Source of the DNA: Kappaphycus alvarezii | Lineage: Eukaryota; Rhodophyta; Florideophyceae; Gigartinales; Solieriaceae | DNA length: 64,000 bases | Direction of reading: 5' to 3' | Assembly (NCBI GenBank): GCA_002205965.3 | Contig: NADL03000765.1 | Location: forward strand, 434,001 to 498,000 | Part shown: one piece after another, positions 1 to 64,000 of the stretch | How positions within the stretch are numbered: position 1 is the first letter of the stretch | How the letters are laid out: the number at the start of each line of letters is the position of its first letter | Made by a program: the position numbers and the translations under genes | The notes under the pieces: generated by a model | What the model was told of the DNA's origin: nothing | Database searches by the model: none | What the model saw: the letters and a program-made list of their open reading frames with translations, nothing else

Positions 1-2
1 AG

Positions 3-1391
3 GATGCAGAACCTGCAGTCAGAACCTTTTCAGTTGGCTGTAAAGTACTTGTAGTACATGGAAAAGCAATGCAGCAGGCTGTGAAGTGGCCGGCCTTCCA
101 AACCAAGTACTCGAACCCTTGCATCGTCACGGAGGAAAGACACCCGCACTATCAGCTCTGTTCAAGCTCAGGGAAGAGATCAAGGAGGGCCATCCATGCA
201 CGTCGTCTGGTCCCTTACCATCAGAGGCCTGAAGAATTCCTTCTCACACAGGACTATGCGCAACCACGGGGCATACTCATCTTTAACTATAGAATGATTC
301 CTATGGGAGGAAAAAGGGCCTGGGAATGGATCATCCCGGTTACGCGGGACTACTACAATCTCCACGTAATCTTCCATTTCTACATTAATATATGCCTATG
401 TTTTCGTACGTTGAACGGACCATTGCTACCTGAAGAAGATTTCCGACTATTAATAAGAGTTCTATTTTCATTCCAAAACGGAAGGTTCACGGAAGCAGGT
501 CCAGAGTTTGTGGAGGTAATATATCATTACTCTGTAGGAAGATATGGAATGGAAGCTGCCGGAGACTTGTCGCAAACGTATCTGAATATTATCCGTCCAA
601 TTTACGTATTTCTCAAGAACAACCAAGATGTGCGACTGAGAGGTTACGCCTTACCCCCGGATATGGAATACAGGCTGGTCCCGTATCCTCTATGGGAACC
701 TTACGTTTCTCCGCCACAAATTGGGAACGTTGGAGGCGGCGAGGATCCTCCTGAAGCAGTGATGATGACCAGAGGAGGACCTTCAGGAGACAACAACCCG
801 CCCAGAAGAGGTTCCGGTCGTCCCCCGAGAGGACCTCGTGCAGGTCCCAGTACGTCAGGAGCTGGTCGCGGCCATTCATCGGAACCGTACACCACAACTT
901 CATCTCTAGATCTACTTCACAACCATGCACAGCATATAGTCGGAAGAAGAAGATTATCTTTTTGGCTGCGCAATATCTCCGAGGATGCGAACGATGCACA
1001 GGTCATTTCTTATTTCATGATAAGCATCTGTTTATGTTTTAGGGCGCTACATGGACCGCACTTATCTTACGAAGATTCGTTCTTGATGATGCGCGTCCTC
1101 CTTTCTTATCGGCATCCATTCCTCCGGCATCTTCCAGAAGAGTTTGCATATCACATATATTTTTTCACTCTTGGAAGATTCGGAAGAGTCACGGAAGAAG
1201 AATGTATTCAACCCCACCTCGATGTTATCAAACCAATATATGAGGCTATGCTACAAAGTGAGGTACCAGTAATGCGAACCTACTTTTTAGAGCATCATAT
1301 TGGTAATCAGTTGTATCCGTACCCGTTTGAGAGACCATACATTTTATCAATAAGACAGCGATCACTAACGGAAGCAGAAGAAGAGCAGTGA
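3..1391 (+). CDS. Ty3/gypsy polyprotein C-terminus: integrase GPY/F-like domain plus duplicated unknown domain (5' partial)
   Basis: The frame is open from base 3, so the first ATG at 69 is internal and the gene starts outside the window. The first ~75 residues read like the C-terminal GPY/F region of a gypsy integrase: FSVGCKVLV, then KWPAFQTKYSNPCIV, then IHARRLVPYHQRP. Counting from the ATG at 69, a domain of about 125 residues follows twice (about 85-212 and 297-424). The two copies share ICLCFR.L.GP, a central hydrophobic helix-like stretch and a YPY/F..PY ending. A Gly/Pro/Arg-rich linker (about 213-285) joins them. I do not recognise this domain. A polypurine-like stretch and an LTR follow directly, as expected at the 3' end of a gypsy element. 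A decayed relative of the second domain copy lies at 30.3-30.84 kb. The integrase assignment is motif-based; the extension's function is unknown. Confidence 0.72.
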   Translation, partial: DAEPAVRTFSVGCKVLVVHGKAMQQAVKWPAFQTKYSNPCIVTEERHPHYQLCSSSGKRSRRAIHARRLVPYHQRPEEFLLTQDYAQPRGILIFNYRMIPMGGKRAWEWIIPVTRDYYNLHVIFHFYINICLCFRTLNGPLLPEEDFRLLIRVLFSFQNGRFTEAGPEFVEVIYHYSVGRYGMEAAGDLSQTYLNIIRPIYVFLKNNQDVRLRGYALPPDMEYRLVPYPLWEPYVSPPQIGNVGGGEDPPEAVMMTRGGPSGDNNPPRRGSGRPPRGPRAGPSTSGAGRGHSSEPYTTTSSLDLLHNHAQHIVGRRRLSFWLRNISEDANDAQVISYFMISICLCFRALHGPHLSYEDSFLMMRVLLSYRHPFLRHLPEEFAYHIYFFTLGRFGRVTEEECIQPHLDVIKPIYEAMLQSEVPVMRTYFLEHHIGNQLYPYPFERPYILSIRQRSLTEAEEEQ

Positions 1392-1434
1392 CGAGTCGGG
1401 ACGTTCGCCTTGAGCGAGAGGGCGTGATGTGCGC

Positions 1435-2145
1435 AAATTCGCACACGAAAAAAATCTAGATGAGGACCATAATTGTATACAGTATCGGAATTGGGAAGAT
1501 ATTTTTACAGTTTTTGAATTTGCAAGATATTTTTAATTTGGGTGAGTGTGGCAAATTCGTCGGTTGATTTTTTCATTTTAGGACACGCTGTCATAGTAGA
1601 TGTCAGTACAGTTCCAGGTTTTTGGTGATACTACAAGTAGCTCTGAAAGGTCTATATAATGGCCACATCAATTCCCACCCCTGGCCGATGGGTGGCTGGC
1701 ATGGGTATGGCACCTAGATATTTACCTTGAGGAAATATCTTCTAATAGTCTCTCTGGTTCACACGATTACCGTGAATACATTTTATGCTTATTATTATGT
1801 TTGTTTGAGACGTTTGGGGTAGCCAAAAGTCTATATAAGCCGAGTAAACTGCTTTCTTTAGTGGAGGTGAAGCAAGTTGGCAGACAACTTCAAGCCAAGT
1901 CCCGAGTAGTAGGAAGTTGAGAGTCAACTTCGGACCCAAGAAAACTTTTTCTTAAGCTAGTCGCAGAGCGTCGGTGGTAGACCCTGCCCCTTTTATACTT
2001 GCTTGTAGCTTCCTCAACTCTCTTCTATATACACTCCCTTTTGTTCGTTCAACAATACCACGGCAGCACTTTTGTCGCTCGCAACACCTCCTTCTCAAGG
2101 TAATTGGTTCTGAGGATCTCCTCCCCCGCCGATTTACCCCTATCA
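1435..2145 (+). mobile_element. 3' LTR of the gypsy element G1
   Basis: A purine-rich tract (about 1410-1434, gagcgagagggcg) after the pol stop is followed by TG at 1435 or 1438, and the repeat ends in ...ctatca at 2145. From 1711 to the end it is clearly homologous to the other LTR copies in the window (B, C, H, M and others). The shared part includes the TATA sequence tctatataag (near 1830), the ggcagacaacttcaa block and the cttttgtcgct block. The part before 1711 lacks the acidic-protein ORF found in other copies but has its own tctatataatgg near 1650. The exact 5' boundary is inferred. Confidence 0.6.
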
Positions 2146-3238
2146 GCAGTATTGGAAAATCAGTGTACACTCGAAATGACAAGTGCGTAAAATGTAAAAT
2201 AGCATCTGTATTGAACTCTTATCCGTGTATACATTAATTTCCTATGTAAGCATTGTAGTTAAATAGCTATCTGGATAAGCTTTTCGATTTAGCAGTACTG
2301 TAATTGCAGATACTCGTTTGGATCAGATTGTAGACAGCAGGCTCTTTAGCATGATTTTTATTGAATTGAGAGAATGTCCTCCAGCATGATATTGTATTCA
2401 TCGACTTACCTTAGACTATCATGAGGTGAGGTGCCGTTACTATCGTACCACAGTATCTATCTTCCAGTGTAGATATTGTAACTAGATTAATGGGGTAAAA
2501 TAGGGTATTGAATATATTTTCCTGATGAAAGCAATAAAACAGACGAGGCCTAATTTAAGCAGCCACTGGAATGCCTTGGAACATACATACCTTCAAGTTG
2601 TGGCCTTATGTGTTGATCAAAACCCCTTCTAAAAAGTACAGCGTTATTTTCAATGATTTTCGCTCCATGACTAGCGAATGGGATAGCTTGCTTATTTTTT
2701 CTGATATAGGAGTTTTTCAGGCCATTATAAATGAAGCAGTTTCCCAAATTCGATTTCACCCTCCACCAATTGGCTCATCGTGCTGTATTACTTTCAAAAA
2801 TTTCGGTTTTTTCTTTCCTGCTCTCCAGGCTCCATTTCAACTCGCTCTGCTCAAAGTGACAGACGACGAAATCAACTGCCCCATCTTTCTCCCATTTTCA
2901 AAAAATATATATAGTAAGCACTACACCACTGGCTCCTGTTTCAAACCCTACCATGCTGTACCAAGAAAGCAGTCCACAGTAGTTTCGTGACAAACACTTC
3001 CCAGCGCAGAGGCGCAACTCGACCTTGGCTACGTTCTGCGACGCTTACTTCCCAGTATACAAAACTATGGGAAAAGATACTTAAGGAAATATAAGAATTG
3101 CATCGGAAGCTCAATAGCTTCTTTTTACAATAAGGAAGACAGACAAGAAAGAACTCAGCACTTGTGAAGCGGCGAATATAACTGAAAAAAAGAATTTTCA
3201 TTAACCTCATGTGTAAGGCGAATACCATATTTCCTGAA
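2146..3238. other. no gene seen; contains one short dispersed repeat
   Basis: AT-rich sequence between two LTR copies. The only recognisable part is about 2565-2665, which resembles 20735-20835: both contain ttcaagttg[t/c]ggcct followed by tcaaaac. Open frames here look fortuitous. Confidence 0.4.
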
Positions 3239-3243
3239 ACTTG

Positions 3244-4715
3244 TGTTAGACTCGCGCGGATCGGAAGGTATTTTTTTGTCGCCATCATCTGCCGAATTTT
3301 AATTTACTGTACTATCTCCCCTTGCTCAAAATTTCTTGTAGTTCTGGCACGTCCTCGCCCTCTATGGCCCTTGCTTATCCTTATCGTGGTCCTTTCCGAA
3401 TTCACTTCCACTTTTTCTAGATTTTTTTTCAATATCTACCCCACTAAATCGATCCGGAATCAATCAAGTTCTTTTTCACTTTTTGCTTACCTCCGTCTCC
3501 AAATTGATTTTTCTGAGAAAAAGGGCGCAAATGCACTATTACAAATTCCGTTGCAGATTTATCTTACCTATTCCAAATCTATATAATGGGCCCTCGGGGC
3601 CTACTTAAAGCCTTGTATTCCAAGTTTCGAACCTCCCCGATCATTATACTAACCGCACCTCTCTCCCTACCCACTCAAAACACCCTCAATTGCCTACCAC
3701 TCCCAAAGCCCACCAAAATGGACAACCTATGCCCTTTGGAATCATTTCCGAAAATCGCCACCCCGCCCCCTAAACTTCATTTCCTTAATCCCTTTCGGCC
3801 TTTGTAACCGTGATGACTACCTACGCCGAAAAACCAAGAAGATGGTGATCGAATTAGTGTGTCGCTTGCTCGTCGAGGATGAGGTGGTGGACGTAGGTGA
3901 GGGGCAGGAGTTGGTAGTGAAGGAGGGAGCTGGGAGGACTTTCGAGGAGTTAGAACCTCTGGAATTGGTCTACGAGAATGAAGTTGACTAGGAGGATGAC
4001 ATGCAGAATGACAAGGAGAATGAAGACGAAAATGAAGAGGACGAGGAGGATGAGAGGTGGGGAGACTTGAGAATGTTGGATGGCGGGGCCAGGGCTGGAC
4101 ATTATGGAACAAGTGGTCTCGACGCTGAAACAAGATGGGGGTAACTTTAGTGGTTTAGATATCTCTCAGGAGGAAATAGAGAGATATGAGCCGTTCGCAG
4201 ATATTTGTGGAGACTGGTTGGGCAGCACGGATATTTTGGAGGATTTTTTTGGGTCTGATCTATAGAATGGGAAATAAGAGGACCAGATCGATTGTTCGTT
4301 TCTTAGGCATCTTTTTTTTAGAGTATATAATCCACAAAAGTTGTCTTTATGCATTTATTGGTATTTTTGAAATTTTGTTCGGACTGCAGAGGTAGCCAAA
4401 AGTCTGTATAAGCTGAGAAAACCGCTCCCCTGGGATAAGTCAAGCAAGTTGGCAGACAACTTCAATTCAAGTCCCGAGTAGTAGGAAATTGAGAGTCAAC
4501 TTAAGTCCCATGAAAAAGTTATTCTATGCTGGTCGCAAAGCATCAGTGATAGACCCTGTCCCTTCTATAGTTGCTTTTAGCCTTCTCAACTGACCTTCTT
4601 ATCGACTCCTTTCTGTTCTTCCAACTATATCACGGTAGCACTTTTGTCGCTTGCAACACTTCCGTCTTGGGGTAATTGGTTATATGTATCTCTTCCCCGA
4701 CGATCTATCCTTTCA
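3244..4715 (+). mobile_element. LTR-like element copy B, complete, 5-bp target duplication acttg
   Basis: The element starts with tgttagac and ends with cctttca. It is flanked on both sides by acttg (3239-3243 and 4716-4720), giving 1472 bp with TG...CA ends. This pattern is typical of integrase-made insertions, so the copy is best read as a solo LTR or an LTR-derived unit. Inside are a first TATA-like region near 3580, a decayed acidic-protein ORF (3718-4265), the second TATA (tctgtataagctgag, about 4403) and the conserved R-U5-like tail. Confidence 0.75.
3718..4265 (+). pseudogene. acidic LTR-encoded protein, decayed copy
   Basis: The ATG at 3718 begins MDNLCPLESFPKIA, matching the family N-terminus MSNLRPS.PI.K. 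Several stops and frameshifts follow. The Glu/Asp-rich middle survives around 3880-4060. The C-terminus is open (4080-4265) and keeps the family pattern DQVV.TLK.DGG, LDISQEEIE and FADICGDWLGSTDILEDFFG. Compared with the intact copy at 63209-63838, the N-terminal half is out of frame, so this copy should not make the whole protein. Confidence 0.6.
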
Positions 4716-4825
4716 ACTTGTGCCTGAAACAACACTGATTTAAATTGATGTAGAAGCTGAGGTCCGATTCATGCAGAGAAAAATCTGAAATGAAGAAATT
4801 TTAGTTCATTGAAGTCTGGTATGAT

Positions 4826-5836
4826 TTGTTACGCGAACTGCTCCAAAGGAAAAGTTCGCGTAGCAAATCATACAAGACTTGTGAAAAGGTTTCGCCAGCC
4901 TCCATCAGGAGTCTCACAATATATCAAGACACCGTGGAGGCTCACGGGCTTTTGTCTGGATCCTGCTTACAGTCAAGTACTCTCCCGTTCAGTGTCTTTT
5001 GCTCAAACAAAACACCTTCGCAAAAGACAATCAGTGAAGCACTCCACGAGCCTATTAAAGGCGGTACACCTCTCGGAGATGTAATGAGGTAGTCTTTTCG
5101 CGATTCGATGGCGCTAACAGGGGCGACGGAATGGGTGTACTGTTCCCCATGCCCGCGTCTGAAGACTAGTATCGATGCCCGCGAATTCTCGACATAGGGT
5201 CAATACCACTCTCAAGTCCCGCTTTTCGCTCCGGATACACCATGCCAGAGGAGAAACTGTCCGAAAACACTTGACTGCTTCGGGGATCATCTCCTGCAAT
5301 GTGTTAAAAAAGGCCACAGAATTCGAAGACATGACCGCCGAGTACACTTGCTTGCTGTAGACCTGCAGAAAGCTGCTCGTCACCCCGCTATCGAGCTCAG
5401 GGGTGGCCTCCATCGTACAAAGCCAGACATCAGGACAATGGGAAGCACTGGAGGTACGTATTACTTCGATATCACTTTTGTCAACCCACTTGTGCCATCC
5501 AGCAGGAGAGTGCGCACCTTTAACCCGCTTAAATCCCTCAACGCGACAAAGATTGCAAATAATAAAAGGTAATAAACTTTTATCGCGACCGCCGCCCGAA
5601 GCAGGCTCATGCCTATCCCTATATTCACCCTCGCGGGCTGGCACCCAGATGCCTACGCAGTGCTAGCCGACATGCCGGGAACGTGGCTGGTGGGGCAATG
5701 GATACATACGGGACGTTTCGAACGGTTTCAACCCAGAAGCATGCGGCAGCAGCATAGATTTCCAATGCAGCATGCCTGTCGAAAGGCGCTGAGTCAGCTA
5801 TTTAGGAACATGACTCACATTAACCATTATCCTGAA
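4826..5836 (+). pseudogene. non-LTR retrotransposon N1, C-terminal fragment a
   Basis: This is a 5'-truncated, frameshifted copy of the N1 reverse-transcriptase polyprotein. In order it keeps the CSNKTPSQKT segment, the WVYC..C.RLKTSI region, and the zinc-binding CQRRNCPKTLDCFGDHLLQC stretch. After these come KPDI...YFDITFVNPL (the PD...D pattern of the restriction-like endonuclease) and the P.FTLAGWHPDAY tail. Stops occur within the endonuclease part near 5570 and elsewhere. LTR copy C inserted at its 3' side, at 5837-5842. It matches the N1 pieces at 25, 50 and 62 kb. Confidence 0.7.
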
Positions 5837-5841
5837 CATGT

Positions 5842-7839
5842 TGATAGGAGTAAATCGTAGGGCGCAGAGATAGTCAGGACCAATTACCCCAACAAGGAGG
5901 TGTTGCAAGCGAAAAAGTGCTGCAGTGGTATATTTGAACAAACAAAGTGGAGTGGATAAGGACAAAAGTTGACAGGGCTACAATCAAGTATGGAAAGGCA
6001 GATTCTACCACTGATGCTCTGTTAACAGCGTAGGAAAATGTTTCTTGTGTCTGAAGTTGACTCCTAACTTCCTACTACTGGGACTTAACTTGGAGTTGTC
6101 TACCAAATTGCTTGACCTCCACGAGAGGAACCAGTTTACTCAGCTTATATAGACTGTTTAGCTAACTCAAAAGTCTCAAACAAACATACTAACAACCATA
6201 AAATGCATCAAATGTAATCGTATGAAAAAGAAAGACTAACAGCAAATACTAACAGGATATGTATCTATATTGCTTCCTTAATATCTTAGTCCTATAGATT
6301 AGACCCAAGGAACTCATCCAAAATATCTATTCCACCCAAGCAGTCACCACATGTAACGGCGAACGGCTTAGAATTCTCAATTGCCTCCTGCGAAATATCT
6401 AGAACAGTGAAGATGCCCCCATCCTGTTTCAGAATCGTGACCACCTGGTCCACATTTTCCGGCCATTTTCCCGCTATTCCAGCACTTTTCATGTCTACCT
6501 CGCCCTCGTCTTCCTCATCCTCCTTCACTCCTTTCGTCATCTTCGTCAGAGAAGTCAGAGGTCACAACAACTCCCTCAGTCTCTCCTTCATTCTCCTTGG
6601 GAGCCCACCCACCGTTGTACACAATTGACTCCCACGGCTGTACTCAGTCCTTTTCTTCCTCCTTCTCTTCTGCCTTTTTTGCCTGCTCGGAGCAGTTACG
6701 GCGGTCCCACTCCCGAACGCGTTCCCAGCCCAACCATCTACAGTAGTCATCGGAGTGGGATGGATCATTTTCCATCAGGAGCAGAGCGTTGAAGGTGCGG
6801 CGGGGTCTAAATGACTTGGTGCTGATGAGGGAAGGCCAAATTTTGGTCATGTTGAAGGCCAAAAAGGGGTGAGCCGATGGGGTAGTTGATGTCTGGGGGG
6901 TTGCCTCAACGACGTCGATTTCTGTCGGGTGTTAAGCGCACAAGAGCAAATCAAGGTAGAACTGTGATTGAAACTTTGGTTGAGGCTGGCTGGGTTAAGC
7001 TGGCCGCTCCAAACCATGGTTTATATAGAACTGAAGATAGCTACAAGCTAAAGGAAAATGCATTGTAACAGTAGCGAATTCAAAGGTGTTCCTGTAAAAC
7101 AGCCCTGACGGTATCGTAAGTAGCGCTTCCAGAATTGCAGTCGGCACTAGGGACATACTCTTACAAGATGAAAGAAGAACAAGTACATTGGTCCAGGTGG
7201 CATTGGATAGCAGGGCGGCTTTGATTACCAAAGCAATTATATAATATTCCAGTGTGCAACTCGCCCGTACCTATTACAAGAGCACCAATGGGGTCAAAAG
7301 CTGTACACAGAACTGTAAGGAAAGTGTAATGACAGCAAAATGCCTAGTAGCCCTGATTGCAAGGTTACCAGTGGTTTGAATCTTCAGTGCAGTAGATGCA
7401 GTGAATTCGAGTAAAGCTGTAAGGTTTGTGAATGGAGTACAACAATTTAGAAGTTTAAATAGGGAAATGAATTCGACAAAATTAACAGCCTTGGACAAAT
7501 TGAAAAGTGCGAAGCAATGCCACAGCTTTTAATTTGCATGCAGTCAGGACAATAACTAAAAATATGCTAGATAAAATATCGGAACTGAATTTGGAAGACG
7601 AAGCGGATCACGAGTCGAAAGATTCTTATTCTGAAAAAGGAGGACGAAAAAGCTCAAAGAAAAAATAGAAATTGAGTTGCACAATGAATTTGGATTCATG
7701 GGAAAAATCCGTTCTATGATTTTGTTCCTAATCGAAAATTGATGTGAAGAGTTATTTTTGAAGAATCATGGGGAAGGAAAAGACAGAAATTTTTGGAGAG
7801 GGCCACTCTCCTTCCGAAATGACCGTTTCCGTACCAAAA
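5842..7839 (-). mobile_element. LTR-like element copy C, 5-bp target duplication catgt
   Basis: On the minus strand the 3' end is ...ctcctatca next to acatg. The 5' end reads ttttggtac next to another acatg (plus strand catgt at 5837-5841 and 7840-7844). The expected TG start is changed to TT, otherwise the structure matches the other copies. Length is 1998 bp. The 5' third (about 7390-7690) aligns with 46980-47170 of copy M, including gatccgcttcgtcttccaaa. A TATA-like tatttaaac lies near 7455 (minus) and the downstream TATA is in the tail near 6150. Confidence 0.65.
6292..6850 (-). pseudogene. acidic LTR-encoded protein, decayed copy with SIM-like motif
   Basis: It begins at the ATG at 6850 (MTKIWPSLISTKSFRPRR). 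The conserved DDYCRWLGWERVREWDRR block follows, then a Lys/Glu stretch ending in a TGA at about 6644. In the same frame beyond the stop are WESIVYNGG and EGVVVTSDFSDEDDE, a weakened version of the SUMO-interaction-like motif, then another TGA near 6507. The C-terminus is in another frame (6292-6540) and keeps LDISQEAIENSKPFA and CGDCLGGIDILDEFLGS. Two stops and a shift make it a pseudogene of the same family as 63209-63838. Confidence 0.6.
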
Positions 7840-7844
7840 CATGT

Positions 7845-10800
7845 CTCGAATACACCGGGGGATAGCCGAACCGCACTTTTCAAAAATTAAAGAACCAAAT
7901 CAATTCGGGTGTACTGTACACTCTAATTGGAACAATCAGAAAATCAAATCATCCATGCTCTGCCGGGGTGTGCTCACTAATTTCGTTAAATTTGTAAATT
8001 AGGTCCAACCTTTCAGCGGTACTTTTCATTTGCGAAATTTGTATTTTTTTAAGTATCTATTGGATATGAAAAACTGTATCTATGTTCTCGTAATGTCGTA
8101 GAACAGTATGTTGATTGCCCGGCATTATTTCTGTTTTTCAGGTCTATATCCATAAACGTATAGAATTGAGCAGCTACGCATCAATACGAGATTTGCTTTT
8201 GAAAAAGACAGGTTTCCTTGCTTTGTCCTGTATCCTTACCATATTGTGTGCATTTATTTTCAGCGAAATCCAATATACAGGGTGATATCGTCTCAAAGGA
8301 GCATGCAAAGAGGTAGTATAGTAATGTGTAGACCATAGACAAAAATTGGTGAATTTTACACTCCAGAAACAAGATTCAGCAGTAGTTGGCGACATTAATA
8401 AAGCAAGTTTCAAAGGTACCCTCGACTTCAATAAATACATGGATGGCTTCATGGAATTTTTCGACGGCGCCCTGTCAGATGGAAAGGACGGTTAGAGTCT
8501 ACAGGAGGAATCAAACTACCTGGGGCCATATATCGGGACGCAAAAAATTGATGACTTAGTTGCGAAGTCGATTTACGGACCGGCTCCATCATCATAGAAC
8601 TGTAAGCTGTTCGAAGTGCAAAAATGGTTTCTGGGAGGACTAAATACGGTGAAATCATCATTAGAAGGCATTACTAGTTTCCTTGTTGACATAAGTTTGG
8701 CGAGAGAAAGATCCAGCTGGGCTATTGAATCGCGGGCACGTTTCGCCTAAAATGAGTACTAAAGCGATAATGAGGGAGATAAAACGTTTTCCTGCATAAA
8801 TCTGCTATATTACACAAAATACAAACAAAAAAGTAAAATTAAATTAGATTAAAACGAGAATGGCAAATAGTGTGGAGAAAGAGGTTTCGATCCGGTTCTA
8901 CTCTACTTTCGAAATATGAGATTTTGTAAAAAACTTTTGGTATGGTGTCTATTTAATTTCTTTGAGCTCGCAAATCCGTCGTTTGGGTCCTCTTTTTCGA
9001 AGCACAGCTAAAAACGTAATACAAAGTAGATAGTTCAATAGAAAATGAGGAACAAAAGATTACAAAAAAAACTTTCTGTAATCATGAAGGCGATGTTATG
9101 CTAATAAATTTTCAAACAAGTTAGATACCCGCTGTAATGAGTTCAGACTACATTTTTCGAGAAATTAACGGAGTGCAGCCAACCTAAACTAGTGAATACT
9201 GTTGACCCCAGATTTGCGTCCAAAAATCATTTAAAAAATAAATCTGAATAGAACAGAATGACCTTAATTCTGAAATCTTCCACAAAAAAATCAAAAATAT
9301 ATTAGAACGTAACTATTTATGGATTGAATAGCCAATGGCCACAGAAAGCCAAGTCTGATAAACATCAATCGGATCCTAGTGATTTCTATGTATAAAGCTC
9401 TTTATGCATGTTAGGAATAGGAATAAAGTTTTTGATGTGACTTAAGCCAAAATTCCAGTGTAGAGTTTTAATATTAAAGTAAATCCCCCAGTGAATGAAA
9501 GAGGAGGAGAAATAAAACCAAAGGAAAAACTATTCCAATAAAATCGATATTTACGATTTAGATGAACAGGTTTCCCATCAATCTTTTTCGTCCAAGTAGG
9601 CCAACTGTAGAAAGGTAAATTGTATTATAGGAAAGATAAAATTGAAACAACATGACCAAAAATTGCGGTTCAGTCCAGGGACTCGCATTAAATACGTTTA
9701 CTGTACTTGAAAACAAGAATAAAGGAAAACACGTAATTGTTTTACTGTTAGAGTACGGAAGGCTTAAAAAGAACGGAGTTTCGAGTTATGCGCATTACAA
9801 CGCTATATAAAAGGGCTTTTAAAACTCTGTATATAGTAATATATAATTGATAGCCAATCTCCGACCGCCTCAGTTCTTTTCCTGGCTAATGAATTATCAG
9901 TTCTATTTAGAACACAATGAGAGAGCTTAGCTGTGGAAAAACATACATTTGCAACTATACAGAACTACTCAACCAATACTTCGTTACAAAATGATTTGAA
10001 ACATAATAAAACATAAATAGCAGCCCAGTTCTTTATGAGAAACGTATAATTGAATCTTTGGCATTGTCCATAAAATATACCTTTTAGTTTTAAACTATTT
10101 TTTGAAATTTCGCAGAATTTGAGCCTTATTTATGGTTTCCTTCAAATTGGTAGATAATTTTTGAGTCATATGACCGTAAAGCACTAGATCTAGCAAAAAT
10201 ACCCAACAATCTGTTGAGTAGCTGGAAATTTTCCTAGGTTTCTATTTTAATGTAGTGGAGAACCTTTTTTGCCGAAAATGCTATGAAACAACGAAAAAAC
10301 TGATGAAGCTATTATTATATTTGAACTTTTACAGGGCACTTCAAATAAAAGGGGCATGGAAATAATTGTAAGTAGTCTGCGGAGTTCGGAAGGCGATAGA
10401 GTAATTCTGAAGATTGGAATTAAATAAAAAAATTTGTAGTTCCTGCTAAAGACCCATACTGGGATTCATTGAATTTTTAAATTCTTTAATACTTTTTGCT
10501 AGCTGTCTAACGAAACAATAATAAAATTATATCTGTACCTTTTTTAGTATTTCGACGCACTTGGACGGTAATCAAAACTCCAAACTCCATCACCCGATTT
10601 TTAACAGTGCTCAATATAACATACTATGAGCAAAACGACATTCAAAATTTCAATAAAGCTGGGTTACAGCTGTTCAAACTATACATAAGCACAAAACGTG
10701 ATGCAGATCTTTAATTAAATGTACAAAAAACATAAAACAGTTTCATTTGTAGGTTGGATACACAATTATTAGTTTAATTTCTATTAATTAGTAAAATATA

Positions 10801-11770
10801 TTCTCATATAACTAAATTTAAATTTTATTAATGATTTTTTGAGTGGGATAAAGGCGAGGGTTTCAATTACTGTAGCATTTAAGCTGGCTGATACTCAGTA
10901 AACTTGTATCGTGATTTCATTTACGTAAAACGGTACAGCAGGCGCAGGTAGCAAATCACCCTTCCACCATAGGAGGGAGACTACAAAATAAACAAGCCAT
11001 GTTGGAGGTTACTGATAATGAGAACTATCGCTGGAAAGGAATATATTTCATTTCAGCACTGCATCCGTATTTTTATTCTCCTAAAAATTAAAATATCTTG
11101 AACTTTCTGATACATGTGGCACAAACATTTATAAATATGTTTCGTTAAATGAGAAATAAATTATATTTAGAATAAATTTCCGTTGAATTCATAATTCCAT
11201 GGTGACAGTATTTTTCATCTTAAAAAATAAAATAAGTGGTGTAAGATTACGACATAAACATTGACAGATTTCATTCTAAAGTATCTGGAATGAATGCATC
11301 TTTTTGCATTTTCTACTATAGTTTAGCTACCAAGGACCAGGAGAAACATATTAAATTATTTCTCACATCAAATGATTAATTTTTCAATTACTTTTCCGCT
11401 ATTGTTACAATATAGGTTTAAGAAACTTTAGAATCTTGGTATTTTCTATAAATAGTGTAAAGTGTGTTATATTTTTTAATATGGAAGAAACATCGGAGTG
11501 GTTATAATTTAAGAAGTTAAGGGACATTTGTGATGCAATTTTAACTACTAAAAAATCAATAAAGAGATTAACAGTAACAAAACCTACCACACCGATCGAA
11601 TCAAACCTAATAATTTGGAAATTTTCGCAAGACTTTGCCGCAATTTTGTACATTTCTGTAATACTTTTTCTAAGGCTATCTTCTTACAATTTGGATAGAC
11701 TAATTACTAAGTGACGCTGGCTTCATATTTTAAAGATAAATAATCCTTCAAGAGAACATCACGCAAAGCA
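7845..11770. other. AT-rich stretch without recognisable genes
   Basis: About 3.9 kb of low-complexity AT-rich sequence. Frames are short, none shows a family motif, and no RNA gene was noticed. The frames near 8170-8660 on either strand do not resemble a known protein. Confidence 0.5.
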
Positions 11771-11777
11771 GGTAAAT

Positions 11778-12116
11778 TTGGACCCCAAATTTTTGAAAGT
11801 AGATAAACTTTGTTCAAGCTCAGAAGTAGACGAGAAAATATTAACAAGGATGGCAACAAGTGGTAAGAAGGAAAAAAAGAAAGAGAAGGAAGGTAAAATC
11901 GTATTTTTTTACCCTGCGGAAACTCCAGACAATGCAATCAGTCGTCCTGAGCTTTGCAAAGATTGCGAGAAAGAACTTATTAGAGATTCTAAAAGGATAA
12001 ATGAGTATTTATCATCTACACCACAATCTTCGAAGAGTGGAAACAGGAATAATGAATCGGGAGGAAGCTCGAAAAAGAAAAAAAGCCACAAAAGTACCCG
12101 GAAACCGCGAAATTGA
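11778..12116 (+). CDS. hypothetical Lys-rich small protein
   Basis: An open frame of 112 codons; the internal ATG at 11850 would give 88. The translation is not simply AT-biased noise. It has a Lys/Glu-rich stretch (GKKEKKKEKEGK), a short hydrophobic core (IVFFYPAETP), a Cys pair (LCKDCEKELIRD) and a Ser/Lys-rich basic tail (GGSSKKKKSHKS). I do not recognise it. KIVFFYP loosely recalls the start of longin-type proteins such as CCZ1, but the rest does not follow, so I give that no weight. It sits alone in AT-rich DNA. It may be one exon of a gene, or chance. Confidence 0.3.
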   Translation: MDPKFLKVDKLCSSSEVDEKILTRMATSGKKEKKKEKEGKIVFFYPAETPDNAISRPELCKDCEKELIRDSKRINEYLSSTPQSSKSGNRNNESGGSSKKKKSHKSTRKPRN

Positions 12117-13544
12117 CTACCTCAAAGATCTCTCGTCCGTATTTAGTATTTTAGTAATCATTTTGAGAACTAAGAGATATATTGGATTTATCTTCACCCT
12201 AATGTTCTACTTGGATCAAGCAAAGATATTAAAATATAGTCTTTTTATATATGAATTATTCCACGGGCACATAAACTCTTACTGTTCTGCCAGCTCATAA
12301 AAGAGCTTACAATCAACTTTGAGTCCAGCTCTTTCGAAAACTTTATGCATTAGAGATCATTTTTGTTTTTTAAGCAAGAAAAACCCGCCTTTATCTTCAT
12401 TACGTTTTATTGCTGAGCGCGATTTTTTATGCCATTTACTGGCAGTGAAATTTGCATAGCCAAAATTTCCCTATATTTTCTCCTTAGTATTTTATGTAAT
12501 TTGTATTTATGAAACTACATGATCTGTAACTTTTTACCTGAAAGGTAGAATTATCAGAAGGTATAATTATGTCAAGGCATTGATTAGTAAATTATATATG
12601 TATGAATTTGTCACTGAGAATTCAGCTACCTTGGAACTTCTACGTTTATTTATGAATTTGCCCAGTCTTACACGACCGCATCCCTGAGCAGTCAGTTAGA
12701 TACATCAGCCATTATTTTTACATACTTGCAATGAATCTTTTCATTTCTTACAAGTTCTAGAGCTCATTTGTAGCAAAACTTTTGCTGGGTTTCTCGATAG
12801 GAAAAAATTGCCTCCTTTAGTTCATATTACCGGAAACTATCTGTAGAATCACTCTAAAAGCAGGAAGGAGTATTTCAAATGGAAAATAGCAATAATGAAT
12901 TGTCTGCAAGAATTCAGGTCATTCAGATGGAGCAAAAAATGTTGAATACCAATCTTCGAAATGACAAGCCCTGATAATGTGACTGAATTCTAATTTTAAA
13001 GCAAGAATCGCCTGTAAAGGAAATTGAAAATCTATAAATAGTGCATCTTTTAAGGGCCCAAGAAGTGGATTTGTCTCTTTGTACTATTTCGAGGTTGTGA
13101 ATGTTAGTCGGAACCTCCGTATCTCCAATATGAAGAAAAAGTAGAAATTTGTTCATGCATCAGTCTTAGACGCGTTACTTGCAAGCTTGGTTCTTTTTTC
13201 TCTTCATAATATCCATCAATTAAATACACATCAATATATGTTACCAGACTAAAACAATTTCAATATTGCCATAGCTAGTACTGAACTCCTTTCAGTTTCG
13301 TACAAACGGATTATTAACTATTATCCTTTTTTAAGGAAAAAGTTATAATTAGTCGTAAAAAATGGCATTGAATTTCTGAATCTACGCATTGGCACAAGAT
13401 TGCTTTATGTATCTCTGTGGAAGTGGCTCTTCTAAAAACATTCCTTCGTTCCTTAAATTCCTTGGGCAACCGCTAGAGTTTCAAACGCTGAGTTTCTCAA
13501 TATCTGTTAGTGTACATTGTGATAGCAATAGGGTTGCCCCATTC
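12117..13544. other. AT-rich stretch without recognisable genes
   Basis: Nothing supportable was seen between the small ORF and the 3' end of gypsy element G2. The LTR expected beyond the G2 integrase is not recognisable, so that end is truncated. Confidence 0.45.
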
Positions 13545-13990
13545 CTAGTCTCCGTGCTCCGAGTGATGACCAATATCTGATGTTTTAGATTTAAGAAAAT
13601 GAACTCGACGAGTAAGTCTATCAACCCAAGTCGTGATCGCATCATGACCGCTCCTTGTCAGGGGTAGCCTCGCAATGAAATATGTAGCCAATGAACCCCA
13701 CCTGCGGTCAGGCAATTCCAGTGACATTGGATGAGTCAACTTTTTTTATTGCAGTCCTCATACTGCTGACACGTGAGATATGCTTCACAATACTTTCGAA
13801 CATCCCGGCTCTTATGATTCTAATGGAAGTTATCTAATGTAGACAGTGTCTTCGCAAATTTAAAATGTTCACCAACTTTCGAGTAGTGAGCAATTTGCAA
13901 AATATCCGAAACTAACCTTCTTGGTACGCACAACTTTCCATTGTAAAACAGCCTCGATCCATCTTTTCGGAACATTGGCAGAATTCTTTC
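13545..13990 (-). pseudogene. gypsy G2 integrase (N-terminal part)
   Basis: The zinc-binding HHCC region is recognisable as HYSKVGEHFKFAKTLSTLD followed by RKYCEAYLTCQQ. After a shift the core begins with LPDRRWGSLATYFIARLPLT and DAITTWVDRLTRRVHFLKSK, matching the start of the gypsy integrase catalytic core. The frame then ends and no later core motif is found, so the element is truncated within integrase. Confidence 0.7.
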
Positions 13991-15560
13991 AAGTTTCTGC
14001 TTCTGAACCATATACTCTGGCCACTCCCCTTCCATGGCTTTTACCACTGGACCAAAGAACTGGTCTTCATCATACCCAGGAATGATCTGATCAACGTCAA
14101 GGTAGGGAACTTCAACGTCATTCACGGAGATGTCACGGTCTCCTCTAGTCACGTGCGGAACTCTGGATAATACGTCTCCCAAGACGTGAATTCTTCCAGG
14201 CTTCAGTGTGATGGGAAAGATTCCGAAGTTACCGAGAGTTTCCAACCAACGTGCTTCTTTACGACTCAGTTTCAGATTTGTGAAGAGGCTCTTAAGCACT
14301 TGGTTGTCTATGAAAATCTCAAATTCAGAATCTTCAAGATAGCACCTGAATCCTTCCAGAAAATTAATCAAAGACAGAAGCTCTCTATCATTTGCAGTGT
14401 ATTACGACTCAGCTGGTGAAAGTTTCTTTGAATAGAAAGAAATTACACGATCTCTTCCATTCTCATCCAACTGTGTTAGAGTTCCACCGGCAGCAAGCTG
14501 TGAAGCATCTACATGACCACGAAATGGCTTGTTCCAATTAGGAGCGACTAAAATTGGAGCCAACGTCATCGCTTCCTTTAGCTTCTGAAAAGCTTTATCA
14601 CACTGCTGGTCCCATTTCCCAATACCTCGACTCTTCTTTGTCAGATCTGTGAGAGGTGCCGCACTTGCCGAGAACTTCTGAATGAACCTACTGAAAAACT
14701 GTAATAGACCTAAGAAACTTCTCAACTCCGTTACAGATTCAGGTTTCGGCCAAGTTTGTAGGACTTCGACCTTCTCAAGATTGACACGAATGCCGTGCTT
14801 CCCGATTATTAAACCCAAAAACTCTAGCTCAGTCTGAAAGAAATAGCATTTCTTCGGAGAGATGTACAGCTTGTGGTCCTTAAGTCTCTTTAATACAATT
14901 TCCAGATGTTCGCAATGTTCGTCCTAATTCTTACTGAATATAAGAAGATCATCCATATAGACAACCAAGAAGACATCGATGCAATCATAGAATATCTGGT
15001 TCATCAAAGTTTGGAACGTAGCAGGAGCGTTGCAAAGTCCCATTGGCATAACAAGATATTCGAATTGCCCATACTTTGTATTGACCGCAGTCTTTTCGAT
15101 GTCCTCCGGTTTCACCCTTATCTGATGGAATCCAGTTTTCAGATCAAGCTTGGAGAAAAATCTCACATCTCCAAGTCGATCGAACAATTCATCAGAACGA
15201 GGGAGTGGAACATTATTTTTTTGTGATGCGATTCAAAGCGCGATAATCGGCAACAACTCTAAGTTTTCCATACTTTTCTTTCACAAAGAAAAGTGGTGCT
15301 CCATATGGTGATTTACTGGACGTGGTCTTCCCTTTCCTCAGAAGAGACTCGACGTACTCTTTTGCTGCCCTAAGTTCGGATGGAGACAACTGGAATAAAG
15401 GTCGATGAGGTGCCTTTGCTCCTTTCTCTACTTTGATCTCATGATCAACTGATCGAATCGGAGGAAGCCCTCTTGGCAACTCATCCTGAAAGAACTCTTT
15501 GAAATTATCCAGTAATGTGCTCAGTCTTCCATCAAACTTTGAATCTGTCACTCCTCTCAT
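13820..15560 (-). pseudogene. gypsy G2 reverse transcriptase and RNase H
   Basis: Read on the minus strand: KSPYGAPLFFVKEKYGKLR and RVVADYRALNRITKK, then SKLDLKTGFHQIRVKPEDI, then GLCNAPATFQTLMNQIF. These are followed by VVYMDDLLIFSKN, the YxDD catalytic motif. The RT connection LRSFLGLLQFFSRFIQKF and the RNase H start HVDASQLAAGGTLTQLDENG follow. Stops interrupt the frame near 15210, 14922 and 14402. All catalytic motifs of RT are present, so decay is limited to a few stops. The RNase H region continues through the TANDRELLSLINFLEGFR equivalent near 14380. Confidence 0.85.
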
Positions 15561-16225
15561 ACTTCGAACTTCAAGTAACTGAAATACTTCGAAGTCACCC
15601 CATGACTCAGCATTCGTCTAAATTTCTTCAATCCCAAATTGGACACATCAATACTTTTTTCTTCATCGGGATCAATCACTAGAATGGATGCATCTTTCAC
15701 CATCAAAAAATCGTTTCCGATAGTGGACAGGTGGATTTTGGCAACATGCTACGGCATTCCCGACAGAACATCGTACCTGGTTTGGGACACAGCCCAACTA
15801 GAAGTATATTTATGTTCGCCTAACTTAATAGTTCTGTTGGAAATGATCTCAGATACTTCCTCAGTAACTTCCTTCTGTGAATGGCAAACAATGACTCGTT
15901 CACAACGAATCTCAAACAAGTTCCTATTTCGCTTCCGGAACTCGGCTGAAACCACGTTTGTATTGCATCCATCGTTCTTTAGTACTTTGACTGATATTCC
16001 ATTCTGTCTACCTTCAAGTACTAACAAAGGCTCCACTGGTATAGGTCCATCAGTGGGTATGCTGTCATCCTGACTAAACGTGATTCCATTAAACTCGGCT
16101 TCGGAGATTCTAGACTTTTCCCTGTCCTCTGAGAATTTAGCTCCGGTGATGTCCACAACAGTTTTACTCTGCTCATTGGGACATCTTTTCACACTCACTA
16201 CTGGTCTCACCAGAGCGTTTACCAA
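15561..16225 (-). pseudogene. gypsy G2 aspartic protease region
   Basis: This is the open minus-strand frame 16225-15749 plus its continuation. The segment GISVKVLKNDGCNTNVVS is in the place of the protease active site. The usual D-S/T-G triad reads N-D-G-C, so the catalytic motif appears mutated. Downstream TIKLGEHKYTSSWAVSQTRYDVLSGMP fits the flap/ILG part of gypsy proteases. A stop near 15745 separates it from the linker to RT (DPDEEKSIDVSNLGLKK). Assignment rests on position and motif. Confidence 0.6.
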
Positions 16226-16239
16226 GTCTGGTGGACCAA

Positions 16240-16912
16240 CTAGTTTCCCGAGTCAAAGCCATTCAAATCATTACTGTGTCCTGCCTGTGTATTGTTAGCC
16301 GCTATGCGAGTACTACCCATGTTACCTTTATTCCCGTTTCCTTTTCTGTGCTTCCAAGGTCTACATCCCACCTTATGGCACGTAAAGCATCGGTTCTCCA
16401 TCAATTCTTTCTGACGCTGCCCATCTTTATTACGTTCCCGGTTTCCGATATCCATCGGCATAGGACCTGAGGAATTTCGATTGGTGTGAAATGAACCTCT
16501 GTCAGTGAAGAAACCTACACCATAAAATGCTCCATCAACGTTAAGAGCAATGGTAGTCGCAGCTTCAGACTTGGATGGGTTTCCTATACGAACCTCCAAC
16601 AGAATGTGGGGTTTTAGAACTTCACAGAACCGCGCCAATTTTTCCGACTCATTGATACCGGGAATATTGATAACAAAATTCCTGAACTCCGAGAGGTACG
16701 CTCGTTTTCTGGCGTATCTTGGTAAGTTTGTCGCGAGCTCCAATAACAATGTCCTGGGAGAAAAACGCTGCCTCAACCAGGAGTTTGAAAGCTTCCCATG
16801 TAGGCGGAACAGCATTCTCGGACACAACTGTATACCACCAGTTTGCAGCAGTTCCGGTCATGAATGTCGAAGCAAAGTCGATAGCATTCTGGGCACTGAT
16901 GACTTCTTTTTA
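16240..16912 (-). pseudogene. gypsy G2 gag (partial)
   Basis: Retrotransposon capsid protein. It starts in one frame (about 16910-16740: [18 protein letters not shown], then [15 protein letters not shown]) and continues after a shift in another ([20 protein letters not shown], then [13 protein letters not shown]). A nucleocapsid-like knuckle follows (CFTCHKVGCRPWKH), in which the usual Gly-His of CCHC reads Gly-Cys. The frame change and the altered knuckle argue against function. The N-terminus is missing at the junction with the GATA exon. Confidence 0.7.
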
Positions 16913-16946
16913 GCCTACCTGAATAAGTCTCAGGTACTTTTCGCAG

Positions 16947-17227
16947 AGACGCCGCTCTGGCGAGCTGGCCCGGACGGGCCTAAGACACTATGCAATGCGT
17001 GCGGGGTGCGCTTCAAGAAGGGCAAATTGGTACTGTATAAAGATGACAACGGTAATTTGACAGCTGTGAAGAGGGATGATGCTAGTCCTGTCCATGTTCC
17101 GCCAGCCTCGAAAAAGCTTGCCAAGAAGGCCGCCAGCGCACCTTCGCCGCAGCCGCAAAGCGCCGCGAAGCTTGTCAAGAAGGTTCCAAGCGAAGGTACC
17201 ATCGCCTCCCTGGCGGTTGCGAACTGA
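16947..17227 (+). CDS. GATA-type zinc finger protein, 3' exon (partial)
   Basis: The translation starts [19 protein letters not shown], then VRFKKGKL. This is the second half of a GATA zinc finger of the plant/protist style ([17 protein letters not shown]). A basic Ala/Lys/Pro-rich tail ends at TGA 17227. The first Cys pair is absent. A plausible 3' splice site (tacttttcgcag, ending 16946) lies exactly where introns often split this finger, so I start the exon at 16947, with the first codon split. Upstream sequence is antisense gypsy gag from G2, and no upstream exon is visible. The plus-strand frame runs on into the antisense gag back to 16550, which is probably accidental. Possible states are the last exon of a gene with a distant first exon, or a gene broken by the element. 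Confidence 0.55.
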
Positions 17228-18422
17228 ATGCAACCATGAACGCACTGTTAACGCATCTCGAGTTCAATCGAACAATACAGACATACTTGGTTTGAAAAAA
17301 GACATGTTCAACAAACCTCTCACTTAAAGCCTTACAAAAACACCTGAACTTGAATACAAGCACTTGAAGTTGAAATCTGCAAGGGATTCGTCCCTGTACG
17401 ACGGGTTAGCTCCCTACCCGCGGAGAGAGTGACTCACCAGCAGCTTTGATCACACCTACACTCCGGTGTGACTCAGCAATCCGTTCGGGATATCCCCACC
17501 AGTCCACTACGTAGACCGCGATCGGTTACCTTACCTTATAGGAAAGCCTCCCAAGCCGACTCTAAGCTAGCGAATAACCAAAGAATACCCTTTCTGAGCA
17601 CGTACCCCTTAGTCCAAGTCCAGTCCAAGTCAACCCTATGAAGCGTGACCTGAACCCGTGACCCAGTCGGTGCACCTAACTAACAGTCAACGAGTGCAAT
17701 AGGATTGTATAGGAATACTGTGAGGGGACCCTCAAATGGGGACTTGGTCAGAAGTACGGCTTTACTAAGGAAACTTAGTTAAGACTAACTGTCCAGTCTA
17801 AGTATTCTAAAAAAGATCACGCAGCTTCGTGAGGCCTGCACGTTACCTAAACAGAATAACCTAGAGAACGCAGACTAGGCTGCACCCCCAAGTTCCCAGT
17901 TACCTAGTTCTCCAATTAGTAACCGCGACCTGCGTAGAAAAATGGGGTTTAAAGTACCTGGCACTCCAGCCCACAGATATTCTCCTGTATTTGGCACTCC
18001 AGCCCACAAGTATAATATATGATATTGCTTACAGTAAACCTGTCAACAGAATTTTTCCAAAAATTCTGCAACCCAAGATAAATACACGTGTAAGAAAACC
18101 TCGAACTAGAGCAACACGAAAGCGAAAAAGCAGCGGAACCGGCGGAGGCGATGCTACCAGTGAAACAGAGAGGGAGGCAGCCGGGGCGCTGCTAAAGGAA
18201 CAGTAGAGGCGATGGTAATGGGTTTCAGAAAGTTGGGGGCAAAGGGTGTATGGAATGTACCTGGATTCCCACAAGAATCCAGATGAGCCCCCCCTTTTAT
18301 GGACAGTACGGTAACTCTACTGTAGAAATTCTATACTCTGTTAGCTCAGTAGAACTTATTAGAAAGTAGAGGTGTAACTATAGAATTGTACTATCTAGAA
18401 TATAACTACGTAAATAAAACGA
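17228..18422. other. non-coding stretch with a short direct repeat
   Basis: Richer in GC than the surroundings. The 16-mer ggcactccagcccaca occurs twice, near 17960 and 17990. A small basic ORF (17991-18206, ending in TSETEREAAGALLKEQ) has no recognisable relative. I cannot tell whether this is an untranslated region of the GATA gene or an element end. Confidence 0.35.
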
Positions 18423-18442
18423 TGACGTGGGGCTCCACGTCA
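18423..18442. repeat. 8-bp perfect inverted repeat with ACGT cores
   Basis: tgacgtgg, spacer ggct, ccacgtca. Each arm contains an ACGT core of the type bound by bZIP factors, so it could be a small regulatory palindrome. No gene start is adjacent. Confidence 0.5.
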
Positions 18443-18504
18443 AATGAAAACATTGAAGGAAAATCAAATTTCTAAAATCATTCAAGACGATACAGTTTCC
18501 CTGG

Positions 18505-18570
18505 TACACCACTGTGCAATAGAGAACTGGAATAACGACAGCGAACAAGTCTCTATTACACAGTGGTGTA
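18505..18570. repeat. 21-bp hairpin, one mismatch
   Basis: The left arm 18505-18525 (tacaccactgtgcaatagag plus a) pairs with 18550-18570 with a single mismatch, around a 24-nt loop. It could be a MITE remnant or a structured transcript. No element ends were recognised around it. Confidence 0.55.
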
Positions 18571-18699
18571 ACAGAGACATTGTTACACTTTCACCATATT
18601 TTCATTCTGATTCTTACGTAATGAACAGTTATTGGAGCAAATAAAAATACGATGATTGGAATCTCATTTCTTACACGACCAAAATCCGTGAAAAATATT

Positions 18700-19500
18700 G
18701 ATTGAATGTACCTATTAGTTAATATATAAAAGACCTGTTCCCTCTAACAACAACCACACCATCAGTTAGTCCACAACCCCGCAACTTTCCATTAATTAAA
18801 CTAAAATGCACCCATCCTGAGTTACCAAGGAATCGACTACGGAGGTTCGCATCAACTTCCTGTCTTCGGTAAATAATGGGCTTACGAACTACAAAAATTA
18901 TCTAGGGAGGTAGAATTAGTGATCACGAAAGTTAATCGGAGGCGAATGAGAATAAAGTGGTTCAGAAAGGCTCTCAAGAAGAAGAAGAATGAGCGGAACG
19001 AGGAAAGCCGTTGGTATTCAATTATTAGATATATCTGTGTGAGTTTCTGTATTGCACAAAGGAGGAAGTGAGAGTGGGGGTTTCATAATAATCTCGGACA
19101 CTTTCATTGCGGATGCAGATGAGGTTGAGGATCATCATGAGGAATAAGAATATCTGGAATATGTCTGAGGAGGCTGTCATCGATCGTGAGCTATTCCAGA
19201 AATTTCGTAGAGATTTTGTTGGAGTTCTGTATATTTTTGCAGTAATGTTTTGGTTCCGCCGTCGAGAAAGAAGACTATGACAAGTTAATCTGGTTATCCT
19301 GAAATTCCCCACTGGTATTTTTGCTCCTCAACATCCCTCTTAATGAAACTTATATATCAAATATGTGCATTTAAGGATCTGGGAAAGTTCCATTTAAGCT
19401 GAGTGAACCAATTTCTCTACGACAGGCAAGAAAACTTGGAATAAAACATCATGTGCAAACATATATGCCTGAGATGATAGAATTCAGTTTAGGGCCTACT
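18700..19500 (+). mobile_element. LTR-like element copy D, decayed
   Basis: A TATA box (atatataaaag, about 18723) precedes a broken frame. Its pieces match the acidic protein: NGLTNYKNYLGR (N-terminal part), FIIISDTFIADADE (the SIM-like region, about 19080-19125) and NMSEEAVIDRELFQKFRRDF (C-terminal part, about 19155-19215). No clear ends or target duplication were found. This is one of the oldest copies. Confidence 0.5.
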
Positions 19501-19640
19501 GTTTTTTGTTATGTTCCTTTTTGAGCATAATTGGTTGACCGTGCTATTTATGTATCCCCCGCTCCGACTTACTTCCCGCCATCCGCTGGCCGTATCCACT
19601 ATCGGCTAATTCTCCAACTTTTTAACCTCTCATTTGCTTC

Positions 19641-19826
19641 ATGGCCACCGTAGAAGACTTCTTCGCTGTTTCTTGCCTTCGTTCTCGTTCTACCACCGTC
19701 GCTCTTCCACTCTACAAAACAACTCCCATTACCTCCACAATGCTCTCAAACTGTCTCACCACTCATCGTTCCCGTCAAAAACTCCAAAGGCTTTACATCG
19801 CCCTCACTCCCTTCGTTACGTGCTAG
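19641..19826 (+). CDS. hypothetical 61-residue ORF
   Basis: The ATG lies in a good context (cttcATGGCC) and the frame starts MATVEDFFAVSCLRSRS. A TATA-like tatttatg is about 90 bases upstream and an aataaa sequence lies near 19905. No family is recognised. The composition resembles the pyrimidine-rich leader part of the LTR family, so it may be an element remnant rather than a gene. Confidence 0.22.
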   Translation: MATVEDFFAVSCLRSRSTTVALPLYKTTPITSTMLSNCLTTHRSRQKLQRLYIALTPFVTC

Positions 19827-20081
19827 CAACTTTGTGACTTAGCCCTTGGAGACAGCCCCCAATTCTGTGGCCCAAGCCGGCTCCTTGTTGAGGGTTCCTT
19901 CTTCAATAAACGTTTACCCAACCATAATCATGGACAAGCATTGTAGGCTGCTTTGGACAGTAAGCACAAATATCTATTTTTCGGGAGATTCAGTGAGTTT
20001 CTGTAAGAAAAGAATTACTGTTACAAGTACATTTGGCTGCCAAGCTTTCCATTACTCGCAGTAAACCAACCAATCCTCCGT

Positions 20082-20123
20082 ACGGTTACGTCATAATAGC
20101 ACGGACTATTATGACGTAACCGT
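20082..20123. repeat. 18-bp perfect foldback with 6-nt loop
   Basis: acggttacgtcataatag, loop cacgga, then the exact complement. The right arm belongs to an N1 endonuclease fragment that also occurs at about 26403, so the left arm is an inverted fragment of the same sequence. Confidence 0.7.
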
Positions 20124-20154
20124 TATCCATCCCCTGACCCCCGCCCGCCTTCCC
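20100..20154 (+). pseudogene. non-LTR N1 fragment b (endonuclease motif)
   Basis: About 54 bp, nearly identical to 26403-26457. In frame it reads GTDYYDVTVIHPLTPA, the second catalytic part of the N1 restriction-like endonuclease. It joins directly to an LTR tail at 20155. Confidence 0.6.
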
Positions 20155-20315
20155 TTAACCTTTTATTCTTGCTTCTAGCCCTCGCAACTCTCTTCCATAT
20201 ACACTCCTTTTTGTTCGTTCAAATATACCACAGTGGCACTTTTGTCGCTTGCAAACCCTCAATCTTGGGAGAGTTTGTTCTGAATATCTCTCTTCTCGAC
20301 GATTCACATCTATCA
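20155..20315 (+). mobile_element. LTR-like element copy E, 3' tail only
   Basis: It begins inside the tail (cttttattcttgcttctagc) and ends ...catctatca, matching the 3' ends of the other copies (ctcttctcgacgatt region). The 5' part is missing; an N1 fragment takes its place. Confidence 0.6.
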
Positions 20316-20446
20316 GTAGTCGCTGTGATGGATGCACACTGTTAGGAGACACTTTTTTGTGTAATGGTTTCAGATTAGCTCTTTGGATGCATTTGCACAG
20401 CATCAATACTAGTTACGTGGCTGAGTTGTTTTCAGTATCTTTGTAA

Positions 20447-20700
20447 CTTTGATCTAGATATTCCGCAGGAGGCAATGGAGAATTCTAAGCCGTTCGCGGA
20501 TATTTGTATGGACTGTCTGGGCAGAACGGATATTTTGTGGGAACTGTTTGGCTCTCATCGAGACGACTAAGATATTTAGGAAGGAATCTAGATATTTATC
20601 CTGATGGTATGTGCTGTTAGATTTTCTCGTTCACACGATTCCATTTGATGCATTATATGGTTCTTAGTATGTTTATTTGGGACTTTAGGACTACTGTAAA
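20447..20700 (+). mobile_element. LTR-like element copy F, fragment with acidic-protein C-terminus
   Basis: Reads LDLDIPQEAMENSKPFADIC, then DCLGRTDILWELFG and a stop. The family 3' sequence follows (tagatatttatcctgatgg, then gtttatttgggacttt), stopping abruptly near 20700 before the TATA-bearing tail. Closest to copy I. Confidence 0.55.
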
Positions 20701-20734
20701 AAGGGTAATCACTTACTGTACATACCCTCAGAAC

Positions 20735-20835
20735 GGAGGTTCTCTGGAATACACTGTATACACAATTTCAAGTTGCGGCCTAAGTGTCGCTCAAAACTCC
20801 TTCCAACAAACAACTGGCATTATTCTGGCGCTCTG
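20735..20835. repeat. short dispersed repeat, partner of 2565-2665
   Basis: Both places contain ttcaagttg[t/c]ggcct followed by tcaaaac.cctt, with further scattered identity over about 100 bp. Its origin is not recognised. Confidence 0.4.
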
Positions 20836-20917
20836 CATCCGCAATGAAAGCGTCAGAGATGATTATGAAACCCCCACTCTAACTTTCTCCTTTGTGCAAT
20901 ACAGAAACTCCGGTGCA
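20836..20917 (-). mobile_element. LTR-like fragment G (SIM region)
   Basis: The reverse complement of about 19045-19120 with few differences. On the minus strand it reads GFIIISDAFIADAE, the SIM-like part of the acidic protein. It abuts an N1 3' tail. Confidence 0.5.
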
Positions 20918-20975
20918 AATTTACTGGATACCAACCCACATATCTACCACAGTAAATTAACCCCCCATTTACACA
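20918..20975 (+). mobile_element. non-LTR N1 3' terminal segment
   Basis: The sequence from gtgcaaatttactggatacc to accccccatttacaca is the reverse complement of 23187-23250, the 3' end of N1 copy d. It therefore marks the 3' untranslated end of this non-LTR family. Confidence 0.5.
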
Positions 20976-21039
20976 GTACAGTGACTGCGCAGCCAGCGCA
21001 GCATGACAAATAATATCTACAATTTTCATTATATCATAT

Positions 21040-23186
21040 ACCGTGCATGGATTGGTTTCACATCTCCGCCAAATGCACAAACCACGCAAGACCTCCACCA
21101 GTAACCACCCCAGGCGCACGCAAGTTCCAAGCCTGCAGGCCCGCTTATCTACTTATGGATACTGGTACTGTTATGCGCACATACGATACATGAGCTCAAC
21201 GGTTTGGCGTAAGCTTCAAAATGGCTTTCATTCCTACGCATATCGGCCATGCCCAGAGTGCGGCGACAGGTTCTCAACCCCTCCTCGGTACACTCCGCTC
21301 TTACCCACGCAGCTTTGCTTCACTCCTCGAGCACCATCTGCATCTCGTGTACCGAACGAGGTTACACCCCCTGAGGCGGCTTCAGCCTCAACCAATCCAC
21401 TCGAACCACAGCCCATCCTGGATGCCAATCCTCCGCCTTTACCCACCACCACTCCCTCCTTGAACGGCCCGAGGAGAGAGCCGCTTCCCCCCTCGCACAC
21501 AATCTGCACTACTCACGTCCCGCTAGCGCAACACATACCGCGACGTGAACGTCAGCGAATTTCAAGGGAGCTAACTCTTGTCCTTGGAGAATGCGCGGAC
21601 GCACCACATGGTTCTCCTCAATATGTGGAGGCATTCACCAAGTTGTTCCTATTCCCGTCCGCGATTTCTGTCAATCTCAGGTCTCCACCCTCTCAACCCT
21701 CGTTCAGGGCAAAGCATCAAATTCCCGCATTTTGCTGAACGCATTCAACTGTGGCGTGATGGACAGTACGGAACTTTGATGCCAAGGGCAAACGCCTTGG
21801 CAACGTCGCGCACGTTGCATAAGGCAACGGAAGAGGAACAAGCGGGGATCAACAAACGGCGCGCCCTGAGGCTTGCAAAGGAGGGCGCTTACAGCAAGGC
21901 AGCGCGTGCGCTGGGATCTTCGGGGATGGCATGCCCCTCTGCAGAGGTGGTTTCCATTCTTCGGCAGAAACACCCACAGCGCTCTCTGACCATGGAGTCG
22001 TACCAGCCCGCTTCCCTTGACTCGTTGCCGGCTTGCTCCCACTTCACTCCAGAACTTGTTCTCCGATGCGTTTGGAGCTTTCCAAGGGGTAGCGCCGCAG
22101 GGGGATCCGGACTCCGCCCAAACCACCTCGTTGAGCTTTTACAGGTCCCACCAGGTGTCAATGGTGGACGAAGCTTGCTAGGTGCTCTAACTAGTGTGGT
22201 AAACTTGCTAGCCAACGGGAAGGCCCCTGTGGCTTTATCGGTATGGGTCCCGGATGCGCCGCTTACGGCACTCCTAAAACCTGACGGAGGAATTAGACCG
22301 ATCGCCGTGGGCGAGACCTTCCGTCGCTTGGTGGGAAGATGTTTGCTGACTCGCATTTCCGAGAGAGCTTCCGAATACTTCCAGCCATTGCAATTGGGAG
22401 TAGCAACGCCAGGAGAATCTGAGGCAGTTATCCACGCTTTACGGTGACTTTATGAGGACCATGGCGAATCGGCAGATTATGCACTGTTAACCATTGACCT
22501 TCAAAACGCATTCAACCTGGTCAGCCAAAGTGCGTTTTTGAAGGAGGTCGAGCAGAGGTTCTCGGAGCTCTTACCTTGGGTCAATTACACGTACGCGGTA
22601 AACCCGGGTCATCTGTGGTATGTGAATGATATGCTCCGGAGCGTGGTAAGCGTGCAGCAAGGGGATCCTCTGTGTCCACTTTTATTCTCCCTTGTGCTGC
22701 AAAGGGGGGAACGTTTGAGTTTTTTACTCTTGGAAGATATATCCGATCTATCCCATGTTTTTCCAGACAACTACAATCGACTCAAAAACTGTATACCGAC
22801 TCAGTAATGGGAAGGAAAAAAGTGATGCGGGAACTGGTAACCCGCCTGGAAAACGTGGGCAACACCACAGGCAGGCCTTCTACTCTTTCACCTGTGGTAC
22901 TTGGATGATGGGTATATAATTGGCACCCACGAAGCAAATCGAACGGCACTGTAGTTCCTCTCTTCCGCGGAGGTGCAGGCTTTGGGTTTGCTTCTCCGTC
23001 TGTTCTGCAGTCCTTCCCAGCCGACCTTCACCAGGACTACAGTGAAGGGGTGCTCCGCACCCCAATCGGATCGGACCAATTCGTGGAGCGCAAGTTTTCA
23101 AAGCATGTTGCTTCGCTGAAGCCTCTCTTCAGCGCTTTGTTTACCCTGGACGATACTCAGGCAGCTCTCCATGTACTACGGACCTG
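21040..23186 (+). pseudogene. non-LTR retrotransposon N1, copy c: N-terminus and reverse transcriptase
   Basis: The most complete 5' part of N1. A C2H2-like finger opens it (CPECGDRFST, then after a shift ALTHAALLH). A Pro-rich stretch follows, then the RT domain: TALLKPDGGIRPIAVGETFR near 22270, TIDLQNAFNLVSQSAF near 22495, VSVQQGDPLCPLLFSLVL near 22650 and WYLDDGYIIG at 22895-22925. About 190 bp of unexplained sequence separate the last two motifs. A TGA at 22445 and several shifts break the frame. It continues to PIGSDQFVERKFSKHV and AALHVLRTC, where another N1 copy is inserted at 23187; the protein resumes at 25553 (FGVCSINYLLRVLPP). The single-RT, C-terminal restriction-like endonuclease plan is that of early-branching non-LTR elements (R2/NeSL/Utopia-type). 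Confidence 0.75.
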
Positions 23187-24192
23187 TGTGAATGGGGGGT
23201 TATTTACTGTGGTAGATATGTGGGTTGGTATCCAGTAAATTTGTACCGGAGCGTAGATATCGTATCATTGTCAAGCCAATTGCGAAACCGTACGATGTGT
23301 CGAAAGCTGTGGATGGCACTCCAATCTACCAGAAGGTGGAAGGCGGGACAGCCAGCAAACAAGCGGCATTGGAGGTTACTGTAAAAGCGGAGTGCCGCTG
23401 TAAAAGAATGGCTCTAACCTTCGAAACCCGTTCCATTGCGCGGGTGGCAGCGGTTCTCGCGAGTTACTTGGCGACGGAGAACGCCGACAGATGCCAACCT
23501 CCAAGCGTTGAGATGGGAACAGGAACCAGCCTGTTTCTCCCAGGCAGCTCAGCAAGGAACCCTTGGTATCTCCGCTGCTTCTCTGTGTGAGCTGCGTTGA
23601 GAATTGTGAGTGGGTTGAAAGCCCTGGCTCTTGCGTGGGTGGGAGCGAGCGGGTTGACAAAGGTTACGTCGAAATAATCCGTGCCACCGCCGGCTCCCAT
23701 CTCCCTGATATCCGTCCTCGTCCTGTTTTCGTAGTGTAGACGAGGTTCGATGAATGGACTGATAGGGGTAAATCGTCGGGAGAAGAGATACTTAGAACCA
23801 ACTACCCCAAGGCGGAGATGTTGCAAGCGACAAAGCGCTACCGTGGTATAGTTGAACGAATAAAAAGTAGTGTATATGGGAGAAAGTTGAGAGGGCTACA
23901 AGGAAGTATAAAAGGGGCAGGGTCTACCACCGACGCTCTGCGACCAGCTTAGGAAAAAGTTTTCTTGGGTCTGAAGTTGACTCTCAACTTCCTACTACTC
24001 GGAGCTTGACCTGAAGTTGTCTGCCAACTTGCTTGGCCTCTCAGGGAGGAAGCACTTTACTCAGCTTATATAGACTTTTCGGCTAATCCTAAAGTCTCAA
24101 TCAAACATACTAAATACCATAAAACGCATAAAAGGGCATCTTGTGGATGTGATTGGCCAGAGGGAAGATATTAGCAAAGAAAATATCTGTAT

Positions 24193-24699
24193 CTACTCCT
24201 CACAATCGTCATTCTCAAGATAAGAACCAGATAACTCTTCCAAAATATCCATACTCTCAATAAAATCCCTACAAATTCTCTCGAACGGCTCAGAATGATA
24301 AATGGATTCATCAGACATATCAAGATCCTCCAACCCTTCCTCGCGACCCTCAGCCTTCGCTCTAACCCCATCCGAAGAATCCGAGATGACGATCACGCCC
24401 TCACTCTCCCCTCCACCCCCCACAGCAACTTCCCCACGATTATACACCACCGGTTCCCACGGAGCTACAGGGTCTTCATCATCCTCGGATCCCTCCACGT
24501 CCGACTCAGTCCCTTCTGACTCCTCCTCCTCCGCCTCCTCCAAGAAGTGCCGACGAACCCACTCCCGAAAACGCTCACGGTCCATCCTCCTGAAGTAGTC
24601 GTCTTAGTCTGTTGGCCATTAATTCATTAGAGCTAGGCCATTGATGGGGCGAGAGGGGCGGTTTTTGGTGATGGGGGCGGAGGGGCGAAGGTTGTTCAT
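24193..24699 (-). pseudogene. acidic LTR-encoded protein with SIM-like motif, two stops near N-terminus
   Basis: The ATG at 24699 starts MNNLRPSAPITKNRPSRPIN. Two TAA codons follow in the same frame around residues 26-31. From 24585 to 24193 the frame is open for 130 codons: MDRERFREWVRRHFLEEAEE, a Glu/Asp/Ser tract and APWEPVVYN. Then comes SEGVIVISDSSDG, a hydrophobic V-I-V-I core followed by Ser/Asp as in SUMO-interaction motifs (about residues 62-73 of the open part). The C-terminus reads LDMSDESIYHSEPFERICRD and ESMDILEELSGS. No localisation signal is recognised. The function is not known; the resemblance to SIMs and acidic activation domains is by pattern only. Confidence 0.6.
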
Positions 24700-25066
24700 T
24701 TTGATAGACGTTGGGGAATGGGAGGCAATGTAGGGTGTTTTGGGTGTATCGGGGGGAGGGGTGATAAGTAAAATGATCGGGGACATTTGGAACTTGGAAT
24801 AAAGGGGTTTAAATAGACTCCCGGGCAGGTTCTATAGATTATAAATAGGTAAAATAAATCTGCAAGGGATTTTGCAGTAGTGCATTTGCGCCCTTCTTCT
24901 CAAAAAAGGCGAATTTAGAGGAGGAGGTAAGCTAAAAGGGAAAAGGAACTTGATTCGGGGTCGATTCAGAGGGTTAAATAAAGTATAAAAATATCTAGAT
25001 AAAATGGAAGTAAATTTGGAAATGACGGTGGGAGAAGTTAGGGGCGGGATCGTTGTAGGTTGCTGG

Positions 25067-25158
25067 ATTACACGAAGGGAGGACCACTTCCTGTATTACG
25101 TGAAGGGAGGACTATTTCCTGTATTACATGAAGGGAGGACCATTTTTTTTGTATTACA
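25067..25158 (-). repeat. minisatellite at the LTR H 5' end
   Basis: About 28-bp units (taatacaggaaatggtcctc plus ccttcacg) repeated three to four times, beginning at the terminal TG of the LTR. The same array opens LTR copies N and P. Confidence 0.7.
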
Positions 25159-25552
25159 TGGACGTCGGGCGGCTCTTGCAAGTTCGTTCCCCAGTAAAGT
25201 CACCTGGTTGTTATGGCGAGTATTCCGCTCGTAGCCAAAGCGACAATGTAGCAAGTGGTCCCCGTAGATATCCAGCATTTCATGGCATCCTGCTTTGGGG
25301 CAAGGGGTACCTGGGGAGAATAAGGGGGTTTGGCAAAAGTACTGGAACCACACGGAAAAGGCTTTGCTCTTGATGTGCGTCCTCAATCCAGGGCAAGGTG
25401 CACAGTAGACCCAGCGTTTGGCACCGGGGAGGGACATGCTAGCATGGAAGGCGCGGGTGCCGATGTTTCCGAGCGGCAAGGCCTCTTGCGCAGCTAAATG
25501 AATTGCATCTGTTAGCTTTTTCTGCGATGGTGGGTTGGATGAGCAGAAATTG

Positions 25553-26870
25553 CGGACCTGCTTCGGCGTATGTAGCATTAACTACCTCCTACGTGTACTC
25601 CCCCCTCATTCCACTGCCAGCGGGGCTGCGGAATTCGATTCCGCTGTTGAAGCTACAGTGCGGGGTTTGATGGGCGGGGTTTTTGACAGCAATGCTTTTC
25701 GGGAATTGAAACTCCCTGTGGCGCCCTTCGGCCACCTCAAGCCAACTTTTGGCATTGTGCTTCGCTCTGCGAAGCTCACTGCGGCGGCTGCGTTCCTTTC
25801 CTCCGTGTCCCTCACGCGTGCCCTCTGCTATACCCTTCTGGCTGTGCTACCGAACACTGCTCTTCATTCATACAGTTCCGCAATTCGGGCGCACCATGAC
25901 TGCAGGACACAAGAAGTCCCCGAGAAGGTGGTCCATTTCACGGCTATCGACTCAGTGCAGAGGTTTGGGCAGGAGCAACTCGTCCGCCCAGTTGAGGAAA
26001 AGGCTTTTGATGCCATGCCGAAGGAAGGTGAGAGGACTGTTGCATTCCGAGCCTCGTTGTCAGTGGAGGGTTGCAAGGACTGCCTGTCATGCCAACCGGC
26101 TCCGGAGTTGGGAATCTACATCCCGGACCGCAATTACAAGAAATGCTTGCAGTTCTATTGCAGGGTGCCACTGTTTCCTCCAGCTTCAAAATGCCACAAA
26201 GGGGGATGAACGATCCTCATGGATCAGTATGGTGACCACGCGCTGTGCTGTGCCTATGGATCTACAGGCGGGTGGCGGCATGACTCACAGACACGTTTGC
26301 TTGCTGCAGATCTCTCCAACGCTGCCCGACACCTTGCATTCGAGCCGCCACAACCCGGCCATGCAACTCGCCTGGGGATCAAGGCGCTAGGATAGAACGG
26401 GGGCACGGACTATTATGACGTAACCGTTATCCATCCCCTGACCCCAGCCCGCCTTCCCTCCCTGGCGCGATGCCCGCTTAACCATGCTCGCCTGGGCAAG
26501 GACACTCGCTTTGCCGAGTTATACGTTCCAAGGATCCTGGGCATCGCTTCATTGACCTTCCACTCTCCACGTTGGGGGGCTAGCACCCTACCGCTCGGGA
26601 CTTCGACAACCCGTTTGCGACTGGCATTGCCGCACGGGCAGCCATTCTGATTGCTGATGCGCAGCGCACATTGTTCGCTCGTCACGCGGTAAGACTGGTC
26701 CAGATTAACGCCAGTTGTCTGCTGGAAGGGGTTTTGAGAGAGTCTTTATACCGTAACGTGCAAGTTAGTGTGTTGCTGGGAACTTCTGTTCTCATGGTAT
26801 CTCCATCCTTACGAAAGTTAGGCCTCTTCCCTATTATGCCTAGTTTCACCCTGTTCCCCCCAATCTGACA
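25553..26870 (+). pseudogene. non-LTR N1 copy e: continuation of copy c to the C-terminus
   Basis: It resumes the protein of copy c with LRTCFGVCSINYLLRVLPP. ATVRGLMGGVFDSNAFREL and FQFYCRVPLFPP-like zinc-region sequence follow. The endonuclease reads GGTDYYDVTVIHPLTPARLP near 26400, with a stop just before it, and the end is FARHAVRLVQINASCLLEG near 26675-26730. The zinc region is partly lost (KCHKGG then a stop near 26208). Several frameshifts occur. Together with 21040-23186 it is the nearest thing to a full N1 copy in the window. Confidence 0.7.
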
Positions 26871-27141
26871 GTCTTCCATTTCACTATAAACCCCTTTTGA
26901 TACCAACCGATTAAAGTATACCCAATTTACTCCATGTAAGCTACACACCAGGTGGAAAGCCACACAACAACTGGCTGTATTTTGACGTGACAGCAAGAGG
27001 AAAATTGGGGTGTTTAAATGATTGAAAAATATGTTAGACTATGTTCCAAATCTCATCAAATGACAGCAAGAGCAGCGTCCTCTTGCATGATTTAAGTATA
27101 ATATTGGGAAACATTGTTTACTCAGTACTCATATAAGGGGC

Positions 27142-28470
27142 TGATAGGGATAACTAGTCGAGAGAGGAGATACTTAGAACAAACTACCCCAAGAATGAGG
27201 TGTTGCAAGCGACAAAAGTGCCACCGTAGTACAGTTTAACGAACAAAAATGAGTGGATAAGGAAGACAGTTGCGAGGGCTAGAAGCAAGAATAAAAGGGG
27301 CAGGGTCTACCACTGATTCTATGGGACCAGCAAAGGAAACTTGCTTCTTGAGTCTGAAGTTGACTCTCAACTTCCTACTACTTGGGAGTTGACTTGACGT
27401 TGTCTACCAACTTGCTTAAACTCTCCATGAAAAAGCAGTTTAATCACCTTATATAGATTTTTTGGCTAACCCTAAAGTCCCAAATAAACATACTAAGAAC
27501 CATATAATGCATCAAATGGAATCGAGTGAACGAGAAAATCTAACAGCACATTCCATCAGGATAAATATCTAGATTCCTTCCTAAATATCTTAGTCGTCTA
27601 GATGAGAGCCAAACAGTTCCCCCAAAATATTCATTCCACCCAGGCAGTCCATACAAATATCCGCGAACGGCTTAGAATTCCCCATTGTCTCCTTCGGAAT
27701 ATCTAGATCAATGAAGATTCCTCCATCCGGTTGCAAAGTCGGGATCCCGAGGTCCATATTTTCCAGACCCTTCCCCACTATTCCAGCACTTTGCATGTCT
27801 ACCTCCTACTCATCTTCCTCATCCTCCTCTTCACCTTTCTCTTCATCTTCGTCAGAAGAGTCAGAGATCACGATTACCCCCTAAATATCCCCTTAGTTCT
27901 CCATGGGAGGTACCCCACCGTTGGACACCAGTGGCTCCCACGGTTCCATCCAGCCCTCCTCCTCTTCTTCCTCCTCTTCCTCCTCTTCCTCCTCTTCCTC
28001 CTCTTCCTCCTCCTATTCCTCCTCCTCTACCTCTGCCTCTTTTGTCTGCTCGAAGCCGTTACGCCCGACCCACTCCCATACGCGTTCTTGGTCCATTTTT
28101 CTTAAGAAATCATCATATTCTGTTGGAGTATTTGCCATCAGGGCCAGGGAGTTGTGGGAACCCCGGCCTCGGGATGATTTGGCGATGGTAAGGGGCGGGC
28201 GGAGGTTGGACATGTTGAGGGCCAAAAAATGGATGGGCCGATGGGGTAGTTGATGGCAGGAGGGTTGCCTATACGACGTCGAGCTAGACCTTTAAATACT
28301 GCGATGTCAACAGATATGTTGGAAAGTTACAATATTCGACTAATCTCATCTGTGTTGTCTTTTTTTCGTATTTGCGCCGAAATAGTATTTGAAGTCCGAT
28401 TTTGCGGCATTTGCTAATAATATAGGCAAAAATTATACAAAACAAATATAGATTCCCAACAAGGGTGAAA
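27142..28470 (-). mobile_element. LTR-like element copy I
   Basis: On the minus strand it ends ...ttatccctatca at 27142, next to gcccc. The tail carries the conserved blocks and tatataag near 27450. The acidic ORF remnant is at 27590-28213. The 5' part extends at least to about 28300 (atttaaaggtctagc TATA-like, gacgtcg) and probably to about 28470; no matching target duplication was found, so that end is uncertain. Confidence 0.6.
27590..28213 (-). pseudogene. acidic LTR-encoded protein with strong SIM-like motif, frameshifted
   Basis: The ATG at 28213 starts MSNLRPPLTIAKSSRGRGSH, then the DDFLRKMDQERVWEWVGR block. A long Glu-rich tract follows, encoded by a (cctcctctt)n-like run at about 27955-28035 on the plus strand. 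In one frame near 27875 it reads GVIVISDSSDEDEEKGEE, the best SIM-like motif in the window, immediately followed by acidic residues. The C-terminus is in another frame (27590-27796): MQSAGIVGKGLENMD, then LDIPKETMGNSKPFADIC and LGGMNILGELFGS. Length variation in the Glu run probably caused the shift. Confidence 0.6.
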
Positions 28471-28499
28471 TATTTGGAGATTTGAAGGATAGGAGATAG

Positions 28500-30840
28500 T
28501 TTAAATCAAGATGCCTGCTAACTAGCTATTGATAAATTCCTTTGTATGAAAGGGCAATGATGAAAGTCCTTTTACCGGGAAAATTATTTCCTTCAGATTC
28601 TAGGCACTGATGTTCGTCAACATGAATGAAACTACACCAGAACATGTGAAAAAAACTAAGAATATGCCTGTAAAATTACTTCTATTTGTGATGGTGTACT
28701 GTGATGATGTTTTGATATTCTTGTATTCTTCGGATGGACATATGTCAGATATGTCCATCCAAAAGGTACAAAATCTCAAGACATTACTGGGGAAATTTTT
28801 TTGCTATGTTCGAAGTAGAAGTGAGAAAATGCGTATTTGTCTAACAGTCTGTCAAGCTGCTGGGTCAGATCTTAGAAAGAGGCGGAACTAAAATAGATCT
28901 TCGAAACAAGAGAAAATAGAGCAGATTCCTAAACCTACTACCAAGACAAAATTTCGCAACTTTCTTGATCAAGTTTCATATCACCAAAAGCTTATTAATG
29001 ATTTTGCAATGAAAACTGCCCTACTTTTTGCCTTAACTACCAAAATGGGGAGTTTTTTTCAAAAGAAGAAATGAGAAAAGCTATCAATGATCTCAAAAGG
29101 AAGCTATGCTCAACTATATTAATCTTGTATCCAAATTTAAAACTACCATTTACAGTGTGTCCGAAACGATTGAGAATAACCGACCATAATCCGCTAATTT
29201 CGCAATTCATTCTTTGAACAATACAGGAAAACAATCTATCCGTAAAAATAAAGATTAGGATTTATTGTCCCAGGTAAAAAGTTTGGCGTTTTTCTGTAAT
29301 CACTCAAAAAAAGTTTACATTTTACAAACAGGCAATTAAAAAAATACTCCAAGATGATAGACTAGGTGGCTCGCCATTTTAAGAAACGTTTAGGATTGAA
29401 ATTTCATACAGAACGGGATGCAGTAATTTCCCACGTGCTCAATTGTATCGTTGGGAAAATCGTTAAATATGAGTATGTCCTTTGCCATGGGAGAATTTGG
29501 AGCTATCTAAATACGAAAATTTCTTTAAAACTTGTTTGATACTTATTTAAAAAAATTACGCGATTCTTTGAGGAACTGGGAATAAATAGTGTCGAGAAAA
29601 AGCAAAGAAAATGGGTGTTTAGGAACATAATGGCCTTGGGTATGTGTCCAATGTTGATCTTTTGACAGCTTGAAGGAGTTCTTAAGGAGCAGCCACATAA
29701 AATAAGAACGTAAAGATCTGGAGGACACATATTCATGAAATATATATTTATTGTATCTAAACATCATCTCAAAGCATTATGTAAAGTTTGCAGAAGCTCA
29801 AAATGTAAAATAATGTCTACAAATTTGTGCGAAAAGCCGTGATATTAGGCAAATGCCCACTAAGCTCTGCACATACTAGACTAGAATAAACTTTACGATT
29901 TAAGGCTTTTTTATATGTAATGTATTCCGCTTGTCAATTGAAACAAAATTGTTCCGGAAACAAAACAAATATTTTCTCATTTTATTTTAGCAACTTACTA
30001 GCTGGTCAATTTAGGTCTAATTTAAAAACTTTTCCGCAAAAGAGATCCCTAATTTCTTAAAACTGAAATAATTGAGCTATTTTATCTCCCGAAAAGGATT
30101 ATTGGAGACTTTTTTCGATGTAATGACACTTCTGTAATTTTTGAGGGAGAAAATATTCAATTCAAAGTTTTTGTCATCCGTAATATTTTTATGAGAGATA
30201 TGAAAGAACGGTAGGATATTTAATTCGGGGGTTAGAGCAGTGAAGCAGTGATGGTGAACGGAGGGGGCTTTGTGATGGCCATAAATCGCCGTTAAGAGGC
30301 TCAGGATGTCCCTTGAGAAAACTCTCTGTTGTTTCAGGTACGCTGACAAACAGGAGTAAACGTCCACGGAGAGAAAGCGGTACATTTCTGCTTATACCAG
30401 TCTCCAATAATGATGCAAAAAATGCGTTCGACTGGAATGTACCATATGTTTGGCTGGGTACTACCCCTGAGGCCAAAAGAGATGCGCAAATCATTTCTTA
30501 CTTCACCATAAGAAATGTTTATGTTTTTGAACGCTACATGGGCCGCAAACGTCATAAAACTATTTATTTTTGTAGATAGGTTTTTTCTGTTATCATGAAA
30601 ATCCATTTGTATGAAATTTTCGGGATGAGTATGTGTGTCAAATACATTTTTCGCACTTAGAAGATTCGCAAAAGCTACGAAATTAGAGTTTTGAAACTTC
30701 GTGATGATGTTACTAGACCTATTTTGGTGCCTTGGGTACGAAAAGGGGTACCAGTCACCCTTTCTTATTTTTCGGAAACTCATATTGCTAATTAACTGAT
30801 TCCTTATCATGTTGCTATCCCCGCAAGCTCCTGTGTCGTG
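28500..30840 (+). pseudogene. decayed gypsy element related to G1 (RT, integrase zinc region, C-terminal extension)
   Basis: Three separated remains lie in the right order. First is an RT piece with VMVYCDDVLIF (YxDD, near 28690-28720) and GGTKIDLRNKRKIEQIPKPT, then KFRNFLDQVSYHQKLINDF near 28880-29010. Second is a Cys pair, LKALCKVCRSSKCK, near 29770-29815, at the place of the integrase HHCC. Third, 30313-30840 matches the second extension domain of the ORF at 3-1391: RDAQIISYFTIRNVYVFERY (counterpart NDAQVISYFMISICLCFRAL), then VPVTLSYFSETHIAN and LIPYHVAIP (counterparts PVMRTYFLEHHIGN and LYPYPFERP). Stops and shifts are frequent, so this is an old copy. It shows that the extension belongs to a family rather than to a single fusion. 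Confidence 0.6.
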
Positions 30841-32399
30841 GTATCTTGCGCTCTCAAAGAATCAAAATATCATGCCCCTCCAGAATAGAGATCACCAGCA
30901 TCATCTCCGCTTACAACCCTGAAATAAATGGAAACTGCGTAGTTAAAATTATGGACTTTACACAGATATTTTACATGACAAGTGTCGCGCCCTTCTGCTA
31001 CTCTATTAAATTATTCCACACGGAGCGAACTGAAATATTTTTTGGGAATGCATAGAAATATCAGTGCGATTTATTGATGCATGTCGACTTTTTCCGCCAG
31101 AACGTTGAGTGTCCTGAGAAATTTTATTCTTATATGGTCTGAAGGGCTATTTTAATTGTTTTTTTGCTACTTTCATGACTCCTGGCGGTGCTCTGGTGAC
31201 ATTAGGTCGCCTAATTGTTGACAATGAATATAAAAGTTTCTCCGTATCTAGACTAAATGCATTGGTCATGGAGAGGATTTTCTTTAGCGTTTCTATAAAT
31301 TTGTGAGATTATACTGCAATGAGTATTACAGATATATCAGAGGTATCTGAACTCCGTGGATATGGACAAGAAACATTTCTCCATTAACGACAGTAGTGGA
31401 AGCCATCGATCTGTTTAGAATTAATTTTAAATGGATGAACAATCAAGGTTTATTTACTGTAAAAATAAGCTTGCTTATACTTATACAACTTAAATAGCTC
31501 TAATATGACGCGCATTTTAGCATTTAGAATGTATACCATAATTCTACTATCTAAAGTAGAGCCAAATATTCCATTACATATTGAATTGAGTTGGTGTATG
31601 CTTACATGGCAATAGGTTAGAAGCAGGACTACGATGATATAGAAAATGGTATACAGTCCAGCCATAAGAGTGCTGGCATTGGACGGCGGTTCCGCTGAAT
31701 CGTGACTTTGAGTCAGCAGCTCTTCATCCGTTATATATGTATCCACTATTCTTACGGCCATTTTCCTCATGATTTGATGCGATTATGCAGCTGTATCAAA
31801 GATTTACAGTGTAATAATGACATCAGTTCATCTTGTGTACTGTACCCACGCACCAGTGTAAAACATAAGATCATATCTCTTTGTACCAAGCCAATGACAT
31901 GCACCCATCGTGGTTATCTCGCGTGGTTCTCGAAACATTTCGGGTCCACCAATCAGCAACCGCTTTATGCCTCCTTGACAATTGGACCAATGGGACTTTA
32001 CCATGATGTTTATTGCTGTCGGTTACTCTGATGGCTGCTACATGATCCTCCAGAACCTTGTAGTTTGATACCTCTGGGGTCGCTTTTTATAGAATACCTT
32101 TGAATTCATACAATTTGCTTACAATTTGTCTCTACTGGTGTTGAGTAATTTTTCTATGTAAACTATGATCAGAAGCTCCCGTCTGGCACCGGAAGCTTCA
32201 ACCATCAGTTCAACCATCGATTAACTCTTATGCGCCCAAACAAGCCACATAATATCGCTCAACAACATGTAAGAATCAGGGTTCAATACTTCGGGGATAG
32301 AGTTTGATGCAACAAGATTTATACATCTAGCAGAATCCGCAATTAGTGTTCGCTACGAAAGAGATATTTTCTGCGAATTTCTGTTTCCCTCACCTCAAG
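30841..32399. other. AT-rich stretch, no firm gene; one possible small membrane ORF
   Basis: A minus-strand frame at 31450-31770 (106 codons) has one hydrophobic segment (LYTIFYIIVVLLLTYCHV) that could span a membrane. It has no recognisable relative, and AT-rich DNA produces such segments by chance. Otherwise nothing is seen. Confidence 0.25.
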
Positions 32400-33640
32400 A
32401 GTCATTTTTGAACTTTTCTTCTTTAAATCAATCGTCCCGCCTTTTCTTTCAACGAAACAATTCTCCATTTTCTATTTGAAGATGTTTTCATCCTCTTTCG
32501 AAGAAACGTTTTCTACTCATGATCCGCTTCGTCCTCCAAAACCAGTTCTAGTCTTTTATGAAGAATATGTTTTACTTATTCGAACTGAGTACAAAAAAGC
32601 ACATCAAAGCTCCGTACTTTTTATCTCAATCAAAGTCGTGAAATATATCGAATGCATGCCATCGTTTAAAGGGGGATAAGCGAGGAGTTCTAATTCTATG
32701 AAAAACGTGGTCAGCTGTTACCTGAGGAATTTCTTGATGTAAATAAAGGCTTCAAATGCAAAAGATTGGCCGGAAGTCGTCAAAATGCTAGAAAACTGAC
32801 TGGAGGTTTGAATGCCATAGACACCTAGTAAAATCATAACCTCCGCTATCAAAGAAGCCATCAGATCACTCGAAAATTTACGTATTTTACTTTACATATG
32901 AATCATCCCCAAATATCTCTCACCGTCGAGAAATAAACCAGCGCCTCGTCTTGCATCAATGTTCAGGATTTGATAGACAACCGGGCAACTGAATACAACA
33001 AATGACGTCAATAAATGGAGTAGTAACGTAATTCATAGGAAAATATTGGTCAATTTGTGGAGTAAGTGGGAGAAGAAGAGGATGAGGAGGAGATTGGAGA
33101 GACATAGGCGAAGACAGAGGAATTCGGAGATGAAGAAGACTCAATGGAATTTTGGTATCAATTGGAATACAACCGTGGGAAGTTAAAGATGTAGAAGAGA
33201 AGATTGAACGTGTTATTCTAGTTATAGACCACTCCTATGGAGATAAGGAGTATTATATGAGTCTGTGAAAGAAATTAGGGAAGATTTCAATGTTTCAGAA
33301 GCGCTTTTATCATTACTGGTCATTGCACAGTATTTCTTGAAACTTAATTTATTGCACTGTATTTTTGAAGGATTGTTTTGGCTCTGACCTCGAGTGATGA
33401 GATTTTGAGGATTTCATATAGGTATTAGCAGTGAACATATTTACTGTTAGTGTTTTTCGCCTACAGGATTCCTATGGCTGCATTTTAATTTACTTAAATT
33501 GTACTTTTGAGACTTCAGGGTTGTCTAATCATTATATATAAGCTGAGTTAGCCGCTTACTCTTGGGGAAAAAAAGAAATTTGGGAGACAAATATAAGGGA
33601 AGATCCAAATATATAACTAGTTTAAAGACAGTTTCTGAAA
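32400..33640 (+). mobile_element. LTR-like element copy J, strongly decayed
   Basis: The 5' part (about 32400-32600) aligns with 46990-47110 of copy M (gatccgcttcgtcctccaaa in both families of copies). The middle holds an acidic-rich remnant including ERVILVIDHSYGDKE (about 33200), the SIM position. The 3' part has tatataagctgagttagccg near 33535. A separate short repeat (32690-32820) is inserted between. Ends not found. Confidence 0.5.
32690..32820 (+). repeat. short coding-like repeat with histone-H3-tail-like peptide
   Basis: In frame it reads YEKRGQLLPEEFLDVNKG, then CKRLAGSRQNARKLTGG. The copies at about 49780-49905 and 61510-61635 read HEKYGQLFPGG.RDGKG, then CKEMAGRRQNARKLTGG. RQNARKLTGG resembles the TKQTARKSTGG start of histone H3. 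The parent protein is unknown. Confidence 0.5.
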
Positions 33641-36079
33641 AAGAAGCGTTTCTGTTGCACTAGGCACTGAGAATAGGTACTGTAGCCTGTCTTTTCTATA
33701 CTCAATTATTGCTCTACACCCACCCATTATTATCAAAGTCTTCATTTTGGCTCAAATATGCTTTTTCCAGGGCTTCCGCCTTTTGCAATATCTCCGTCTC
33801 AGCATATATAGTCCTAAAAATCCCATCGTCTTCGATTTATTCATATCATGGTGAAACTTGTTCCCTTATTTTTGCGGTTTACGCTATGCTCCGTGCGATT
33901 AATTGGTTTAGCTTGCAAAATATTCGGCACAAATTTACAAAATAGCTGAAGAAAATTATGTTGCCGAGACTCCAGTGTGCAATATTGAGCAAATATCGGT
34001 TCTGATGTCACCAAGTCCTTCTCGAGGCTCAAGAACTCAGTTCTTTACTCCATTTTTCAGGCCAATGAACAATAGATGGGCCCTATGTACTTGAAACCTA
34101 GTTCTTTCCCTTCTGTGAAAGATTTGAGAGAATTGATTCGGCAGTTTTTATTTACATGAAATATTTAAATTACAAAATGGGTGAGCTTCAGATAGCTTCA
34201 TTCTTGAAAGATCGTATTGTCTTGTTTCATGGATGCATATAGAAGTGGTTGATTTGCTTTCGTTAAGAAATACACAAATTTAGAATATTTATGTGAGTTC
34301 GGCTCATATGCAGGCTATATTGGACATTAAAATGGTTTCCTCAGGGATAAATATATTCTTTCTCCGAGGATTAAAACAAAAAAAAGTTTCACGCATTGGC
34401 TAATAGAGGCTGTTTAACTGGGAATCGTATGAGTTTAGGAGTTCCACAAACATTCATGCAACATCGGGCCTATATTTTCAAATACGAAAATATGAGGAAC
34501 CAAATTACAGATTTTAACATCTTAAATCACTGTTCCTTCGGTTCACTCCAGAGCTCTGACATCTTGTCTCGAGAGATGTTGAATATTGGGACGGGGCTCC
34601 ATCAGCAGGTGTATGAGAGAGCATTATAAAGGTGAATTCTGGCAACATTTTACTGGAAAGGGCTTCTCTTTCAAAATAATTACTTTTTTTTTTATTCTCC
34701 AGGGCCTCTTTAATTAAATCCGAAAGCTGTCACAGCGAAATTCAAAGCGCGTGATTGGAAGAGGTTGGAATTTTGTAAAATGATGCAGGTAATTAACTCT
34801 ACTAACTGTTATCATTCCTTTAATCTTTGGGCGAACCGCCCCATACGCCGCTAATTACTCCTTTCTTGTTTGATTAAACGTTTTCAGAGTATATGAGGAT
34901 ATGCTAGCAGTAATCGCGAGAAATTTTATGGTGTTTCCGGCATTAAATGGAGAACGTAATCAATAAGTTTCTTCTTTGGTGTTCTCAACCTCTATTAGTG
35001 GTCTCACAGCGAGTTTTTTCGCACTGTTCGACGTCCTTACTGGTTCAAACTCCACTAGAAGTGGAAAATCGGATAAATATTTTTCCTTACTGTAAATGTG
35101 GAAAGAAGCACGGCTAATTCATTAAATAGCAATACCAGATCCCAGAATGACTTATATATCACACTGAAGTCTTTTTTGAAGTAAAAAACAAATTAATCTT
35201 TATATCCCCGCTTGCAGTCGGCCGAATGGCAAAAATAAGAGAAATTCTTTGTTTTTCAAGGTTATAGAATAGCTTTCAATTCAAATAAAAAACTTCCCAA
35301 TGGTAACGAGTGTGTGTTTAAAGGCGCAAACAAGGTGTCGATGGTTGAACTGATTGTTTTTTTCAATCCCTCTTGAGAGACCATAATGTCAAACTAAGTT
35401 TCATATAAGCAGCCCTAATTTTCAAAAACTTCCTAGACAGTACTTAAATGACATATTTTGATTGCGAAATAGCCCTCAAAGTTCTGAAATCGTCATCTTT
35501 CTCCTTTTTATAACGCCCATAATGTAGTCATACAATAATTAGGGGCGTAGTTTTGCGGGCAGCTACTTTTGATGCTGTACAAAACACTCGGCAGCACTAA
35601 GTCCGACGTGGTAATTGTAATCTGGTTCTCTCTACAATCGATCCGCTCTCGGCTTTGCAAGCAGTGCTTGATTTGGTTGCCGAGTGTGTAGAGGGCTACC
35701 GGATGCTTCATTCAACAACTTTAAATTCGTCTGAAATAGTCACATTTTTTTCACTCTATAACATTAAGGATGAATTTGTAAAACCTTTTACTTGTATTTT
35801 TCTTGAACATTTCATCCTACGGAATCCACAAGGGCAACTGCTTATTAAAGATATTTGAATCTCAACAGCGACAGAGCTTGTTTTATCTGAGATGGATAAA
35901 TCGGCGAGGATGAGATTATTAGAACCAGCTAGCTCGAGATGAGGAGCTTGCATGCGAGAAGAGCGCTAACATATTTTTCTGTAAGAAAGCGAAGAGATGG
36001 ATAGAAAAGTGGGGAAAGTGGGCTTGACATAAGTCTGAATAATCCCTGTTTACCATCTATGATCAATGATGATTTTAAA
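33641..36079. other. AT-rich stretch without recognisable genes
   Basis: Nothing supportable. A tRNA-like B-box near 35041 does not fold into a tRNA. Confidence 0.45.
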
Positions 36080-36500
36080 CGAAAAATTTCCTAGGTTGAA
36101 TGCCGATTTTCAACTTCTAGACTACTTTGATCTGACCTTGAAGTTGTCTGCCAAAATTCTTGATCTATTCTATAGAAGCAGAGGTTTGCGCAGCTGAGAT
36201 ATATTTTTGTACTAGCCAAGAAGTCTTAGAATATATGCTTCAGACTATAAAACACATTAAAAGTAGTATTGTGAGAAACATAAAAACATAATCTTCATGA
36301 TCTCAGTACTTGAGACTAAAATCAAAGAACTACTGAAACTATCCATAGTACCAATGAAATTCCTAAACTTTCCCTTCATATATCCATCATGATTCTCAAA
36401 CTCCTTTCTGTTGTTAGCTGAATAGTCAGAGAGTACAAAAAACCCAAATTCTGTTCTACGTATCCCAGACCCACTCCATTATGGTTCCAAACATCACGTC
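36080..36500 (-). mobile_element. LTR-like element copy K, decayed
   Basis: On the minus strand it contains the tail block (gcagacaacttcaag, about 36150) and an ORF end resembling that of copy H (about 36310-36480). Ends not found. It faces copy L across a short gap, giving a back-to-back arrangement. Confidence 0.5.
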
Positions 36501-36599
36501 GAGTTTTTACATTTCGTTTAAGGTCTTGACAACGCTCTAAGCGTTTACACTATTTAAATTTAATAGTAAAGAACATGAAGCTAGAAAAATGATAGTAAA

Positions 36600-37540
36600 A
36601 ACTCCATCTGGTCACTTACGCACCCCCTTAATTTATCATAAACATTACTAACCTCCATTCGTCCTTCACCATCGCCAAATCAAACAGAGCCCCCGTACCA
36701 TCAGCTTCCTGTCTTCTATGTTCCATAAGCCATTGATGGATTTGAAAGCCAACTAGCCGACTGGCTACGATTACTGCTGCAGAAGGATACAGCGGGAACG
36801 CGTTCCAGTTTTGATTAACCGTCAATTTGTGTAGGAGGTAAAAGACTGCAGATGAGGAGGAATGGGAAGACCCTAGGGAGACATTGGCGAGAAACCTTGG
36901 GAACATTTTTGTGGAAAACGGAGGGAATAGTGAGGGACTCTTCGTAGTCTCGAAATCCCACATTGGGGATGTAGTAAGTGTCGAGGGTTGTGAGAAAAAA
37001 TTGGAGAACCTTGATATACAGGAGGAAGCTCTTCATAATTATTGGAAGTCCGCCTTAGTTTGTAGGAAAAATATTTAGTAATAGGATACTTGTATTGGAA
37101 GAGTGTTTTGGCTGTGAACGCAAGAACGAAATTTGTGCAAAGGAAATATATGTATTCATCTCGATAGAATTTAGTACTAGTCTTTGACGGTCAATAGTTT
37201 GCATTTAAGGTTTTGCATGGTTACTATGTATGTTTTTTGGTACTTGAGTGTTGGAAAATTACGTTTTTTCGAATATAATGCAGCCATGTTTGGAAACGAC
37301 TAACGTACACACCAAAATAGTTGAGAAGTTGAAAGTCACCCTCTGACCTACGCATCTTTTCGTGTAAGTTGAGCAATGAACAAAAGTGGTATATCTGTCA
37401 TTTCCTAACGCTCTTGTAGCCCCCAAGAACTTGTAATTACACAATTCTTCGCTTTCCCACAGCTTTTATGCGGCAGAACTTTTGTCGCTGGCAATTCCTC
37501 TATCCCAGAATAATTTGCCATTACAATCTTATCATAACCG
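36600..37540 (+). mobile_element. LTR-like element copy L, decayed
   Basis: A broken acidic-protein frame starts near 36640 (NITNLHSSFTIAKSNRAP). Around 36920-37075 it keeps SEGLFVVSKSHIGD at the SIM position and ENLDIQEEALHNYWKS at the C-terminal position. The tail block ggcagaacttttgtcgctgg is near 37470. No clean ends. Confidence 0.5.
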
Positions 37541-37699
37541 ATTTCTTGTCACGAGGTACATTTTGTGTAATTGAACAATAATCTTCCTTGTGTATATTTG
37601 TGTCAGGTCTTGTCGGATTATAAATATCTTGGTTGGATCAGAGAGTAGTTTGGGAGAGATCAAGGTACGTATGAAAACACTAAGTGTGTTAGATAGCGC

Positions 37700-38203
37700 C
37701 TCCGGAGATATTCAACATACCAATATATCTTTTAGATATTTTTTAGATATACTGAAAACTTCTGCATTTTGATAGAGAAAAGGAGTAGATATAGGGAGGG
37801 AGGAAGAGAAAGACAAATCAAAACAACGAGAGTGAAAGAGAGAAGGAGAGAGAGAAGGATTGGACTAAGCAAGAATGTTGAGAGAAGAGAAAGTGGTAAG
37901 AGACTTTCCGCAGACAGAATATGTACATAGACCAGGACTTATATAGACCTCGAGGCGAGTCAACTGGAGCTTCATAACGATCAAAGGGAGTTTCCAGACT
38001 TTATATAGACCACTGTGGGAGGCTAACCCTAAACCATCTTGAACTTATCTAAATAAAATTAGCTCAAGCTTACAGAACTGAACAGTGCAAAAGCGTAACG
38101 AATAAGTTTTAGGTTATACAGTAAAATACAGCGATAGACTTCTCTTAGCGTCTTTACTAGCTGTAAGCAGACAGCAGATGTAACAGAAAGTACTTAACTA
38201 CCA
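37700..38203 (-). mobile_element. candidate 3' LTR of copia element C1
   Basis: On the minus strand a purine run (tttgaggggtat) precedes TGG at 38203, just beyond the copia RNase H. Two TATA-like sequences (ctatataaag and ctatataag) follow near 38005 and 37945. A C/T-rich stretch comes next. The far end is not fixed and no matching 5' LTR was identified, so this is inferred from position. Confidence 0.4.
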
Positions 38204-38339
38204 ATACCCCTCAAACTATACCTGACCAGAATAGGGACCTCTCAATCTGTAAAACAATACAAAATTAACTGGGAAAGCTAGGAGTAACTATGCCCAAATC
38301 ACGTCGAAATCTCACACATCTTGACCACAAGCAAAGTTT

Positions 38340-39569
38340 TTTGCAGAATATCGGAAGATTGATCTTACATTCAGCAATATGATATTCTAATCTGCTTTCC
38401 GGCTAATGCCTAACGAGCGAAGTGGTACAGAATATCAATATGTTTTTTTCGCTCGTTGATGGACTGGTTCTTGGCAGAGCTAATCTATCCCGAGTTATTG
38501 GCGGAAACTGAAATATTTGTTGAATATTTTGGACCTATTATCTCTATAAGGAGATCGGAGAATCAAATGGCTTCCATGGAAGCTGTGCAGAGCGAAATAT
38601 ATTCTTCTTCACAGGAAGACAGGGCGACACATCCTTGCTTCATGGCGCTCCATAGAATAGGCTCTCTAGACATCATGAAGGCAAATAAATAGGTTTATTT
38701 GAGATATTAACCACAGCCTGCCCAGCAGGAGTCGCTAAAACCGATAATCGTAGCGCTAGAGAGAACAAGTGACAAAAACCAAGATTCTTGGTTCTGTTGA
38801 GGTAGCGATAAACTGGCTTCAATGCTTTCAAATGACTCGAATGAAGCCTTTCACAGTGTTGTGAAATATTTACAGCAGCAAAACTAATATCCGGACGAGT
38901 GAATATTATCAGTTACGTGAAGCATCTAGTTGCCGAGCGGTAGGGCGTCGACAAATTAAGTTAAATGTCCATTTTATCGGATTTTGCCCTATCTGAAAGC
39001 ACCATTGGATATTGTAAGAGAGTTGACTCATTATTTTTACGCTTTTGAGCATATAAAACTTATTGAACGCCTGCTGGAGGAGCAAAATACTTTTTTCGCG
39101 GTGACGGACAGCTTGGATTTCTAGAAACGCATTTAGACGCCAAGATCTTTCATTATAAAGCGCCATTTTAACGAAGATTATATTATCCCAAATCCAGCCC
39201 TATTGGATACAACCATCAAGATATCCTAGAAATAGAGCACAGGTATTGAAAATGAGTCACTATTCCAGAATCAAAAAGGTATGGTTCAGGTGGGTTGCTT
39301 TCGAATCGAAGATTTGAGGTACAGCGCTCGTGTATTTTGGCATGCCACTGACCTGGGGCCTTTTTTAGCGCGTAAAATGTTTTTGGATGTCCACAAATCT
39401 GATCAGGATTGTTTGCATCACGAAATACGAATAGAACATCCGTATATAATTTCCCCTCCAAATATGAATTAAAAAATGCTGTTACCACCATCATTTGATC
39501 ACCATTAAGGTCGAGTAGATTTATCAAACAAAGAAACATGCGGACAACGTAGAGAAAGTAATGGATCAT
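38340..39569 (-). pseudogene. copia C1 reverse transcriptase and RNase H
   Basis: The RT part reads DQICGHPKTFYALKKAPGQW, matching the copia L.K.LYGLKQAPR.W motif, and later NAFLEIQAVRHREKSILLLQ (FLGI.V...). The RNase H reads CVALSSCEEEYISLCTASME (copia C.ALSS.EAEY.AL), with NERKKHIDILYHFAR further on (copia H.R.KHI.I.YHF.RE). Stops interrupt it, for example after MEAI and NNSG. Only one copy exists, because it lies outside the duplicated block. Confidence 0.75.
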
Positions 39570-40589
39570 ACGTGTATTTGTACTCTAATCAAGGTGCCTT
39601 CCAAAATTACTTGACGGCGATGCGAACTTTTGGGCTGACCTCCTGTTTTACTTGGAAAAAGTATCTAGAATGAGTTGCAAGTATTCCTGGTTTCCCTGAG
39701 ACGAGTTTAAAATTGAATTTTTTGTAATGGAGTCTTCTTTCTTCAGGATTCCAGGCTTGAAGAAATCGATGTTCTTTGGAGAATTAGCGTCTTCGTACGA
39801 AGCAATAATGTATAAGAAATAAGATATAAATGCTGTGTGAGGCTAGGTAATCCCCTCTGATTTGGCTCCCTCGATAGTCTAAATGAGTGATGAGGGATTC
39901 GTGCACAGGACTCACTCCGGAGTAAAGAATTAGTGTATTTTTCCTTGGAAACGTCTATTTACTCAGTATCCTGTGCTGCAGGGGATTATGGAAAATGTCT
40001 CGTACTGAGAAATTGTCTTCAACTGGTAAAATGTTCTGTTCGGAGTACTATCGGAGACCTTATGTAATACATCGAACTTTTGAATTTAGAGACTCATCGA
40101 ATATTTGGTCTCGAGATACAACCATTTTTTCTGTCTCCATCTCAAAAAACTTGTCACCTTTATTTGTTATGGTTTAAGCCATCAAATAAGCCTCCTTTGA
40201 CATTTTATCCAGCTGTTCGAGGTCTCCCCTAGTATTTTCATAAGATCATCGTGATCTGAATACTCGCGGATGCAAAATTTGTTTGGAACTGTCACTTTCT
40301 AAAGGAAATATGAGGTAGAGCTATCTGCTAGAGCTGTAGGGGTTACTCGGGACAGAAGGTAAACAGTGGTAGAGAGCGTCTATGACCAGAAAACTTTGGG
40401 AAGACTCTTTTGATGAAGCATAGAGCGAACTAGGTTGATAAATGTAAGATTTTTCGGAAGCGTGTGGGATATAGGGAGCTGACGTTGAATATTTTCTGAA
40501 TCGAAGAATTAATTGAAAACGGAAGAGATATACTTCCCGCCATTGGCAGATTGCGTAGTTTGGAGAAGGAGATAGTCTTCTTCCCGAGC

Positions 40590-41119
40590 GGTTTTATGAC
40601 GTTCATAATGGTAAAATTACCTTAGAGATCGATCAGTATGTTTTTCTGCGAGTCCCTTGTACTTTTTGAAAAATTCTAGAACCTTTTAATTGTGCGTCAA
40701 AGTGTAGAGGGTCGTCCATTTAGAGTAATCACCAATAAATAGTACAAAAAACCTTGTACCACCAAGCATAAAAGTCTCGGAGGGGTCCCAAAGCATCTAA
40801 GTGAACTTACACATTAAAATTTTTAGAGTGGGGATTCCAAGTCTTTGAAAGATGGCAAAATAAGACTTATCAAGGACACAAAACATGCAGAAGTCATTCG
40901 AGTTTAAATTTTCGAGCTAATCGCCCTGTATGACCCCATTTTGACCATTGAGCGGATTGCACTGCTGTTTAAGGAGGCAAGTCGCTCATGCCATTTTGAA
41001 AGGAAAGTAAGCAAGAAAACCTCTGAAGCAGCCGTAATCAGTGAGTTTTGAGAGTATATCCAATATACATAAACCTTAAACAAGTGTTCCAGTGGCAAGT
41101 GTAGAGCAGTTTGTGACAC
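40590..41119 (-). pseudogene. copia C1 GAG-pre-integrase and integrase start
   Basis: KWHERLASLNSSAIRSMVK matches the W H.RL.H...A...M signature before the integrase. After a shift, GGTRFFVLFIGDYSKWTTLY and KVLEFFKKYKGLAEKHTD (about 40600-40790) match the copia integrase core (GG.R.F..FIDDYS...W). An in-frame TAA lies between these two. It is duplicated at about 52315-52844. Confidence 0.7.
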
Positions 41120-41155
41120 TAACGAGAAAAAAACCCTTGCGATCGAAATGATAGG

Positions 41156-41584
41156 TTATCTCTCGTCTGCAATGTGAGATGCTGAAAGAAAGTGATAGCG
41201 CAAGCTTGGGCCACGTAAAACATTCTTCTGCATGCATTTGACTGCTTTGCAACTCCGTTGAGGAGTTAGGATTATAACTCCTGATTCTTCGATGGGCACT
41301 GAAGAATAAGCTCTAAGATCCAGGACTGAAAGGAATGAATAGGGATTGTACGTAGTGAAAGATGAGCGATCATTCGACACATGCGAAGTACATCCTGAAT
41401 CAATAGCCCAGTCAATCGAAATTTGAATTAATGTCCCAACGGTCCGTAAAGCAAAATTCGTCTGTCCGGAGAGACTGAGGGGACAGCTGGAACTCTCAAT
41501 ACCACTGCCATGCTGAATAGATTCTCTTTTATCGTAACAAAGATGATTCGAATGAGCCAAATTTGGATCTTCAAACATGCTCAC
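41156..41584 (-). pseudogene. copia C1 protease
   Basis: IDWAIDSGCTSHVSNDRSSF contains the DSG active site in the typical copia context (W.IDSG.TSH.). RSC.AVKCMQKNVLRGP and YHFLSASHIADE follow the usual pattern to the end of the protease region. The active site is intact, but the surrounding polyprotein is broken. The same frame recurs in unit 2 at 52881-53309. Confidence 0.8.
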
Positions 41585-41586
41585 TA

Positions 41587-42016
41587 GTGTCTATTGGACC
41601 GTTGTTCTCATATGAGGACAACTTTTAGCAGCTTTTTTTCAATACAATTTTTTTATCTCAACGCATTTCTTGTCCCTCCGCATTAGTTCATGAGTGCAGA
41701 TGGTCGATCAAAAAAAACTTTTCAAGATTGTTGACGGCGGTGAATGCTAGAGCAGTTTTCCCTCACCAGCTTCCGCTCTTCGCAAGAAGTTGTGAAAAAG
41801 GCTTCATTTTGGAAGGAAATATAGTTCGCATTATCGTGGGGGGTTTTAGAAACGAGGGGGCATGTACATTAAAAATTACGAAGTAAGAATTACTGTACTG
41901 TAACTTAACAAAAAAACATTTTTGAAGTAAAACTTTCGGGCTTCCAAAACATTTACTGTTCCAAAATGTAACGGAAACTGTCCTTATATGAGGACATAGC
42001 ATGGTCCAATAGACAC
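41587..42016. mobile_element. small DNA transposon with 14-bp terminal inverted repeats (unit 1)
   Basis: gtgtctattggacc (41587-41600) is exactly complementary to 42003-42016. Just inside each end lies a near-palindrome (tcctcatatgagga type). About 430 bp, no transposase, so it is MITE-like. It is inserted just upstream of the copia protease. I could not define a target duplication. Confidence 0.6.
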
Positions 42017-42639
42017 AAGACGAAAAAAGTTCTTGGATTCTTTGTTAATGATACTTTTAAATTAGATTTAAAGTCGCATTCGGTCAAGACGGGCCTTTTA
42101 TAGACGCGTTCGAGCTGGATTGACGACAGGAGCGAGTTGGGGGTAGTTTCTGAAGCAGAGGCTGCTCCTGTGATATTTTTCACAATTTCCACATTTCTGT
42201 AGACGGATCTCGCTTGAATTTCGGACTTTGTTTGACTGAAAGAGCTGCAGACTCCAAAGCTTTCAGAGTACCATGATCACGTTTGAAATAAAGTTGCTCC
42301 TCATGATTGCACCGACTCCGGAAGAATTAGAACAAAAACTTGTCGTTGTAATCATGGGCACGATCAAGTGAAGGTATGGGACTCTCAAAAAAATCAGACA
42401 GTCCATTAAAAAAACCCTGGCCATCAAAATATCCTCTAATTTGAACAAAACCGCCTTCAGGTTGTCTGAATATTGATGCGTTCTACCGCAAACGGAAGTA
42501 TTTTCTCTTTTTCTTTCATCTTTGCACTTTAAAAACGACTCATTGCAGCTAACTTGCTTAAAAGAGTGTGTATTCAAAGATGTTACAAATAAGACACCAC
42601 GTGGGTTTGACGGTTCTGGCATTTTGTACATGCTCGAGA

Positions 42640-43677
42640 TGTGCGTCAGAGAGTTTCAATAAGGTAAAGGCGCTGGCCCAACAATCGACATTCTGTCATA
42701 AGGAATATGCTGTTGGAAAGGTCTCCGGAGGGTCTCTGATGGGGTTTTTATCAAATTCTCTTAATGAGAACAATAGCTGTGTTCGGGACTTTCAGATGCC
42801 CAAGTTGTCATCGTAGATCTTTTCGAGACTGGAACAGGCGATTGCAGCAGACACCAGGAATATTTATTTCTCCACTCGGCGTGGTTCTGACACTTCCGAC
42901 ATCCTCAGTGCTGCTCGAACTCCTTTGATTCGGACATCATCAGCTAGAAAATATGGCGAAAAATGAAGTAATCACTCGGCTTGGAGGTCAAGACAGGAAA
43001 TGGAGATCGATAAGTAGAAGAGAGAAGGAGAGGAACCGGAGAGAGAGGCTCGTCGGAGAGAAACGTCGGAACCCTTAAAGGTGGAGGAGCAGTAGGGGAC
43101 AAAGGAGACGGAGCAAAAGTACCTAGAGACAACGTCGGCTGAACTATAGTAGAAAGTGCACGAGCGAAAGATGGAAAAATTAAAGAAACAAATATGATGG
43201 AAGAAGCTGACTTCGTGTTTCGATGTCCTTAGTTTGCCTTTTTGAAGCGAGTAGATGAATCAAGAAATGACCTCTGTGGGGCAAATTTTATCTGTCAGTA
43301 GACAGTGGATGGATGTTCTCCAAGTGGTCTAGCATGTATGCATCACAATTCAAGCTTGTTGACATGTCACAATTTTCCTCCAGAAGCTGTCCACATGCTT
43401 TTCTCATAATCCAAGCGTGTGTCTTTTTCTATGAAAAACCCGTCCAAATACATAAATTTAACACCTTTCAATGCCTCTACAAAAGTATCTCCGTTTGAGA
43501 CTACCTTAAGTGGGTGGAAAACTTGCATTTTTCTGTATGGATTTATTTCATTCATTTTGATATCTCATTCTCATACTGCACCTTAATCTTGCACTACGGA
43601 AAAAAGTTTACAAGTTAGCAGTCTATACGTGTATTGTGAAAACAATGTCAATACATCAAGCCGTTTCATTGCTCACG
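42640..43677. other. no gene recognised
   Basis: Between the copia 5' region and the transposase-like relic. Contains a Pro/Ser-rich minus frame (42944-43132) without relatives. The copia 5' LTR should lie near here but was not recognised. Confidence 0.35.
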
Positions 43678-46310
43678 TCAGATTGGATAGGGCTTGAATA
43701 GTTCCATGCTTCTTTGCACACGTGAAGAAAACTTTTTTTGTGTTATACCCCGCCCCACGGCTAGCTCTGAGGTCCCCGCCGCGAAAAACCGCCGCAGAAC
43801 GCGGTTTTGCCCATCCAGTGAGATCCAATCTTCTTCCAGTAGAAGATGTACTTCTCGAAGCGGAACTAAGAAAATATCTTTAGCCCTCTCCCCTGAGAAT
43901 AGTTTCCACGAGCAGGACACAAATTCTCGACATCGACCACTGAGTTTTCAACTGCATCTTTGTCCAACACTGTTGATTTTTGGAAAATACGCCCCATAAT
44001 ACGATCACAGTGATCAACCTGTTTTAAATGTGTTATTTTAAGGCCTGAGCCCCACTTTCTACTGAAAAATGTTTTCCTCACGGCCTCACCAGCCAGGTTA
44101 AAGTCATATTCCATAAAATGTAGGACTCTCTTAAACTAAATATTATACCCCAGTAAGTTAGAACGGATTTTGTTCTCCGCATTGTTGGAGGTACACTCGA
44201 AAGAGGCGTAAAAATTTCCTCTCGGTCCCATAGGACGTCTTCTTCGAGATAAAAAAACCACCCTTTTGGCAATCACCGCCACTGGATATTTTGACACCAC
44301 CGCATGTAATCAATGTGTCATCCTACACAGCTTCCCGAGCCTCACTTATGGTTTAACCAATATCAGATTATATGTAAGAAAAAAGCAATACTAGACGTCG
44401 GAGACTCATATTCTAGCGGAATTCTAACCTCTTACCTCGCATCGACTTGAGCGTTATGAACTGGTAACCATCACCGGACTTAATGGAAAAATCATCAAAT
44501 CTCGGCATTTAGACGGCTTTTCTTGCTATCTATTGAATTATAGGTTACGAAATAATCCTTCTAAAACCTTGACGCTCTCGAGGAATTTTGCAGGGCCACC
44601 TATTGATTCGGTTGCATTTGACCGGGCTTTTAGATTATTCTTGATAAAACCAATGTACGTCTCAACACAAACCTGGTTATAGTTTGCTGGTAGCATTCCG
44701 TTCTCAACATGTTTCCCCAAGTAAAAAAGCAAATGTAGAGTGAGCTTAAAAATAGGCACTCTATTTAGATCATTCCGAAATAATTGCTTTCAAAAAATGA
44801 AAAGAAGGGAAAGGAATGAACTGATAGTTCATTCAGATCATCCTTGCAGAGTTGCCACCTGTAACAGAAATCAAAAAAGTTCGTAAAAGATCGGAGACCT
44901 TTTAGAGTTTAAGCGTCTACTTGTCCACCGAACAGAAAGAGTCAGTAACTTAGGGAAAACTGCTTCAATTCTGATGCTTTCTCCAACTTTTGTAAAGGAG
45001 CTGGGCGTGATTTAGAACTAAATCTAGAATGAGATGTTCCTCTACCCATTCGCGGCTGGACCTCATCTATCATATCCCGTTTATCCTGGCTGATGATGTA
45101 GAGCTCCTCCTAAGCATATAGTACCTCAGGTTGGTTGTGGTCTCCTCTTTGAATCAACAGCTTATCTTTAGCAATATTCTTACCAAGATGCGTTGTGTCC
45201 AGCGAAAAAGATTTAAAGGGTATTCAAATCGGCAGGGAAAAGACTGCTGTCTTTTCACGAATCGCAGATTCGATAGAGACGCGTTTTCTCTGCGGAATCG
45301 AAATAACCGAGCTCCTTGAGATCATTTCCTGTATAGAAAGTATCGTACTAGGATCCAAAGACCTTAACTATGACGAATTATACAGTCGCATTAATCTCAC
45401 CCGCCAAAATGCGTCTGCAACCCGCTCATTTGATGAAAAGTAGTACCTTTAGATGGTCTGTTGTAGACCGATTCGAGCTCGCGAAAATGTAATACGCACT
45501 TTGCAGAGGTATCAGTAAGACCATAGATCTTTGCAAGGGACCGCAAGTCTAATGTCATTCACTGTATATTTACAAAGCCGTGGCCCTCAGCACTGTCGAA
45601 GAAAAGCATTTCTGTGCCTTCGTTTGAGATGATCTCATAAATTTCTTGTACGAGTGGGGAGAATGAAGTGTTATTGCTAGAAATTTTCTTCCTTCCACCT
45701 TAGAAACCAAACGGTATCACGTTGATCATTGGGGACCGATGTTTTGGGGCGATGTTCATGTTCAGTGCAACAATATACAGTTTTCATAGCCTTGGTTTCC
45801 CAAAAGCCTGAAAGGCATCGGTGGAAGGTGCAATTAAGATACAAAGATAGAGCTCATATGTCCACCATGCCGATCTGCAATGCCCGTGTAAAAGGGAACA
45901 ATCAGTACATTGCTCATGGGAATCCTTACTCATTACATACCGCGAATAATCGCCGAGAAATGCATATTTACGCTGACGAAACAAAATGAAGGGCACCATA
46001 GGATCCCTAAACCACGCAAGAATCCGCGGAAGTAAGGAGATGTATTTGAAATATCTGAATTTTGTCGAAATACCTTGCTCGCAGCACACCTGCCGTCGTT
46101 CAGCAACACCAACTTCGTCAGTCCGCGCAAAGATCTAAAAATCGTTCTCTGGTAATGATTTATACGCAGTATCAATTGGATTCATTTTTCATCATGCCCA
46201 CATTGAAACTACTAAACCTGCTCGGAGAGTTCGGCAAAGGAAAGACTCAAATGAGAATATTCAGGACAATACGAGCCCGGTTAGTCGAAATGTTAACATA
46301 TTAATCACTG
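43678..46310 (-). pseudogene. possible DNA-transposase relic (unit 1)
   Basis: Broken minus-strand frames carry patterns reminiscent of CACTA/Tnp2-like transposases. Around 45750-45450: VALNMNIAPKHRSPMINVI, SFSPLVQEIYEIISNEGTEM and DLRSLAKIYGLTDTSAKC (counterparts LNLPP..R, FL.PLVEEL..L and D.PA....G......C). Around 44600-44700: LPANYNQVCVETYIGFIKNN and SIGGPAKFLESVKVLE. Around 44220: SYGTERKFLRLFRVYL. The family call is from memory of general patterns and could be wrong; the frames are clearly protein-like but decayed. Confidence 0.25.
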
Positions 46311-46837
46311 TGTGTCGGTACTCACGGAAATAAATTGCTAGTCACAGATAGCGCCATCAAAATACATCACATATGAAATATGAGATTTTTTCTGAGGATA
46401 GTAAAAAAGACAAGGACAGAAATAGCAAGGCTAAGAAGATGATTTGAAAGCGGTTTGAAATGGTCTTGTCAAACAAAGATATAGACAGAGGTCATTTGTC
46501 ATATATGGCGTGAATAATTAAGCCAAAGAACCGATATTTGTGATTCAAGATATGATTGAAGAAATATAAGCGGTAAACGAGCTACGCATTTACAAAAAGG
46601 CATCGCAAAAATGGGCCATTAGGACATTTTATTCTCAGAGGATGGCAAGCGAAGCATTTAGGCATCAACCAGAAATCTAGAAAGGCACCTTTGGATGTAG
46701 AGGAAGCCCTAAAGACATCAAAAATTCATGTTCATTGTGCCGAGTATATGTAAACATTATTCCGAATTGCGCTTGACATTATGCAGGGTACTTTTGGAAG
46801 CCAAGTATGGTACTTATAGCGATAAAGACGTTTTTTT

Positions 46838-48326
46838 TGTTGTTACAAAAAGGATTTTTTCTATGGGAGATTGGAAATCTCCACATGCTTATGACTTCTT
46901 CATCCCGTAAGTTTCCAAAACCAACTCTTCAAACCAACTTTATTTTACGAACAAAATTATGAAACAAAATTTCCCCTATGAATCCAAATTTACTGTACAA
47001 CATTATTTCCGTTTTATTTCCGATGATTTTGGTCCTTTTTTCCCAAAACATCTTTCTACTCGAGATCCGCCTCGTCCTCCAAATTCAGTTCCGATATTTT
47101 ATCAAGCAGGTGTTTAGTTGTTGCACTGATTGAATCCAAATTCAAAGCTGCGGCATTGTCTCACATTTTCTATTTCGTCAAATCTTTCGAAGACGTCACC
47201 CTATGTAAAGTCCGAAATCGACTTCCTTAAGGCAAACCAGCCGCCATCAACTACTCCATCTCTTCACCCTTTTTTTGACCTCAACATGACTAACCTCCAA
47301 CAGTCCCTCACCATCGCCAAGTCATCCCGAGGCCGCCACCTCGTTAAAGCTCTGGCCCTTTTGGCCAGTGGACCAGCCGATTATGATGATTATTGTCGAA
47401 GAATGGACTGGGAAAGCATTCGGGAGTGGGACCGCCGACACTGCTTCGAAGAAGCAGATGAGATATGGGAGAAGGTATAGGAAGAGGTAGAAGAGCAGTA
47501 GTCTGAGGCTGAGATGGAAGGATCGGAAGAAGAGGAAGACTGGGTGGAACCTTTAAAGCCACTAGTGATCAATGGTTGGCGAGCTACCCTAGAGAACGGA
47601 GAGGATACAGAGAGAGTAATCTTTATCTCTGATTCTTCTCACAAGGATGAAGAGGGGAACCAAGAGGAGGACGAGAAGAATAAGGGGCAGGGAGAAGTGG
47701 AAAGTGTTGGAATGGTGGGGTTGGGGCTGGACACTATGGACCAGGTGGTTTCGACGCTGAAACCGGACGGGGGCAACTTTAGTGTTCTAGATATCTCCAA
47801 GGAAGAAAACGAGAATATTAACCAGTTTGCAGATAATTTTGAAGCTTGCTTGGGTAGAAACATCTCGAGGATTAAGATTATATGAAAGAAATCTATATAT
47901 TTATTCTGATAGTATTTGCTGTTAGTCTTTCTCGTTCACAACATTCTAATTTGATGGATTTTGTGGTACTTATTAACGTTTTCTTTGAGACTTTAGAGTT
48001 AGCCAAACAGTACGTATACGTTGAGTAAACTGCTTACTCTTATATAGGTCAAGCAAGAAGACAGACAACTTCAAGCAAAGTCACGAGTAGTAGGAAGTGG
48101 AGAGTCAACTTTAGACCCAAGAACAATTTTTTCTTACGCTGGTCACAGAGGATCAGTACTATATCCTGCCCCTTTTATACTCCCTTTAGTCCCTCTCGAC
48201 TATTGTCCTTACCCGCCCCTCTTTTTTGCCCAACCATACCACACTAGCACTTTTTTCGCTTGCCAAACCTCCTTCTTGGGTTATTTTGTTCTGAGTATCT
48301 CTTCTCCAGACGAATTACCTCTATCA
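46838..48326 (+). mobile_element. LTR-like element copy M (unit 1)
   Basis: It probably starts at tgttgttac (46838) and ends ...cctctatca at 48326. The following tttct is matched only imperfectly by ttttt before the start. The 5' part aligns with copy C. It holds the acidic ORF (47286-47885) and the tail with blocks acaacttcaagc and cttttttcgcttgcc. The downstream TATA position reads cgtatacg and looks weakened. Confidence 0.65.
47286..47885 (+). pseudogene. acidic LTR-encoded protein, full length but with two in-frame UAG codons (unit 1)
   Basis: The ATG at 47286 starts MTNLQQSLTIAKSSRGRHLV, then DDYCRRMDWESIREWDRRHC. Two TAG codons (47478 and 47499) fall in the acidic stretch. The same frame then stays open to 47885: EGSEEEEDWVEPLKPLVING, TERVIFISDSSHKDEEGN (SIM-like), an acidic Lys/Glu stretch and DQVVSTLKPDGGNFSVLDIS. 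The final DILEELFG block is degraded. Apart from the two stops the frame is continuous for 200 codons, making this the best-preserved SIM-bearing copy. Confidence 0.6.
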
Positions 48327-48373
48327 TTTCTTTTCATTTTTAGTCTCTATGTATTAATGAATTATCGGCTAGT

Positions 48374-48580
48374 CTAAAGCACGCGCAAAGCACTCAAGCT
48401 TGAGTTTCTTTTTTCTGTTGGATTTATGAGGTCTGGGGAGAGAGTTAATTCGATGTGGCGAACGCTAAGAAACGCTTGAAGAACTGAATTCATATAACAA
48501 AAATTGCCCAGGTTATGCAAGCCTAGAGGAGGCCCTGCGCCTACTTTAATAGCCCACAATGGCGAGCTATGGCGGGACAT
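48374..48580 (-). pseudogene. ubiquitin-specific protease (USP) N-terminal catalytic fragment (unit 1)
   Basis: GPPLGLHNLGNFCYMNSVLQ matches the Cys box of USP/UCH deubiquitinases (GL.NLGNTCYMNS.LQ), with Phe in place of the usual Thr before the catalytic Cys. The frame is 68 codons, starting at an ATG directly after a stop and ending before any other USP motif. A USP domain is normally several hundred residues, so this is a fragment: a gene piece captured between elements, or one exon. It sits just after LTR copy M. Confidence 0.5.
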
Positions 48581-49779
48581 TTATTCCACGACGCGCTTCT
48601 GTGGGTTCCGCCCAGACCTGGTTGGAAGTTTTTTTTCTTCTTCCGTGGTCTTGAAATTGCATTCGCCGGCAATAACCCACCCTCTAATGGAGGAACTAGC
48701 GGGGATAATGAGGAGGCATAGTTTCGTCAGGGGCCTTTTGCAATGTTCTATTCCACTTTATATGCGGCCTCCAAAATGCAGTAATAGACAAAATTTACAT
48801 AAAACCCAATAAAGATGTCCATATTCAATGGAGAGAAACAATACCTGTCCAGATGACTGGGAATGGGCCGCGACATGCGTAGATTGTACAGAGTTGGTAC
48901 TGTGGGAATCTTTTGGAGTTTATTTTTGCTTACCTATGAATTATCATAACATGCAATATAGACGACCTTGGCGCATACATGCTCATCCTAGGATGCTAAA
49001 ATTCTACATTCCGAAATCAAACATTGTGGGAAAAACCCACTTCTAAATGCAAGAACCGGACGGTTACATTACGCAAAACCATCTCTGTGACATGGTAATT
49101 CCCGGTCAATCCAATTGTATTGCGCAGATGTGCAACATGCGAACATGAAGTCAAAAGAGCTGAATCCATTGATGCTTTTCGCCAGTGTATTTGGGCGGTA
49201 TGTTACCAAGTCTGTATCTAATACCTGCCAAGATGGCTGCAAGTCATGATATCAATCATTCTCATAAGAAAAGGATGGAAAGCAAAGGATTTTCCCCTGG
49301 CGCCGATGGGAAGCAATCTTTAAAGATTGTTGCCAACGAGTCTGTATACTTGGCATTGAAGTCACGCATCTTCGTTTTAGAGAGTGATTCAAGGGCCTAT
49401 AATTAAAAATCGACAAAATCTGATGTTGAATAGCATTTTTCAAATCTAGCTTAAAAGTTGGTAGCCGTCAATCGAAAATATCTGAGCCTGATTGTCTTTT
49501 TCGAGTGAATAAATCGTTCTGCTTCACAATTTCTTGATATTAAACATTCCCGTGTATCGGTTGGCGATACAGTAGACTTATAGAAGACTTTTTGCTCTGG
49601 ATACTGGTCTTTTTCTGGAAACCTCCCAGAAATCTCAGTAGGGGTGTTCAGGGTTCACCATTATCGAAGGTGACCGACATAAGCTAAGCTGATGATCGGA
49701 AAGCTGTGACAATGGCAGAGTTTAGAGCCAATGAAAAATCTCGAAATACTCCCGCTATATGAAAGGGGAAATTTGGGGT
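48581..49779. other. no gene recognised (unit 1)
   Basis: Several short frames without relatives (for example 48828-49046). Single-base and 2-bp differences from unit 2 occur here near 48798 and 49480. Confidence 0.35.
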
Positions 49780-49905
49780 GTTTTTAATGCACGAAAAATA
49801 TGGTCAGCTGTTCCCTGGGGGATGTCGTGATGGTAAAGGCTTACAATGTAAAGAAATGGCAGGAAGACGTCAAAACGCTAGAAAACTGACGGGAGGCCGG
49901 CCAAC
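49780..49905 (+). repeat. short coding-like repeat with H3-tail-like peptide (unit 1)
   Basis: Same repeat as 32690-32820: HEKYGQLFPGG, then CKEMAGRRQNARKLTGG. It joins the 3' end of N1 copy f at about 49905. The upstream ggggaaatttggggtgtttt also resembles about 26999-27040. Confidence 0.5.
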
Positions 49906-50979
49906 AGGCACGCTGCGTTGGACATTACTGCTGCTGCGGCATGACGCTGTGATAAGATTTCTTTGACCTTTGCGTACGTAGGTCTCCCTTGCCCTCGTAG
50001 CGACGTTGCGTGCGACGTCGGTTAGCAACGCGTGGGCGTCCGGGTGCCATTCCCCGAGGGTAGAGATAGGGACGGGCACTAGCCTACTTCCGGCGGAAGA
50101 CGCGATAAAGGACTCGTATCTTCTGTGTTTCGCCGTTCTTGCCGCGTTAAGCGAGGTGAGTGGGTTGAATGTCCTCACTCTCCTGTTCGAGGGCGCTAGG
50201 GGGTTGACGAAGGTGACATCGAAGAAGTCTGTTCTGCCAGTTCGTCCCATTGCGCGGATATCGGGTCTTGTGCGGTGGACCCCTTCTCGCGGCTCGATGA
50301 CTGGATGTCGCGCGGCTTTCATGAGATCGCTTGCCAATAAACGAACCTGACAGTCGTGTCTTCGCGTCCTTTCGCCCCCTTGTAAGCAGTGCAACAGATG
50401 GTCGCCGAAACAGTCGAGAGTTTCGGGGCAGTTCCGCTTGGGGCATGGTGTTTCCGGAGGAAAGAGCGGGACTTGGCAATAGTATTGGAACCATATTGAG
50501 AATTCTCTTGGTTCAATGCTAGTCTTAAGGCCCGCAGTACACCCAATCTTTCGCGCCGGGGAGCACCATGGAGGCACGGAAGGCCTGCCGTCTATTGTCG
50601 CCCACATCGATCTCCTCTTGCACCCGCTCGTGGATGGCGTCCGATAGTGTCTTCTGTGATGGTGTTTTGTTTGAGCAGAGGGCACTAAAGGGGATAATCC
50701 TGGACTGGGAGCAAGAGAGGGACCAAATCTGGTGCGCCTCGACGATGTCTCGGTAGGTAGAGAGATCCGTAATTGCCGCTGGAGGGGCTGCACACAGCCT
50801 GTTGGACGCTGCGCTGGAGGCGAGGAAGGCTGCAGCTGCAATTGACTTCGCCGAAGTGAGTCCAAATCCCAGTGATGGCTTCTTGGCGGTGATCGGTTTC
50901 ATGGGCAACTGCAGTTCTCGAAATATGTCGGGGTCGAGGACGCCCCCAGCCAGTGTGCGCACACAGTTCTCCATCATTG
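49906..50979 (-). pseudogene. non-LTR N1 copy f, with 11-bp deletion (unit 1)
   Basis: On the minus strand the frame from 50979 reads MMENCVRTLAGGVLDPDIFR to AKDWVYC and then shifts. Unit 2 has 11 more bases at this point (gagatgtggtg, plus strand, about 62267-62277). After the shift the zinc region, RPDI and FFDVTFVNPLAPS are in another frame. The C-terminal QRHAAAAVMSNAACLLAG is in yet another frame, as in unit 2. Unit 1 keeps the ancestral WHPDAH, where unit 2 has LHPDAH. Confidence 0.7.
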
Positions 50980-51731
50980 TGTAATACAAAAAATGGTCCT
51001 CCCCTCATTTAATACAGGAAATGGTCCTCCCTTCACGTTATACAGGAAATGGTCCTCCCTTCACGTTATACAGGAAATGGTCCTCCCCTCGTGTAATCCA
51101 GCAACCTACAACGATCCCGCCCCTAACTTCTCCAACCGTCATTTCCAAATTTACTTCCCTTTTATCTAGATATTTTTATACTGTATTTAACCCTCTGAAT
51201 CGACCCCGAATCAAGTCCCTTTTCCCTTTTAGCTTACCTCCTTCTCCAAATTCGCCTTTTTTTGAGAAGAAAGGCGCAAATGCACTATTGCAAAATCCCT
51301 TGCAGATTTATTTTACCTATTCCTAATCTATAGAACCTGCCCCGGGAGCCTATTTAAACCCCTTTATTCTAAGTTCCAAATGCCCCCGATCATTTTACTC
51401 ATCACCCCTCTCCCCCCACACACCCAAAACACCCTACATTGCCTCCCGTTCCCCAACGTCTATCACAATGAGCAACCTTCGCCCCTCTGTCCCTATTTCC
51501 AAAAACCGCCCTTCCCGTTCCATCAATGGCCTTCGTCTCGCCGCCTACGGGCCAACCGATGCCGACGACTACATCCGGCGGCAAACAAAGAAGCAAATCA
51601 TCGAGTTCGTGCGCCGCCTCTTCATAGAAGAAGAAGCGAGGGAGGTAAGCCCGGGAGAGGCTGACAAGGTCGAGGAGGAGAGCGGGGAGTCCTTCGAGGA
51701 ATGGTTAGCCCCTGAGCTAGTGTACGAGGCT
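50980..51731 (+). mobile_element. LTR-like element copy N, cut at the duplication junction
   Basis: Begins tgtaatac with the four-unit minisatellite, then the U3 leader, a TATA (ctatttaaac, about 51350) and the first 87 codons of the acidic ORF, ending at the join to unit 2. The full version is copy P. Confidence 0.8.
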
Positions 51732-51902
51732 GAGAAATTGTCTTCAACTGGTAAAATGTTCTGTTCGGAGTACTATCGGAGACCTTATGTAATACATCGA
51801 ACTTTTGAATTTAGAGACTCATCGAATATTTGGTCTCGAGATACAACCATTTTTTCTGTCTCCATCTCAAAAAACTTGTCACCTTTATTTGTTATGGTTT
51901 AA
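51468..51902 (+). pseudogene. junction ORF: truncated acidic protein fused to antisense copia sequence
   Basis: Residues 1-87 equal those of the intact protein at 63209-63838. After YEA the frame runs into the start of unit 2 (EKLSSTGKMFCSEYYRRPYV), which in unit 1 is a meaningless frame on the strand opposite copia. This is a product of the rearrangement, 144 codons long, with an intact start and leader. No function is implied. Confidence 0.7.
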
Positions 51903-52314
51903 GCCATTAAATAAGCCTCCTTTGACATTTTATCCAGCTGTTCGAGGTCTCCCCTAGTATTTTCATAAGATCATCGTGATCTGAATACTCGCGGATGCAA
52001 AATTTGTTTGGAACTGTCACTTTCTAAAGGAAATATGAGGTAGAGCTATCTGCTAGAGCTGTAGGGGTTACTCGGGACAGAAGGTAAACAGTGGTAGAGA
52101 GCGTCTATGACCAGAAAACTTTGGGAAGACTCTTTTGATGAAGCATAGAGCGAACTAGGTTGATAAATGTAAGATTTTTCGGAAGCGTGTGGGATATAGG
52201 GAGCTGACGTTGAATATTTTCTGAATCGAAGAATTAATTGAAAACGGAAGAGATATACTTCCCGCCATTGGCAGATTGCGTAGTTTGGAGAAGGAGATAG
52301 TCTTCTTCCCGAGC

Positions 52315-54360
52315 GGTTTTATGACGTTCATAATGGTAAAATTACCTTAGAGATCGATCAGTATGTTTTTCTGCGAGTCCCTTGTACTTTTTGAAAAATT
52401 CTAGAACCTTTTAATTGTGCGTCAAAGTGTAGAGGGTCGTCCATTTAGAGTAATCACCAATAAATAGTACAAAAAACCTTGTACCACCAAGCATAAAAGT
52501 CTCGGAGGGGTCCCAAAGCATCTAAGTGAACTTACACATTAAAATTTTTAGAGTGGGGATTCCAAGTCTTTGAAAGATGGCAAAATAAGACTTATCAAGG
52601 ACACAAAACATGCAGAAGTCATTCGAGTTTAAATTTTCGAGCTAATCGCCCTGTATGACCCCATTTTGACCATTGAGCGGATTGCACTGCTGTTTAAGGA
52701 GGCAAGTCGCTCATGCCATTTTGAAAGGAAAGTAAGCAAGAAAACCTCTGAAGCAGCCGTAATCAGTGAGTTTTGAGAGTATATCCAATATACATAAACC
52801 TTAAACAAGTGTTCCAGTGGCAAGTGTAGAGCAGTTTGTGACACTAACGAGAAAAAAACCCTTGCGATCGAAATGATAGGTTATCTCTCGTCTGCAATGT
52901 GAGATGCTGAAAGAAAGTGATAGCGCAAGCTTGGGCCACGTAAAACATTCTTCTGCATGCATTTGACTGCTTTGCAACTCCGTTGAGGAGTTAGGATTAT
53001 AACTCCTGATTCTTCGATGGGCACTGAAGAATAAGCTCTAAGATCCAGGACTGAAAGGAATGAATAGGGATTGTACGTAGTGAAAGATGAGCGATCATTC
53101 GACACATGCGAAGTACATCCTGAATCAATAGCCCAGTCAATCGAAATTTGAATTAATGTCCCAACGGTCCGTAAAGCAAAATTCGTCTGTCCGGAGAGAC
53201 TGAGGGGACAGCTGGAACTCTCAATACCACTGCCATGCTGAATAGATTCTCTTTTATCGTAACAAAGATGATTCGAATGAGCCAAATTTGGATCTTCAAA
53301 CATGCTCACTAGTGTCTATTGGACCGTTGTTCTCATATGAGGACAACTTTTAGCAGCTTTTTTTCAATACAATTTTTTTATCTCAACGCATTTCTTGTCC
53401 CTCCGCATTAGTTCATGAGTGCAGATGGTCGATCAAAAAAAAACTTTTCAAGATTGTTGACGGCGGTGAATGCTAGAGCAGTTTTCCCTCACCAGCTTCC
53501 GCTCTTCGCAAGAAGTTGTGAAAAAGGCTTCATTTTGGAAGGAAATATAGTTCGCATTATCGTGGGGGGTTTTAGAAACGAGGGGGCATGTACATTAAAA
53601 ATTACGAAGTAAGAATTACTGTACTGTAACTTAACAAAAAAACATTTTTGAAGTAAAACTTTCGGGCTTCCAAAACATTTACTGTTCCAAAATGTAACGG
53701 AAACTGTCCTTATATGAGGACATAGCATGGTCCAATAGACACAAGACGAAAAAAGTTCTTGGATTCTTTGTTAATGATACTTTTAAAATTAGATTTAAAG
53801 TCGCATTCGGTCAAGACGGGCCTTTTATAGACGCGTTCGAGCTGGATTGACGACAGGAGCGAGTTGGGGGTAGTTTCTGAAGCAGAGGCTGCTCCTGTGA
53901 TATTTTTCACAATTTCCACATTTCTGTAGACGGATCTCGCTTGAATTTCGGACTTTGTTTGACTGAAAGAGCTGCAGACTCCAAAGCTTTCAGAGTACCA
54001 TGATCACGTTTGAAATAAAGTTGCTCCTCATGATTGCAACCGACTCCGGAAGAATTAGAACAAAAACTTGTCGTTGTAATCATGGGCACGATCAAGTGAA
54101 GGTATGGGACTCTCAAAAAAATCAGACAGTCCATTAAAAAAACCCTGGCCATCAAAAATATCCTCTAATTTGAACAAAACCGCCTTCAGGTTGTCTGAAT
54201 ATTGATGCGTTCTACCGCAAACGGAAGTATTTTCTCTTTTTCTTTCATCTTTGCACTTTAAAAACGACTCATTGCAGCTAACTTGCTTAAAAGAGTGTGT
54301 ATTCAAAGATGTTACAAATAAGACACCACGTGGGTTTGACGGTTCTGGCATTTTGTACAT
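52315..54360 (-). pseudogene. copia C1 5' half, second copy
   Basis: Repeats the gag-like remains, protease (52881-53309, DSGCTSH), GAG-pre-integrase (52629-52844) and integrase start of unit 1. It lacks RT and RNase H because the duplicated block begins upstream of them. Small A-run indels change some frames relative to unit 1 (near 53443, 53787, 54037 and 54153). Confidence 0.75.
53312..53742. mobile_element. small inverted-repeat DNA transposon (unit 2)
   Basis: Copy of 41587-42016 with the same 14-bp terminal inverted repeats and inner near-palindromes. It differs by one extra A in an A-run. Confidence 0.6.
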
Positions 54361-55405
54361 GCTCGAGATGTGCGTCAGAGAGTTTCAATAAGGTAAAGGC
54401 GCTGGCCCAACAATCGACATTCTGTCATAAGGAATATGCTGTTGGAAAGGTCTCCGGAGGGTCTCTGATGGGGTTTTTATCAAATTCTCTTAATGAGAAC
54501 AATAGCTGTGTTCGGGACTTTCAGATGCCCAAGTTGTCATCGTAGATCTTTTGAGACTGGAACAGGCGATTGCAGCAGACACCAGGAATATTTATTTCTC
54601 CACTCGGCGTGGTTCTGACACTTCCGACATCCTCAGTGCTGCTCGAACTCCTTTGATTCGGACATCATCAGCTAGAAAATATGGCGAAAAATGAAGTAAT
54701 CACTCGGCTTGGAGGTCAAGACAGGAAATGGAGATCGATAAGTAGAAGAGAGAAGGAGAGGAACCGGAGAGAGAGGCTCGTCGGAGAGAAACGTCGGAAC
54801 CCTTAAAGGTGGAGGAGCAGTAGGGGACAAAGGAGACGGAGCAAAAGTACCTAGAGACAACGTCGGCTGAACTATAGTAGAAAGTGCACGAGCGAAAGAT
54901 GGAAAAATTAAAGAAACAAATATGATGGAAGAAGCTGACTTCGTGTTTCGATGTCCTTAGTTTGCCTTTTTGAAGCGAGTAGATGAATCAAGAAATGACC
55001 TCTGTGGGGCAAATTTTATCTGTCAGTAGACAGTGGATGGATGTTCTCCAAGTGGTCTAGCATGTATGCATCACAATTCAAGCTTGTTGACATGTCACAA
55101 TTTTCCTCCAGAAGCTGTCCACATGCTTTTCTCATAATCCAAGCGTGTGTCTTTTTCTATGAAAAACCCGTCCAAATACATAAATTTAACACCTTTCAAT
55201 GCCTCTACAAAAGTATCTCCGTTTGAGACTACCTTAAGTGGGTGGAAAACTTGCATTTTTCTGTATGGATTTATTTCATTCATTTTGATATCTCATTCTC
55301 ATACTGCACCTTAATCTTGCACTACGGAAAAAAGTTTACAAGTTAGCAGTCTATACGTGTATTGTGAAAACAATGTCAATACATCAAGCCGTTTCATTGC
55401 TCACG

Positions 55406-58032
55406 TCAGATTGGATAGGGCTTGAATAGTTCCATGCTTCTTTGCACACGTGAAGAAAACTTTTTTTGTGTTATACCCCGCCCCACGGCTAGCTCTGAGG
55501 TCCCCGCCGCGAAAAACCGCCGCAGAACGCGGTTTTGCCCATCCAGTGAGATCCAATCTTCTTCCAGTAGAAGATGTACTTCTCGAAGCGGAACTAAGAA
55601 AATATCTTTAGCCCTCTCCCCTGAGAATAGTTTCCACGAGCAGGACACAAATTCTCGACATCGACCACTGAGTTTTCAACTGCATCTTTGTCCAACACTG
55701 TTGATTTTTGGAAAATACGCCCCATAATACGATCACAGTGATCAACCTGTTTTAAATGTGTTATTTTAAGGCCTGAGCCCCACTTTCTACTGAAAAATGT
55801 TTTCCTCACGGCCTCACCAGCCAGGTTAAAGTCATATTCCATAAAATGTAGGACTCTCTTAAACTAAATATTATACCCCAGTAAGTTAGAACGGATTTTG
55901 TTCTCCGCATTGTTGGAGGTACACTCGAAAGAGGCGTAAAAATTTCCTCTCGGTCCCATAGGACGTCTTCTTCGAGATAAAAAAACCACCCTTTTGGCAA
56001 TCACCGCCACTGGATATTTTGACACCACCGCATGTAATCAATGTGTCATCCTACACAGCTTCCCGAGCCTCACTTATGGTTTAACCAATATCAGATTATA
56101 TGTAAGAAAAAAGCAATACTAGACGTCGGAGACTCATATTCTAGCGGAATTCTAACCTCTTACCTCGCATCGACTTGAGCGTTATGAACTGGTAACCATC
56201 ACCGGACTTAATGGAAAAATCATCAAATCTCGGCATTTAGACGGCTTTTCTTGCTATCTATTGAATTATAGGTTACGAAATAATCCTTCTAAAACCTTGA
56301 CGCTCTCGAGGAATTTTGCAGGGCCACCTATTGATTCGGTTGCATTTGACCGGGCTTTTAGATTATTCTTGATAAAACCAATGTACGTCTCAACACAAAC
56401 CTGGTTATAGTTTGCTGGTAGCATTCCGTTCTCAACATGTTTCCCCAAGTAAAAAAGCAAATGTAGAGTGAGCTTAAAAATAGGCACTCTATTTAGATCA
56501 TTCCGAAATAATTGCTTTCAAAAAATGAAAAGAAGGGAAAGGAATGAACTGATAGTTCATTCAGATCATCCTTGCAGAGTTGCCACCTGTAACAGAAATC
56601 AAAAAAGTTCGTAAAAGATCGGAGACCTTTTAGAGTTTAAGCGTCTACTTGTCCACCGAACAGAAAGAGTCAGTAACTTAGGGAAAACTGCTTCAATTCT
56701 GATGCTTTCTCCAACTTTTGTAAAGGAGCTGGGCGTGATTTAGAACTAAATCTAGAATGAGATGTTCCTCTACCCATTCGCGGCTGGACCTCATCTATCA
56801 TATCCCGTTTATCCTGGCTGATGATGTAGAGCTCCTCCTAAGCATATAGTACCTCAGGTTGGTTGTGGTCTCCTCTTTGAATCAACAGCTTATCTTTAGC
56901 AATATTCTTACCAAGATGCGTTGTGTCCAGCGAAAAAGATTTAAAGGGTATTCAAATCGGCAGGGAAAAGACTGCTGTCTTTTCACGAATCGCAGATTCG
57001 ATAGAGACGCGTTTTCTCTGCGGAATCGAAATAACCGAGCTCCTTGAGATCATTTCCTGTATAGAAAGTATCGTACTAGGATCCAAAGACCTTAACTATG
57101 ACGAATTATACAGTCGCATTAATCTCACCCGCCAAAATGCGTCTGCAACCCGCTCATTTGATGAAAAGTAGTACCTTTAGATGGTCTGTTGTAGACCGAT
57201 TCGAGCTCGCGAAAATGTAATACGCACTTTGCAGAGGTATCAGTAAGACCATAGATCTTTGCAAGGGACCGCAAGTCTAATGTCATTCACTGTATATTTA
57301 CAAAGCCGTGGCCCTCAGCACTGTCGAAGAAAAGCATTTCTGTGCCTTCGTTTGAGATGATCTCATAAATTTCTTGTACGAGTGGGGAGAATGAAGTGTT
57401 ATTGCTAGAAATTTTCTTCCTTCCACCTTAGAAACCAAACGGTATCACGTTGATCATTGGGGACCGATGTTTTGGGGCGATGTTCATGTTCAGTGCAACA
57501 ATATACAGTTTTCATAGCCTTGGTTTCCCAAAAGCCTGAAAGGCATCGGTGGAAGGTGCAATTAAGATACAAAGATAGAGCTCATATGTCCACCATGCCG
57601 ATCTGCAATGCCCGTGTAAAAGGGAACAATCAGTACATTGCTCATGGGAATCCTTACTCATTACATACCGCGAATAATCGCCGAGAAATGCATATTTACG
57701 CTGACGAAACAAAATGAAGGGCACCATAGGATCCCTAAACCACGCAAGAATCCGCGGAAGTAAGGAGATGTATTTGAAATATCTGAATTTTGTCGAAATA
57801 CCTTGCTCGCAGCACACCTGCCGTCGTTCAGCAACACCAACTTCGTCAGTCCGCGCAAAGATCTAAAAATCGTTCTCTGGTAATGATTTATACGCAGTAT
57901 CAATTGGATTCATTTTTCATCATGCCCACATTGAAACTACTAAACCTGCTCGGAGAGTTCGGCAAAGGAAAGACTCAAATGAGAATATTCAGGACAATAC
58001 GAGCCCGGTTAGTCGAAATGTTAACATATTAA
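55406..58032 (-). pseudogene. possible DNA-transposase relic (unit 2)
   Basis: Same broken frames as 43678-46310, including LPANYNQVCVETYIGFIKNN at about 56330-56430. No useful differences from unit 1 were seen. Confidence 0.25.
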
Positions 58033-58565
58033 TCACTGTGTGTCGGTACTCACGGAAATAAATTGCTAGTCACAGATAGCGCCATCAAAATACATCACAT
58101 ATGAAATATGAGATTTTTTCTGAGGATAGTAAAAAAGACAAGGACAGAAATAGCAAGGCTAAGAAGATGATTTGAAAGCGGTTTGAAATGGTCTTGTCAA
58201 ACAAAGATATAGACAGAGGTCATTTGTCATATATGGCGTGAATAATTAAGCCAAAGAACCGATATTTGTGATTCAAGATATGATTGAAGAAATATAAGCG
58301 GTAAACGAGCTACGCATTTACAAAAAGGCATCGCAAAAATGGGCCATTAGGACATTTTATTCTCAGAGGATGGCAAGCGAAGCATTTAGGCATCAACCAG
58401 AAATCTAGAAAGGCACCTTTGGATGTAGAGGAAGCCCTAAAGACATCAAAAATTCATGTTCATTGTGCCGAGTATATGTAAACATTATTCCGAATTGCGC
58501 TTGACATTATGCAGGGTACTTTTGGAAGCCAAGTATGGTACTTATAGCGATAAAGACGTTTTTTT

Positions 58566-60054
58566 TGTTGTTACAAAAAGGATTTTTTCTATGGGAGATT
58601 GGAAATCTCCACATGCTTATGACTTCTTCATCCCGTAAGTTTCCAAAACCAACTCTTCAAACCAACTTTATTTTACGAACAAAATTATGAAACAAAATTT
58701 CCCCTATGAATCCAAATTTACTGTACAACATTATTTCCGTTTTATTTCCGATGATTTTGGTCCTTTTTTCCCAAAACATCTTTCTACTCGAGATCCGCCT
58801 CGTCCTCCAAATTCAGTTCCGATATTTTATCAAGCAGGTGTTTAGTTGTTGCACTGATTGAATCCAAATTCAAAGCTGCGGCATTGTCTCACATTTTCTA
58901 TTTCGTCAAATCTTTCGAAGACGTCACCCTATGTAAAGTCCGAAATCGACTTCCTTAAGGCAAACCAGCCGCCATCAACTACTCCATCTCTTCACCCTTT
59001 TTTTGACCTCAACATGACTAACCTCCAACAGTCCCTCACCATCGCCAAGTCATCCCGAGGCCGCCACCTCGTTAAAGCTCTGGCCCTTTTGGCCAGTGGA
59101 CCAGCCGATTATGATGATTATTGTCGAAGAATGGACTGGGAAAGCATTCGGGAGTGGGACCGCCGACACTGCTTCGAAGAAGCAGATGAGATATGGGAGA
59201 AGGTATAGGAAGAGGTAGAAGAGCAGTAGTCTGAGGCTGAGATGGAAGGATCGGAAGAAGAGGAAGACTGGGTGGAACCTTTAAAGCCACTAGTGATCAA
59301 TGGTTGGCGAGCTACCCTAGAGAACGGAGAGGATACAGAGAGAGTAATCTTTATCTCTGATTCTTCTCACAAGGATGAAGAGGGGAACCAAGAGGAGGAC
59401 GAGAAGAATAAGGGGCAGGGAGAAGTGGAAAGTGTTGGAATGGTGGGGTTGGGGCTGGACACTATGGACCAGGTGGTTTCGACGCTGAAACCGGACGGGG
59501 GCAACTTTAGTGTTCTAGATATCTCCAAGGAAGAAAACGAGAATATTAACCAGTTTGCAGATAATTTTGAAGCTTGCTTGGGTAGAAACATCTCGAGGAT
59601 TAAGATTATATGAAAGAAATCTATATATTTATTCTGATAGTATTTGCTGTTAGTCTTTCTCGTTCACAACATTCTAATTTGATGGATTTTGTGGTACTTA
59701 TTAACGTTTTCTTTGAGACTTTAGAGTTAGCCAAACAGTACGTATACGTTGAGTAAACTGCTTACTCTTATATAGGTCAAGCAAGAAGACAGACAACTTC
59801 AAGCAAAGTCACGAGTAGTAGGAAGTGGAGAGTCAACTTTAGACCCAAGAACAATTTTTTCTTACGCTGGTCACAGAGGATCAGTACTATATCCTGCCCC
59901 TTTTATACTCCCTTTAGTCCCTCTCGACTATTGTCCTTACCCGCCCCTCTTTTTTGCCCAACCATACCACACTAGCACTTTTTTCGCTTGCCAAACCTCC
60001 TTCTTGGGTTATTTTGTTCTGAGTATCTCTTCTCCAGACGAATTACCTCTATCA
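58566..60054 (+). mobile_element. LTR-like element copy O (unit 2 copy of M)
   Basis: Identical in layout to 46838-48326. Starts tgttgttac, ends cctctatca at 60054. Confidence 0.65.
59014..59613 (+). pseudogene. acidic LTR-encoded protein with two UAG codons (unit 2)
   Basis: Same 200-codon frame as 47286-47885, with the same two TAG codons at about 59206 and 59227. The SIM-like VIFISDSS is at about 59343-59366. Because both units share the stops, the stops predate the duplication. Confidence 0.6.
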
Positions 60055-60101
60055 TTTCTTTTCATTTTTAGTCTCTATGTATTAATGAATTATCGGCTAG
60101 T

Positions 60102-60308
60102 CTAAAGCACGCGCAAAGCACTCAAGCTTGAGTTTCTTTTTTCTGTTGGATTTATGAGGTCTGGGGAGAGAGTTAATTCGATGTGGCGAACGCTAAGAAA
60201 CGCTTGAAGAACTGAATTCATATAACAAAAATTGCCCAGGTTATGCAAGCCTAGAGGAGGCCCTGCGCCTACTTTAATAGCCCACAATGGCGAGCTATGG
60301 CGGGACAT
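60102..60308 (-). pseudogene. ubiquitin-specific protease fragment (unit 2)
   Basis: Same 68-codon frame as 48374-48580, with GLHNLGNFCYMNSVLQ and the catalytic Cys kept. No difference from unit 1 was noticed within it. Confidence 0.5.
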
Positions 60309-61507
60309 TTATTCCACGACGCGCTTCTGTGGGTTCCGCCCAGACCTGGTTGGAAGTTTTTTTTCTTCTTCCGTGGTCTTGAAATTGCATTCGCCGGCAA
60401 TAACCCACCCTCTAATGGAGGAACTAGCGGGGATAATGAGGAGGCATAGTTTCGTCAGGGGCCTTTTGCAATGTTCTATTCCACTTTATATGCGGCCTCC
60501 AAAATGCAGTAATAGACAAAATCATTACATAAAACCCAATAAAGATGTCCATATTCAATGGAGAGAAACAATACCTGTCCAGATGACTGGGAATGGGCCG
60601 CGACATGCGTAGATTGTACAGAGTTGGTACTGTGGGAATCTTTTGGAGTTTATTTTTGCTTACCTATGAATTATCATAACATGCAATATAGACGACCTTG
60701 GCGCATACATGCTCATCCTAGGATGCTAAAATTCTACATTCCGAAATCAAACATTGTGGGAAAAACCCACTTCTAAATGCAAGAACCGGACGGTTACATT
60801 ACGCAAAACCATCTCTGTGACATGGTAATTCCCGGTCAATCCAATTGTATTGCGCAGATGTGCAACATGCGAACATGAAGTCAAAAGAGCTGAATCCATT
60901 GATGCTTTTCGCCAGTGTATTTGGGCGGTATGTTACCAAGTCTGTATCTAATACCTGCCAAGATGGCTGCAAGTCATGATATCAATCATTCTCATAAGAA
61001 AAGGATGGAAAGCAAAGGATTTTCCCCTGGCGCCGATGGGAAGCAATCTTTAAAGATTGTTGCCAACGAGTCTGTATACTTGGCATTGAAGTCACGCATC
61101 TTCGTTTTAGAGAGTGATTCAAGGGCCTATAATTAAAAATCGACAAAATCTGATGTTGAATAGCATTTTTCAAATCTAGCTTAAAAGTTGGTAGCCGTCA
61201 ATCGAAAATATGTGAGCCTGATTGTCTTTTTCGAGTGAATAAATCGTTCTGCTTCACAATTTCTTGATATTAAACATTCCCGTGTATCGGTTGGCGATAC
61301 AGTAGACTTATAGAAGACTTTTTGCTCTGGATACTGGTCTTTTTCTGGAAACCTCCCAGAAATCTCAGTAGGGGTGTTCAGGGTTCACCATTATCGAAGG
61401 TGACCGACATAAGCTAAGCTGATGATCGGAAAGCTGTGACAATGGCAGAGTTTAGAGCCAATGAAAAATCTCGAAATACTCCCGCTATATGAAAGGGGAA
61501 ATTTGGG

Positions 61508-61635
61508 GTGTTTTTAATGCACGAAAAATATGGTCAGCTGTTCCCTGAGGGATGTCGTGATGGTAAAGGCTTACAATGTAAAGAAATGGCAGGAAGACGT
61601 CAAAACGCTAGAAAACTGACGGGAGGCCGGCCAAC
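61508..61635 (+). repeat. short coding-like repeat with H3-tail-like peptide (unit 2)
   Basis: As 49780-49905, with one change (PEGCRDG instead of PGGCRDG). Confidence 0.5.
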
Positions 61636-62720
61636 AGGCACGCTGCGTTGGACATTACTGCTGCTGCGGCATGACGCTGTGATAAGATTTCTTTGACCTT
61701 TGCGTACGTAGGTCTCCCTTGCCCTCGTAGCGACGTTGCGTGCGACGTCTGTTAGCAACGCGTGGGCGTCCGGGTGCAATTCCCCGAGGGTAGAGATAGG
61801 GACGGGCACTAGCCTACTTCCGGCGGAAGACGCGATAAAGGACTCGTATCTTCTGTGTTTCGCCGTTCTTGCCGCGTTAAGCGAGGTGAGTGGGTTGAAT
61901 GTCCTCACTCTCCTGTTCGAGGGCGCTAGGGGGTTGACGAAGGTGACATCGAAGAAGTCTGTTCTGCCAGTTCGTCCCATTGCGCGGATATCGGGTCTTG
62001 TGCGGTGGACCCCTTCTCGCGGCTCGATGACTGGATGTCGCGCGGCTTTCATGAGATCGCTTGCCAATAAACGAACCTGACAGTCGTGTCTTCGCGTCCT
62101 TTCGCCCCCGTGTAAGCAGTGCAACAGATGGTCGCCGAAACAGTCGAGAGTTTCGGGGCAGTTCCGCTTGGGGCATGGTGTTTCCGGAGGAAAGAGCGGG
62201 ACTTGGCAATAGTATTGGAACCATATTGAGAATTCTCTTGGTTCAATGCTAGTCTTAAGGCCCGGAGATGTGGTGCAGTACACCCAATCTTTCGCGCCGG
62301 GGAGCACCATGGAGGCACGGAAGGCCTGCCGTCTATTGTCGCCCACATCGATCTCCTCTTGCACCCGCTCGTGGATGGCGTCCGATAGTGTCTTCTGTGA
62401 TGGTGTTTTGTTTGAGCAGAGGGCACTAAAGGGGATAATCCTGGACTGGGAGCAAGAGAGGGACCAAATCTGGTGCGCCTCGACGATGTCTCGGTAGGTA
62501 GAGAGATCCGTAATTGCCGCTGGAGGGGCTGCACACAGCCTGTTGGACGCTGCGCTGGAGGCGAGGAAGGCTGCAGCTGCAATTGACTTCGCCGAAGTGA
62601 GTCCAAATCCCAGTGATGGCTTCTTGGCGGTGATCGGTTTCATGGGCAACTGCAGTTCTCGAAATATGTCGGGGTCGAGGACGCCCCCAGCCAGTGTGCG
62701 CACACAGTTCTCCATCATTG
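61600..62720 (-). CDS. non-LTR N1 copy g: open C-terminal part with restriction-like endonuclease
   Basis: The longest open N1 frame: 376 codons read from 62730, the first three or four of which come from the adjacent LTR. It lacks the RT domain, being cut at 62720 by LTR P. Visible order: a post-RT linker with SNKTPSQKTLSDAIH (about residues 106-120), then YCTTSPGLKTSI. Next is a zinc-binding C186-X4-C191-X9-H201-X3-C205 region (CPKRNCPETLDCFGDHLLHC). Then come RTRPDI (245-248) and FFDVTFVNP (D261), the PD...D pattern of the R2-type restriction-like endonuclease, and finally PVPISTLGE.HPDAH. The last part is shifted: the conserved QRHAAAAVMSNAACLLAG lies in another frame. In an intact element this nuclease would nick the target DNA for target-primed reverse transcription. 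This copy cannot move by itself. Confidence 0.72.
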
Positions 62721-62830
62721 TGTAATACAAAAAATGGTCCTCCCCTCATTTAATACAGGAAATGGTCCTCCCTTCACGTTATACAGGAAATGGTCCTCCC
62801 TTCACGTTATACAGGAAATGGTCCTCCCCT
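62721..62830 (+). repeat. terminal minisatellite of LTR P
   Basis: Four units of 27-29 bp sharing acaggaaatggtcctccc, beginning right at the LTR terminus. The matching array in copy N is at 50980-51089. Confidence 0.75.
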
Positions 62831-63090
62831 CGTGTAATCCAGCAACCTACAACGATCCCGCCCCTAACTTCTCCAACCGTCATTTCCAAATTTACTTCCC
62901 TTTTATCTAGATATTTTTATACTGTATTTAACCCTCTGAATCGACCCCGAATCAAGTCCCTTTTCCCTTTTAGCTTACCTCCTTCTCCAAATTCGCCTTT
63001 TTTTGAGAAGAAAGGCGCAAATGCACTATTGCAAAATCCCTTGCAGATTTATTTTACCTATTCCTAATCTATAGAACCTGCCCCGGGAGC

Positions 63091-63100
63091 CTATTTAAAC
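63091..63100 (+). promoter_or_regulatory. TATA-like element upstream of the acidic ORF
   Basis: ctatttaaac about 110 bp before the ATG at 63209. Counterparts lie at about 51350 (copy N), 24805 (copy H, minus) and 7455 (copy C, minus). It could drive an mRNA for the acidic protein; not shown by sequence alone. Confidence 0.45.
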
Positions 63101-63208
63101 CCCTTTATTCTAAGTTCCAAATGCCCCCGATCATTTTACTCATCACCCCTCTCCCCCCACACACCCAAAACACCCTACATTGCCTCCCGTTCCCCAACGT
63201 CTATCACA

Positions 63209-63838
63209 ATGAGCAACCTTCGCCCCTCTGTCCCTATTTCCAAAAACCGCCCTTCCCGTTCCATCAATGGCCTTCGTCTCGCCGCCTACGGGCCAACCGA
63301 TGCCGACGACTACATCCGGCGGCAAACAAAGAAGCAAATCATCGAGTTCGTGCGCCGCCTCTTCATAGAAGAAGAAGCGAGGGAGGTAAGCCCGGGAGAG
63401 GCTGACAAGGTCGAGGAGGAGAGCGGGGAGTCCTTCGAGGAATGGTTAGCCCCTGAGCTAGTGTACGAGGCTCAGGAAGATGAGGAGGAGGAAGATGAGG
63501 AGGATGAGGAGGAGGAAGAAGAGGAAGAGGAGGAAGAGGATGAGGAGGAGGAAGAAGAGGAAGAGGAGGAAGAGGATGAGGATGAGGAGGAGGAGGAGGA
63601 GGAGGAGGATGAGGGAACAGGGGGCATGGAAAGTGTTGGACTGGTGGGGCCTGGAATAGAGAGTATGGATCAAGTTGTGCCCACGATGGAACCGGATGGA
63701 GATATCTTTAGTAGTCTAGATATCTCCCAGGGGGAAATAGAGAGTTGTGAGCCATTCGCAGATATTTGTGGGGACTGCTTGGACAGCATGGATATTTTAG
63801 AGGAGTTGTTTGGATCTGATTTAGAGAATGGGAAATAA
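63209..63838 (+). CDS. acidic LTR-encoded protein, intact, 209 residues
   Basis: The only uninterrupted copy of the family. The ATG has A at -3 and the start is conserved among copies (M.NLRPS.PI.K). Residues 1-58 form the conserved basic N-terminal part with DDYIRRQTKKQIIEFVRRLF (33-52), helix-like. A linker contains ESFEEWLAPELVYEA (75-88). Residues 88-135 are an almost pure Glu/Asp tract encoded by a gaggaggaagat-type repeat. Residues 139-209 are the conserved C-terminus: ESVGLVGPGIESMDQVV, LDISQGEIESCEPFADIC and LDSMDILEELFGSDLE, acidic and amphipathic like some activation domains. Unlike copies C, H, I and M it lacks the VIVISDSS motif, its place being taken by the acidic tract. The family is unknown to me. 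Lying inside an LTR, between two TATA boxes, it may be an accessory protein of the element. Confidence 0.65.
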   Translation: MSNLRPSVPISKNRPSRSINGLRLAAYGPTDADDYIRRQTKKQIIEFVRRLFIEEEAREVSPGEADKVEEESGESFEEWLAPELVYEAQEDEEEEDEEDEEEEEEEEEEEDEEEEEEEEEEEDEDEEEEEEEEDEGTGGMESVGLVGPGIESMDQVVPTMEPDGDIFSSLDISQGEIESCEPFADICGDCLDSMDILEELFGSDLENGK

Positions 63839-63964
63839 GAGGACCAAATTAATTGTTAGTTTCTTAAGTATCTTTTGCTTAGAGTATATTGTCCACACAA
63901 AGTATTTTTATGCATTTCTTGGTATCTTCTGTAGTTTTGTTCGGACTTTAGGGGTAGCCAAAAG

Positions 63965-63974
63965 TCTATATAAG
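63965..63974 (+). promoter_or_regulatory. core TATA of the LTR (genomic-RNA promoter candidate)
   Basis: tctatataag followed by ctgagtaaactgctt is the most conserved block among LTR copies (1828, 4403, 6150 minus, 24070 minus, 33535). Its position near the start of the conserved tail fits a U3/R promoter. Confidence 0.55.
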
Positions 63975-64000
63975 CTGAGTAAACTGCTTCCTCATGGAGA

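Follow-up and report, generated by a model that had tools for sequence, protein, structure and literature searches.

An open reading frame for an acidic protein lies inside the long terminal repeat of a high-copy Ty3/Gypsy retrotransposon in the red alga Kappaphycus alvarezii

Accessory open reading frames (ORFs) that reach into the U3 region of a long terminal repeat (LTR) are found in foamy viruses (bel/tas) and lentiviruses (nef), but these ORFs start outside the LTR, whereas the ORF described here lies wholly inside it. The nearest parallel is sag of mouse mammary tumour virus (MMTV), which the accessible part of one source calls an "LTR-encoded ERV protein" (PMC11998498). In both cases a protein gene is carried by the LTR of a retroelement, but sag belongs to a mammalian retrovirus and encodes a type II membrane protein, whereas the carrier here is a Ty3/Gypsy element and the product is acidic and looks disordered. 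Cassandra LTR retrotransposons have a 5S-related sequence in the LTR (PMC10853983). As far as the available text of that source describes them, they also have a gene-like unit with its own promoter (here a candidate promoter) inside the LTR, but this unit is related to an RNA gene and belongs to a non-autonomous plant element, whereas the unit here would encode a protein and its carrier element has gag-pol. The rice Retrosat2/RIRE elements, which have long LTRs, contain the fast-evolving extra ORF0 of unknown function (PMC3485330); in the available part of that account, ORF0 is a separate ORF upstream of gag-pol and is not placed in the LTR, in contrast to the ORF within the LTR here. In the Podospora element crapaud, subfamilies differ mainly in the U3 ahead of the TATA box, and recombinants occur (PMC10787394). 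LTR subfamilies that diverge in U3, with recombinants, are also seen here, but the divergent U3 of crapaud is under 200 bp with no U3 ORF reported in the accessible text, whereas the U3 here holds an ORF. Among the papers listed in our literature searches, judged by title and opening of the abstract, none describes an LTR with a protein ORF in a retrotransposon other than a retrovirus. LTRs are usually seen as DNA with a regulatory role, and a solo LTR as a scar that holds no gene, but here the LTR carries a protein gene, and because this gene sits in the terminal repeats, the solo LTRs left behind carry the gene or its remains.

The window (i.e., the whole 64,000-nucleotide stretch of DNA that was analysed) corresponds to C761:434001-498000 in the contig numbering of the genome searched (336,021,096 bases, 884 contigs). 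The ORF-bearing unit at 62721 is an LTR of 1,560 bp in all when read past the window edge. It begins with TGTAATACA after the flank CATTG and ends with CCCCTATCA before the flank CATTG. The TG…CA ends and the exact 5-bp duplication CATTG/CATTG identify it as a solo LTR, which is of type I (the subfamilies are described below). The following features were located in it:

62721..64000, + strand: solo LTR, type I, recognised by its ends and the CATTG duplication, cut by the window end; the whole LTR is C761:496721-498280
62722..62842, + strand: 28-bp tandem repeat, 4.3 copies (Tandem Repeats Finder), 5' end of U3
63092..63098, + strand: TATA-like box TATTTAA, candidate U3-internal promoter, 117 nt before the ORF
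63209..63838, + strand: acidic ORF of 209 aa within U3
63967..63973, + strand: TATA box that opens the conserved tail (TCTATATAAGC), candidate promoter of the genomic RNA, at the U3/R border

The ORF occupies positions 489-1118 of the 1,560-bp LTR, so that the complete ORF is inside the LTR. It is intact from ATG to stop, as the original prediction, made from the letters of the window, had stated. A TATA-like heptamer is present 85-177 nt upstream of the ATG in five of the six subfamily representatives; the search covered 250 nt ahead of the ATG, where shuffled sequences give an expectation of 8-20% per representative, and types I and II have this upstream stretch in common. The tail sequence TCTATATAAGC is exact in four of seven window copies (A, C6, C25, and C62) and altered in B, C27, and C47.

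A profile built from seven window copies matched 19 stretches of the window with E-values of 0 to 1e-8, and the family matches are therefore not due to chance. The further copies are:

1428..2145, + strand: ORF-less 3' LTR (copy A), about 718 bp, behind the purine tract GAGCGAGAGGGCGTGA, with the same type of R-U5
3389..4715, + strand: copy B of the LTR, which retains parts of the ORF (ATG at 3718), no recognisable 5' end
5842..about 7839, − strand: old LTR copy C6 with ORF remains and an internal addition of about 0.57 kb; the position of the 5' end is approximate
20159..20693, + strand: rearranged LTR pieces (20159-20320 and 20443-20693), one with the C-terminal end of the ORF
23760..25158, − strand: solo LTR C25, type II, 1,399 bp, exact duplication GTCCA
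24193..24585, − strand: type II ORF remains in C25, with the SUMO-interacting-like motif EGVIVISDSSDG
27142..28334, − strand: C27, an LTR of type III with an unproven 5' end; what remains of its ORF starts at 28213
46838..48326, + strand: C47, a type III-like copy of the LTR; remains of the ORF at 47286-47885, 5' end probable
58566..60054, + strand: tandem duplicate of the copy at 46838-48326
50980..51737, + strand: duplicate of the 62721 copy, 99.7% identity, cut off at the duplication junction
near 18.8-19.5, 32.9-33.8, 35.9-36.4, and 36.6-37.5 kb: older family copies, profile matches

The TG...CA ends and 5-bp target duplications that the original prediction ascribed to the units are present at 62721 and in C25 (25158), the only two window copies with a demonstrable exact duplication. 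The duplication is ambiguous for C47 and C6, and no matching 5' end was found for window copies other than 62721, C25, C47, and C6. Likewise, most window copies do carry the ORF or its remains, as had been claimed, but copy A is without it and the tandem-duplicate copies do not count as independent. The latter follows from the structure of the region: the stretches 40010-51737 and 51738-63478 form a near-identical 11.73-kb tandem duplication, either recent or an assembly artefact, and the copies at 46.8-51.7 kb and 58.6-63.5 kb lie in its two halves. The junction of this duplication falls in the LTR ORF, just ahead of the acidic tract. C25 is a recombinant, with its first ~525 nt matching type I at 92% and the remainder being of type II.

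The window also contains remains of other elements. A non-LTR reverse-transcriptase (RT)-like family is present at 61603-62718 (−), 49870-50977 (−), 4805-5663 (+), and 25099-25581 (−); in the window, LTRs of both type I and type II sit inside or at the edge of such remains. One non-LTR RT of the window has its best relative in a EukProt transcriptome record. Another Ty3/Gypsy gag-pol (RT, RNaseH, gag) has left remains at 13823-16909 (−), which end next to an exon for a GATA zinc finger (about 16910-17224), and remains of a copia-type element (RVT_2, Pol_BBD) lie at 38676-42631 (−).

No two window copies were seen to flank an internal region as a pair, and the proof of pairing therefore came from the whole genome. 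Same-strand ORF pairs ~7.6 kb apart led to seven stretches (L009-L015), six of which contain direct repeats that include both LTRs and are 96.7-99.6% identical. In L010, the duplication GTGCC is present at both ends (LTR-LTR identity 99.4%), and in L012 the duplication is GATAT (98.8%). A primer-binding-site (PBS)-like sequence, TTTGGTACTCTTGTGG, is located directly 3' of an LTR in all seven stretches, and the purine tract TTGAGAAAGGGG(G)CG precedes an LTR in six. Pfam recognised a protease, RT, RNaseH, and, weakly, an integrase in L010 (20.8 bits for the integrase against a cut-off of 26.5 bits), in Ty3/Gypsy order and in broken frames; zinc knuckles were recognised there by eye. The 62721 unit belongs, as an LTR, to a high-copy Ty3/Gypsy retrotransposon, and the genome has full-length elements in which two ORF-bearing LTRs enclose gag-pol between a PBS-like start and a purine tract (L010 and L012), which bears out the LTR status that had been proposed from the window.

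The exact sequences of these boundaries are frequent in the genome. The PBS complement occurs 1,960 times, presumably nearly always in elements, compared to once for the reversed control; the LTR/PBS junction occurs 821 times and the junction between the purine tract and a type-I LTR 238 times, both with 0 occurrences in the control. Among 43 distinct type-I LTR loci (48 rows minus 5 repeats of the same place), 13 are solo LTRs flanked by an exact 5-bp duplication, 14 continue directly into the PBS-like sequence (5' LTRs), nine lie behind the purine tract (six with the standard motif and three with a variant), and seven are unclassified; these proportions are not genome-wide, since the loci were taken from the best protein matches. 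The ORF, wholly inside U3, is thus present in both LTRs of full elements and in solo LTRs, in agreement with the earlier proposal that a protein gene has spread as part of the LTR. A unit element of non-LTR type (a DNA transposon with TG…CA ends) was considered and rejected, because paired LTRs, the PBS-like start, and the purine tract exist. Tandem arrays of the form LTR-internal-LTR-internal, with a period of ~7.6 kb, were seen at L009, L011, L013/L014, and C335; at L009, L011, and L013 the first LTR too follows a purine tract, which identifies them as LTR-internal-LTR arrays.

Three ORF subfamilies (types I, II, and III) are dispersed in the genome. For type I, to which the ORF at 63209 belongs, at least 157 matches were reported after the best 150 of 11,514 candidates had been scored, and the listed rows are 83-100% identical. 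For type II, at least 152 matches were reported (best 150 of 7,780 candidates scored). In 12 of 20 type-II loci that were read, the 168-aa ORF is complete and begins at its usual start; eight of the 20 are single LTRs with exact 5-bp duplications, one lies behind the purine tract, one runs into the PBS, and L077, L078, L063, L066, and L073 have no recognisable 3' end. For type III, the best 150 of 5,469 candidates were scored, and 12 loci were fetched for their long, stop-free frame. Ten of these are open from the usual start, with one of the ten ending a few residues early. At L115, a type-III ORF is followed by the R-U5 tail and then by DNA like the non-LTR RT family, and consequently there is no proven full-length type-III element. 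A type-III pair 6.9 kb apart in C305 was rejected as an element, as non-LTR RT-like DNA follows the LTR end and no PBS is present.

The protein encoded by the window ORF has a basic N-terminus, a DDYIRRQTKKQIIEFVRRLF stretch, a long Glu/Asp run, and the conserved end LDIS…PFADICGDCLDSMDILEELFGSDL. The start, the order of motifs, and the end are similar across diverged subfamilies; most copies have an acidic, amphipathic C-terminal end, which is altered in C47 and L109. The DDYIRRQTKKQIIEFVRRLF stretch was modelled as a helix with low confidence, and the AlphaFold model of the window protein is uninformative overall (pLDDT 49). Types II and III contain a motif like that of SUMO-interacting proteins (SIM-like motif; VIVISDSSDEDEE-like, GVIVISDSSD with acidic neighbours). 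All 12 type-III loci contain it (one as the variant LIVNSDS), as do all 20 type-II loci (three altered inside the motif). Type I is without this motif and has a longer acidic run in that place. A SUMO-interacting motif is described, in the available part of the source, as a hydrophobic core of four residues, flanked by acidic residues and by residues that can be phosphorylated (Ser) (PMC12751080); judged by the motif alone, the sequence in types II and III fits this description. No Pfam family matched the ORF at E 0.001. Relatives were absent from a search with the N-terminal region (0 of 18 candidates scored; only relatives with exact 5-residue words are found), from a search with a six-row alignment (0 of 3,860 candidates scored, exact 5-residue words in common being needed), and from viral contigs.

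Coding constraint was seen both between subfamilies and within type III. Using window copies found by DNA as subfamily representatives, plus L064 for type II, third codon positions differ more than first and second positions in 12 of 15 subfamily pairs (p<0.04; the pairs overlap and the p-values are uncorrected). For types I and VI, 15, 9, and 33 differences by codon position were counted over 81 codons (p=1e-5), and for types II and IV the excess has p=5e-5; it is absent in III-IV, III-V, and IV-V (p 0.20, 0.56, and 0.22, respectively). In R-U5, none of five pairs had a significant 3-base periodicity (lowest p 0.06). Within type III, variants were counted in 164 codons outside the acidic tract (112 and 380 sites; L112 was left out). 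The variants found in a single copy comprise 38 synonymous and 136 non-synonymous changes, i.e., a per-site ratio of about 1.05 (56, 61, and 57 by codon position). Variants common to at least two copies comprise 35 synonymous and 37 non-synonymous changes, a ratio of about 0.31 (19, 16, and 37 by codon position). The two classes differ with a Fisher p of 5.5e-5, or 0.009 by codon position alone. Since the single-copy class is neutral, the signal of constraint is not a product of having picked open frames. The pairwise ratios in type III range from 0.25 to 1.55 and are lower among more distant pairs. The constrained shared variants and the neutral single-copy variants together indicate that the ORF was selected during amplification and drifts after insertion. 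Between subfamilies and within type III, the ORF was therefore under purifying selection before insertion and neutral afterwards, so that the test of coding constraint named in the original prediction came out in its favour. In young type-I copies, the ratio is about 0.6 for shared and single variants alike, and it is not informative, because the classes are equal and the set was picked by protein similarity. The DNA-chosen type-I set has just six shared variants, four of them at third positions, too few for testing.

This DNA-chosen sample was obtained by scoring the best 40 of 1,874 R-U5 candidates and reading 20 of the 40 upstream. None of the 20 near-identical LTRs has a fully intact ORF. 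The other 20 R-U5 matches include seven that adjoin stop-free ORF matches (one minus the last 8 residues) and one that adjoins a match with four stops. Of the frame-shifting indels in the 20 LTRs, 42 fall within the acidic tract, whose N-terminal side (the N part) has 18 and whose C-terminal side (the C part) has 11 (L090, a rearranged place, is included in these indel counts and excluded from the DNA-chosen variant counts). The breaks outside the acidic tract are mostly 1-base losses, many of them in short runs of G or C, and the purine tract that encodes the acidic residues varies in length among the broken copies. The frame breaks thus look largely like long-read assembly error plus slippage in the tract, although they may also include real decay.

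A subfamily without the ORF is represented at the start of the window:

3..1388, + strand: 3' end of pol, comprising the integrase tail and an extra domain that is repeated; the protein is almost identical to that of L010:6781-8281

By eye, this pol end appears to have two copies of a domain after the integrase tail, with no Pfam match, and a trace of the extra domain is also found at 30244-30576. The pol end is followed by the purine tract and then by the ~718-bp LTR of copy A, which has a closely related R-U5 and a different, shorter U3 without the ORF. The same arrangement is repeated at another target in L116 (GTGGG after the end, 98.3%), and five further junctions resemble it. The ORF-less U3 gave at least 40 rows at 99% or more when the best 40 of 2,182 candidates were scored; 3' LTRs are favoured in this search because the query begins in the purine tract. 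As the ORF-less subfamily, which the original prediction had not anticipated, has the same gag-pol end, the ORF is probably not required in cis. These 3' LTRs of the ORF-less subfamily suggest that the ORF is dispensable in cis, and this subfamily is possibly helped in trans by the ORF product.

We consider it highly probable that the LTR contains a protein gene and that selection has acted on this gene. Against this stands the explanation that the frame is open by chance, because U3 is rich in purines, and that it is non-coding and conserved at the level of DNA or RNA (enhancer, packaging). The long acidic low-complexity tract and the lack of an intact frame in the 20 DNA-chosen LTRs would fit such a chance frame, but it does not account for a third-position excess that is seen in most subfamily pairs and absent from R-U5, for the difference between shared variants (about 0.31) and single variants (about 1.05), or for the like start, motif order, and end in diverged subfamilies, and we regard it as very improbable. 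We give equally little credence to a service of the protein to the host (domesticated or defensive, like sag in mice), for which the solo LTRs would be kept: the ORF is indeed present in solo LTRs and MMTV Sag provides a precedent, as far as that source goes (PMC11998498), but the single-copy variants are neutral, and therefore individual copies do not look maintained after insertion.

It is possible, although doubtful, that the ORF was once useful and is now relaxed, with the recent type-I and ORF-less subfamilies managing without it or receiving its product in trans. The nearly identical ORF-less LTR rows (at least 40 at 99% or more, best 40 of 2,182), the young type-I copies with no detectable constraint, and the type-I protein without the SIM-like motif all point in this direction; on the other side, many type-I and type-II rows are stop-free (these being best matches and thus biased), and the pattern of breaks is partly like that of sequencing error. 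Somewhat less likely is that the protein acts in the particle instead of in transcription, where it would be nucleocapsid-like, target integrase, or be a partner of the capsid. Acidic partners of the basic Gag or of integrase are plausible, but the SIM-like motif and the acidic amphipathic end would suggest nuclear partners.

For the selected LTR-borne gene, the following course of events may be envisaged. The ORF would have its own TATA promoter, about 85-180 nt 5' of the ATG and ahead of the second TATA box, from which genomic RNA would start at R, and a short ORF mRNA could be made from either LTR or from a solo LTR. The ORF would also lie near the 3' end of the genomic RNA. Since the 3' U3 serves as the source of U3 for both LTRs in each round of reverse transcription, every jump would duplicate and homogenise the gene. 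We tentatively suggest that the product is an acidic protein of the nucleus, disordered for the most part, whose SIM-like motif would bind SUMO-modified chromatin or transcription factors, and whose conserved acidic, amphipathic C-terminus (MDILEELFGSDL) may act on the LTR's own promoter; such a protein could be an activator or an anti-silencing factor working in trans. A still more speculative extension, which we hold to be rather unlikely, is that U3 is a free-standing gene for a SUMO-binding acidic nuclear trans factor, which solo LTRs express and the ORF-less subfamily uses. If the gene is expressed, solo LTRs would be coding units, and a conflict could arise between element and host, since the product outlives the element. 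Subfamilies with and without the ORF would then offer a natural comparison for the role of the protein. The signature of selection during amplification followed by neutrality is seen here in a non-retroviral element.

In the R region (63980-64000 and L016), two short inverted repeats, AAGTTGgcagaCAACTT and GAAGTTGAgagTCAACTTC, were observed, which could form RNA hairpins. Both are more or less kept across several subfamilies.
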